From assembly GCF_000203815.1 (NCBI RefSeq), contig NW_004457695.1, positions 744,001 to 808,000 on the forward strand: a stretch of 64,000 nt of DNA, written 5' to 3'. This DNA comes from Cavenderia fasciculata. Lineage: Eukaryota; Evosea; Eumycetozoa; Acytosteliales; Cavenderiaceae. This document shows positions 1 to 64,000 of this stretch, in pieces. A model generated the notes under the pieces. That model was not told the DNA's origin and searched no databases. It worked only from the letters and a program-made list of their open reading frames with translations. The first letter of the stretch is position 1, and each line of letters opens with the position of its first letter. Position numbers and translations under genes: made by a program.

Positions 1-438
1 GCCATTTATCAACTTGAAAACATGTTCTTGTATAGTGGTGACTTACCAAACCTCCATACCATCAAAACCAATCTATTCCAAAATGACCACCTTTTAACAT
101 TTATAGAAACCAGCAAGTCACTCAGAGTGGTCGATATAAAAATCGTTTCCCTTGATCAGATCGAAAGACTGTTCCAAGTGGTAGCCAAGAGTACTTCAAT
201 TGAAAAGGTATACTTTAGGGAATCACAAAACAAAAACTTTGAGAGAGTCTCAAAGATCTATTCTATGTTTATGGTAACTGGCATCATCCAAATTCTAATG
301 TCCTTTAAAAAAAATAATAATAATACTGCATTGTGTGCATCCCATATAGGTGATTCTGCTTTAATACTATTTAATTTAAATAATAATAATAATCTTCAAA
401 TCGATTTGTCGTCCTATGAAATGATCGACCAATTTTAA
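1..438 (+). CDS. 3' end of an unrecognised dictyostelid protein (partial)
   Basis: The reading frame is open from the first base of the window (Ala-Ile-Tyr-Gln-Leu-Glu-Asn before the Met at 22) and ends at a stop at 438, so this is the C-terminal part of a gene that starts upstream. About 145 residues are visible. The leucine/isoleucine spacing and phrases such as SLRVVDIKIVSLDQIERL resemble the leucine-rich F-box-like families common in social amoebae, but no domain can be named with confidence. The last third carries two short poly-Asn runs, typical of this genome. The Met at 22 is unlikely to be the true start because the frame extends past it. Confidence 0.5.
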   Translation, partial: AIYQLENMFLYSGDLPNLHTIKTNLFQNDHLLTFIETSKSLRVVDIKIVSLDQIERLFQVVAKSTSIEKVYFRESQNKNFERVSKIYSMFMVTGIIQILMSFKKNNNNTALCASHIGDSALILFNLNNNNNLQIDLSSYEMIDQF

Positions 439-679
439 CCTCTAAAGAAAGTCAAGGGTGATAATCAAACTCTTATTTCAACCACATTCCTAGAAATATA
501 ATAAAATATCTTTAAATAGTAATTAAAGACATTTAATAATATTTTAAAATCAAGTTCAATCCAACATAATATTATTCTTAGATTAGTGAATGAGATTCAT
601 TTATTATCTTTCTAACCCCACCATTCAAATACATTTAATCATTCCAAGAGATGATGGATTTTAATTGTTTGTTTATTCT

Positions 680-1828
680 TTATCTAACATAGGTATTAAT
701 CTTTGTTGATTTTGGAGGAGATGCAAGTGGGTTAGGACCAGATGCATTTTTGACATTGTTGTTATTTAGAAACATGGTGACATAGTCATCTTGTTGGATT
801 CCATTGCGTTGAAACAATAGATGATGATTTGGTGTAGACTTCATACACCACAATGCAAATAGTCGATCCTTTTCCAACGCAGTGAGGTTTCCAGCCAAAA
901 CACCTTGAATCTTGAGATATGCCAACAACATTCCAACACTGACCGATACATTAAACGATTCGACCAATCCACTCATTGGCAAAAATATTCTACGATCCGA
1001 TAAACTCTTCATTTCATCCGATACTCCATTATGTTCATTTCCAAATACAATTGCTATCTTTTCATTATTTAATATTACATTATCTTTATCTTTACTATAT
1101 TCTTTATATATATTATCAAATATATTATTTTGATTTTGATTATTTTGATTATTTTGATTATTTTGATTTTTTAAATGATTATAAAATGGATCAAGTTGAG
1201 GAGGAATAATATTTTGATTTGGTTGAAATACTAATTTATCAAATGGAAATGCACCAAGTGATAGATCGGAACTCCATATTTTGTAACCATTGTCACGAAG
1301 GTTTTGAACACACTCCAAAGTGTCGGCGTGTCTGTGAATAGTGACCCATTTCTCGGATCCCTTTGAGATGGCACCAAATGAATCGAATCTAATTCGTTTC
1401 TCGACAATGTGCATATGTTGTATTCCCATTGCATCACATGACCGAACGACGGCAGCAATGTTACCAGGGTTACCCAAGTCTTCACACACCACTACAAATC
1501 GGTCTGTTCGATCATTGATCACTCGTTTAAATGTTTCTATTCGTTGTGTCGATGTGATCGGTATCAATATATCATGTAATCTTTTGTAAAATGATTGTAT
1601 AGATTGATCTTTAAATGTTTCTATTGTTTCTATTAATTGTTTATGTATTATTATTTCATCATTTAAACTAATTTCATCAATTGTATTATTATTATTATTC
1701 TTCTGTAAAGTATTTGTTGTATTTGTCGTTGTAGTCGTTGTCGAACAATATCTTGTTGTTGATCTACTACAACAATGATGATTCTTTAATATTGTAGTTG
1801 TTGTTTTTGATATTATATTTCTAAACAT
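680..1828 (-). CDS. SpoU/TrmH-family RNA 2'-O-methyltransferase, probably mitochondrial
   Basis: This is a 382-residue single-exon protein. The SPOUT-fold SpoU motifs occur in order: motif 1 with the asparagine/arginine pair (NPGNIAAVVRSCDAMGI, about residues 120-136), motif 2 (IVFGNEHNGVS, about 260-270) and motif 3 (IFLPMSGLVESFNVSVSVG, about 281-299), which form the knotted SAM-binding site. The family transfers a methyl group from SAM to a ribose 2'-OH in tRNA or rRNA; the TrmH branch makes Gm18 in tRNA. The N-terminus (MFRNIISKTTTTILKNHH, then Arg/Ser/Thr-rich) looks like a mitochondrial targeting peptide. A poly-Asn/Gln insert lies between motifs 1 and 2. It is divergent from the FHIP-like gene across 277 bases. 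The family call is firm; the exact substrate is inferred. Confidence 0.88.
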   Translation of the reverse strand: MFRNIISKTTTTILKNHHCCSRSTTRYCSTTTTTTNTTNTLQKNNNNNTIDEISLNDEIIIHKQLIETIETFKDQSIQSFYKRLHDILIPITSTQRIETFKRVINDRTDRFVVVCEDLGNPGNIAAVVRSCDAMGIQHMHIVEKRIRFDSFGAISKGSEKWVTIHRHADTLECVQNLRDNGYKIWSSDLSLGAFPFDKLVFQPNQNIIPPQLDPFYNHLKNQNNQNNQNNQNQNNIFDNIYKEYSKDKDNVILNNEKIAIVFGNEHNGVSDEMKSLSDRRIFLPMSGLVESFNVSVSVGMLLAYLKIQGVLAGNLTALEKDRLFALWCMKSTPNHHLLFQRNGIQQDDYVTMFLNNNNVKNASGPNPLASPPKSTKINTYVR

Positions 1829-2105
1829 GATGATGATTTAGAGAGATAGATAACAAACGAATGATGAATACGAATGTGTGACCAGAGTTCCCTCGTTTTT
1901 TTTTGGTTTAGAACTTTTCTTTTGTGATTATAAAAATTGTAGGGTTGAAAAGTTGCGTTTCAAAACTGTGAACTGTCCTTTTGAGAATATATATATTATA
2001 TTAATTGTTTATTTATTTATATCTATATTTATATCTCAATATATACTAGTAGTACGTAGATTATAGTTGTAATATTAGATATAGATAGATACAGATAGAG
2101 AGAGA

Positions 2106-5100
2106 ATGCAAAGAATCTTTTCAATGGTAGGAGAGGTGCTTGCACCAACCTATCATTCTGCACTTGATGATCTCAAGAATCATTGGAGATCAATTAAAAC
2201 CTTTTATATTGAGAAGCATGGTATGAATTATCAAGTAAAAGAGACTATAGTCAATATCTAACATATCTATATTATCAAAAGATACAATCGAAAGCTTTCA
2301 TGAATTTCAATTACCAGGTCACATCATATCGATGGTTTCAATATTGATTGAAGAGAGTAAATCAACTGGTGAAGCTGGTCCTTGTTTAGAGTACTTTTTA
2401 AAGAATAGAATATTAGAGACATTATGTTTACTTGGTGTTCATGATGTATGTATATATATTACATAGTAGGAATGAATGATAATAATGATAATGATCTAAC
2501 GTTTATCTATCTTCTTAGTCACCAAATGGAGTTAGGAAATTAGTACTTCAAACGATAACTATTCTATTGAGTGATTTATCATTACCATTGTTACCTCATA
2601 TGAGTGTACACAAACCAATATGTAAACTGATAAAGTCGATTATCAATATCAAGCCATCATCTTTATCCTCATCTTCTCTTCATTCTCTTGTCCCGTCACC
2701 GACAAGCGGGTCAAACACACAGTCAAACGATGACAGTGAGTTTGTTAGTTTGCTCGAGACACTGACTGCCAAGCTCAAGTTGTACCCAACACTGATTGGG
2801 TTCTTCCAAGACGAGAGTTTTGGACAGGGAGAGAGCTTTATCGTATTCCAAGGTCTACTCAAGAATCTTTGGACTGTTGGTAGTATTGGTGAACGTGCTA
2901 GAAAGGCAATGATACAATGTCTCGAACTCATCCCAGAGACTAATCCAGCTGGTCCGATCATTGGAGGTAGTCGAAAAAATAGTCTTAGTGAACCAAACTC
3001 CAACTCGACCATATATCCAAATATTAATCTAACAGAACAATTTAAACAACTTCAAAACAGTAATATTGCTGGTGGTGGTGGTAACTTTAAAACGAACGAT
3101 TCGTCATTATCATCATCGACATCTTCATTATCATCACTTTCAGTATCACCAACTGCCGATTTAATCCCTTCTCTTACATCTCCTCCTCCTCCAACTACTA
3201 GTACTACTACTATGGCACCACCACCTCCACCAGTCCCATCATCCATGACACCTCCAACAAGTGGTGTATCGATGGACAAGGTGACGACACCTATTACCAC
3301 ACCAATCAAATCATCATACATGTCACAACAAATCCCTTCAACACCATTACCAAATATCCAATCTCCAACCACTCGTAAATTAATGTTTGAAACACCTGCC
3401 AAGGATGTACCAGTTGATCATGATAAACTTGATGTTGTCTTTTCAGATCCATTGGTTTTATTAAATCATGTAATGTTTATTAATAATATGGTATGTGAAA
3501 CAAACAAACAAACAAACAAATGTTTATATATATCAAAAAGATTATTAATTATTATTTTTTTTTTTTTTAATTTAGATTTCAGAATTAATTAAAACCTATA
3601 ATTTATTACCATTGACCATATCATCAGTTAATTATTGTATATCTGGTCCACCAATTGCTCATGAACATTTAAGTATTTTAGAATGTTATAAATCAAGAGT
3701 ATCCTTTATATGTTCACTTTCTTCATTAAAACATAATGTATGTAAAAAAACATAACAATTGTAAAGTAGTTATAATTTATCTATTTACTTTTACATTTGA
3801 TTTTAGAATATTGGTGAATATATAACAAAATTATGGGAAGAATCATTTATTTCAGATACATTGGGACCTGCTTTACTTCATATTGATGATTCGAGATGTG
3901 CTACAGCAATGTTATATCTTCGTGAAATATTACCAATTCTTCAAGGAAATATTGTTCAAAAGACCATTACCTTTCTCGTAGGAGATACAACAAAACCAGA
4001 GACTAGACCAAGTGAAGATCAAGATGACTATGATGGTGATGAATGTATTATGAAAAAAACTTTAATTTCAAGAATGTCTCATCAAAATTTTATCGTATGT
4101 TAATCAAACAAACATAATCACGCATTTCATTTTTATTTTGATTTTAATTTATTAATTTGTATTTTATTTCCTTTTGTTTTTTTAGGTATCAATATCATCA
4201 CTTAGATTATTTTCAACTTTATTGGGATTACATAATTTTTCGGTATTATATAATTTAATTTTGGTTAATCTTCCACAATATTCCAACTTTTCATATCTGC
4301 ATAATGGTTCAGAGTTGGAAATTGCACATCGATCGATTACCCAATACCTATCGTTGTTTGGTAACAAGTATTGTAGATTTGCATCCAACATCGATTCCAA
4401 TCTATCAGAGATTCTACACAACAAGGTATCATCTCAAACAAATGGCTATTCTGCCTATCTTGTTGATGCTCGATATCAAATATCACTTTATTCGCAAATT
4501 TGTTCAAATTGGCCATCAAATTATTTATTCAACAACAATAATATTAATAATAGTAATAGTAATAATATATCATCACCTGTACATAATAATAATCATCATC
4601 AAAAAACATCAATCATTATATCATCACCTACTACTAATAATAAGAATCAACAACAACAACAACAAACGACGTCAGAAAATCAAGATTTATATATGGGATC
4701 ATTCTTGGAACAATTATTTAAATTATTTAAACAATCATTGACATTACCAATCGATATTAATTTTGTGATTACTGGTATATTTTCAAAATTATGTTATTAT
4801 CCATGTCCACAAATCTATCCTTCATTGATTCATTGTGCCGACGATGATTCATCACCATTCCCAAACCTTTATTCTATTATTAAAGATGTATGTAATGAAA
4901 AAAACAAAATTAAATCATATTAATAGTCCATTCTCTAATCCTTCTTTTTTTTCTACTACTCTAGTTATCAATTGAAATTGAAAATAGATCAATTAATATA
5001 CCATTATTTATTGATATTTTGGATCAACTACGACTTCATATGACTGATATTGGAAATATAACAAATAGAGATCCAAGTAACCAACAACCAGTAAACAGAC

Positions 5101-5219
5101 TCATTCAAGGTCTCGATCAACCAACTATCGACTTTTTAAATTCAGTCATTATCCTTGAAGAATTTTGTAAAGAATTGGCATCAATCGTTCAAGCAAGAGT
5201 TGTTTTTACAAATAAATAA
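2106..5219 (+). CDS. FHIP/FAM160-family protein (FTS-Hook-FHIP complex subunit type)
   Basis: I read seven exons: 2106-2220, 2282-2445, 2519-3490, 3576-3737, 3807-4094, 4186-4887 and 4965-5219, all GT-AG and phase-consistent, giving about 885 residues. The start MQRIFSMVGEVLAPTYHSAL has a downstream helical segment containing EAGPCLEYFLKNRILETLC, then LSLPLLPHMSVHKPICKLIK. This is the conserved FHIP (FAM160/RAI16-like) core, in which 'L-E-Y-FL...ILE-L' and 'P-LL-PH-VH-P--KLI' recur. Later exons hold the matching SLRLFSTLLGLHNFSVLYNLIL helix. In animals and fungi FHIP links Hook and FTS to dynein on early endosomes. Low-complexity Ser/Thr/Pro (about residues 220-350) and Asn/Gln stretches interrupt the helical repeats. 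The family assignment rests on remembered sequence patterns. Confidence 0.8.
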
Positions 5220-5359
5220 TAATAATAGAATAGAATAGAATAGAATAGATTGATCAATAATTAATTAATAAATAAATAAATTGCGCAAAATAGATATTTC
5301 AAGGTCAAGTTTTTTAAAATAGATTTTACTTTCTTTATTCTTTTAAATAGATAAAGGAA

Positions 5360-6768
5360 ATGAATAGTAACAAAGTAACATTTATTACTATCTTTAGAAT
5401 GGTATATCTGAGAGATTGTATATTTCAATCATTCTCTCAGTTTCCAATTGTAAAAGATAAACGGTATCAATATACAAAAGGTAAAGAAATTGTATCATCA
5501 AATCCATTCAAATCTTTGATACACATATATGCCTTGCCTTGGGAGTTTATCAAACATTATTTACCGCCAATTGAAACGATACACAAGAACAGTATAGTAT
5601 TTTCATTGTACTGTCGTCATCGAAATGCAACACTATCAACACTTGTTCATATCTTGGATTGGTTACCTGAAGGTTATATCGATATCTATTCGGCTATGAC
5701 TGGAGCTGCATCAGTTGGTCAATTCGATATCATCAAGATGCTTCATAATCGGTATTCTCACGACTCTGAAATGAATGCAAAGGCAGCTATCGACAATGCA
5801 ACACGTATTGGCCATTATGAAATTGTAGAGTTTCTTTTGGCTAACCAATATCAAGGTCATGATGCAGTCACCGTTGAAATAGCAGCAAGGTTGGGACACG
5901 TTCCACTCTTGAAGATACTTACCAATGATGGAACGGAATGGGTACGTGATCTAGCATTCTTTAGTGTTTGTGAAAGTGGTAATGTAGAGGCCGTCAAATA
6001 CCTCGATCAATTCAGACCCCAATACCTCGACAAATACGTTCAAAAATTATCTTCTGTCCAAGGTTGCCAAGAACTATTTACAACACATGAATTCATCTGT
6101 GCTATAACAAAAGGTCAATCTTTGGATGTCGTCAAGTATCTTCACGAAAATAGAACCGAAAAACTAAAAGATGGGTATCAATTAATGAATAATGCTTGTA
6201 AAGATGATAGTCTTTTGGAAATATTAAAGGTATCTATATTTATATATATATATATAATATTATTTCATCTAAACTAATTTTTTAATATTCTTTTTCCATA
6301 GTTTCTTCATTTCAACAGGACAGAAGGATGTACTGAACAGGGTCTTAAGATAGTAAGTGACACTTTAACTCTAAACAATAATTTGATACATTTTATACTA
6401 AATTATTATTATTATTATTATTCTATTTTAAATAGGCAGCAGAACTGGGACAATTAGAAATAGTTAAATTCCTTGTATCTCATTACCCAGAATTAAAAGT
6501 AGAGAGTGCTTATGATTTTGCAACTAGACATCACCACAATAATGTAGTCAAGTTCTTATATCTAAACACTACCGATAATGCAACCATAGCATTAACCCAA
6601 TCAATTATACGCCTAAATTTGGAAATGGCCATTTATCTTTTAGAGAATCATACAGATAAAGTACAATTGACAAAAACACAATGGGATATATTAAATTTAA
6701 ATAACAGTGAGAAATGGGATCATGTTAAACAATTATTTGAACCTTTGTATAATAAACAACTAAAATAA
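5360..6768 (+). CDS. Ankyrin-like repeat protein, family copy A
   Basis: Three exons (5360-6229, 6302-6352, 6436-6768) encode about 417 residues. The start is the Met of MNSNKVTF, shared by all three copies in the window. After a family-specific N-terminal region (about 1-105, containing ALPWEFIKHYLPP) come degenerate ankyrin-type helical repeats, for example NATRIGHYEIVEFLLAN, ARLGHVPLLKIL, SGNVEAVKYLDQF, GQSLDVVKYLHEN and AAELGQLEIVKFLVSH. The short middle exon of 51 bases (17 codons, FLHFNRTEGCTEQG) is conserved in size and phase in the other copies. Such ankyrin families are widely expanded in dictyostelids and have no assigned role. Tandem with copy B, 93 bases downstream. Confidence 0.85.
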
Positions 6769-6861
6769 AATCAATTAACTTAATTATAATCTTTTTTTCG
6801 TCCCCTTGTAGTAGATTTCTTATTTACTTTGCTTTTTCTTTTATATAACTGTAAAAAAGAA

Positions 6862-8240
6862 ATGAATAGTAACAAAGTAACATTTCTTACTATCTTTAGA
6901 ATGGTATATCTGAGAGATTCTATATTTCAATCATTCTCTCAGTTTCCAATTGCTCAAGAAAGAAGGTATCTGTTTAAAAAAGGTAAAGATATACAATTCA
7001 AATCTATGATACAAACCTATGCACTGCCTTGGGAGTTTATCAAACATTATTTGCCTCCACTTGAAAGTCTAAGCAATGGCTCCGTATTAGTCTCTTTGTA
7101 TTGTCGTCATCGAAATGCAACACTATCAACTCTTGTTCATCTCTTGGATTGGTTGCCTAGCATTTGGATCAATGGCCCTTCGGTTTTTTCTGCAGCAGCA
7201 GCTGGTGGACACCTTGATATCATCAAGATGCTTCATAATCGTTACACTAGCGGCAAGAATATATGTGCAAAGGCAGCCATCGAAAATGCAACAGGTATTG
7301 GTCATTTTGAAATCGTAGAGTTTCTGTTGGCTAACCAATATCAAGGTCATGGCACATCCACAGTAGAAATAGCAGCAAAGCTTGGACACGTTCCACTCTT
7401 GAAGCTACTTACCAATGATGGAACGGAATGGGTACGTGATCTAGCATTCTTTAGTGTTTGTGAAAGTGGTAATGTAGAGGCGCTCAAATACCTCGATCAA
7501 TTCAGACAACAATATCTCAACAAAATGGACCCAAGCTACTATCATTCAGCCTTTACAACACATGAATTCCTCTATGCTATATCAATAGGCCAATCTTTAG
7601 ATGTCGTCAAGTATCTTCACGCCAATAGAACAGAGAAACTAAAAGATGGGTATCAATTAATGAATAATGCTTGTAAAGATGATAGTCTTTTGGAAATATT
7701 AAAGGTATCTACATTCAATCTTAATTTAAATATAAAGATATTTAATATCTAATATACTTAAATATATTTCTATTTCCATAGTTTCTTCATTTCAACAGGA
7801 CAGAAGGATGTACTGAACATGGTCTTGAAATAGTAAGTTGACACTATAACTTTATTTATACATTGTATACTAATTATTATTATTATTAAATTCTATTTAA
7901 ATAGGCAGCAGAACTGGGACAATTAGAAATTATTAAGTTCCTTGTTTCTCATTACCCAGAATTAAAAGCAGAGAGTGCTTATCATTCTGCAACTAGATAC
8001 CTCCAAAATGATGTGGTCAAGTTCTTATATCTAAACACTACCGATAATGCAACCATAGCATTAACCATAGCAATAACACTCAAGAATTTGGAAATTGCCA
8101 AATATCTTTTAGAGAATCATACAGATAAAGTACAATTGCAAAGTGCACATTGGGAGAGACTAAATTTAATAGAAAATGAAGAATGGGATCATGTTAAACA
8201 TTTATTTCAATCTTTGTATAATAATATACAACTAAAATAA
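6862..8240 (+). CDS. Ankyrin-like repeat protein, family copy B
   Basis: Three exons (6862-7704, 7782-7832, 7905-8240) encode about 409 residues with the same intron positions as copies A and C. An in-frame Met at 6829 exists, but the paralogs all begin at MNSNKVTF, so 6862 is preferred. The ankyrin-like units follow the same order as in copy A (GHLDIIKMLHNRY, GIGHFEIVEFLLAN, AKLGHVPLLKLL, SGNVEALKYLDQF, NLEIAKYLLEN). The N-terminal 40 residues are nearly identical to copy C, while the WVRDLAFFSVCESGNVEA segment is identical to copy A, so the copy is a mosaic. It converges on the giant minus-strand gene with 129 bases between stops. Confidence 0.85.
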
Positions 8241-8369
8241 AATCAATAAGGTTGAATAATCAATCCTTTGATCATTAAGTAGACTCTTTCGATCATAGCA
8301 AGCAAATAAATTTATTAATTTATTTAGTTCCAAATACAATTCTTTAATAAAAACTTGTAGACTATTTAT

Positions 8370-11300
8370 TTAAATTGTATTAATATAATATTGATAATGA
8401 ATATTGATATTATTCAACACAATGGTAATAGGAATTCGATCAAGTGTCGATGAAGGGATATCACATGAAATTAAACCAATTTGAATACTTGTACATACAA
8501 AATCTATCAAAGTTGTCGAATCTTTGATTGTGATTAAATCTGATTCTCTGGTGAATGGATGTGGAATGAGTTGTGATAATTTACCACCTTTTGGAACTGG
8601 TGATTCAATTGACCAATCAAACAAATCTGTTGGAATAATTTGTAGAGATGTGACAGTGTCTTGGCCTAGATCAGGAACCAGGTTGGTGGCTCCATTAGCG
8701 AGGTTGATTGATACCGCTTCTCTTGTTTCAAACTCTGCATAGAGCGTGATTGATTGACCTTGAACCTTGGCAGATCCAATCTTTTCATTCCATCCAATTG
8801 ATTCTAATTTATCTTGATCATAAATACCAATTGGGAGTGATAATTCTTTGCCTTGTTGTGGTTGTACACCCCAGAATCTTGTTGGTGAATATTTAATATT
8901 GGACACAGAGAATACACCTAATCCAATCGTCAAAGGAACAGAGGTTCTTGGTATTGGTAGATTGTTGTTTACCAAATGGACAAGAGGATTATCGAATGAA
9001 GATACTGATACAGTGAAATCAGTATCAGGACGTACTAAAATCGATTCAATGTGTTCATGAATGACAACATCTGTATCACCATATTTAATTTGAACGGTAA
9101 ATGTTGTTGGAAATTGGTACGATGGCAATGCTGATGGAATGATTCCAGTTATTTGATTGTCATCATAAAATTGTAACGTCAATTCCATATTGTAGGTAGA
9201 GGTGTACGATGCGAGGACAACATCACCAGACATTACTTGGATTGATTTTTCAAAAGGTGTCGATGCAATATATGGTGGAATGGTACATTGTACGAATTGT
9301 TGTTCGCCATCGGTACATGTCAATTCAACTTGATCCAATACATATCTGACGGGTGGGTTGGTATAGAGTTGGTAACGATTCGTGATTCCAAAGACACTTC
9401 CAAGGCTTGCCATTGATGTTGGCCATATTGTTGGATCGATGATTTGAACAACAACCTGTGGGTCATTTACAAAAGAGTACGTTTTGAATGGATCTGACGG
9501 ATCGTATCCAAAGGTTTGAATGACTTGGTTGGTTGTTGGGTTGAGGAGCATAACCGTGAGATAAGGAGAGGTTCGGAAAGAAAACATTCCCAATTTATCA
9601 ACACCAGGCCAGACTAGATTGTCAAAGTAAGATGGTGTGAATCTACCATGACCAAGTTTAATAGTGTCATATGGTGGATCGCGGTTCATACTATCGGTGC
9701 GATGCAATGATAGAGCTTCAGTCGAGCACATTGGAATGGGAATGGTAATAACAGAGACTTGGGTTGGGTCGACCACTTGTATTGTTGAAAATGGCATTGA
9801 AATTGTCATCTTTGCAGTTGCACCATTGATCCAGATGGTACTTGTTGTTGCAATGTCAAATGTCATGAGCGAGTACATTTCATAATATACTTTGGTTAAT
9901 GGAGTCGTTCCATCTGGTAGAGTACTTGTCACTATTATTTGATATGAGCTAGGTCCCAAATACAAAATTTCTTCCTCTTCAGGATCCATCAGACCATTCA
10001 CATTGGCATCGATAAATGTTTTGATTTGTAATTGCGTTTTATACTTTATCAATGTATAATCGGTATCAAGAGGGTCTTGAACGGATTGACAATAGGATGG
10101 CAAGTTAAAGGTAACCAATGGATCCAAGATATCGACACCATAATTGATCAATGGATATCTACCGTATTGAAGATTTACTATTTGGCCAACTTGGTTGTGA
10201 GTGATACTACCAATACAACCACTTTGTGTTTTTTCCATGACAGAAATGTCCAAATTGATTAATTGTTCTAATGGGTCGACAAATGTAACTTCAAAATCAT
10301 TGAGTGGGATGATAGTAGAGGCATCACCCATTGAATTTATACTAATTGTATAGCTTCCCAATTCATCACTTGATAGGATATAATATCCATTGTGTGTAGA
10401 AACAATTGTTGTTGTTGGCACAGGTGGTGATGAAGAGGATGAGGAGGATAAGTCAACTTCTGGGATAAAGGTGAGTGATATTTGAAGAGTATTATCTTGG
10501 ATGACACGGTCATTGCTATTATCTTGGTAAAGGTTGTTGGTATCAACGTCATAATAAATTCTACCAATTGCATAATATTTAAATGGCGTTGGAAGAGGAT
10601 CTAATTGGTAAGATACTGAACCAGTTGCTACCAATGATAAGCCGTTCCAATTCATCGTGAGTGATTTTTCAGTTAATGATCCAAACATCTTTGGAGTGTA
10701 GCATGCGACGACCGATTCTTCATTTTGACCATAGGTATCACAAGAGATTGCAACACCATCCAAAAATAGTTGTTGTTGAGGATAGTAGGTTGTTTGAAGA
10801 GTTATCCTTCCTCCACCCGCTGTATTGAGTATCAACATGTTTGGATTAAATACTTCGATAAATGCAATCTTTTGTTGATTTTCCAAGGTATTTATCAATG
10901 CTAATCCTGCGACAGTGGTGATGGTCAAGAGAGTATCATCGATTAAACCAACATGGAGTGAATGAATCGATTCATCAATTGTAACGACGAATGGGAGTGA
11001 AGTGTCAAGACCAATATTGTTGAAATAGGCTCTGTTGAATTGTCCGTATGGTAGATTGAATAGTTGACCATCTTGAGAGGTGATTACAACTGGTTTTCCG
11101 ATGATCACTGGGAATAGTCCAATCTTGACAATACGTAATGGGTCGGTTGGTGGATAAACAAGATTAACAATCTTATTATTGATAAATGGAGGTATGATTT
11201 CATAATAGGTTGGTGATTGAGAGGATGTTGATCCAGCTTGTTCTTGTTGGATAATTGGAATGACGGTAATGATAGAGTTTGAAGGAACATTAACTTTAAT

Positions 11301-14300
11301 ACTATTACCAGTCATCAGATTTGTAAAGAGTTGCATAAATAGCGTATTGGATGGACCAAGTGTTGATTTAATTTCCAATGAATATTGTTGGTAGGTGACA
11401 ACATGTTGATCATTGACATCTTTAATACCATTTGAATTTGAATCTGTAAACAATTCAATATCCAGATCGTAATTGTAACGAATTTCATAGGTGGCAGAGT
11501 TGGGTTCGGTTTTAGCAATGGAACAATAATATGGGAAATCAAATGTACTTTCTATTTCATCTGTTGCTGTCCATCCATATTTTGATATATCAAAGATACC
11601 ATAGTCCAAATATAATTTTTTAACTACTGTAACACCTCTAGTTATTGACCCATAACAACCTTTTTCAGAGTTGGTGTTGGTTGCAATGTTTTGTTGGATA
11701 TTGGCGAGACCAAGTGTATGACCAAACTCTTGAATTGGTGCGTAGAATCCAAGACCTTCGGTGTAAGGATCAATGGAAAGCTTGGCAAGCTGACCATCAC
11801 TAGCCAATGATACGAACGAATAGAAACCATTGTTATCTGTTTGGACAATTTGAATTGGCCCAGCACTTGATCTTACGAGGGAAACTGAAATTCCTTGTCC
11901 TCTTGCAATTTCATCTTGACCATTATTGTAAAGGTTGTCATGATTCTTGTCATTAAAGATAAAACCAGATAGTGTTATCAGTTTTCGTGTTACAATGTCT
12001 TTATGAATATCTAATTGCTGGAATGATATGTTAAAAACATTGGATGGTATGACTGTGTAATCCGTTCGAGGAAGAGTACCAACGGTCAAATGATAATCTC
12101 CATCCTTGATGACTTTTTCAAATTGATAGTCACCATCAGCGTTGGTTTGAGTAGAGTACATGATTTGGCCAGTGGTTGGGTGAACAAGACTGATGCTTAC
12201 ACCTGCAAATGGAATGTCAACCATCGCTTCTGGATGGTAGAGATTGTCAAAATCATTGTCACCAAAGACATAACCAGATAGAGAAACATATTTCTTGATG
12301 TTTATGTTTTCTTGTCGGTTGTCATTGGTCAACTTGATAGTGTGAATCGGTGTAGCGTCATAATGGTCAGTTGGAGCGTCAATGTAAATGGTATAATCTT
12401 GTTGATTGTTTCCATACAGTCCATTAAAACTGTATTGACCACCAGTGTCGGTGAGGATGTCACGATGGATTCCTTGGGGTCCAGACAAATAAACTTTAAC
12501 ATTGCCAATTGGGGTTGTCAATTGACCACCGTCACTGTCAACAAAGACAGTTCCAGAGATTTTCAACAATTTTCTTGCTTTGATATTTTGATGGATATCC
12601 ACAGTCGACGGTGAGAGGATAATGTTGATACCTTGTTGGAATTCGTAATTGGGTGGTGGTGAGTTTACACGAAGTGTGTATACTTGATTGTCGGCTGGAA
12701 GGTGGTCAAACGAATAGGAGCCATCGGCTTGGGTTTGAACGATAAATGAACCTTGTGGACCTCCCAATTTAATATTTAAACCTCCAATACCAAATTCAGA
12801 CTGATCATCAAATATGCCATCTTGATCGATATCATTGAAAACATAACCAGATACGAGTACCAGCTTTCTTGCAGCAAAGTTTTGGTGAATTGTGATACCA
12901 TTGATGCTGGTCAGTTTGACCATGACACTATCCTGTACGAGAGCGTAGCCAGGTGGAGTGTCGGCAACGAGTGGGTATTCGATATTGTTGGCAACCAACG
13001 AGTCAAATGAATAGGATCCATCGGGTTTGGTTTGAACGACATAAAGTGGAGCTCCAGTGATTGGATTCTTTAATGTGACAGAGATATTTCCAAATCCGAC
13101 ATCATATTGTTGGTTGTATTGATTGTCAAAGTTGACATCGTTATAGATGTAACCAGTGACACCAATTAATGTATCGGCTGCAAAGTTTTGTTGAATGACG
13201 GGTACATTCAACTTGATGACATAACTAAGGGATGTAATCCAAAGTCCGACGGGTGGGGCATCGACACGGACAATATAGTTTTGATTGTCACCTGCAATTT
13301 CACCAAATGTATAGCCACCAGATGCATCTGTTTGGACGGTGAATGGACCTTGCGGACCTTCCAAGAATACTTGAATGTTGGCCAATCCAATATCATTTGG
13401 CAACGAGTAGACACCATTCACATCGACGTCGTTAAAGACGACACCAGAGACGACAACCAATTGGGTCAATGCAATATTTCTTTGCTTGTCACCAGTCAGA
13501 ACAAAATTGGTGATTCGTGATGTGTATCCAGCTGGAGCAGCTTCGAGATCAAGTGTGTATGCTTGGCCATCGGCAATTAAATCGGTGAATCTAAAGAAAC
13601 CATTGACATCGGTTTGTACTTGGAATGAACCTTGAGCACCATTCAACTTCACGACCAAACCTTGGCCATAACCAAGTTCATCGGGTGTGTTGAATACATT
13701 ATTAAAGTTTCTATCAATATAGACTGTTCCAGAGACCGACGATGAAACACTACCACCAGTGGTACTACTATCACCAGATGTGATTGCTCCAGAAGAGTCT
13801 CCAGTTGTTTGTTGGTTTGAAACGACCAGTGGGAGGTTCTTCTCAACATTATTAATTAATTTAATGGTGAAACTGTTTGTTGGAGCCGAATAACCGGAGG
13901 GGGTGGGACTGATGTATAGTATGTAATCTCTTTCATCCGCGGGGAGTGGACCAAACGAAAAGAATCCGTTTGCATCGGTTTGTTTTTGTGGTGGTGATTG
14001 AGGACCGCTCAATTGGACTGTTACACCAGACATGACAATATCAGTTGCACTATCGTATACACCATCAGAGTTGACATCGTTGAATACGTATCCAGTAACT
14101 TTAACGGGTGGCTTAACAACTCCTGTTGTGCCTGTTGTTGTGGTTGGTACATAGGTGGTGGTAGGTGAGGATCCACCAGTTGTAGCTCCAATGGTAGCCC
14201 CAACGGTAGCTCCAACGGTAACTCCAACGGTAACTCCAACGGTAACTCCAACAGTAGCTTCAGCTGTCGCTCCAACGGTGGCTCCAACAGTAGCTCCAAC

Positions 14301-17300
14301 GGTGGCTCCAACAGTAGCTCCAACAGTAGCTCCAACAGTCGCTCCAACAGTAGCTTCAGCTGTCGCTCCAACGGTGGCTCCAACAGTAGCTCCAACAGTA
14401 GCTTCAGCTGTGGCACCAACGGTAGCTCCAACAGTAGCTCCAACGGTAGCTTCAGCTGTAGCTCCAACGGTGGCTCCGACGGTGGCTCCAACGGTAGCCT
14501 CAGCTGTGGCGCCAACAGTAGCTCCAACGGTGGCTCCGACGGTGGCACCAACGGTAGCTCCAACGGTAGCTCCAACGGTAGCTCCAGCTGTGGCACCAGC
14601 TGTGGCACCAACAGTAGCTCCAACAGTAGCTCCAACAGTAACGACAGAGGTAACTCCAGAAGTGTTTGAAGATGTCTCTTCACCATTACTATTACTATTA
14701 TCGCTACTCTCTTCACTGCTTTCATCATCCTCATGTTTGAATGTCTTGTCATTATTACTTGTTTGATCTTCATAGGTGACTGTGACTCTTTTGTAACCGC
14801 TAGTCTCTGATGGTGGTATGCTGCATGTAACTTTAGTGTCTGAAACAACAGTTGCTTGGCCGCATGGAACACCTCCAACGGAAACACTGACTTGTCCCTT
14901 GTTTGACAAACCCAGATTGCTACCTCCAATTGTAACGTCATTGCTTTCCTTTTTCTTCCCAGAGGCAGGGCTGACAGAATCTACTTTTGGAGGTTTGAAA
15001 GAGAATTGTTGGTTTTCATTACTCTCGGCATCGCCAAGTTGTTGATTCTTGAGAATGACCTTGATCTTTCTCTTGGCACTTCCACCACCATCCAATGATT
15101 TAATTGTCATCTTGGTGTTTGATGTCATACCAGTGATTCTCGTTTCTTGTCCATCAAACATGGCAACCAACTCGGAGTCATCCTCTACAAAGTTCTCACC
15201 AAAGAGTACAATGTCTTGATCACCCTTGATCTCACCTTGGAGTGATGACGATGATGAAGATGAGCATTGTTCTTGTCCATTCTTGACACAGATAGAATTG
15301 ATTTGTGGTTTGGCATAATAGTTGTATTCGATGTTTTCTTGTTCCGATGTTTGTTCATGATCTTGTTCACCAACTGTTACTTTGACTTGAATGGTTTTCA
15401 CCTTGTCAGATGTTGGTACTCGACATTTGATCAAATCATCTTGACACGATTCAATAACACATTCCTCGGTTGTAGCCGTAGTTTTATCCTTCAAATCAAC
15501 TTTAACATTTTCAACTTTTTCACCAAAATTGATTCCTTGAATATTGATTAATGTATCTTTATCCAATCTTCCTTTCTTTGGATTAATTTCATCAATCTTT
15601 GGTTCTATATAGAAAATTAAAATCTGTTAAAATTATTTTTAAAAATTATACTTTTGTTTTTTAAATTACAATTACATACTGTCATAAGAAAAATAAGTAT
15701 TATCTTTTTCGACTTGTTGAGTACCAACAATAACATTGATTTTATAATCTTTTCCTGTGCCCTTTGGTGTGGTACATTCAACCTTGGTATGATCGATCCA
15801 TTTGATCTTGGAACAATCAACAGCATTGATAGAGACTGTCAAATTGCTTTTATCTTGTTCCTCGTACTTGTCGTTGATTTGTTGTGCATAGACTTGTGGG
15901 ACAAAGTTCTTTCCAGCAATGGTGATCAAATCGCCACCTTTGGCCGGTCCATGATACATTTGATCTTGTGGCGGTTCGTCAAGAGTTGGAGCATCGTAAG
16001 AATACTTCATCTCGGTGATAGATTCCTGACCACCGACAAACAGATATACTTTGATATCCAAACCAAAACCAGCAGGTGTGTCACATTCAATCATCGTCGA
16101 GTTGAACCATTCTAGGTTGTTTACTAAATGCCAACCAATCGATGAATTGCTATAGGTTGGTAGACCTTGGAATTTGATTGGCTCCTCTGGAGCTTCTGGT
16201 TGCAATTCGTTTGGTGGGAAGTTGAGACCTTTGATTGTGAGGTGAGCGCCACCTTGTGTTGGTTTTGTATTGGATTCACCTTCTTCTTGGCTACCACCAT
16301 CATCACCATCTTTTTGGACGATAATCTCGGTGATTGATGGTGGCGTATAGTTGATGATATTGTTTGGGATTTCACCTTGGTTTTCAATACCTCCAAAGAT
16401 GACAGACGAGATTGTCCATCCTTTGCCAACACCAGAACCAATATAGCAGATGAGACACTCGTGATTCTTGTGCGACTCTGCTGTATCTCGAACCCAGTAG
16501 GTTGGATCAAAAGTCGCTGTTCCTTTAACACCACCAGGTGTGTCGGGATCGAAATCGGGATTGGCGGGACCGCTCAACTCTGAATAATCTACATCCATAA
16601 ATGGATCGTCATTACAAAATTGTCCAGCATCGAGACAATCCATCTCACGAATGTATTGGTCATCGGTGGGACTCTTGTACATGACGTATGGTACCTGTTG
16701 AAGTGCCAATCCCATGTCTATACCAACAATCCAAATAAATTCGGTCATGGCAGTTGGACTGGTACTCGAATTGGTGAGGATTTGGAGGACAACTGGAGAG
16801 GCATAGTCGACTGTTTGTGATGATTCTGCTGATTGTCCACCGACTGTAACACTGACAGCATAATCCTTTCCATAGTTATCAGGAGCTACACATTCGATTT
16901 GGGTGTCACTGATCAAAGAAGTAGTTGAGCATTCCTGTGATCCAATATATGCTAACACTTGGTTGGGTGATGAGCCAAAGTGTTGTCCTACAATCGTAAT
17001 GATTGATGGAAAGTTGAGAAAGTCTGTTGGAATGTCATCGAGTGGCGTAATCGACGAGATGGTTGGTGGGAGGAATGCAAGATTGACTGTATTACTAATT
17101 TGTGATCCAACAATGACATAGAGTTGATTGACCAATCCAACACCATTTACTGTGACTTTGATCGAATCTTTGCCATCGGTGAATTCGATAGTATTGACAG
17201 GTACGGGTATTTTGTTGAGGAATACTTGGATATCATCTCGAGTGGATGTTGGTGAGAGCATATTGGTACCTTGTATGGTTATTTGTTGTCCTACCGTTAA

Positions 17301-20300
17301 TAGGCCAGTGTTGGGTGTTGCAAGTTGAATCGTTGGTGCATCATAAATAAGTTGTTGATAAACGGTTGATGGTAATCTTATAATTGGAAGAGTAGCTAAT
17401 GTACTGGTGTAGCTGATAACATGCTTACCAATACCCGTACCTGCGAAGCAACTTAGCAACTCCTCCCCATTGGATTGAGTAACAACAGATTGTATTTGAC
17501 ACGTGTCACTTCCTACATGAATCAATAATCCTCCTTCATTCAGTTTCTTTCCACGCACTTGAATTTGATTTTGAGTGGATCGGGTTGGTGAACTGCTTGG
17601 AGGGATGATTTCCAATACGATTGGACCTGATGGACACTCAGACATGAGTAATTGACTACCAGTGACGAATGAACAGATACGACCTTGATATGATGTGACA
17701 GATACACCTTGGAGATGACTAATCGATAGTAATGGGCTGTCTACAGTACCACCATATGCATTGGTGTCGGTTGCAGCATCTTGTTTGTAGACCAGATACT
17801 TTGTGATCAACTCGATACCGAGTGGAGTGATTGGTGTGTTTTGGCTACCGAATTGGCAGAGTGTTGGATCGTACATACGAAGTTGTTGACGAAGATTGGT
17901 GTCGGTTTGGATCATATCCTTGTACGACTGTGAGAATAGGAATTGTAGAGCACGATTCGACAAGAGACTGTTGGATTCATCCGATGCCCAAACTGACAGT
18001 GTGTCAGAGAGTGAGGCGATAGGGATGACAGAGAGATCGTCATCATGTACACCTTTGGCAAAAAGATACTCTACAAGGGTTGGCGACGCTGGCATGTTTG
18101 GTGGGTTGGCGACAGGCGGTGAGCAAGCCTCATAGATACGATTGAACAACATGATGCTTGGTATCTTTTGTGCTTCTACGTACAATGATTGATGGGTGAG
18201 TGTAGCGACAAGATCAACTGTAAAATCAATCACACCATATTCCACACCCGTCACTGTACAGGTAGATACAGTCTTGAGAATACTAGACAATGGGACGGCA
18301 GAACCACGATTAGTGTCACCGAGTTCACCAGAGTTATCGTTTGATTCGTCGACGAGATCCAACAGGTAGGCAGTTACCCACCCTTCGTTGAACGATGCAT
18401 CGTCGAGAACGTTGTCGTTGACATAATATTCCATGTTGATTATGGGTGTCGATAGTTGACAACTATCGAGAGATTGTCGTTGTGCAACGGTAAGCTGATG
18501 ACCAAAGGTAAGCTCACGTACACGCATCGAGACAACGTTGACCAGACCACGGTACAGAGCTGTCCATGCAGAAGGTGAAACAGATTGCATAGTGGTGGTG
18601 CCGGGTGGAAATAGATTGGTCGCCAGCGTTTGATCGATCGATATGAATTGGTTGTTGTTTAATTTTGAAATTAAAACATTTGAGAATGCCCTAAATACAC
18701 TATCCATACACAGATTAGCAATATCAATAGGTGTATTGGTGATTCCATTGATTGTAGCAATCTTGGATGTCTCGTCAAACGTAACAATCCACTCTGGAGT
18801 GTTGTCAACCAAATCAATCTCGATACTTGTCAATAGTTGTGGGATAAGGTCAATCATCTTTTGTAACGAACGATAGATCAATACGAGATTGTCCTGCACA
18901 ACCGACCCGTCCGACGATGGTTCTGGGAAATACACACCCTTGTAGAGGTGGAGTGGGATAGTGATGGCGTCTTGTGTTTGGAGGGATATGATTCGGAGCT
19001 CCGATGATGATCCGGCATTCTTTAATTTCAACAGTACTGTTTGAGCTCGATTCTGGGCAAATGTGATATAGGCATCGTGATCACTTGTGAATTCAGAAGG
19101 ACCTTCGCCAAGTGCTGCAAGACATTCTTGATCGCATCCCAATGCAAGCATCGCTGTTGGTTGAACAGAGACATAGGTATTTGGCAAGCTGTTGTCAACC
19201 AATGCTCGATAGTACGATACCAAGTGTGATGGAAACGATGGGTTTGATGCTTGACGACTGGTTTCGACCATGATGGGACCGTTGAAACTGATACGATTTT
19301 GGACGGTTGTAACTTGGCTGGCACAGGCATTGGACGTACAAGTGGATGTGATGTATTTAAATGTGGACATGGCCATGTAGGCATGAACCGTCTTTGGAGC
19401 ATTGACAACACAAACAACAGTACCACGAACATTACCATCGGCTGAATTGTCACCGACACAAAAGTAACCAGTCTCTGGCAGCGGTGACTGATCGGTAAAT
19501 GCAATACTACCAGCATCCATCTCTGACGAGAATTGAATCGATTTTGTTGGCAATATTGACCTTGTCAATCCCAAAGGCAACCACGTTTCAACAACTCCCT
19601 TTTGATTATACAACGTATTTAACATCTAGAAAAATAAATAAATAAATAAATGTATTAGTTATATTTTTTGTTTGTTTGTTTGTTTGTTTGTTTGTTTGTT
19701 TGACACTTACAGGAGTAGTAATTGATAAAGATGATAATTGAGGTTGTGACCAAATTGCTGATAGACGGTCGGCCGAATAGAATCGATAAGAGGTCGTTGT
19801 AGGATCGGTATTGGTGACGACACTTGGGTTATATGATGGGGTTGACAGTGAAAACAGTGGTCGAAGCTGTACCTTGTTTGGTGCGTTTGGATTGGTTGCA
19901 TAGATGTTTGGATGCGCAGCTACGAGGGCGTCTTTGATTTGCAGAAAGTTTGTAAACGACGTGCAAATGAACTGGTGGCCGCGACTAACATCGTAGTGCT
20001 TGAGTGTGGAAAGCGTGACGTAGTCGTTGGGCATCCACAGGTCTGGGTCGGTTGATGGACGTCTGACCTCGGTGGGTACCGATCGGATTGGCACAGGAAA
20101 GCCTTCCATCGAGTGTTTCAAGTGGAAACCTGGTCGAGAGGAAGTCGTTTCAAAGACAACCAACCCTTTTGCAATTCCGTCCTTGTAAAAGGCCGTCGAG
20201 CTTGTCGAAGGTGCAACCTCGCCGACTGAGTCGTCGTCACTGTTGTAGTATGGTTTGTCATTGTAGGCGATAAATGTTTTAAACGGGCTGGCTGTTTGTT

Positions 20301-20772
20301 GTACGAGCGGTGCTAGGTGTACGCTAAAGTCACTGCCACTCGTCTTGACACCTGTCGCATCAAAGTAGACGTAGTTTTTCGAACCTGGTAGTTTTCTCAC
20401 TACAAACCATTCGACATTCTGATTGTATCCATTTAAACAATCTACATAGAATTAAGTTGAATTGAGATATAAATAAATATATATATTATATAAAGTAATC
20501 AATAAATATATAATGTATATATCGATCGTAAATAACTTAGACAAGAGATCGCGTGGTGATGTTCAATTCGAGGTCAAATTTTTTTTTTTTTTTTTTTTTA
20601 TTCATTGCACCAAGTATGAACTTTTACTTTACTTACTTTGCGAAGAGACAGTATCGATGTGATAATAGAGTAAAAGAATTAAAAGAATAGAGAATGTCAG
20701 CAAGGATGGTGGACGTCGTTGCAGGGACTGCTTTTTACAGCTACCTCGACCACTACTACTACCACTTGTCAT
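8370..20772 (-). CDS. Giant secreted protein: DNase II-like domain (catalytic His lost) + IPT/TIG repeats + SdrD/CnaB-like repeats
   Basis: Four exons (20637-20772, 19711-20441, 15680-19625, 8370-15604) give about 4015 residues. Exon 1 supplies a basic stretch and a hydrophobic signal/anchor (SLLTFSILLILLLYYHI, about 25-41). Residue 46 onward reads as deoxyribonuclease II: VEWFVVRKLPGSKNYVYFD matches the DNase II start, FIAYNDKPYY matches its YNDQPP box, and FCVGDNSADGNVRG matches its C-terminal box. The two catalytic HxK motifs are changed: GIAKG (Ile135 where His is expected) and DAGS (about 326-329, where DHSK is expected). An unassigned region follows, then about nine IPT/TIG domains (about 950-1890), a VGAT low-complexity stalk (about 1925-2085) and at least eight SdrD/CnaB-like repeats (about 2100-2920) with Asp/Asn loops such as FNDVNSDGVYD. 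The C-terminal 1100 residues carry degenerate repeats and two Cys/Gly modules (GCYGSI, GCIGSI). No C-terminal membrane segment is seen. The neighbouring divergent giant gene is a paralog. Confidence 0.85.
14170..14640 (-). repeat. Coding minisatellite, 12-base unit encoding VGAT
   Basis: About 470 bases made almost entirely of a 12-base unit (on the plus strand gctccaacagta and close variants). On the minus strand it encodes about 40 Val-Gly-Ala-Thr units, with interspersed Ala-Glu-Ala-Thr and a few Val-Gly-Val-Thr. It lies between the last IPT/TIG domain and the first SdrD/CnaB-like repeat of the giant minus-strand gene. It probably forms an extended spacer or O-glycosylated stalk. Unit variants (GAT, EAT, GVT) recur in a higher-order pattern, so length may vary between strains. 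Confidence 0.9.
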
Positions 20773-21524
20773 TATTCCTTCACTTCCTTCCTTCTTTCTT
20801 TCGTATTTGTATTTGTTTATTTGTTTCTACTAAGGGGCGTATGTACTGTCTTTGGAATCAAAATAGAGAGAGACGAAAAATAAAAGTAACTAACCTGACC
20901 TACTCTTCTTTCTTTTTCAACCTCGCCAGGTACCTGATAGGATCTACACCCTATTTGTGCGCGATCAATCAACCAAACCAAACATACGTGGTCAAGAGTC
21001 TTTCTTTATCCAAACTTGATGTGGCACTCCTCTGCTCAATGGTATTATAAACTATTGGGTTATTAAAAAGTCAGATATCAAGCCAAACACTGAACAGAGA
21101 AGCTTCTCGCAAACAAAAACTAAAATCGCTTACGTGGTCATGGTTGCTTTTTTTTTGCTTCTTTAGGCGACGACGCCCTTTTGTAAAAATGTGGAGGTCC
21201 TCCGTCTGGGTGCCCCATCAGAGCCAAGTAAGCTGGGCAACAACCTCGACCACCTAAATTGCGCTCGCTTGGAAGTAGATATTTTCTTTGCATTGTTGGT
21301 ATTTATCTGTCAAAAACTGCGAAACAGGCGAAAAGCAGATCAACAAAGACCAAAGTATGGAAAAAGAACACCTATTGTTTTTTTTTTTTAAAACTTAACA
21401 AGTATCCTCTGGTGGTTTATTTTCTCTTCTTTTTTCACTACCACCACGGTACCGTTTATCATAGATCATATATATATATATAATTAATTAAAAAAATATT
21501 TATAATAGTTTTGAAAAAAAAAAG
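20773..21524. promoter_or_regulatory. Shared divergent upstream region of the two giant genes
   Basis: These 752 bases separate the start codons of two head-to-head giant paralogs, so both promoters must lie here. The edge nearest the plus-strand gene is AT-rich with TATATATA-like runs (21465-21482) and an A-run just before its ATG at 21525, as is usual for dictyostelid starts. The centre, about 21160-21330, is clearly less AT-rich than other spacers and has T-rich runs before and after it. I recognise no gene or named RNA in it. Short frames open here have no family features. Confidence 0.4.
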
Positions 21525-24500
21525 ATGATAATCATCAAACAACCAACGACCAATGGGTTGATTGGAGGTGTCAATGGCCATCACTATGGCGATCACCATT
21601 CAATCAAACCCGTACGTTGGAATGTTGTGATGTTAAGTCATATGGTAATATTATTATTATTTTTGACAACTATTGCACATGCAACAGACCCTCCTCGACC
21701 ACAACCCACTTTGGAGCCATCAGATTGCTCATTCTATGCTGCGAGTGGAGGTATTCTCAAAGTGACCCCTCCGGCCACCGATTTCATTCTGCCGCCGATT
21801 GCAGAGATTTGGACAGCCGACGGATCGACCGCCATCCCCACCAAGACTCTTTTGGCACGGTCACCCACCTCGCCTCAAGCCGATGGCAGCTACTACTTTA
21901 TCGTTCCACCAGTCATCAACGAACAACGAGATGGCGACGGAGATGGCGACGTAGATGACGACGATCAAACAGCCTATAGCAGCCAAGGGTCCACCAAAAA
22001 AGGGTAGAGTCGAAGCAGAAGTCCAAAGTAAGAGACATCAATCAGGTCTCTTGAAACCAACCGTAACAATTGGAGTTAAAGATTCGGCCCTCATAGTTTT
22101 ACTTCCAAGAATAACTTGTACAGTTGAATATCAAATTAGTATGTATAACATTTAAAAGAACAAACAAACAAACAAACAATTCAATCAATTAAATTAAATC
22201 AATTCATAAATGAAATTAAATTTTTTTTTTTTTTTTTTTTCTAGATCCATTTTTAAATCCACTTGACATTGCAATTTATCCTACCAATATTGTAGCTGGT
22301 AGTGTAGCAGTACCTTTGTTTATTCGTGATTCGACAACTAATATTCTACCAACATACCTTGCCAACGGCATCAAGCTGAATAATAGAGACCAAGGCCGAA
22401 TTGGTATTGCCGACGTTGCATGTCTCCTTACACTCGACGAAAATCAACAAGCTAATCCAGCCAACACTTGTTTCCTCAAACAGTTGACTGCTGACAACTA
22501 CCCCCGTCTCCCTCTTTCATTCACTCCGATCATCCAGTATCGTTCCTCGTTTGTCCCTGTATCCGATCCAAACAAATACGGTCCCTCATATGGATCATCT
22601 GATTTACTTGTCACCTATCATGGTAAGATAATTATTTTATTCATTCATAATTATATAATTGATTTATTGGTTTGTAGTATTAATTTATTTTTAAATCTAT
22701 TTTTTTTATTTTGTTATATATATATATAGAGCCACAGATTGATATGATCAAACCAAGATTAATGTCACAAGGAACCGATCATGAAATCGAGATTACTGGG
22801 TTAAACTTTTACGCACAAGTTCCAAAGGATGAAATTGAATACACCTTTCGATCGGTGGTGACTGTCAAGTTCTTTGGAGTCATGTCTGATGATGACACGT
22901 TCCTCGAGTGTACTAATATTCGAGTTGAAACTCCAACTCTGATTAAATGTACTATTCCATCTGCCTCTATCGTACTTGCCAATCCTGGTGACGAACAAGA
23001 CTATAGCCGTGTGGTAGTAACCATCGATCAACGATCATTCAATCTTGAAATCGATCAAGTCATTGATGATCAAACCATAGATATTTTGTTAAAAGTATTT
23101 TGTAAGTACTATGTTTTAAAACAAAAATATGACATTTTATTTATTTAATTTATATTTTCAAAAATAGATCCTGAACATAAAGAAAACAAACCAAACGAGA
23201 TTGTTCGAGGAGGTACTCAAAAAGTCACATTTGATGGAAAGTTCTTCATTGCCCCGTCAAAGGTTGAAATTGCAGGCGTCGAATGTTTGATTATCAAAGC
23301 CGATGAGAACCAAGTGGAATGTACGACAAATGAACTGCCTCCACTTGCAATCGGAGACAATAACGTTGAAGCACCAGTATCAATTACTGTCGATGGTTTA
23401 GTCATTCAACAACAACAAATTATTTATTATTGTATGTAGTAATATAAATAATATTGATGATAATTTATTTCAAATTATCTTAACAGCTTATTCCCACTGC
23501 ATTCGAATTTAACCGTCCTCCATTTTTCTTCTTCTTCTTCTTTAAATTTATCTTTAGATCCTACAATAAGAATTCAAGTTCAAGATGAAGACGATGAAGA
23601 TGGTGATGGTGATACCAATGAGCCATTGCCATCACTTAAGCCATCATTTGCATTGCAAAAATTATCACCAACCAAACATTCAATTGTTACCGTGACACTG
23701 TATGGAGATAAATTGAAATGGGTGACTGCCATCTCGCTGGTGGGTATGAATCCACCAAAGATTATCCCAGTGGAGGGAGCACCTCGTCTTTTGGACGATT
23801 CCCTGGTCTTTGAGGCCAATTCGAACCTACTAGTAGGCGACACCATCGTTCCCATACCAATCCAACCAAGAATCCTCACCACACTCTCGAGAGAAGTGGT
23901 TGACCTTCGATTCGAGAAACCAGTTGTCAAAATCCATCAAGACACTCCTTTTAGATCCTACGTCAGAGATGAACACACCATCAAAGTATTGTTATCCACC
24001 AGCGTTGCCCAAGATACTTTCAAGGATTACAAGGTTACTTTCCATTTGGCAGACAAACAACTCGAGATTGTCAAAAAGTACGATGACGGCACCACATTTG
24101 ATGTCAAGATCCCTCAATACTCGATCGACACTATTCCCCCAAGCAACGTGCAGCCATCTACATTCGAGTTGGTTCTCAACAACGATTACAAATATAAAGT
24201 ATTGGATGTTAATGGAAATGAAGTTAAATATTCTCATTTTGGTATGTATAATAGAGAATAATAATAATAATAATAATGAACAATTAAAATATAATTAAAT
24301 ATTAACTTCATTTTCTCTCTTTGGTAGTCCCTAAAATTGATAGTGTTGTCATTGAAAATAGTATCACTGTGAGAGGTAGTGATCTCGATGAAATTGGAAC
24401 ACACGAGTCTCTTTTAAAAGTAAATGATAAGATATACAGTAAGGCCGAGTGTCCTATATTCACCAAAGAGCAAATCACCTGTGAACCAGTACCAGATGAT

Positions 24501-27500
24501 CTACCTACTTTGTTTGACGTATCGGTGATTGTCAAAACATCTCCATCCAAAAAAACAGAGTTTTTATTTATCGGCACACCACAATTCCCACAGGGTCGTG
24601 CAGTTTCAATCCAACCACGTGGATCATCGAGATACGTTCAACAAGAAATTTTTATTACCTATCGCTCTGCAACAGCAGCACCTCCCATTCCAATTGTCAC
24701 AATGCCATTGCAATCAAGCACATTGACGTTGCCATGTACTCTTTATTCAACAACGGGTGCAGCTCCATCATTTATGATCACTCTAAAATGTGATAAACCA
24801 AGAAACCAAGATCCTAGTCCAGCCGGATCTGCCAGAGGATCAAGAATTTCATTCAACAACGTTCAGCAAGACATTTGGTTCAACAACTATGGTCTATCAT
24901 GTCTCGCTGCTCCCGATGAAACTGGTACCAATCTTCCAGCAGATTGGTGGTTCTCTTACAAGTATGTCTATAAAAAAACAACAAAATATAATACACGGAT
25001 CCGTGGCTTTATTCTAACATTTTTTTATTTATTTTAAAGATTGTCAGGGCAAGTAAACAATGATTATATGTATGCTGATGCAAAAAACTCGACATTCAAA
25101 CATAAATTACATCTTGTTCCTCTTGGAACGCCAGGTCGTACGTTGAGTGCACTCGCAGCAACATACCATCAACACACCTATGCCCAGGTTGCCACCGATC
25201 CCACAAAAATTGCGTTCATATTCATAAATGATCAACAGGGTTACAGATTCCCGCCGGGATACGTAGACTCCTGCGGCAATGTAAAGGCGGGTGGTGGAGG
25301 TAGAGTTGACATTCCGACCCTTGTCGCACATGGACACGTCAAAGGATTTATTTTCTACGAAGTGGATGGAGCGGGCAATATAGGAAAGGGTATTCATGTC
25401 ATTCATTCCAACCCAATCTTTCCATCGTACGATGCTCCATTCGTTGGCACTTGCCCAGACCCCGATAAACCTCCAAAGTACGAACAACAACCAACTAGCC
25501 CGATCACATACAATTCCATCGATGATCCCGTCAAATGGCTCGGAAACAACGAAATGGCACAACACTTTTTCTGTCGTGAGTTTCAAGGTGCACCTGAATT
25601 GGATAAAATAGCTCAGCATTCGATGCGTGTCGATGCATCGATTGTGCCAGGCTACAAAACACACACGACCGTGTATCAATCCCTTCCTTATCTCGGACAA
25701 TTTATTACCTCGTACACTGAAGCATTGGCCAATGCGAATGGCCGTGGTCCAACCGCTCAAGAGTTAATTCAAGATGTAAGCCAAGCATGGAAATGAATGC
25801 CAATAGATGATGATGATATTTGGTATTAATACTTTTTTTACCTTTTTTTTTAGGGATGTACGAATGAATTACTACAAGGTGACACACGTCAGCCAAATCC
25901 AACAAACATTTGCTTTTTTACATCAGGTGTCAATGTAGGTGCAAATGGCAATTCGGGTTGGCTCTTTGCGAAAACATCGGTCAACTACAAATATAAAAAA
26001 CCCCGAAAACCAACCAAAAAAAACACCTCTCCGTTCACAGTGTTTGCTTTGGGTCTCAAACTCGCTACCGAATACAATTACAATCGTGGTCTGCTTAATA
26101 CACTACCGACCCGACTACCCCAAGAGGCTACTCTCAGGGTTGCCAGTTTAAAAGATGTTCCAACTGGCTGTGATGTCAGCAGTGATCCTCTAACACAGCA
26201 ATGTTTTTCTTTGGACGGCATGGATATGTGGTCGTTGATCTCCAATCAATTTGGCCAGAAGTTGTTTGTCCAGACCTATCTCAAAGCGTTCAACATCATG
26301 TTGCCTGTGCCACACATTGCAGAGGTGGCATACCACAGCTATCCAGGTGACTCCTCTCTGGTACCAGGTGGTGGTGACATTGATTTTGTTCAATACTACA
26401 ACAACGATCACTCCAAACTGGCCTACAGCATGGTTCCCACCTCGAGAGATCCGAGGGATGGCTCGGACTGGTTTTGTTTTGGTGATGCCAATCGCCACAA
26501 CGGCCAGGGTGAGCGTGGATCGGGTGCTTTCTGTTTCGTAAACGCAGAATTGGTCGATCAATTCCATCGCTTTTTGAGTTCTTACAAGACTCTTGGTCCG
26601 TCGACCATCCCAACCGCGATCGGCCTCCCTGCAGGTGCCACACGTAATAGTGGAGACTATTCTGTGTACGCAATCGCTCATCAAAAGCTCTCGTTAAACT
26701 ATAATGTTCCTGGCAAGACGAAACCACAGAGTTTCGAAACCGACTATCCACAAGAGGTCGAACGAACAATGCATATAAAACGACCAATTGTCATCCAATC
26801 CAATGATTGGGTCCGTTCAGTGTCTGTCATTGCAAGAGAGTCGTTGACCTATGACAATGGCAACAACTTTAACATCTATGACATTGCATACAAACCTCGC
26901 TACACTTTTACGCCTGGAATCAACTATGCTATCAAATATCATTTATTCAGAGAAGACTCTCCACCAAACACCCTCGAACGAAGGTACACCAATATTGTTG
27001 GCCAAACTGGTTGGCCAGGATGGTCACTTGATTGGTCAACCAAAGATTTTAGAAGAAATCAAGATATATTGTTCTACTATCTCTCAAATGATACACAAGT
27101 GGCGTCTGTTTGTACGTTAACTTTAACGCTTGCTTGCAGCGAGGAACAAGATTATCGACAAACATCTCTTGATGCTCACAATGCTGTCAATGTGCCATTC
27201 CCACCAGCACCAACTGGAGAGGCACTCGATGTGAGTACCAACCTTCGTACATTCACGCTCAGCAATGCAGCCTTGCCAGATTATAATCCCGACCTCAAAA
27301 TCATCCAAATCCACAAACGTCTGCAAGACTACAGCACACAAACACAGCTCGTCAAACCATTCAACATGCCAATCGGAAGAATCAACTATTTCGTTGCCGA
27401 GAGTCTCCAATCGTTGCCAGCACAATGTCACCATGCATCGTGTTACCTCCAAGCACAAAAAGTGATTCTACTCAAGTTAAAGGATTTCTCAATTGCCACT

Positions 27501-30500
27501 TCTGTCAACAGACCTTGTCAAGACGAACAGATCTATTTGGTGACGCTAGCCTATTTCCACAACAGAACAGAGTTTATTCCAGATGCAAAACAAGTTGTCA
27601 CTTACGATAATGACCCAAGCAAGATAACATGGGCAAATGGTGTATTGTTGGCAATATCAAAATTGGCTCGACAAACAATCGATTCTGCTCATTTGGCTAC
27701 AACGTTTGATAGTTGTTTCCCATTACCAATTCTTACTCCTGGAACTACAACATCATTGGATCTTAATAATTATAAAGAGTATGTTATGAAAGAAATAGAG
27801 ATTCTCTAATATTTAATATTTTTACTAATATTTAATTACCGCGTTTTTATATATTATTTTCTATAGAGCAGACCCAATGACACCATTTGAAACAGCAACT
27901 ACCAGACAATTATTCCTTCGAAGTGCAGTTGCCACTTGGCAATTATTAACCACTGGTCTGGTTCCACTTCAAACAATGATGGATTCATTGATTGCCATAA
28001 CACCAACCATCGTACCAGAGGCACAAGTAGAGTCGATGATTGATTTCTTTGAAAAGAAGATTCCAGAGGCTTACCGTAAACCAGAAAATCACGACTTGCT
28101 CAAAGCACTTGGTTTGGTCAAAACTCCTCCTCCTCCAATCGTCGTTGATGATAGTAGTAGTGGTGGTAGTGGTAGTGATAGCGATGGCAATGGTGGAATG
28201 GCATCACGAAATAGTTTGCCGATAATTACACCATCTCCATCAACAACTCCAACCGATTTGCCAAATGCACTCCAACAATTGATTACAACTTTGAAGCAAC
28301 AATATCCATCGTTTGATGTTGCCTCAATCATTCAACAAATCGATAGAAATGAAGAAGTTGATGAAAACACTAACAATGTTGCTATTCAGCGTGCATTTAC
28401 CAGGTGGATCGACATCAACAATCAAAATCAAGCCATTACAACGATATTCAAAAAGTCGTTGACCACATCCACCACTCTATCGGCCATATCATTTATCGAT
28501 TCCTTCAACTCTGACCAATTCCAATTATCGATTGATATGTGCACATCAACTGACAACAATCAGCAACAGAAAATCACATTTGTTTGCTCATTATCCTCTG
28601 TCGTACAAATCACCAACCTTCTTGTCCAACTTCAATCTCATCCAACAACTTTGAAACAATTGTATGGTGATTTCCAACTATTCTTTGTTCCATCTGACGA
28701 TTTTGTTGTTGGTGACGAGGTTGGAAGTGGAATGGCGATTGCAACAGTGAATGGTAAACTATGTGATATTACAATGACAAACAAGCAATCATTTGATGAT
28801 TTATCTCTTCTTACGACGATCTGTCAAGAGGTTGGTCCAATCATCCAATCAATCACTCCAAACAGAGGAACAACAAATGGAGGATACACCTTGACCATCA
28901 ATGCCATCCATATCAATAGTGATACTCGCATATTTGTTGGTGACAGGTTATGTACTCTTCCTACAGTGTTGTCTCCAACACAAATGACTTGTCTTGTACC
29001 AGCTTCATCTGGAGGAATCAATCTACAGGTTATTGCCACAAATAATCTTGCAACAACTGTTACCCCCCCTTCAACGATAATCCAAGACAATATTGTATTA
29101 TTCTCATACGATCAACCAATTATTACGACTCTACCAACGATAAAACCAAACCAACCATTTATTATCAGTGGTAGTAATTTTGGAACATTATTAAATGCAT
29201 CGGTCAGGATTGGACAATTTGATTGTCGAATCATTTCAGTTGGTCATAACCAAATTTCATGTCAATCACCAATCAACATTGGAAAGGATAGAACCATCAC
29301 CATCAAAATCAATGGACAATCATCAATCGTAAACCAACAAAGCTTGTCATCTGCCTCTTACGAACCACCACAAATCACATCAATATTACCATCCGATATT
29401 CTGGTTGATGATATTGTGGTGATCTCTGGAAAGGGTTTTGGTGATGATGATTACAACAATGTAATTGCACCTTTTGTAACGATTGGTGACAGACAATGTG
29501 ACATTCTCGACTATTCAAGTGACACTATTACCATTAGCACACCCAGAGGTATCTCTCAAAACAAAGCATTGATTGTCAACGCACAAGGACAAGTAGCAAG
29601 TACCACTGTCAACTATGCAGCTCCATACCTCCAATACCAGAGTATGTCCACAACAGACACACCTGGAGGGATGATCAGATTGGAAGGTGATTCTTGGGGA
29701 ACTTCAAAACATGACATTGACTTTATTCGATTGAATGGACAATCCATGCAATGCTCACCTTTTGACATGTTTGTCGAATGTATGATTCCACCCGGTATCG
29801 GTACCGATCTCCCCATCGATGCATCAATCGGATCACAAGCAATGACCACCTTCCAAATCATTGCCAAACTTTCATACAACGCACCATCTATCCATAGTAT
29901 TCAAGTGGCAAATAGTCAATCTATTGTAATCACCGGCAAGAATATGGTGCCAAATGGCATTTCTCCACTGTCATCGTCTGTGCTTCTGAAACTGTCAAGT
30001 GGCGTCATTCCCTGTCCAACGCCAATATTCCGAACCGACTATTGGATTGATTGCAATGATATTCAATCAATGCCATCGATACAATCTATTCAATTGAATA
30101 TTGGTGGTCAATTATCAAATGAATTCAGATTCAACCTACAATCACTTCAAGGTGAAATATTCATTGATGACAACCAAGACAATATCCATTCGTATGGAGA
30201 ATCATTATTTATCTCGTCGTCGGTTACATTGACACTAGACAATGGAGTATCTCCTCTTCTAACAACAACAACATCTGATGGAAGATATTCATTCATCGGT
30301 ATGGCTGCTGGAACCTATACCTTGAGCGCAATGTCGCTCGATGGCAATGTCTATTTCCCAATATCAACAATCAGAAACATTGTCATCTTGGAAAGTTCTG
30401 TCAAGGTAGTTGATATTGCAACGATTGTCAAAAACACCAAAGGATGTTTTGGAAAGATTGTTGACAGCACCAACAACAAAGAGATGTTTGTTCAATATGG

Positions 30501-33500
30501 TGTAACCAATATTGCCAACTATGGATGGTGTACAACATGCACGACAACATATCAACTACCAGAGGGTTGTTCATCCACACTCAATCAAAATACGTTGACC
30601 ATCGATTATTCATTGTCACGCACTCTTCAATTCTATATGGACAAAAACTTGAATTTAATCCAAAATACTGGTGAATCACCTTTACAAACTTTGCTCTCAT
30701 CGATTACAATCAGAGTTGAACCATTGCTTGGATCATTTAATCCTTGGGAAGCAGCAACTATTTCAACTCTACCAATTAAATGTCCAAAATCATGTTTGGT
30801 CAAAATCATTTCCTCAGACAACAACATGGTATCGATTAGAAATAATATCTTGTTGGATGAAACGACAACACCGATCACTCTTCTTGGATTCTATAGCACT
30901 CAAGATTTCTCGAGAAAAGTAGTCTTTACATATGTACAACTTGCCGAAACAATGACACTTCCAATTGGAAAATTCATGTTTGCCACGCCAAGAGCACTCG
31001 CAAAAGTTAGCATTCCAATCAATACCAAGGTATTACTCCAACAATCAACATTTTTATCATCGGTTGGTGATAATTTGATCACCACGCCCAATCAATCACC
31101 AACGATGATTGAAGTCATGGACACTAGTGATTTATTGTCTCTATTTGGAAGCAATCTTGCTCTTGAAGGTGGCAATACAGTTACAGTGACAAACGACTAT
31201 GGATACGTTATGCCACAATTTCTCATCTCTGGTCTGCCATTCACCTGTACGGGCAACACCGCTGACAAAAAAATGACTTGTACATCACCCAAGATAACAT
31301 CACCTGGAGACAAAATACTACGAATGAAATGGAATGGAATGGACCTTTATGCAAGCCGACAGATGTCCATTCCTCAATACACCACTACGATAACCTTTTA
31401 TAATGACCTAAACAAAAACAACGTTAAAGACATTCTAGAAGTGGTTCTTGTGCCAGGAATCGTAGTGACTTTAGGATCAGGACAATCATTTGTCTCATCG
31501 TCGACTGGACAAATTACAATCCAAATATCGCACCTCACATCAATGATTGTCACACAACCATCCAACAAAATCGTCCCGTTGGCCCAGTACCAATTGTCGC
31601 CAACATCGCCTCAAACACTTAATATTGCCGTCAATGATATTACAACCGATCCGTTATTGACAGGCTGTGTCACATTCTTTTCCGCTGGCGACAAAAAACT
31701 ATATGTCCAAGGTGGATATACAGACCTTGCACCGTATGGCTTTTGTGATAAATCGAAACAACCGCCTTGTGCCAATGTAGTGACGTCGTATAACTACATA
31801 AACACATGCTTGTTTTATGGAGACAACACTCTTTGGATTGTAAAGAAATCGACAGTATCGATCCAATTCTACCAAGATCAATACATCACTGGCGTGCCAA
31901 CGGGTGTCCTTCCCCCCGCTGCCACAATGTCTCAATACACAATCAGTTTCGACGTCCAGGCCTACCCTGCCGAAGGACAGCCACGTTGGCAATACTCAGC
32001 GACTGTTCCTGCAAGTGGCTTGGCCATACTCAACGTACCAATTGGAACCACCAACATTGTTATCCAAGAAGCACCATCGAGCTACAGCATACTCAACAAT
32101 TTTGGCGTCACAACAACGCTCACAAACTTGAATGTCGTAAAGAATGTTGGACTCTTTACTCCACGAGTAGCAGGCACTGTTCTCCGATTCTACAGTCTTG
32201 CAAACCAACTCGGTGAAAAGCTCTCACTCCCACCAGGCAAACACGGCTCAACAGTGCTTGGAAATCTTGGATGGACTGACAAAACTCGATCGTTTGATGC
32301 ACCTACAACCACCAAAGTTTACATTTCAACCAGCGGTTACAACAGCGGTGTCGTGACAACCCTCGCGACCAACGGAATAGTTAACACTGGTGCAATCGGG
32401 TCAAAGCAAATAGAAGTTGCAATCGCATCACATTTTGACTCGCTCGACTTGCCAATCCAAGGTAAAACGATACAATTCACAAACCCGTACCACAGTAAAT
32501 CAGTGTCGTTGTTTATTGGTGCAGTCAAGCTTAGATGTACCGACGGTCTGTTGTGCACGATCCCATCGTTTTTCGGAAGTGTCAAAATGTCCGTTGTACT
32601 GTTACAAGACAGTGGCAGCATGGGCGAAGCACTTTACCAAACCTACACAGTCAGCTACGTCAAAAGATTCCCACTGCCAACCGCATCGTCATCCTACCTC
32701 GACAAGGACACATCCAATAATGCCATTCCAAACGCTCAACAATTGACCTACCCAAAAGGAGCCACAACCTATCCCTATACCCGTTTCGGCATGAAAACAA
32801 TTGGTACGGCAAATTACATGATGGCAACAGTCACCGATAAGTCTGGTGTTGATACAAAAGTATATGAATGGTTGTTAAATAATTTACAAGGCACCTTTTC
32901 AATCCGGTTGGATTCATATGGTAGTTTATGTGCACAATTCTCACCAGCAGCAAATGGAGGAGCATATCTTTATTGTATCAACACGGCCGAACTCAGTCCC
33001 AAATATCTTCAAGTGGTAGATGATGGTTTGGTGATACAAAAGGCAAATGGAGACATTACATGGACACGTCTGGTACAACAAACCTTTTCATCATTCACCA
33101 GTGGACCTTTGCATCCACTTGCCAGTGGATTGAAATATCTCGACTGTCAAGACACATCGAGAAACAAACTTAATGTTGACGATTTCCTTTCGTCTGGACA
33201 CAAGATCATTTATTATACCAATACCGGAAAACTTACCGTACTTGACCAAACACCTCAAACTTTGTTCCAATTCAATCACGGTGGAGCTGTGCAGAATACT
33301 GCCTTTCTTGAAATTGGTACTGATGGGAATGTATGCTCCTATTTTTCGGCTTCTACTGGAGATTGTCTTTATACCCATTACTTGGCAGCAAGATATGTTG
33401 TTGCATCACCACCAAATTTCCTTTATTCAACAACCGATCAAACAGCGCTTTTGGTGCTTGATGTCTATGGTAATGTAGTTCGAATGGTCACAGGAGATTT

Positions 33501-34502
33501 GACTCTCCCAAATCGAATGCTTCCAGGAACATATCTATCGACTGGCGACATTATGAAACCGGGTCAGTTTATTACCAACGGTCAACATTATCTTTACTTG
33601 TCGTCCAGTGCTCTTACCTATTACAAAAGTACTCCATTCCACATTGTCACAAAGTTGGTCCAAAAAACCATTGCCTGTAGTAACTGTGTGCTAGAGGTTA
33701 CCACCACAGGCTACAAACTCACTGAAGGTGCCGTTGTTAAATATAGCGTAACCGCATCATCATCATTTAAATATGTGACAATGCCGTATGTTAAGAGTGG
33801 TGGTGCAAGCACAAACGTACCCATCAACGATATGGGTATTGCGTTTGCCAATGAAGTTGGTGCCGTACTAAATGATCCTGCTGGTTCAGTCCTTTCTTTC
33901 TTTGAACAACACCCTCTAATGGAACCAACAACCACCATTCAAGGTAGACTCTACATTGACACAAACAACAATTACATCTATGACAACAATGAACTCCCTC
34001 CATCTTCTTCTTCGGCTTCAATAACATTGAATGGATTAACCATCCAACTCAACTCCAAGGGAATGTTTAAAACTCTAGATGCATTAACTGGAGATAATGT
34101 TCTGACATTCAATAACATTCCAACAAATTATTACACTCCAATCCAAACTCTCAAAATTCTCGACACCAGAAATGGATTCAAACAAGATTTCCCTCTTTAT
34201 CCTAAAGGTATGAAATTAAGATCAGAAACCAAGTTGGTTAATTTTTTAAAAACAAAATGTATTAATTCTTTTCTTTTCTAATTATTTATTTATTTCCTGT
34301 AGAAACAAATGTATGCTTTGGCTATTTACTATCAAATCAAAATCGATTATATGCTCAAAGTGGTCAAACCAAGCTGTCAGTATTTGGTTGGTGTCAATCT
34401 GGTCAACAATGTGCATATCCAATCACCTCTACTTCAAACATTCCTTCAACATGTTCAATTAAATATGATACAGCAAATGTCATGACAATCACAAAATTAT
34501 AA
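21525..34502 (+). CDS. Giant secreted DNase II protein with IPT/TIG, SdrD/CnaB-like and lectin-like regions
   Basis: My exons are 21525-21950, 22003-22138, 22245-22622, 22730-23101, 23168-23431, 23558-24241, 24328-24961, 25040-25775, 25854-27778, 27867-34207 and 34303-34502, giving about 4031 residues. A signal peptide is clear (VILLLFLTTIAHA, then TDPPRP). About five IPT/TIG-like domains (about 310-850) precede a full DNase II domain starting near residue 940. It has DWWFSYKL split by an intron after the Lys, GRTLSALAATY, FIFINDQQG, first catalytic motif GHVKG (His1064-Lys1066), second catalytic motif DHSK (His1396-Lys1398) and FCFGDANRHNGQGERG. Then come an unassigned region shared with the divergent paralog, five IPT/TIG domains (about 2175-2605), CnaB-like units, three Cys/Gly modules (GCFGKI, GCVTFF, VCFGYL) and a bulb-lectin-like stretch (about 3480-3780). 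The frame changes by one base between 21950 and 22003. A 52-base intron fits but is not AT-rich; an extra base in the AAAAAAGGG run near 22000 is an alternative. Confidence 0.87.
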
Positions 34503-34550
34503 TAATAAACAAATTCAAATACCTACACTTATCCATTTAAATAAAGATCT

Positions 34551-34591
<41 letters not shown>

Positions 34592-34637
34592 CGAACGATC
34601 AGGTAAAGTGGACATACTTTGGCCCGCAAGGGTTGTT
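34551..34637 (+). pseudogene. Fragment of 18S rRNA 3' region
   Basis: The segment begins with the near-universal small-subunit rRNA block GTCCCTGCCCTTTGTACACA, followed at once by CCGCCCGTCGC and then CTACCGATCGAA. That is the conserved decoding-site region near the 3' end of eukaryotic 18S rRNA. The downstream part to about 34637 (CGATCAGGTAAAGTGG, ACATACTTTGGCCCGC) looks like the variable helix 44 of a dictyostelid 18S gene. Only about 87 bases are present, so it is not a functional rRNA gene. It sits between the stop of the giant plus-strand gene (34502) and the third ankyrin-like gene (34691). Its GC content contrasts sharply with the flanks. Confidence 0.88.
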
Positions 34638-34690
34638 AATTATTATTTTTTTCATTTCTTTTTTGCTTTGTTGTTTAACAGATAAAAGAA

Positions 34691-36067
34691 ATGAATAGTA
34701 ACAAAGTAACATTTCTTACTATCTTTAGAATGGTATATCTGAGAGATTCTATATTTCAATCATTCTCTCAGTTTCCAATTGCTCAAGAAAGAAGGTATCT
34801 GTTTAAAAAAGGTAAAGATATACATATAGAATTCAATTCTATGATACAATCCTTTGCATTGCCTTGGGAGTTTATCAAACATTATTTACCTCCAATTGAA
34901 AGTATAAGCAATGGTTACGTATTGGTCCCTTTTTATTGTCGCCATCCAAATGCAACACTATCAACTCTTGTTCATCTCTTGGATTGGTTACCTGCAAGCT
35001 GTATCAATAGCCATTCATCTATTTCTGCAGCAGCAGCTGGTGGGCACCTTGACATAATCAAGATGCTTCATAATCGTTACACTCCCGACCTGAATACAAG
35101 TGCAAAGGCAGCTATCGACAATGCAACACGTATTGGCCATTATGAAATTGTAGAGTTTCTGTTGGCTAACCAATATCATGGTCATGATGCAGTCACCGTT
35201 GAAATAGCAGCAAGGTTGGGACACGTTCCACTCTTGAAGCTACTTACGAATGAAGGCAAGCAAGGGATTTGTGATAAAACCTTCTACAGTGTTTGTGGCA
35301 GTGGAAAAGTAGAGGCCGTCAAATTCCTCGATCAATTTAGACAACAATATCTCAACAAAATGGACCCAAGCTACTATCCACTATTTACAACACATGAATT
35401 CATCTGTGCTATATCAAAAGGTCAATCTTTGGATGTCGTCAAGTATCTTCACGCCAATAGAACAGAGAAACTAAAAGATGGGTATCAATTAATGAATAAT
35501 GCCTGCAAAGATGATAGTCTTTTGGAAATATTAAAGGTAACTAACTATCTATATTCAATTTGATAACTCATCTAATTATATTTCTATTTCCAAAGTTTCT
35601 TCATTTCAACAGGACAGAAGGATGTACTAATATGGGGATTGAAATAGTAAGTTTTACACCAAGTCTAAACAAAAGCAACAAATATTTTTTATAAATTGTA
35701 TACTAATTATAAATATATTATTATTATCTATTTAAAATAGGCAGCTGAACTGGGACAATTAGAAACTATTAAATTCCTTCTAGTTCATTACCCAGAATTA
35801 AAAGTAGATATTGCTTTTGATTTTGCAACTAGGTTCCTCAAAAATGATGTGGTCAAGTTCTTATATCTAAACACTACCGATAATGCAACCATAGCATTAA
35901 CCATGGCAATAACGCACAACAATTTGGAAATTGCAAAGTATCTTTTAGAGAATCATACTGATAAAGTACAATTACAAAGTGCACAATGGGAGAAATTAAA
36001 TTTAATACAAAGTCAAGAATGGGACCATGTTAAAATATTATTTCAATCTTTGTATAATAAACAATGA
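34691..36067 (+). CDS. Ankyrin-like repeat protein, family copy C
   Basis: Three exons (34691-35536, 35596-35646, 35741-36067) encode about 407 residues. Intron positions and the 51-base middle exon match copies A and B, which lie some 27 kb away on the other side of the giant gene pair. Residues 1-40 are nearly identical to copy B. The segment NATRIGHYEIVEFLLANQY to GHVPLLK is nearly identical to copy A. The next segment (NEGKQGICDKTFYSVCGSG) is private to this copy. The gene starts 54 bases after the 18S rRNA fragment, suggesting that the copy arrived by a rearrangement with a junction there. It converges on the pseudouridine synthase gene with 71 bases between stops. Confidence 0.85.
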
Positions 36068-36138
36068 ATAAAATAAACCAAAACCTTGTTGATCTCTTCA
36101 TTTACTTCTTCCAAAATCAATTCAATGCCATTGTTGCA

Positions 36139-37944
36139 CTAGATCAATTTTATTTTCTCGATAACTGGTTTCCAACTATCAGGAAAGTCCAATGTTACAA
36201 CCTCTGGTTGTTGAGATGTAGGATGAATAAATTCCAACTATTTTTAAAACAAAAATGTTATTATTAGTCTTTTTAATTAATACATATATAAATATATAAC
36301 AAACATACATAATAAGATTGTAAATATAATCTTGATATTTCACTATCATCATCCTCATCATTGTTTAGTTGTTGACTCTCCTTTTCTTTATCTTTGATAT
36401 TTTTTATATTACTTTGAATGACACGATCAATAAAATAAGGATTATAATAGGGATCACCAACAATTGGGAAACCAGATTCTGACATGTGAACTCGTATTTG
36501 ATGTGTACGACCAGTATGTAAAGCAACCTCGAATAATGCCTTTCCAGCTCCAAAACCCTTTAATTCAAATTCCGACTTTGCATATCTTGGACCAAACTTG
36601 TTTATACCTTTTCCAATCGAGCTACCATGCACCAAGTAATGAGAAAGGAATGGATGATTCATTTGATAAACCACTTGGTTATCTGCACAACTCTGGCATT
36701 TAAATGAATTATTCTCCTTTTTGTCAATACCATCTCTAATGGTTGTAATGGATGCTTCATCCATCAATCCTAGATTTTGTTGTTGTTCAAGTAATATTTG
36801 TTGATTACGATTAAATATTGGTGCTGGTTGTGTTCTCTGTGACATGTATGAAGTGATTTCACCAGATTTGAATAGAGAAGTAGAACCATTACACATGATT
36901 GGTCCTCCCTCTTCTTGTGGTCCAATATATTTTGAAATCATACAACATGCACGATTGGTTGAACAAGAGGAAGAAGAAGAAGAAATATTTGTATTTGTAG
37001 TTTGATCTTCACTACTACTCTTTTTCTTTTTTGTTTGATTATTATTCTTGTTGTAATTATTGATAATAGTTATTTCACTCATGTCAGATGCCATACATCT
37101 AGGTGTATCTGTAACAACTCTATATTTCTTTTTCCATCTTGGCATTGATTGTGATAGAATGGCACAAACTTGTGATGTCTAAAAATAATTGATTTGTTAA
37201 TATCAACAATTTATATAGATATATCTATGTTTAAATATATCTTACAAGTGATACAACAACCAAACCAGAAGTCCATTTATCAAGACGATTTGGGAAATAG
37301 GCAAATGGTTGATCTCTTTCAAAAAACTCTTCAAGGTTCTTTAGTCTTCTTTTGAATCTTCCCTTGTAGAGTGTAGGGTCATGATAATACTCTTTCATGA
37401 GTTGTTGATAGGTGTTTAATAGTTGAGTGACGACAAGTTTCTCGACACTATGATTGAGATTAGATTGAATAGGGTATCCAAATGGTTTGTTGATAATGAT
37501 AAACTTGTCACCCCATTCTCCATAAACTATCTGTACTTGTCCTTCTTCAACTGTTAATCCCCATTCTAATTTCATGTATCCTCCTTCTTCTTCTTCCTCC
37601 CTATGTTCATCTTCTTTTCTTGGTTTATCTTGATGATCTTCATTTCGTAATGGTTGTTGTTGTCTTTGATCATCATATTTTCTTTGTTTATATCTACTAT
37701 CATATTTTTGATTACTTGTATATTGTTTATTATTCCCACTATTATTATAATGTTTCTTTGTATATGAAGAAGATGAAGATGATGCAGTTGAAGTTGAAAA
37801 TGAAAAGGTTGATTTGCCTATTGTCGTTGTCTTATTCACGTTTGGACATATGAATGTAGATGCAGCACATGATGATAGATATAGTACGCTACTACTACTT
37901 TGCTTGTAAATATATCTACAACTAGAAATAGGTATAGACAACAT
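36139..37944 (-). CDS. RluA-family RNA pseudouridine synthase
   Basis: Three exons (37246-37944, 36309-37178, 36139-36237) encode about 555 residues. The catalytic-aspartate motif RLDKWTSGLVV (about 222-232) ends exon 1, and HTGRTHQIRVHMSESGFPIVG follows near the end of exon 2; both are signatures of the RluA/TruA-like fold that isomerises U to pseudouridine. The short last exon adds LEFIHPTSQQPEVVTLDFP, the usual C-terminal strand of the family, which supports splicing at 36308/36238 rather than read-through into the AT-rich intron. The N-terminus is Ser/Thr-rich (possible organelle targeting), followed by a charged low-complexity stretch. About 170 residues of unusual sequence separate the two conserved motifs, making the protein longer than typical. 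The target RNA is unknown. Confidence 0.87.
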
Positions 37945-38171
37945 GACAATAGTAGGTTAAAAGACAGAGCTTGCATTCATCTTGTCTTTGCTCGTCATTC
38001 ATTGCAGAAGTTTCATTGAATGTTTTTACCAATAATAATATTTTTAATGAGGAGGGTGGGTTGATGAATTCTTGATCGATGAGTTGGTTGGTCAGTGTCA
38101 TTTTATTTATTGATTTATTTGTTTATTTATTTATTTGTATATATAGTAGTTTTGAAGGAGAGATAGAGAGA

Positions 38172-39545
38172 ATGATAGAACATCATGGATTGAGTGAAGC
38201 AACACCATCAGATGAATGGGTATCATTAAATGTAGGAGGAAAGATCTTTAAAACAACTAGATCAACTCTTACCTCTGACCCAAACTCTGTATTATATAAA
38301 ATGGTAAGTACAAAGTAGTAATTAATTGTTAATGTTATATTTTATATTAGATACTAACCTATTTATTATTTATTGTTTTTAGTTTAATAGAGAGAATCAA
38401 TTTATGATATCACACAAGGATAATCATGGATGCTATCTAATTGATCGTGACCCTAAATACTTTAGATGTGTACTTAACTTTTTAAGATTTCCTTCTACTA
38501 AGCACCCACCCATCATTGATGATGGTATATCTATACAGGGTGTGTTGCAAGAGGCACAATTCTTTCAGATTGACGGGTTGATCAAGGTCATTGAAAAGGC
38601 TGAACGATCAAAGAGCGACTTGGACAGAAAAGACATTATGATATACAGGAACCAAATCAAACTGACAAACAAACGTCTCCTTCAAATCGATCTATCCAAC
38701 ATGGACTTTACAAAAGAGTCTTTTAACAATTCAATCATTTCCAAATCAAATTTATCCTATTCCAAATTAAATTCTTCAACTCTTTTACAAGTATGTTAAA
38801 CATTATATATAAGTGTATTATAGTGAGTGTACTTATATTTATTTGTTCTATTTAGATAACAGGAAAAAAAGTAAATTTTAATTATTGTAAAGCAGAGAAT
38901 GCATTGTTTTCAAATTCGAATTTAAATGGATCGACATTTGATAGATCGGATTTATCACATGCATCATTTAATAATTGTCAATTGGCAGACTCTACGTTTG
39001 AGTCTGCTATTTGTCAGGGATCTCTGTTTCAACGTGCCAACTTGATCAATGCTCGCTTTAAAAATGCAGATTTGCAACACGCCAAGTTTCAAAAGTCCAC
39101 TCTGTATGGCTGCGATTTCACAGGTGCACTCATCAGTAATTGTCATTTTACAGCCGCATCATTACAAGGTGCCACCTTTGACTGGGACCTCATCTTCAAA
39201 ACCTACAATGAAAGTGAATTGAGATTATTCAAAAAATCAAGAGTCACCCAACAACAATTGGACCAACACATACCTCTAGCCTATCGATATCTATTTAAAG
39301 TGGTTGAATTACCAAATGATATCAATCGAAATTTAAGATTATCAATTGGTCATTTAAATCCATTTGGAAATAATATTAATAATAATAATATGAATCAAAG
39401 TCAAGATTCCCAAAAATTAATTGATTCTAATAATAGTATTAATACAAGTCAAAATAATATTAACAATCAAAATCAAAATCAAAATAATAATAATAATAAT
39501 AATAATAATAATCAAAATAATAATAATAACGATCACCAAACATAA
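38172..39545 (+). CDS. KCTD9-like protein: BTB/T1 domain plus pentapeptide repeats
   Basis: Three exons (38172-38303, 38383-38790, 38856-39545) give about 409 residues. Residues about 14-110 are a potassium-channel-tetramerisation (BTB/T1) domain: WVSLNVGGKIFKTTRSTL, then YLIDRDPKYFRCVLNFLR and GVLQEAQFFQIDGL. Residues about 160-300 are pentapeptide repeats of the A(D/N)LXX type (SNLNGSTFDRSDLSHASF, ANLINARFKNADLQHAKF), which form a right-handed beta-helix. KCTD9 in animals has the same order and acts as a Cullin-3 adaptor; that role is inferred here. The C-terminus is an Asn/Gln-rich tail. An in-frame Met at 38079 is less likely as the start because it would add a hydrophobic stretch encoded by AT-rich leader sequence ending in a splice-acceptor-like TATATAG. 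Confidence 0.88.
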
Positions 39546-40050
39546 TTTTGATCAATATAATACCAATAAATGGAAAAACGACTGTAAATATATTTATCTC
39601 TTCCACAATCCCCCCTTTTAATACTCAACTCTCAACTTGAGAGTAGAGTTACAACTATATATAGAAATATTAGCTCTTTTATAGATAGATATAAAAAGTC
39701 ATTCATTTCAAAAAATATTTCTATCAACAATTTTTACTCTTCGGGACTCGAAAATACTAATTTTGAGAAAATAAATAAATTAAAAATTAAAAAATTAAAA
39801 TTATTAGGGTTGCAAAAATACACATATTACATTATTACAAATTCTTGTTTTCGTTTTACACATTCACTCATCTCTCACTTTACTTTAATTCAACTATTAA
39901 AGATATATAAATTATATTATTAACAACAACAATAATAACAACTACACATACACATCAGTTCAACTCAAACCAAACCGATTATTTTATTAGCAATAGCAAA
40001 AACAATAGCATAGGACATACATAGATACATAGATATTGCATATACAAACA
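39546..40050. other. AT-rich intergenic region with a short perfect palindrome
   Basis: This spacer separates two same-strand genes. It holds an odd inverted repeat at 39628-39644 (ACTCTCAA, one C, TTGAGAGT) that could form a stable hairpin in the 3' flank of the KCTD9-like gene. The second half, before the UBE2W start, is rich in AAC/AAT repeats and short A/T runs, as in dictyostelid leaders. I see no gene in it. Confidence 0.4.
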
Positions 40051-40692
40051 ATGGCAACAGCAAGATATACTAAAAGATTACAAAAAGAGTTATTGGACCT
40101 TGAAAAGAATCCACCCATCGGTATCACCGTATTAGAAGCTACTAATTTCGAGAAATGGATAATAGCTATCGATGGAACTGAGGGTTCCCTATATCAAGGT
40201 GACAAGTATAAACTTCAATTTAGATTCAATCAAGGTTATCCTTTAGAGTCACCAGGTATGAATGAATCATTATAAATAGAGATGTTAAACTAAAGAAGAA
40301 GAAGAATAGACTCTAATACCTCTTTTTCTAAATATACCAACAACAGAGGTTGTATTTACAGGTCCAGTACCAGTTCATCCACATATATATAGTAATGGTC
40401 ATATTTGTTTATCAATTTGTATGTTATTGTCTATCATCAGCTGATGACCAACCTAAACCACATACTTACTCTCTTCTATTTATTATTATTCTTAATTAAT
40501 TGGGAATAACTACTAGTATACGATCATTGGTCACCAGCATTGACAGTATCATCTATTTGTCTAAGTATATTGAGTATGTTGAGCAGTTGTACTGAAAAGT
40601 CAAAGCCTGTCGATGATTCGATTTATACATCGAGGGCTGGAGGAAGATCACCCAAAGATACTAGATGGCTATTCCACGACGACACTGTTTAA
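40051..40692 (+). CDS. ube2w: Ubiquitin-conjugating enzyme E2 of the UBE2W type
   Basis: Three exons (40051-40255, 40347-40418, 40517-40692) encode 150 residues, the normal size for a UBC-fold E2. The sequence follows human UBE2W closely: RLQKELLDLEKNPPIG at the N-terminus, PVHPHIYSNGHICLSI with the catalytic Cys, DHWSPALTVSSICLSILSML, and the diagnostic C-terminus RWLFHDDTV. UBE2W ubiquitinates substrates at the alpha-amino group of their N-terminus rather than at lysine, and the divergent C-terminal tail without the usual helices is typical of that branch. The splice sites interrupt the protein just before and after the catalytic segment. The assignment is strong; the N-terminal specificity is from family knowledge. 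Confidence 0.93.
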
Positions 40693-40966
40693 ATTATTAA
40701 ATCATAATAATAGTAATAATAGTGTACATATATATTTATATTTAATAATAAAAAATGGAAATGGGATGACATAATATCTACAATACAATACTATTCTCAT
40801 TCATTCTCTGACCATAATTATGATATGAAGATGCAAAGATAGTGATTTCTTGGAAATGGGATCATCATCCCTTTGACACCACCCCAAAAAATAGTTTATT
40901 ATCTTTGACACAAAAAAGGGAATAAAGAGTCTTTCGATTTAACTATTATATTATTTCCCGAGAGAG

Positions 40967-43900
40967 ATGAGTAATAATAATAACAACTACAATAACAAAC
41001 CTGTATCTCACAATAATAACAATAACAACAATGATCTAAACGACTTTGAATTTGATTTCACCGATAACAATGATAATAATGTAATCGATTTAACTTCAAC
41101 GACGAGTACTACTTCGACAACAAGTACAACATCAAATTATAATAATAACAGAACAACAAGAACAAACTTTAATTATATTAATAACAATAACAATAATAAT
41201 AATAAACCAAATAATAATAATCAGAATTTCTCTGGGGATGCATTAGACAATCTAACAAGATTGGGTGTTCATTCGTATAGTTCATCGTCGGTTGAAAAGA
41301 AGGTTATCAAACAGATTGATAGAGCAATTACAACAAATGAAATTAAAAAGTATAATGATCAACTTGACAAGATTAGAACAGAGATTGATTCAATCACCTC
41401 GTTTCTAGAAGCTTGTGATGATGGAGCACAAGATCAATCCAACAACAAAAACAATATATTTGCTTCAAACAAGGACCTATCACTTGATGAAGTAGCTAAA
41501 AGTTTTCAAGTTTTAAAACAGATAAAGGTATGAAACAGGATAAATAATAACAACGAGGGATGGAATAGAACTGTGTAACTAATTAACAGGCCTGTTATCT
41601 CTCTTGTGTAGCAAAAAAAAATCAATGAATTATTAAGAGAAGAGAAGGTGATCTTAGGATTAAAGAATAAATTGGTAGAGGAAGAGAAAAAGAAAAAGGT
41701 ACAAAAACAATACCAACCAAAGAAACAAATTGATTTAAATACTCCAAGTACATTTGATCAAGCTTTGTTTGGTAATGTTAAAGTAAAAGAAACAGAAAGA
41801 GAAAAATTGGTTAGACTTGGTAAAATTACTCCTTTTGCTGCTTCTTCGACCCCTGCTTCTTCAAAGTATGTAGATTTGATAGAAAGATAAAGATATCATA
41901 TCTAGTATGTATATTCTTATGCTTTTTTTGTTTTTGATTATTATTAGACAAACAAAAATAATTCCAATTATATCAAATAATGAAAATAGTAATCGAAATA
42001 ATGGTAGTAGTGTGGCTATTAGAGCAGGTTCTTCGGGTAGATTCAGTTCTGGACCTGAAAAAGTATTAAAACCTGGATCGACAAAGAAACAACAGGAAAG
42101 ACATGAAAAGAGACAGAATTGGATGAAAAATGCAAACAAGGGCATTTCAAAACGTCAATCAAACAAGGAATTTTATAAAGATATTCATGATCTAGATGAT
42201 GTATTAGAAAATGAAAAGAAACAAAAAAAACAACAAACTAGTACTACCAGTACTACGACTACTTCAACGACTACGACTACTAAAACAACAAAAACAACGA
42301 AAAAGAAAAAGAAAACGACTAAATCAATACCATCACCTCCTTTAGAATCACCTCCACCTACATATGCATTAAAAAGATTAAGAAGAGAAACAACTATTAC
42401 TAGACCATTAATTATTGATCAAGATGATGAAGAGGAAGAGGAAGAAATGATAGAGATTTCATCTGATGAAGAGGAAAATTCAGATCAAGATTATATTCCT
42501 TCTGGTGAAGAGGAAGAAGAAGAAGAAGATTTCGATAATCAAGATGAAATTGTACAAATAGATGATGAGGAAGATGATAAAGATGATTATGATGGAAAAA
42601 AAAGAAAAAGATTAAATGTAGAGGAAATTTGGAAAGATGACAAGAATGAATCAACCTATTTGGATCGACTTTATGAATGGAAGTGTGAAAGAGTTCGTCT
42701 GTTACGTCTCAAAGAACAACAATTGGAAAATAGATTAAAGACAATCCAACCAATCGAATCTATAACATCTCCAAGTACACTCGAAGAAAATATTTTGGAT
42801 GGTGAAGATGAAGATTCAATTGTAAATATGTTGTCTCAAGATAATAATAATAATGAAAAGAGAGACGATAATAATGATGAAGAGATGGATGAAAAGATAT
42901 TGGATAAAGAAATGGAACAAGAAGAAGAAGAGATTGGAGAAGACTATGAAATCGATGAAAACTTCAAGATACCATTTGAATTGTATAAAAAGTTATTCGA
43001 GTATCAAGTGACTTGTGTCAAATGGTTGTGGGAATTGCATGGACAAGAGACTGGTGGTATTATTGGTGACGAGATGGGTTTAGGCAAGACTATACAGATT
43101 ATCGCCTTTTTAGCGTCGTTGCATTACAGCAAAAAGCTTGCTGGACCTTCGATTATTGTCGCACCAGCAACACTATTGTCGAATTGGGTCAAGGAGATAC
43201 ATACGTGGTGGCCACCTTTTCGTGTAGTCTTGTTCCATTCTTCGGGATCGTCTGATAAACAGGAACAAGCTAAACTACTGAAACGAGTGGCTGAAAAGGG
43301 ACATATTATTCTCACAACCTACGAGAGTGTGCGTATCAACCAAGACTTGTTACTCAAACACCACTGGGAGTACATTATCTTGGATGAAGGACACAAGATT
43401 CGTAATCCAGATGCTGATGTAACTTTGGCGGTGAAACAGTTTCCCTCATCACATCGTATCATCTTGTCGGGCAGTCCGATACAAAACAAGTTGACAGAGT
43501 TGTGGTCATTGTTTGACTTTGTGTTTCCTGGCAAGTTGGGAACACTTCCCATCTTTCAGGCACAGTTCTCGGTTCCGATCAGCTTGGGAGGGTACTCTAA
43601 TGCGTCATCGTTGCAGGTGCAGATTGCCTATAAATGCGCAGTGGCGTTGCGTGACCTCATCTCTCCATACATGATCCGTCGTGCAAAACAGGATGTCTTG
43701 CAGAGTCTACCATCCAAAAACGAGCAGGTTCTGCTTTGTCCAATGACAGAGTTGCAAGAAAAGTTGTATATTGACTTTTTGTCGAGTAATGAAGCAAAAG
43801 ATGTTATGGATGGACGCAAGAACCTGCTGTACGCAATTGACATTCTCAAAAAGATCTGCAATCATCCTGATATTCTGCATCGCGATGTCAACGATGAAGA

Positions 43901-45377
43901 ACATCCAGAGGACTATGGAAACGTGACACGATCGTCCAAACTTCGTGTCGTCGAGCAGATCTTGCCCATGTGGCGCAAACAGGGACACAAAGTACTGCTC
44001 TTTTGCCAGACTCGTCAGATGCTCGATATTGTCGAGTTGTTTATCCAATCGTGCGAGCATAAGTATCTGCGTATGGATGGAACAACGTCGGTCAGAAACA
44101 GACAGGCAATGGTTGAAGAGTTTAACAATGACCCTACACTGTTTGTGTTCTTGCTGACAACCAAGGTTGGTGGGCTTGGTATCAACCTCACAGGTGCATC
44201 TAGAGTCATCTTGTTTGATCCAGATTGGAATCCATCAACTGATACGCAGGCTAGAGAGCGTGTCTACCGTATCGGACAAAAGAAGAATGTTACCATCTAC
44301 CGTCTAATGACAACCGGTACCATTGAAGAAAAGATCTATCATCGTCAAATCTACAAACAATTCTTGTCCAACAAAATCCTCAAAGATCCAAGACAACGTA
44401 GATTCTTCCAGTCTCGTCACTTTAAAGACTTGCTCTCCTACTCCAAGATCAAAAAGGGGTCCGAGACGGGTGACATTTTCCATGGAACAGGTTCTGAAAT
44501 CTTACCAGAAGATTTCCAAGACAAGAAAAGAAGACGTGGTGGAAATCAACAACAGCAACAAGAACAGGTTGAACAAAAAGAAGGGGATGAGGAAACGACA
44601 AAAGCATCGGGAGAGGATACTGACATTTTGAAACAATTATTTCAAAAGGATGGAGGTATGAGTGCCCTTAAACACGATAATATTATGAATCAATCAGGTC
44701 CTGAAATGGCTCTAATCGAAGAGGAAGCATCGAAAATTGCAAACAAAGCTTTGGAAGTATTAAAGAAATCACGTTCAAGAATTGAACAAACCGATAGATT
44801 TGCTTCTCCAACTTGGACTGGTAGATCTGGTATTACAGGTGCTCCTTTATCTTTAACAAATCAAAATAATAATAATAATAATAATAATAATAGTAATAAT
44901 AGTACAACAACAACAACAAGTAGTAAACCAAGATTTGGAAACAAGAGTAAATTATCATCACAATTATTACCAACTATTCAAGATTCATCAGTTGCTTATA
45001 ATAATATGAGTAATGTTACAACAACCAGTACTACTTCTACAACTAGTACTACGAATACTTCATCGTCATCATCATCATCAACAAAAATGCAACAACAACA
45101 ATTATCATCTACCAATATTTTATCCAATTTGGATACTGAAGATGCAGAACAGGCATCAGTACTATTTGGAGGATTGAAAGCAACTGAGATTATAGAAAAG
45201 ATATTCTCATTTTTGTTACACAGAGGTGGATCATCCAGCACCCAAGAAATTATCAATAACTTTTCACTTACCATTACTGCTGATCAAGCTCCATTGTTTA
45301 GAAGTTTGTTAAAACGAGTTGCGACCTTTGCCAAAGGTGAAAAGGTTTGGACTATCAATGGTGACCTTTTAAATTAA
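40967..45377 (+). CDS. ercc6: SNF2-family ATPase, Cockayne syndrome B (ERCC6/CSB/Rad26) type
   Basis: Three exons (40967-41527, 41612-41865, 41948-45377) give about 1414 residues. The N-terminal half is Asn/Thr-rich, with acidic and basic stretches and a coiled coil (about 110-215). The Swi2/Snf2 ATPase starts near residue 620: Walker A GDEMGLGKTIQIIAFLAS (about 646), motif II DEGH (about 750), SGSPIQNKLTELWSLFDFV, and helicase-C motifs including LRMDGTTSVRNRQAMVEEF and DPDWNPSTDTQARERVYRIG. DEGH followed by KIRNP, and WWPPFRVVLFHSS before it, are characteristic of CSB/Rad26. The last about 100 residues (FGGLKATEIIEKIFSFLLHR onward) resemble the C-terminal ubiquitin-binding/winged-helix region of CSB. 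The protein acts in transcription-coupled nucleotide excision repair at stalled RNA polymerase II. Confidence 0.92.
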
Positions 45378-45546
45378 CCTATATCTATAGATAGATAGAT
45401 ACTTTGCAATAAATGAAACGATAATATATTCATTTGAATCGAATAGTGTTGTTTATACGTGTTTGTAGTTGTTTTATTCGCGATTAAACAAATAAATAAT
45501 AAATAGTAACCAATAGACCAATGATAATCAAAGGACTACTTGGTAT

Positions 45547-45761
45547 TCATGATCTTGGACATTTGCATCTTTCATCAACTGGTACTCCTGATAGAGCACT
45601 TTCAATATGTTGACCACATCCTATAAATATACATTGAAAGAATAGATCAATGATTAGACACTAGAAGTTATTCGACAGCTATATCTTCTTTGAATATATA
45701 TAAACTACATACCAGCCCAAGTTGGTTTAGTACACTTTCCACAATCTACTCTTCTACACAT
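45547..45761 (-). CDS. 40-residue conserved Cys-rich protein (CGKCTKPTWAGCGQH type)
   Basis: Two tiny exons (45713-45761 and 45547-45620) join in phase to give 40 residues: MCRRVDCGKCTKPTWAG, then CGQHIESALSGVPV and a CKC-containing tail. The block CGKCTKPTW-GCG-H-E-AL-GVP----C-C is a widespread small protein family known from bacteria, fungi, plants and protists, with four or more conserved cysteines that could bind zinc. Its function is not established. The gene is easily missed because each exon is under 80 bases. It is convergent with the CSB gene, whose stop lies 169 bases away. The exon boundary splits the glycine codon between W-A and C-G-Q. Confidence 0.88.
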
Positions 45762-46217
45762 GTTTAAATGTTATGTAATATGTTATATGATATACAAATA
45801 ATAATGAAACTAAGGGTGACGAATGAATAAATCATCTAAATTAAACGACACAGTTTTATAGTTTGTTTTTTCAAAGTAATTTTCGGTTGGATGGATCTGA
45901 TAAAATCGATACTTTTTCGGGATTGATCTTATATGATTGACAGTGTGATTCGGTTTCCGTTCTATATAGTACGTTGGTCATCAATCATTCCATATGGAAT
46001 AATCGAATCATAGAATAGAATAGAATAACAACGATCATTCCATTGAAACTCTTTGAGTAATTAATTTAAAAAAATTAAGGTAAATTTATTATTATATTGA
46101 GTGATCACTATTTTAAATCTCGGGATTTTAATAAATAGGATAGATTATTATTATTAGTTATTATTGTCGTTATTGTCGTTATTGTTATTGTTAGTATTCA
46201 TATTTAAATAAATATTA

Positions 46218-46251
<34 letters not shown>

Positions 46252-46827
46252 TCCGATTAATTTTCTTGATTTAAAAATAAATTAATAGATAGTTATTATT
46301 ATTATTTGTTTTTTATATTGGATAACATAATGTAATGTTGGTAGTTCAAGTATTGTTACATGTTGGTAATGTTTGTATAGTTGTAATGGTAATAAGAGTA
46401 TTGGTATATGTGGCGTAGTAATAGTATCGATATGATTGGTATTTATACAGTATTGTTACAAATGTATATTATAAATATATTTTGAGATAATAGTTATTAT
46501 TATTATTATTTAATAAATAATTAAAGGGTTTTGGGTATTATTATTATAACTATAATTATAATTAAATAAATAATGGAATAGATATTATGGTATAATATGA
46601 TTGTAAAGAAAAAAGTATGATTGAAAAAAACAAAAAAGGTAAAAACGTTTTTAACCTTTGGTGTTGAGAGAGAGAGAGTCCTAGTTGTTGATGTTCTATA
46701 AATCCGATGGGGGTTGGTGAGGTTGAGTAGTGTAAGTGTAATGTATGGTAGTGTAGTGAGTGTAGTGTGGTGAGTCGAGTTGGTTGAGGGAAATGGAAAA
46801 AAAAAATAAACTGGCTGTTATAACGAT
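45762..46827. other. Long AT-rich intergenic region with ATT-type repeats
   Basis: About 1.07 kb between the small Cys-rich gene, which is transcribed leftward from here, and the 3' end of the GNAT gene. It contains an ATT microsatellite near 46220-46250 and smaller copies near 46295 and 46500, GTTATTGTC repeats around 46165-46190, and a GT/GA-rich block at about 46670-46790 next to the GNAT gene 3' end. I see no coding frame with family features and no recognisable RNA gene. Confidence 0.5.
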
Positions 46828-48351
46828 TTAATAAACAGCGGTTAAAGCAGTTCTTGGAGAAAGAGCTTGATTATGAACGGTAGCTAAACCTCTTGGAGAT
46901 AGAGCATTGAGAGCGAGAGCACTGATATGATGGGTGCTGGGACCTGGTAAGAGATTTCTTGGCGAGAGACCTGGCGAGGTGGATGATGAAAGGTTGATGT
47001 TGAGGTTGAGACGTGGAGACACCGATTTGACCTTGGGAGATTGGTGTGGAGAAAGGGTTCTTGGGGAACGGATAGCTTGCTCGAGTTTTGGTGAACGGGC
47101 AATCGAGAGTGGTGGTACAATGGTCTTGCAGTCGTCTTGGTCAGAGTACAACATGAGGATACCATAGTCACGTGGATCGTTCCACATGATTGATTCAGAA
47201 GAAGAAGAGTCGGTTGTGGCACTACTGCTGCTGGAAGCTGAGCGGACAGCCATCTCCTTGTCGGCCGAGGAGAGGGCACCAACAGTGGCGGTGAATTCAA
47301 GGTTTTTGATACCTTTTTTTAACTTGTATACTTCGGCCAATGGATCTTTAACGTCGTAGCCGACAAAGAGGTAGTCGATACCTTGGACAGAGTGATCGAG
47401 GTCGACTCTGTTGAGCAGCTGCGAAAACAAATGTTCATTTTCAAAGGTGGATCCATTCTGGGCGAAACAGCTAAATAGCTGGCGGTGCTTGAGTGTCTTG
47501 GCGTTGGGATGGAGCCCGTCGCGCAAGGTAAAGATGAGGTCTTGGTTCCAGACAGAGATGGATGCTTGGGCGCACTCACGTTCGCCGAGAAAGAGACGGG
47601 CGTAGTAGACCGACTCGAGAAACTTGCTATTGTGCACGATAATGTCGTCAAAGTTGGCTGGTGTAAAGTTGTAGTTTTTGAAAGCGTTGACCCAGATATT
47701 CTTGACATTGTCAGTGCCAACCTTGAGCTTTTCAATTTTGACTTGGTAGGTCGATGTTGCCACGCTTGGCAGCAGGCCGGTTGTGCCGTGACACGGCCAC
47801 GCACTTTGGCGCTGGTCAAACTGGAGAAAGCTGTCGATCTGACCTTGGATGGTACGGTTGATGGCAGTGTTGGACTTTGACGACGAGATGAGGCAGCACG
47901 AGGTGGGGTCGCCGACCATCAGGTCCAAGGCATTTTTCATGAGCATTTTCGAGAGCGACTGGTTTCGGTAGCTGGGGTGGACGTGAAAGTCAAACGAGTA
48001 GTATACAGACTGGACGCATTTGTTGACCAACATTTGCTTGATGTTGCAGCCGTAGCCGCCTACGACCTCGTCCTCGCGCTTTTTCTCCTTGTCGCATATG
48101 ACCATCATCTTGGAGTGCTTGGACAGGTTGGGACGAATCGACAGGTCCTTGGGTGAACTGATGGCCATCAGACCATCACTATTGTATGAAAATTGGAGAC
48201 GTGGGATCTTGGATTCGGCACGCTCGTCCAACACACTGTCATATTCTCGGATATCGAATCGGCAGAGCGGCGGCATCATCAATGAAGATGATGTTGTTGA
48301 TGCTCCACCACACCCTATATTGGCAACAGTTGCTTCACTATTTCTATGCAT
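46828..48351 (-). CDS. GNAT-type N-acetyltransferase, HLS1-like
   Basis: This is a single-exon gene of 507 residues. The region about 20-200 has GNAT features: an IREYD start strand, a basic/acidic beta-alpha segment with GYGCNIKQMLVNKCVQSVYY, and the acetyl-CoA-binding helix FHVHPSYRNQSLSKMLMKNA (V-P-x-R-x--L-x-x-L). The following region (about 210-400, ATSTYQVKIEKLKVGTDN, then FLESVYYARLFLGERE) resembles the second half of plant HLS1-like proteins. Residues after about 400 are Ser/Pro-rich with repeated SPR motifs (RTLSPHQSPKVKSVSPR, LSPRGL, ALSPRTA), possible proline-directed kinase sites. Coding GC is notably high in the middle of the gene. The substrate is unknown, and the HLS1-like label is tentative. 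Confidence 0.65.
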   Translation of the reverse strand: MHRNSEATVANIGCGGASTTSSSLMMPPLCRFDIREYDSVLDERAESKIPRLQFSYNSDGLMAISSPKDLSIRPNLSKHSKMMVICDKEKKREDEVVGGYGCNIKQMLVNKCVQSVYYSFDFHVHPSYRNQSLSKMLMKNALDLMVGDPTSCCLISSSKSNTAINRTIQGQIDSFLQFDQRQSAWPCHGTTGLLPSVATSTYQVKIEKLKVGTDNVKNIWVNAFKNYNFTPANFDDIIVHNSKFLESVYYARLFLGERECAQASISVWNQDLIFTLRDGLHPNAKTLKHRQLFSCFAQNGSTFENEHLFSQLLNRVDLDHSVQGIDYLFVGYDVKDPLAEVYKLKKGIKNLEFTATVGALSSADKEMAVRSASSSSSATTDSSSSESIMWNDPRDYGILMLYSDQDDCKTIVPPLSIARSPKLEQAIRSPRTLSPHQSPKVKSVSPRLNLNINLSSSTSPGLSPRNLLPGPSTHHISALALNALSPRGLATVHNQALSPRTALTAVY

Positions 48352-49477
48352 TCTATATTATTTAGTATTATTGTTATTATTATAAGTACAAAGATTTTTT
48401 TTCTTTTTCTTTTTCTTGTTTTTTTTTTTATTCCTAAAGCCCTTTTTGGTAATTATTATTATTCTGGTTGATGCATAAAATGGAATGAATGTTGTGATTG
48501 ATGACTGATTGTTGGATCTATGGTCGGTCAGACTGATGGTTGTGATTGGATGTCGATAACAATAAATTATTATTGATATGTGCACCTTTGCGAGTAGTTT
48601 TAAATTTGAAACGCAAAGCAAGCAAGGTAGGTATTGGTAATACTGACTTGTTGATGGGTGATTTAAAAGAGATAAACTATTCTATTCTATTATAATAATA
48701 CACAACATTCACTGATAGAGTGTGGCAATGATGAAAAAGAAGAAGCCTTGTTGACAACAATTTAAATACAACGGCTAACAGGAGAGGAGAAAGTTCAATT
48801 TGTATATTTTATAATTGTTGGTATGATTATTTATATGAACAGGCAAACAACCAAGGTAGGGAGCGAGCAAAGGGTAGCAACCTCAGCACATTTCATTGAC
48901 GGATAAGGAGCGATTGTCAAGCGCTTGGCTGAACATTTGATTGATTGAATGGCCGCCGACCGTGTGGGAAACGAGCCCAACCTCCTGTGGCACGAGATTG
49001 TTTGTGCCAAAAATAACTTCACACGCTGTATCAAAGGACGCATTGCGTTTGACGGGCGATCATCAGCAAAATGTTGCAAGTTTGTTGGTTGTTTTTTATT
49101 TTCAAAGAGAACTTTGAAGAAAAGATTGGTTGATAGACTCTACAGTGTGTAGCATAGCTTCAGTATTGAAAGGTAGGTGACCACCAACCACCCCCTACTC
49201 TACTCCCTTATTCCCCCTTTAACAACAAATCATCCACAGATCATCGAACTGGCTATTATGCTATGACATGATAGTTTCCTCTCATTATCTAACTAACCCC
49301 CATCTTCCACAACATCGGATGTCATAACACCCTCACTACTGCTACAATAGGATAGGAACCACCCTCCCTTATTCTAGAAATTCACATCACTTCACATCGC
49401 TCACCTTCACTTCAATTTTAAAACAACAACAACAAGCTAGAGCTAAACCTAACAAGAGAGAGAGAGAGAGAGCAAGA
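48352..49477. other. Divergent intergenic region with a GC-richer block
   Basis: About 1.1 kb between two divergent genes, so both promoters are expected here. The GNAT side is AT-rich with T-runs. The stretch 48840-49090 is unusually GC-rich for a spacer and is open in several frames on both strands (for example 48949-49152 on plus), but nothing in it resembles a family I know. The last 250 bases before 49478 are C/T-rich, then GAGAGAGAG, a leader typical of this genome. No tRNA or named RNA was recognised. Confidence 0.4.
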
Positions 49478-50080
49478 ATGAGCAGTAAGAGACAACCCCA
49501 TATGATCAATGTTGATGAGGAAGAAGATGAAGATGATCTATTGAACTTTGCATCTAGTCAGATGTTTGTAGCGTCAACAACAACACCAACAACCAACAAC
49601 CATAACAAGAGCGTGCTATCCTACAACAATTCCCCAATCTCCACTACTTCTCCCTTCCTCCCCAACAAACAGACTACTACACTATCATCAATAGCAGCAA
49701 ACTCCAACAATAACAATATTAATAATAACAATCATACCCACAACACCATAGCCACACAACAACCCAATAATCAGCAACATCAGATGAATATTATTAATAA
49801 CCAATTTGATGATAAATTAATTGATCATGATTCTACAAAAATAGGTGGTAGTGGTGGTAGCCAACCACAACCACAACCACAGCAACCTCCGGTCATCACA
49901 GACATGATGCCCCCTCACAACACAGATGCCCCCTCATCCCCCTCAACATCATCTGATCGATACACAGATCTTGACAATGATGTTATCATGCATAATAGCA
50001 ACGACAACACCAATAATAATAGTAATAATAGTAATAATAGTAGCCCGCCTAATAGTCAAACCAAGAAAACTACATTATCA

Positions 50081-50112
<32 letters not shown>

Positions 50113-51634
50113 TGATGCAGCTGATAAAAGTACAACAACAACATCAAAACGGATGCTACCGTTATGGATGAACTTTAATAGCAGGAATAGTAGTCCACAT
50201 GGAGTAATAATAGATGACACCAATATTATTGGTGGAATGATGGATACGGCTGGAAGAAAAACGAGTAGTTCCGGCGCGCCATCAGTCGACGACGAAAAAC
50301 AACTATTATTAGATGCCGAGGCCAAACGAAGAAAAAAGGAACAATCAGTTGCTGACAACGTCAGCAGCAGCAGTAGCAGCGGTACTACTACGACGGACAA
50401 TAATATGAATAGTCCTCCACCTACACCAACATGGTTAACAGAAATGAGAGGATTTACTGAAATAGAAGAACCAGTTGCGAGTGGTAGAGTTATATGTTTT
50501 GACTTGGAAACAACTGGATTCGGTAGTGAAGATAGTATTATTGAAGTAGGTGCCGTTGAATTAATCGATGGATGTCGTACAGGCCTTACATTCCAGAGTT
50601 ATGCCAAACCGAAAGCACCTATTCATCCGGAAGCTGCCAAGGTACACAACTTGAATGCCTATTTGCTCAGCTCGGCACCTCCTATCGAGTTTGTGTTGGC
50701 TAGTTTTATGGACTTTGTAGGCGACGCCCTTTTAGTCGCTCACAACTTGGCCTTTGACCATCGTATGCTAATTCAAGAGATGATGCGCTCAAAAATACCC
50801 ATCAATCGCTCCAAGAAATGTTTTTGCACCATGAAGTACTATAGAAAGGTGATTAAAGACGTTAGCTACAACTTGGATGCAATTAGCAGTCAGCTTAAAA
50901 TAGACAAGCTATTGTTAAGACGAACACACGGTGCATTGGTAGATTCTGAAATCTTGGCAATCGTCTATTCCCATCTAACAAGAATCCCACCAAACTATGC
51001 AAGTTTAAAATTAATTGATAAAATGAATCAAGCTCCTTGGAATCAACCACAACCTCAACCATTAAACTTACCATCTTCACAATTAGATTTAAATAATATT
51101 TATAATCATGATCAATTGGCCAAAAATCAAAATAATAATAATATTAATAATAATCAACAACCAATATTAACTACATCTTCTACAACAACTACGTCTACAA
51201 TACCTACAACTACTACAACTAATATAAATAATAATAATAGTATATTAGAAAGATTAGATCATTATGTTTTAACAACAAAAGATTTGGATAAATGTTTACA
51301 ATTCTACTGTGATATAATTGGATTGGAAAAGGAGATATTTGGTCAACAATCTGATCGTATAGCACTTAGAATCAATGATTTACAGAAAATCAATATTCAT
51401 GTGGCAGGCAGAGAATTCAAACCACATGCAAGTCATCCAACACCAGGATCGTTGGATCTATGCTTTATATCTCGTATACCAATCATCAAGGTCATCCAAA
51501 CCATGTTTAAACACAATATACCAATTGAAGAGGGCCCCATCCCAAGAACAGGTGCTTGTGGTCCCATTCTTTCCATCTATATTAGAGACCCAGACGATAA
51601 TTTAATTGAAATCTCTGAAAAGATTAAACAATAA
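49478..51634 (+). CDS. Fusion of a DnaQ-like 3'-5' exonuclease and a GLOD5-like glyoxalase-fold (VOC) domain
   Basis: This is a single-exon gene of 718 residues. Residues 1-330 are low complexity (Asn, Ser, Thr, Gln). Residues about 336-500 are a DEDDh exonuclease: ExoI VICFDLETTGFGSEDSIIEV, ExoII LVAHNLAFDHRML and ExoIII THGALVDSEILAIVY. The order and the wording of ExoIII are close to the bacterial DNA polymerase III epsilon subunit (DnaQ/PolC). After an Asn/Thr linker, residues about 591-715 are a vicinal-oxygen-chelate domain: LDHYVLTTKDLDKCLQFYCD, then AGREFKPHASHPTPGSLDLC, PIEEGPIPRTGACGPILSIY and RDPDDNLIEIS. That is the pattern of animal GLOD5. The exonuclease probably trims DNA or RNA 3' ends; the VOC role is unknown. 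The two domains share one uninterrupted frame, so the fusion is seen directly. Confidence 0.88.
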
Positions 51635-51852
51635 AAGTTATAAAATAACAAACAATTAAGTTTGTTTGTTTCCATAGAGTGTAAATGAAAGATATTGATT
51701 AGATTTGATTTGATTGTTGTTATGTATTATTATTATTCCAATTATTATTATTTATTTTTTAGATTGTGCTGATATATATAAAACTAATAAAGAAAGAAAT
51801 AATTCAATTGATGATTAGATTAGTATTGTAAGATGAAGATAGATTGATTCGA

Positions 51853-52125
51853 TTAGATTGATACAATACCATTATTTCCTCTCAAGAAACAATCACCATA
51901 TTTTGTTTTCAATTGTCCATTTAAATACTCTTCTGTTTGTTCCATTACTATATTCATATTGCCGTCTACTACTTCCAAGATACCTCTATATTCTACACCA
52001 TTGTTAAGTTTGACTACTACTGGTCTACCTATACACATTTTGAAAAAGTTGAATTGCGCATTGTTATTATTAGATGTTGCTGCTCCTCCTGATGCTGAAG
52101 TTGTTGATGGTGCTACTGCTGACAT
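51853..52125 (-). CDS. lsm6: U6 snRNA-associated Sm-like protein LSM6
   Basis: This is a 90-residue single-exon protein. The Sm fold is complete: Sm1 (FKMCIGRPVVVKLNNGVEYR, then GILEVVDGNMNIVMEQTEEY) and Sm2 (KYGDCFLRGNNGIVSI). The IGRPVVVKLN-GV-YRG and NGQLK-KYGD-F-RGNN blocks match LSM6 rather than SmF, its closest relative. The dictyostelid copy has an extra Ser/Ala/Asn-rich N-terminus of about 25 residues and ends right after Sm2. LSM6 is part of the LSM1-7 ring (cytoplasmic mRNA decapping and decay) and the LSM2-8 ring (binds the U6 3' end). It is divergent from MED17. Confidence 0.93.
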   Translation of the reverse strand: MSAVAPSTTSASGGAATSNNNNAQFNFFKMCIGRPVVVKLNNGVEYRGILEVVDGNMNIVMEQTEEYLNGQLKTKYGDCFLRGNNGIVSI

Positions 52126-52518
52126 ATCTGTATCTATGAAATGTTTGTGTATATGTATTATAAGTTATATATATGTATACAATGAAAGATGTGTACTAAC
52201 TTTACAAAAGATCATGTTCCCTCCCCCCACTTTAATTGATCGCGCTGAAGTTGCCTGAAAATTTTTTTTTTATTAATAAACCCACCTCAAAAACATCATT
52301 CATCCTACGCCTATTCTATTCTATCTTGTTCTTTATCATCTTTTGAACATTAGCAACAACTAGATTATAATCTTTGCATCGCGATTTAGACTGACGAACG
52401 AGTAGTAGTAGTAGTAGTAGTAGTAGTGTTGATCAAAAGAGAGAACAGAACGATCACTAAAGAGATAGATAGAGTGTTGTTTGTGTTTTCTAGAAAAAGA
52501 TATAAATGAAGAGCAAGA
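52126..52518. promoter_or_regulatory. Divergent LSM6-MED17 intergenic region
   Basis: 393 bases containing both promoters. It includes a short T-run (about 52262-52271), a trinucleotide AGT repeat at about 52401-52428 in the presumed MED17 leader, and purine-rich GAGAGA-type leader sequence before the ATG at 52519. I see no gene in it. Confidence 0.4.
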
Positions 52519-52959
52519 ATGAGTAGTAGTACTACAGACACACCACCAACTTCAACGACTTCTACAACTTCTACTACAGAGATGAAAAAGGATGTGACAA
52601 TGTTGGATGACGATCAGCAGCAGCAGCAGCAGCAGCAGCAGACAAGTACAACTACGACTACTGCCAATAATATGGTCAACGAAGCAGACTTTAGAATATC
52701 GATTTCAATCCCACCTGACAATCCTCCTATTTGCTCAAGTTGATCAGTTTGGTTCAGAGTATCCCTCTTTGTATGTATTGAAAATATATTTGATAATATT
52801 TGATTATTCTAACGACAATATATATTCTATTCTACAGTACAACAAACTCTGAAGCCAAGTTTGCGCAAGCATTACATCATATTAGACAACAAGAGTTCTT
52901 TCAACAACAACAAAAGATACAACAGCAGCAACAACAACAGCAACAACAACAACAAAATG

Positions 52960-52996
<37 letters not shown>

Positions 52997-55225
52997 TATG
53001 GGACCACCTCCAATGGTAGAATTTGCAGACCACATGAATTTGGCACGTATAGAGTTGGAGCAAATCTTAAATTTGATCGATTTCAAAGGCAACAAGGACG
53101 TGGCAGTGTGCAATGTCGACAAGCCTCCCATATCGATGAATCGTGAGTTGTCAGACACAATGATCAAAATCAGTTCAAAGCAACAGAGTCTATCGACCAT
53201 GGGAGACAAACTGATTCAAGGAGCTGCTCGAATGAAATCAACCATCAATACAGTGTCGTCGTGGTGGAACGATGTTTCCATACTGCGATCGAAATGGAGA
53301 CTCAAGGGAAAAGATACCATCTCCCCATTCACATCCAACAATAGCAACAATCCTTCAACATCGGTGGCATCGGCAATTGCATCCAACAAAAAGCTATCAT
53401 TGGACTATGGATTCTACACTGCAGGATCGTTTATCGAACAAACAGAGGCATCATTATCAAGAGGTGCAAAAGGTGAAATAGTAATCGAATTTCCTCATCT
53501 ACCCTATCAATCATCAATCGATAAAAAACTCTATGTAAATGTTAAATCCAGAGAACAAAATAATATTTTTAATAATAATAATTCTTCAAATAATTTTGAT
53601 AGACAAACTTGTATGTAAATCTAAAAAAAAAATCAAAAACAAAATATATATGTTAATTAAAATTTTTAATAATGTTTATTTATTATTATATTTTTAGTAA
53701 TACCAAAATATAAAATTAATTTAGATGAGCAAAGTAAATGGGATAAAGCAACTTTGGATGAATTTCGGAAACTTTCTTTTTTTAAATGTACAAAATTATT
53801 AAACAAGGCTCAAAAATATCAATTTAATAATGAATTGTTTGAAAATGTAAATATATACAAATATACTTATTTATTTATTTAGATTGATATATATATTAAT
53901 ATCTATTATTATTAATAATTATTTAGTTGTGTAGAGAATTATCACAATCAGAAAATAAGAATGAAAATATAATACAAACAGAAAAAGAATTAAGAATAGA
54001 ATGTGGAAACTTGAATTTATTTATTGGAATGGATACTGTTAAAAAATCAAAAACTCCTTCTCCTACACCTCCTCTTCAACCACAACAACAACAACCGCAA
54101 CAACAGATTGTTCAATTTAATAATCAACAACAACAACAACAAGAAATTGGTAAACAAAAAATTGATAGATTATTATTTGTATTAAAATTGGTACTATGTA
54201 AAATAACGGTACTACAAATGAAAAGATCCCAAAAACAATTGGTTTTGAATATCTTTAATCGGAATCCAAGATTGGTATTTGGCAAAAAGCAACAACCCAA
54301 TCAAACCCCCTCGCAAACGCAACAACAACTTTTACCACACGCCGCGTTGTCTAGCCCTGCCATATCCATGTCGTCGTCGGGTGACGATGTATTGGGCAAG
54401 AGTGCGTCCATCCTCCGTCACATGGACATGTTTTTGCGAATATGTCAGGTCATGGAGACGATAGAGATGAAGTACCCGGTTCGCATCCGATACACTCCCG
54501 CCTCTACCATCTCGTCGTCCATCATCATGATCACTTTGATCGAGTCTGCCACCAACCCACGAAAGGGTCCCATGATCAGCATCGAAATTGTCGTCAAACA
54601 AAACATAATCAGTATCATCCAAGGTCACCACCGTTCATCGCATACCGATGAAATTCTTGCACACATCCAAATCACAAATCATCTCGATAAATATTTAATT
54701 GATAAACTACCTCAACAACAATTCATTGATATGGAATTTATTTTAAATATTGATAATATTAATAATAATGAAACTATAACAACTACAACAACAACAACAA
54801 CAAATACAACTAATAATAATAATAATAATCAAAATGGCACACATAAAGAGGATTTTTCAATTATAAAAGAAGGTCATCAAAATGATCATGATAATAATAA
54901 TAATAATGGTAGCCATACTAAACAACCAAAACAACAACAACATGAGAATGGGTATCATCAATTAAAAAAGAAAAAGAATATTTATGAAAAGTCAAACAAT
55001 AATAATAATAATAATAGTAATATTACAAAAATGAATGGTAAAAAGATTATAGAATTGGAAGATGAGGAATATCAAGATGGAGAAGAGGATATAAATAATA
55101 TGGATAACCATAACGATAATAATAATAATAATTTTAAAAAATTAAATATCTTAAAGACGACAGAAACAGGAAAAGGAAACAAAGTGAATCAACGATATCG
55201 CCAAGTAAAGAAATTTAAAATATAA
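52519..55225 (+). CDS. med17: Mediator complex subunit 17 (MED17)
   Basis: Exons are 52519-52770, 52838-53610, 53698-53846 and 53927-55225, about 823 residues. After a Thr/Gln-rich start and RISISIPPDNPP comes VDQFGSEYPSF, then poly-Gln. The MED17 core follows: MVEFADHMNLARIELEQILN, KISSKQQSLSTMGDKLIQGA, SSWWNDVSILRSKWRLKGK, LSLDYGFYTAGS and IVIEFPHLP. The later region (LLFVLKLVLCKITVLQMKRS, VRIRYTPASTISSSI) matches the C-terminal half. MED17 is an essential head-module scaffold that contacts RNA polymerase II. Oddity: exon 1 changes frame by one base at about 52730-52740 (CCTCCTATTTGCTCAAG); the second frame is needed to reach exon 2. A one-base homopolymer excess in the assembly is the simplest reading, since no well-formed intron fits. 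The C-terminus is Asn-rich. Confidence 0.82.
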
Positions 55226-55324
55226 TAATAAATTTACTATTACTATTTTTTTATTGGTATTCATATTCATTTATATATATTAATATTTATTAATATTAAA
55301 CAAGAGTCCAGGAAAACGTTTTCT

Positions 55325-55579
55325 TTAAAAGAAGAGGAATAAATTGGTTACAAGTACCATGAGAATAATTGTAGATTTTCTACTTGTTAAATGACCAACT
55401 GATGATTCCTTGCTACCTTCTGGTATCACATATTTTTTACCTTGACCTCTGACCAGTTTACCATTGACATAAATTTCAAGTACTTGATCATAGATTCTTT
55501 TTTCTTCGGGATTTGCAAACGTACTAATTTGACAAGAAAAACAAAACATAGGGATTAGGATCAACAACAACAACAACAT
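55325..55579 (-). CDS. Small putative secreted, GPI-anchored protein
   Basis: From the Met at 55579 the frame gives 84 residues with an N-terminal hydrophobic signal (MLLLLLILIPMFCFSC), a compact polar middle (FANPEEKRIYDQVLEIYVNG, KLVRGQGKKYVIPEGS) and a C-terminal hydrophobic tail (STIILMVLVTNLFLFF) with no charge after it. That layout fits a GPI-anchored surface peptide, with a likely omega region around GHLTSRKS. The frame can be extended to a Met at 55672, but this would put the hydrophobic signal internally. I do not recognise a family. It lies 3' of MED17 (convergent), and its 5' side faces the FNIP-type gene. Confidence 0.5.
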   Translation of the reverse strand: MLLLLLILIPMFCFSCQISTFANPEEKRIYDQVLEIYVNGKLVRGQGKKYVIPEGSKESSVGHLTSRKSTIILMVLVTNLFLFF

Positions 55580-55939
55580 GAAAAAGGAGGGAAGAACATG
55601 TTTGCATTGATTGATAACACTGAAACCAAAGGTGAACAAGTAGTGGTGAGGGTCGAATAGTGTGGTGATCACTTTTCAATGTTCACCATACAATGGTGGT
55701 TACACAAATAAATAATAATTAGAGGGTTGATGGGTGGTCATGGTTCAATCTCTGTGAAATATTATCATCTACCTACAAAAGCATATCGTTGTGAATTTGT
55801 TTCACCCTTATTGCTCATATCACTATCACTATCATAATAGAGATATAAATCATTATAGTTTGGCAATTGGTGTAATTTGAATCCATTTCTTCTTGGATTC
55901 TCTATTTATTATTATTTATATAAATATTTTTTTTTACAA

Positions 55940-57874
55940 ATGGAGAACATTCAGATTGATCAATGTTTATCATTTAATTCTAGACCGATATCAGATTTAA
56001 TCATTCTCAACATCATCAAATACATCGACAACAATGTAGATGTAATCTGTTTACTATTGTCATGTAAAGCATTGTACAGGCTAAGGGAAAAGTTTGAAGG
56101 GATTTGTAGAGATTTGTACAACAATAAAAGCTATCACTATAACCCAAACTCTACAACTGCCAGTTATCATAGCAATAGTACTATTCCTCCTCTTCCTTCA
56201 TATCCTCCACTTTTAGTATTCTTTAAACATTTTCAATCATTCTATGACATGGGTTATTATCAAGACAGATTCCCCCTTTCAAAACCACGCAACATTTGTA
56301 TGAAAGCATTCAAGAATATACTTGTTATTAGTTTACGTCACTGTTTTATAGAGCATTATAGAAACCGTTGTAACATCTGGGATGCCAACATACCAAACAT
56401 CAATGTTCGAACAGTACATATCGAATCGTTTGCACGTCAGGACGACAACAAGTACATTGTTGAACAAAGCTACTTTCCTCCAAGTGTCAAAGAGTTGGTC
56501 ATTTACGAACATGTTTATTATGAGGTCAGGTCATGGCCGTCGACACTGACACGTCTGTCATTCTATTTACCACCGCGCGAGGATCCAGACATTCTAGACC
56601 AGATTCTCAAGATACTACCACCGTCGTTACTCCATCTCAAGATCAATAATATCGAAACGGACCACCTCTGTGATATCAGTCATCTCACATCTTTGGTCAG
56701 TCTCTCTATTAGGAACAAGTACTTTTCCACACCAAAACATGTTCCTGCCAATCGTATTATCCTCCCCACCAATACCACTCTTCAAGATCTCACCTTGATT
56801 GGTGTATCAGACATCACCAACGATTTCATTCCACCAAATCTCGAGAGACTCACCGTCAATGAATACCTAAAAATCCATCATTCCTCGCCTACGATACAAC
56901 TGACACTGCTCCCATCGGCATTAACCTATTTAAAGTTGGAATATTGTTTGATAAAAGGAAGAAATATAGTCATCCCATCATCATCACACTCGATCAAAGA
57001 ACTTCACCTCAACTTTGGACATGATGAAAGAATAGAAAAAGAGTTGGTACTTGAAGATGGAACTATTCCACATGGTGTTCAAAAACTAGTGTTGTGGTAC
57101 TATCATGGTCCAGTAACTAGAGATAATATTCCCGACTCGGTTACAGAGCTAACACTCTTGGAGAATATTAAACAAGTACCTCGTACAGCACCATTCATAC
57201 TTCCACCAAATCTAAAAGTATTAACATGGTCACCTCATAATAGTGTTACAACTGCTGCTGCCGCTGCAGCTACTCAAATACCACCACCACCAACGCTCAC
57301 CACCATCACTTCAGTTGATTATGCCACTCACCAATCACACATCCATCCTTTTGGTGAAGACATATATCATCCACGACCACCCACCACCTACGTTCCAACA
57401 TCATTGACTACATTGGCATTAATAATGATTAAACAAGATAAACGAGATATTTTCTCACTCAACAACATTGAAATAATCAACAACAATCAAGACATCCACC
57501 AAAACAGTTATGACACCAAACAACTACTTCTTCCATACAACATCACAACATTGACCTGTTGTACGTATGAATGTAAAACTACTAAATGTAGTATCAGAGT
57601 GGATGAAATCATCAATCACACCAATGTAATCCATTTAATAATCGATATTTATATATATTATCACAACTTCAACTTTGAAATTCGAAGAGGATTGTCAAAT
57701 GATAGCGGCGGCGGTACTAGCATTATATTGATTGAAAAAGATACATTGGTTGGAGGAATAGTTCGACTTGAGAAGGACAAACTCAAACAACAACCTTTGT
57801 ACCTCAATTTGTGTGGGGCTCGTACAGCATGCCATTTATCATCTGTTCCATGGATCAAAAAAACAATGATATGA
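55940..57874 (+). CDS. F-box-like/FNIP-type leucine-rich repeat protein
   Basis: This is a single-exon gene of 644 residues from the Met of MENIQIDQC. An upstream in-frame Met at 55877 lies in AT-rich leader sequence, and the neighbouring paralog starts at a comparable point, so 55940 is preferred. Residues about 10-45 (ISDLIILNIIKYIDNNVDVI, CLLLSCKALYRLRE) look like a dictyostelid F-box variant. The rest is a ladder of leucine-rich and FNIP-like units: PPSVKELVIYE, WPSTLTRLSFYLPP, NTTLQDLTLIGVSDI, IPHGVQKLVLWYYHGP, IPDSVTELTLLENI and LPPNLKVLTWSP. Such proteins are highly expanded in social amoebae and are presumed substrate adaptors, without proof. A diverged, decayed copy follows immediately downstream. 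Confidence 0.8.
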   Translation: MENIQIDQCLSFNSRPISDLIILNIIKYIDNNVDVICLLLSCKALYRLREKFEGICRDLYNNKSYHYNPNSTTASYHSNSTIPPLPSYPPLLVFFKHFQSFYDMGYYQDRFPLSKPRNICMKAFKNILVISLRHCFIEHYRNRCNIWDANIPNINVRTVHIESFARQDDNKYIVEQSYFPPSVKELVIYEHVYYEVRSWPSTLTRLSFYLPPREDPDILDQILKILPPSLLHLKINNIETDHLCDISHLTSLVSLSIRNKYFSTPKHVPANRIILPTNTTLQDLTLIGVSDITNDFIPPNLERLTVNEYLKIHHSSPTIQLTLLPSALTYLKLEYCLIKGRNIVIPSSSHSIKELHLNFGHDERIEKELVLEDGTIPHGVQKLVLWYYHGPVTRDNIPDSVTELTLLENIKQVPRTAPFILPPNLKVLTWSPHNSVTTAAAAAATQIPPPPTLTTITSVDYATHQSHIHPFGEDIYHPRPPTTYVPTSLTTLALIMIKQDKRDIFSLNNIEIINNNQDIHQNSYDTKQLLLPYNITTLTCCTYECKTTKCSIRVDEIINHTNVIHLIIDIYIYYHNFNFEIRRGLSNDSGGGTSIILIEKDTLVGGIVRLEKDKLKQQPLYLNLCGARTACHLSSVPWIKKTMI

Positions 57875-58087
57875 GAATCATCATCATTGTGATGAGAAAT
57901 AATAAATAAATAGCCAAACCAAAAAAAAATTATTATAATTATATAATATTTAAATAAATAATTATGAAAATTAATATAATAATGATAGTAATCGGGTGTG
58001 TTTAATTTCCAAATAAAAAGATAAATAACAAAGTAATAATTATTTATTATTTATTTATTTAATTATTTTATTTCATTTTCACCTAAA

Positions 58088-60047
<1,960 letters not shown>

Positions 60048-60597
60048 TGATCCCATTTATGTATGTACAAATATGAATTGGAATGTAGTGAACAGAGAAT
60101 CTAATAATATCCTACATTAGTGCACCAGAGTCGGTTTTTTGATGTATATGTGCAACAATACTTTCCTCCAAGTATGAATTTCTGTAAATATAATAGTAGA
60201 CTCGCTCCTAATAAAGAACTGTTTTCATGAAAAAAGAATAAATTATTTGAATTAAAATGGTGATCCTCTTTTTTTTTTTTTTTTTTGCAGCTAGGTTTAT
60301 GATGAGCTAGTTCATTCAACACATAATTAAAAGAATAACCATCAAGTAAGTAAGTGGTTATAAGAGAGTACTAGTAGATCGTGGTACTAGTATAGTATAG
60401 TAGTAGGAATAGTAGGCAGTTTCATTTTGTTAGTTTAAAGTTTACTTCCCTATCTATATATTTATATATATATATCATCCTTGTATTATTATCATCACCC
60501 CCTTCCTTATTTATTTTATCTATCTATTATATATAATCTTTTATCCCTTTGTTGTAAATATATTTATTATTATTGTTGTTGATCATTTATTAAATAA
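60048..60597. other. Intergenic region with a possible FNIP-gene relic
   Basis: About 550 bases between the decayed FNIP copy and the formin. The stretch 60150-60185 reads VQQYFPPSMNF in one frame and resembles VEQSYFPPSVKEL of the intact FNIP gene, so it may be the remnant of a further copy. A T-run (about 60271-60288) follows, then AT-rich leader sequence of the formin with TATATATA runs near 60460-60475. Nothing else is recognised. Confidence 0.4.
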
Positions 60598-63500
60598 ATG
60601 TCAACTCCAGCACTTCAACACTCTCCGAGTGGAGGAGATCTAAAGTTATTTAGACTCAAGGTCACCATTCTCAAAGGAAAGGGTATTACCGGATCCGATG
60701 GTGTTTGTAGTCCTTACCTCAAGGTATCTTGGGGAAACAAAAAGAAGGGTTTCAAAACAAAGGTTGTTGCAAAGTCTTCTGATCCAGAATGGAACCAACA
60801 AACTCAATTTGAAATCAAAAGAGAGAAATATCCAACAGATGTAAGTAATCAATTGTATTGTATATCACAGCATATATCTTAATACTTTTTGTTTTCTATA
60901 CATCTAAAATATTCTATTAGAAACCAGAAATTGAAATTGAAGTCTATGAACACAACAAGTTTTCAGGCGACAAGGAGATTGGAGCCTGTACATATGCACT
61001 AGACAACAATCAAATGATTCTTGGTGAAAACAATCATATTACATTACCTGTTGTTTTACATGCTGGCACTAAACATGAATCTAAAGGTGAAATTACTTTA
61101 ACTATTTCTCCAATTGATTTTGGTCAAGATAAAGCTGGTAAGTAAACCTAAAACAAACCTAAAACAAAAACAAATCTCTATACTTACACTTCATATTTAC
61201 TTACCGATACATATGTATATATAAAGTTGTTGAGAAACAAAAGCAAATTGAAGAACAAAAGAAAATGGAACAAGTTGAAAAGCAATTTGCAATCTTGGCT
61301 GTATGTATACGCACACCTCGTCATCGACAACTATAGTTATTGAAAATATAAAATTATATATTTATATTTATATTTATATTTTTTTTATGATTATTTGAAT
61401 GATTAGGAACAATTAGCAAATGATGCAAAGTCAAGAGAAGTTTTATTAAAATTGCCATACAAGTCAAAACTTCAACTCATTGAACAACATAAAGATGTAT
61501 GTTTGTTTTTTTATTATTATTATTTATTATAAATATTAACATACACAAACACTATACTCCATCTTCATCATTCCCTTTTCCTTTTCCTTTTCTTTTTCTC
61601 CTATCTCTCTCACTCTTTTTGTAGAAATTATCTAATGAAAAGACACCAGATCATTTTGCAATCAAGTTATTGAAAGAATTAGCTACGATCAAGACTAAAA
61701 AGCCAAATCTATCAGCATCGGGATCTCCTTCACAAGGTAGTGATGGGTTGACAATGACTGATCTCAAGGATATTAGTGTTGCTCTTCGTTCACGTGGTCT
61801 CGATTGGATCAAGCAGTTCCACAAGCTCGAAGCTACTGCCCGTTTGATCGAGTTGCTAGGTCTTCTCAACAAACAACTACCATCGTCTGAAGAGAACCTT
61901 CAAAAGCAATTGGAATGTTTACATTGCATCAAAAATATTATGAACAACAAGATTGGTATTTCTTATGTACTCAGTGTTAAAGATTCCCCAAATGTTATTG
62001 GTTTATGTTTAGGTTCATCAAATGTAAGAATAGAATAGAATAGTTACTTTATAAAACATTCCCTTACACTTATTTGTTTATCTTTTTTTTAGGAAAAAAT
62101 CAATGAATTAGCTATTGGACTTTTAAATGCTATTTGTTTCTCTGTTGCCAATGGTCACAAGTATGTACATACATCAAAGATGATGATGTCTTGATAGTTA
62201 TTCTAATTATGATTTTGTTTTAATTTTTTAGGATGATTATTGAAGTAATGAATATTAACAAAATTGAAAAGAAAGAAACTAGAAGATTTGTATCATTGGT
62301 TGATGCATTAAAGAATAATACAAATGCAGGCAAAAAAGAGTCGAGAGAGTCGTTGAGACTAAAGTCGACTTATTTGTCTTTTATCAACACGATTGTAAAT
62401 AGTCCACCCGAAATTGATTTGCGTCTTTCGTTGCGTCAAGAATTTTCGTGGTTGGGAATCAAGGAGATTCTCGACGAGTTGGGCAACTATGAGTATGATG
62501 ATTCGCCAGAGCTCGATACTCAGATTACTGTGTACCAAGAAGAAGAGAGCAAGGATAACAAGGAAATGTCGGACCGATTCAACGAGTTCCCAGGACTCAA
62601 CCTCGCCAACATTGACGATGTTATCAAGACGCTTATGGAGCGCATCAAGCCTATTGGGTTGGTCGACTCGTTCCGTGAGATTGTCAAGGATCTGTTGTTG
62701 ATGCCCAGCGGCGAGGGACTTGGTTTGCGTACCTGGATCATCGCTTCGCGTGTCATCAAGCAGATCTCGTTGCGTGACAAGAACGTCGGTGTCGATGACG
62801 ATATTATCGTGCCACTCGACAACCTGTTGTTGACGTGCGAGCAAGAGGCCAAGGAGTTGCCACTCAAGGCCAAGATTGACGAGCTCGCCAAGGGTCAGAC
62901 CGACCTCAACAAGAAGCTCAATGCCCAGGAACTCGAGCTCAAGGAAAAGAACGATATCATCAAAAAGCACGAGGAAAGTGCTGGCAAGCAGATGGAAGAG
63001 TTGGCCGGCAAGCTCAAGTCCAAGGACGACCAGGTGCAGCAGCTGCTCGAGCAGATCGCCCAACTCAAGTTGTCGGGCGCGTCGCCAGACAAGTCCACTC
63101 CAGCTGGCAGCTCCGCACCCGCTCCACCTGCTCCACCTGCACCCCCTGCACCACCTATGGGCGGTCCACCACCCCCACCACCTCCTCCACCCCCAGGAGG
63201 CGGCGGTCCACCCCCTCCACCACCTCCTCCACCTCCAGGCGGCGGTCCACCACCCCCACCACCACCTCCAGGCAGCGGACCACCACCTCCACCACCTCCT
63301 CCAGGCGGCGGACCCCCAGGTCCACCTCCCCCACCTGGCATGGGCGGACCCCCACCACCTCCCGGTGCATTTGGCAAAAAGGCAGCTGCACCTGCCAGAA
63401 AGCAGATCCCACTCCCTGCACTCAAGATGAAGGGTTTGCAATGGGTGTCTTTGAACGACAAAAAGATCACCGGTACCATCTTTTCAAAGTTCTCGGTCGA

Positions 63501-64000
63501 CTCTAGCAAGGACATTAACCTCGACTACAAGGACATTGAAGATGTGTTCCAAGCCAAGGTCATTGAGAAAAAGGAGAGTACCGCACCCAAGAAATCGGGT
63601 CCAGTGCAAATCATCGACCCCAAGACCTCGCAAAACTTGTCCATCTTTTTGTCACAGTTCAAGGGCAAGACCTACGACGACATTTGCAAGGCCATCTTGA
63701 CAGGCGACGAAAAGATGTTCCAATCCAACCATATTGACGCCTTGATCACTTTCCTCCCCTCTGAAGACGACATTACCAACATTAACGAGTTCCTCAAGGA
63801 GGACAAGGACAATGCTGGCAAGCTCGGTCCCGCAGAACAATTCTCGCTCAAGATCAATGCCGTACCACAAGTCAAGCAACGTTTGCAATGTATGAAGTTC
63901 AAGTATGCCTACGACCCCAAAAAGACAGACATTAAACTCGACATTGAAAACTTCTCACTCGGTACCAAAGAGTTGCACGAGTCTACCAAGGTGCCCAAGA
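60598..64000 (+). CDS. C2-domain formin (cut by the window end)
   Basis: Exons are 60598-60840, 60921-61137, 61227-61300, 61407-61496, 61625-62023, 62093-62160 and 62232 to beyond 64000; 953 residues are visible. Residues about 15-135 are a C2 domain (LKVTILKGKGITGSDGVCSP, YLKVSWGNKKKGFKTK, SSDPEWNQQTQFEI). A GTPase-binding/FH3 armadillo-like region follows (about 180-560; LKDISVALRSRGLDWIKQFH, LECLHCIKNIMNNKIG), then a coiled coil (about 577-647), the FH1 polyproline/glycine stretch (about 659-747) and the start of FH2 (LKMKGLQWVSLNDKKI onward). FH2 nucleates and elongates unbranched actin filaments; FH1 recruits profilin-actin. Dictyostelid formins commonly carry this N-terminal C2-GBD/FH3 order. 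Codons in the last exon are much richer in GC than its 5' exons. Confidence 0.93.

Follow-up and report, generated by a model that had tools for sequence, protein, structure and literature searches.

Giant TIG proteins of Cavenderia fasciculata carry DNase II domains in recurrent gene pairs, one member with and one without the HxK motifs

We analysed a window of 64,000 nucleotides from Cavenderia fasciculata (contig NW_004457695.1, positions 744,001 to 808,000), in which two giant genes lie head-to-head on opposite strands. The plus-strand gene, which we call g-type (TIG first), encodes a signal, a TIG domain, a DNase II domain, an apparently orphan linker domain, three further TIG stretches, an SdrD_B-like stretch, and a C-terminal region without a transmembrane segment. 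Its minus-strand partner, which we call m-type (DNase II first), encodes a signal peptide, a pseudo-DNase II domain, a linker domain, TIG domains, a Gly/Ala/Val/Thr repeat, and CnaB-like repeats. This locus is referred to below as C14, and the coordinates of its features are collected in the table.

Table. Features of the two giant genes in the window, in window coordinates
Feature	Position	Strand	Basis or remark
m-type partner giant	8370..20772	-	start 20772; 3' end set at stop of last long frame
Best of three CnaB-like (CarboxypepD_reg) stretches of m	12081..12212	-	PF13620, 75.7 bits for all three
m linker domain between DNase II and TIG domains	17625-19364	-	
m DNase II domain, directly behind the signal, approximate bounds	19400..20441	-	PF03265, E=2.5e-22 on N-terminal exon
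Head-to-head intergenic region between g and m	20773..21524	.	753 bp ATG to ATG
g-type giant gene	21525..34502	+	ATG 21525, stop ending 34502
g exons after exon 1	22245-22622, 22730-23101, 23168-23431, 23558-24241, 24328-24961, 25040-25775, 25854-27778, 27867-34207, 34303-34502	+	GT..AG introns
IPT/TIG domain upstream of DNase II	23168..23431	+	PF01833, 40.2 bits, residues 258-332 of N-terminal piece, above Pfam cut-off
g DNase II domain, two introns inside, bounds by eye	~24870..26592	+	PF03265 match, genome scan, 20-row alignment
First HxK motif, H-V-K of GHVKG	25335..25343	+	aligned to HxK of stand-alone DNase II
Second HxK motif, H-S-K of DHSKL	26409..26417	+	aligned to HxK of stand-alone DNase II
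FCFGDANRHNG box	26472..26504	+	its C, G, D, R invariant across 9 g rows
g linker ("post") domain	26595..28836	+	part 26595-27806 aligned with g paralogues: 6 rows, mean column identity 34%
Best of three downstream IPT/TIG stretches	28837..29049	+	PF01833, 80.2 bits for all three together
SdrD_B-like stretch, below Pfam cut-off	30157..30336	+	PF17210, 28.2 bits against cut-off 29.7

Counted from the exon at 22245, the g protein has 3843 residues, with 160 and about 44 more upstream. The resulting length of about 4000 agrees with the roughly 4031 residues proposed in an initial sequence-only reading of this DNA. Exon 1 contains a frame change near 22004 (window ~21998-22010), which would be accounted for by a tiny intron or a single-base difference. 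That reading also placed the DNase II domain between IPT/TIG domains, and we find one before it and three stretches after it. The SdrD/CnaB repeats that it assigned to the same protein are reduced to a single sub-threshold SdrD_B stretch; the clear CnaB-like repeats, as we read the CarboxypepD_reg matches, sit in the minus-strand neighbour. Its central observation of an intact DNase II domain embedded in a TIG giant thus stands without those repeats, and it had missed both the gene family and the head-to-head neighbour whose DNase II domain is dead.

Several other features were observed in the window. At the end of, or just beyond, the last g exon lies a fragment similar to the 3' portion of eukaryotic 18S rRNA (34480-34660, plus strand). 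It matches Rfam RF01960 at 25.4 bits, below the gathering score of 50 (E=1.8e-5), and a DNA search of the assembly with 34480-34640 returned only the self-match. Similar short genes flank the giants on both sides (5351-6274, 6790-7749, and 34679-35560, plus strand). They share a stretch MNSNKVTF-TIFRMVY near their starts, and ankyrin repeats were present in both of the two that were scanned (of three). Near the C2 pair described below lies a frame with a similar motif (NRTEGCT). Finally, one open frame at 49328-51631 (plus strand) combines an RNase_T/DnaQ-type exonuclease domain with a glyoxalase domain, possibly two fused genes. An FNIP repeat and the style of the genes are in keeping with a dictyostelid.

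The spliced g segment matched the Pfam DNase_II profile (PF03265) in two stretches, with E=9.6e-26 and 91.2 bits against a cut-off of 23. The domain had been assigned to 24885-26560 on sequence alone, limits that are correct to within about 30 bases. At the genome level the same profile recovered two pieces, at window positions 25059-25721 and 26217-26591, and gave 0 matches on 14 control genomes. The raw translation of 24885-26560 contains stops because two introns cut the segment (24962-25039 and 25776-25853, both GT..AG); the frame is open after splicing.

The GHVKG, DHSKL, and FCFGDANRHNG landmarks are present in the order that the initial reading gave. In DNase II, two HKD-type (HxK) motifs form one catalytic centre, according to the available text of PMC4148230. 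The GHVKG and DHSKL of the window gene align with AHSKG and DHSKW of a stand-alone canonical DNase II gene of the same genome (C7:1359541; 299 bits, profile positions 2-326), whose own two HxK motifs align in turn to 5i3e_A, a solved chain titled "Putative deoxyribonuclease-2" (E 6e-24). The window domain shares only 22.7% identity with this stand-alone enzyme, and a search of solved structures with it gave nothing at E 0.1. In the m partner, the aligned motif positions read GIAKG and DAGSI, so that both HxK motifs are lost. Framework positions nevertheless persist among m proteins: the cysteines, a tryptophan, the N of the YND box, HS..FP, and the C..D of the last box are invariant in 8 m rows, a count that leaves out m_C5. 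Judged by these residues, the g head should be catalytically competent and the m head should not.

Because the window gene is split by introns and exon 1 changes frame, we considered whether the fusion could be an annotation illusion, with the DNase II and repeat parts belonging to separate genes. An uninterrupted frame spans the TIG domain and the N-terminal DNase II part in all five paralogues scanned (C2, C9, C7, C13a, and C5), with the DNase_II part of the C13a frame scoring 18.6 bits, under the cut-off of 23. Separate transcripts are therefore unlikely at the N-terminal TIG-DNase II junction, and the same frames lead us to reject a stand-alone DNase II wrongly fused to its neighbour. Further downstream, window exon 25854-27778 carries the C-terminal half of DNase II together with linker sequence, and the remainder of the linker shares exon 27867-34207 with TIG. 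A single minus-strand frame of 1317 residues holds the end of the m DNase II domain (placed by alignment), the linker, and four TIG stretches. With these frames and exons in place, we regard an annotation illusion as highly improbable.

The linkers appear to be orphan domains without a known family, and we leave them as such. The m members have in common an EGW-TA-LWDL-D-like stretch. Against solved structures the best matches were at chance level (E 0.24 for m and 0.64 for g); against Pfam the best m match had E 0.083, in one of seven m members, and NCBIfam gave none. A peptidase-like nature of the linker found no support in these chance-level matches. Homology between the g and m linkers is weak (hhalign probability 35%, P 4e-4), and we do not rely on it.

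Of the 33 exon-level DNase_II matches that the genome scan yielded (31.0 Mb, 21 contigs), 26 lie by position in the stand-alone gene or in g or m genes; seven more, three of them on C12 and the rest singly on C1, C16, C18, and C21, are outside the g/m count. At least ten g genes (C14, C2, C7, two at C9, three at C13, C17, and C5) and at least nine m genes (C14, C2, C7, C9, three at C13, C17, and C5) were found. The C5 g gene was missed by the scan and emerged when the flank of the C5 m gene was inspected for a partner.

Both HxK motifs are intact in nine of the ten g genes, as in the stand-alone gene, and in none of the nine m genes. Intact g motifs read GHVKG, AHLKG, GHSKG, or GHTKG at the first position and DHSK, DHAK, or SHVK at the second. 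Over 9 g rows with a mean pairwise identity of 34%, 41 of the 229 columns without gaps do not vary, and all four HxK residues are among them. The motifs are also fixed among g copies with identities of 57-82% in the HxK-bearing parts compared. Among the m genes, m_C2 retains the histidine of the second motif (DHARL), with neither motif intact. The C5 g gene has lost both histidines (GQGKG; LYSKQ), so that at least one pair can dispense with catalysis.

All nine m genes adjoin a g gene, and no further long frame was seen in between. Eight pairs are head-to-head (C14, C2, C7, C9, C5, and three at C13) and one is head-to-tail (C17); for the second g gene at C9 (C9b), an m partner was not found. 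ATG-to-ATG gaps are 753 bp at C14, 1303 at C2, 822 at C9, 1449 at C5, and 554, 631, and 873 at C13, the last two being differences of printed coordinates. This range of 554-1449 bp covers seven of the eight head-to-head pairs, the start of the C7 m gene not having been located. That a g gene so regularly adjoins m suggests that the two are expressed jointly and share a task. Six intergenic regions, with C7 entered at approximate ends, have short words in common more often than shuffled sequences do (8-mers in four regions, 64 versus 9.1 expected). These words are AT-rich only, and none with at least 4 G/C was common to at least five of the six regions, so no promoter motif was recognised.

The pairing appears to be old. 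The m clade had support of 100/99 in both tree runs, and the g clade had 98/97 with 9 rows and 89/91 once the long-branched C5 row brought the number to 10. C13 and C14 were sisters in both clades in the first tree (100/97 and 100/100) and in the second (99/98 and 100/99), as were C9 and C17 (first tree, g 88/87 and m 92/91; second tree, g 87/75 and m 99/97). Recurrence of the same two sister pairs in both clades suggests that the g-m pair is ancient and co-inherited. Distance matrices of g and m were correlated in the first tree (r 0.62; 14 of 720 permutations as high) and in the second over seven loci (r 0.51; 120 of 5040), and weakly in the second over six loci (r 0.39; 61 of 720). Co-inheritance of g and m is thus supported by the shared branching of the domain trees and moderately by the distances.

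More recent copies allowed a comparison of selection on the two partners. At C13:371001-451000 the g-m pair is triplicated in tandem with a spacing of about 24 kb; two of the three m copies there are split over two frames, possibly through errors or decay. Over the C13 triplicate and the C9 duplicate together, all 11 copy comparisons gave dN/dS below 1 (m, 0.32-0.51; g, 0.42-0.85). Among the C13 copies, the C-terminal half of the g DNase II domain is 57-68% identical (dN 0.22-0.32). The compared N-terminal half of m is nearly identical (92-94%; dN 0.03-0.05). Gene conversion among the C13 m copies is likely, since dS also differs between g and m. The second HxK is retained in all three C13 g copies despite the faster divergence of g.

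These data bear on the view that g is a plain matrix-tethered digestive nuclease that alone matters, degrading DNA of food bacteria, self DNA, or extracellular-trap DNA, with m a structural matrix protein sharing its promoter. Intact HxK motifs in nine of ten g genes would suit such an enzyme, and DNA nets occur in social amoebae according to the available text of PMC4773522. Chance adjacency would not, however, explain why nine of nine m genes keep a g neighbour across diverged loci, nor why m retains a DNase II framework with dN/dS of 0.32-0.51 in the C13 copies, and we consider this view unlikely.

In a second view, g and m would meet as ligand and receptor in self/non-self recognition or adhesion, in the manner of tgrB1/tgrC1, and the DNase II fold would chiefly be a binding head. 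Multicopy divergent pairs of TIG proteins are also described for tgrB1/C1 (available text of PMC12324515), the C13 array shows faster change in g than in m (dN 0.14-0.32 versus 0.03-0.05), and the C5 g gene lacks its histidines. Yet the catalytic residues kept in nine of ten g genes would be needless for a mere binding head, and the window pair lacks a C-terminal membrane segment; a recognition pair of this kind seems to us quite improbable.

The absence of that segment was read from a simple hydropathy scan, not a trained predictor, which detected an N-terminal hydrophobic stretch in both window proteins and a C-terminal one in neither; each protein also has two internal stretches barely above the scan threshold. 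Signal-like starts were read by eye for g and m at C2, C9, C5, C13, and C17 and for g at C7. Secretion to the matrix or into vesicles is consequently likelier than a membrane-anchored enzyme. The surface- or matrix-tethered nuclease first envisaged for this gene is therefore kept in its matrix form, and surface tethering fits less well. Any tethering could run through TIG or CnaB-like stalks.

Taken together, g and m probably form a secreted nuclease/pseudonuclease pair that works as a unit in the extracellular matrix. The plus-strand gene would supply the enzyme in an ancient unit of two genes, its intact DNase II domain held between TIG domains and using phospholipase-D-type HxK chemistry, cation-independent and probably acid-favouring. 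Its partner would be an equally large secreted TIG/CnaB-like protein whose tip is a DNase II domain with the framework residues but not the catalytic ones. Both would be made together from one bidirectional control region, secreted, and brought into contact in the extracellular matrix or on cells. There, g would cut DNA, and m may bind DNA or the g domain itself and so position or restrain it. Co-expression, a physical complex, and activity are what we infer from pairing and motif content, and the joint task could be trimming of matrix DNA, digestion of bacterial or trap DNA, or recognition. A stronger version, which we hold only tentatively, is an obligate head-to-head pair of giant secreted TIG proteins kept together through many duplications, whose active and dead DNase II heads would act on one another, or on the same DNA, as a DNA-processing or recognition layer of the amoeba extracellular matrix. 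Pairs could also persist through shared promoters alone, the proteins never touching.

Parts of this picture have precedents in the literature. The term "deoxyribonuclease II activity" is enriched among lineage-specific dictyostelid expansions in the available text of PMC8535579, and TIG and colossin expansions in dictyostelids are reported in that of PMC4334915. Among the matches listed for open-licence PubMed Central, we found no paper on a DNase II-TIG fusion or on enzyme/pseudoenzyme DNase II pairs; automatic domain annotation may already list the fusion. Protein-database searches gave no DNase II-TIG relative among 7156 scored proteins with the DNase II domain, three TIG-only proteins and no DNase II-TIG protein among 8000 scored with a TIG-DNase II profile, and four distant TIG proteins and no DNase II-TIG protein among 7989 scored with a minus-strand exon. 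The databases searched seem to be without dictyostelids, as the window's own proteins were absent from the matches, and these negatives are uninformative on other species.

DNase II is generally regarded as a small housekeeping enzyme, lysosomal or secreted. In this genome it forms part of giant adhesion-type proteins and has been duplicated into an enzyme/pseudoenzyme pair. The closest known systems to the g domain presumably include human DNase II, alongside the solved chain 5i3e_A/5unb, which we take to be the Burkholderia thailandensis enzyme, and the stand-alone gene at C7:1359541. With these, g shares the profile match, both HxK motifs, the HS..FP and C-x-GD boxes, conserved cysteines, and a secretory-type start. 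It differs from them in being about ten times longer, in its position between TIG domains, and in its pairing with a pseudoenzyme.

The gene layout resembles that of tgrB1/tgrC1 of Dictyostelium, which the available text of PMC12324515 and PMC3188802 describes as multicopy extracellular TIG proteins encoded by paired genes diverging from one promoter. The likeness lies in the TIG domains and the eight head-to-head pairs, pairing here being read from gene layout with the gaps given above for seven of them. A DNase II domain is not mentioned for tgr proteins in that text, where they are transmembrane, unlike the window pair as judged by the hydropathy scan. One m_C9 frame has a weak Ig_TgrO1 match (16.6 bits, under the cut-off of 27.9). 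Colossins and other dictyostelid CnaB proteins are built from bacterial-type CnaB repeats (available text of PMC4334915 and PMC3188802), again with no mention there of DNase II. Clear repeats of a similar kind (CarboxypepD_reg) occur in the m partner, and g has only its sub-threshold SdrD_B stretch.

Trichinella offers a parallel for motif loss. Its lineage expansion of DNase II-like proteins lies nearly all without HKD/HxK motifs (PMC4148230 and PMC10249883, available text), and the likeness to the present family is that of a lineage expansion with motif loss; TIG or CnaB domains and active/inactive gene pairs are not described in that text. Should g and m act as a unit, they would offer a direct way to test the role of pseudo-DNase II domains, a question that arises for Trichinella as well, and would suggest means by which dictyostelids could control extracellular DNA or use DNase II folds for recognition.
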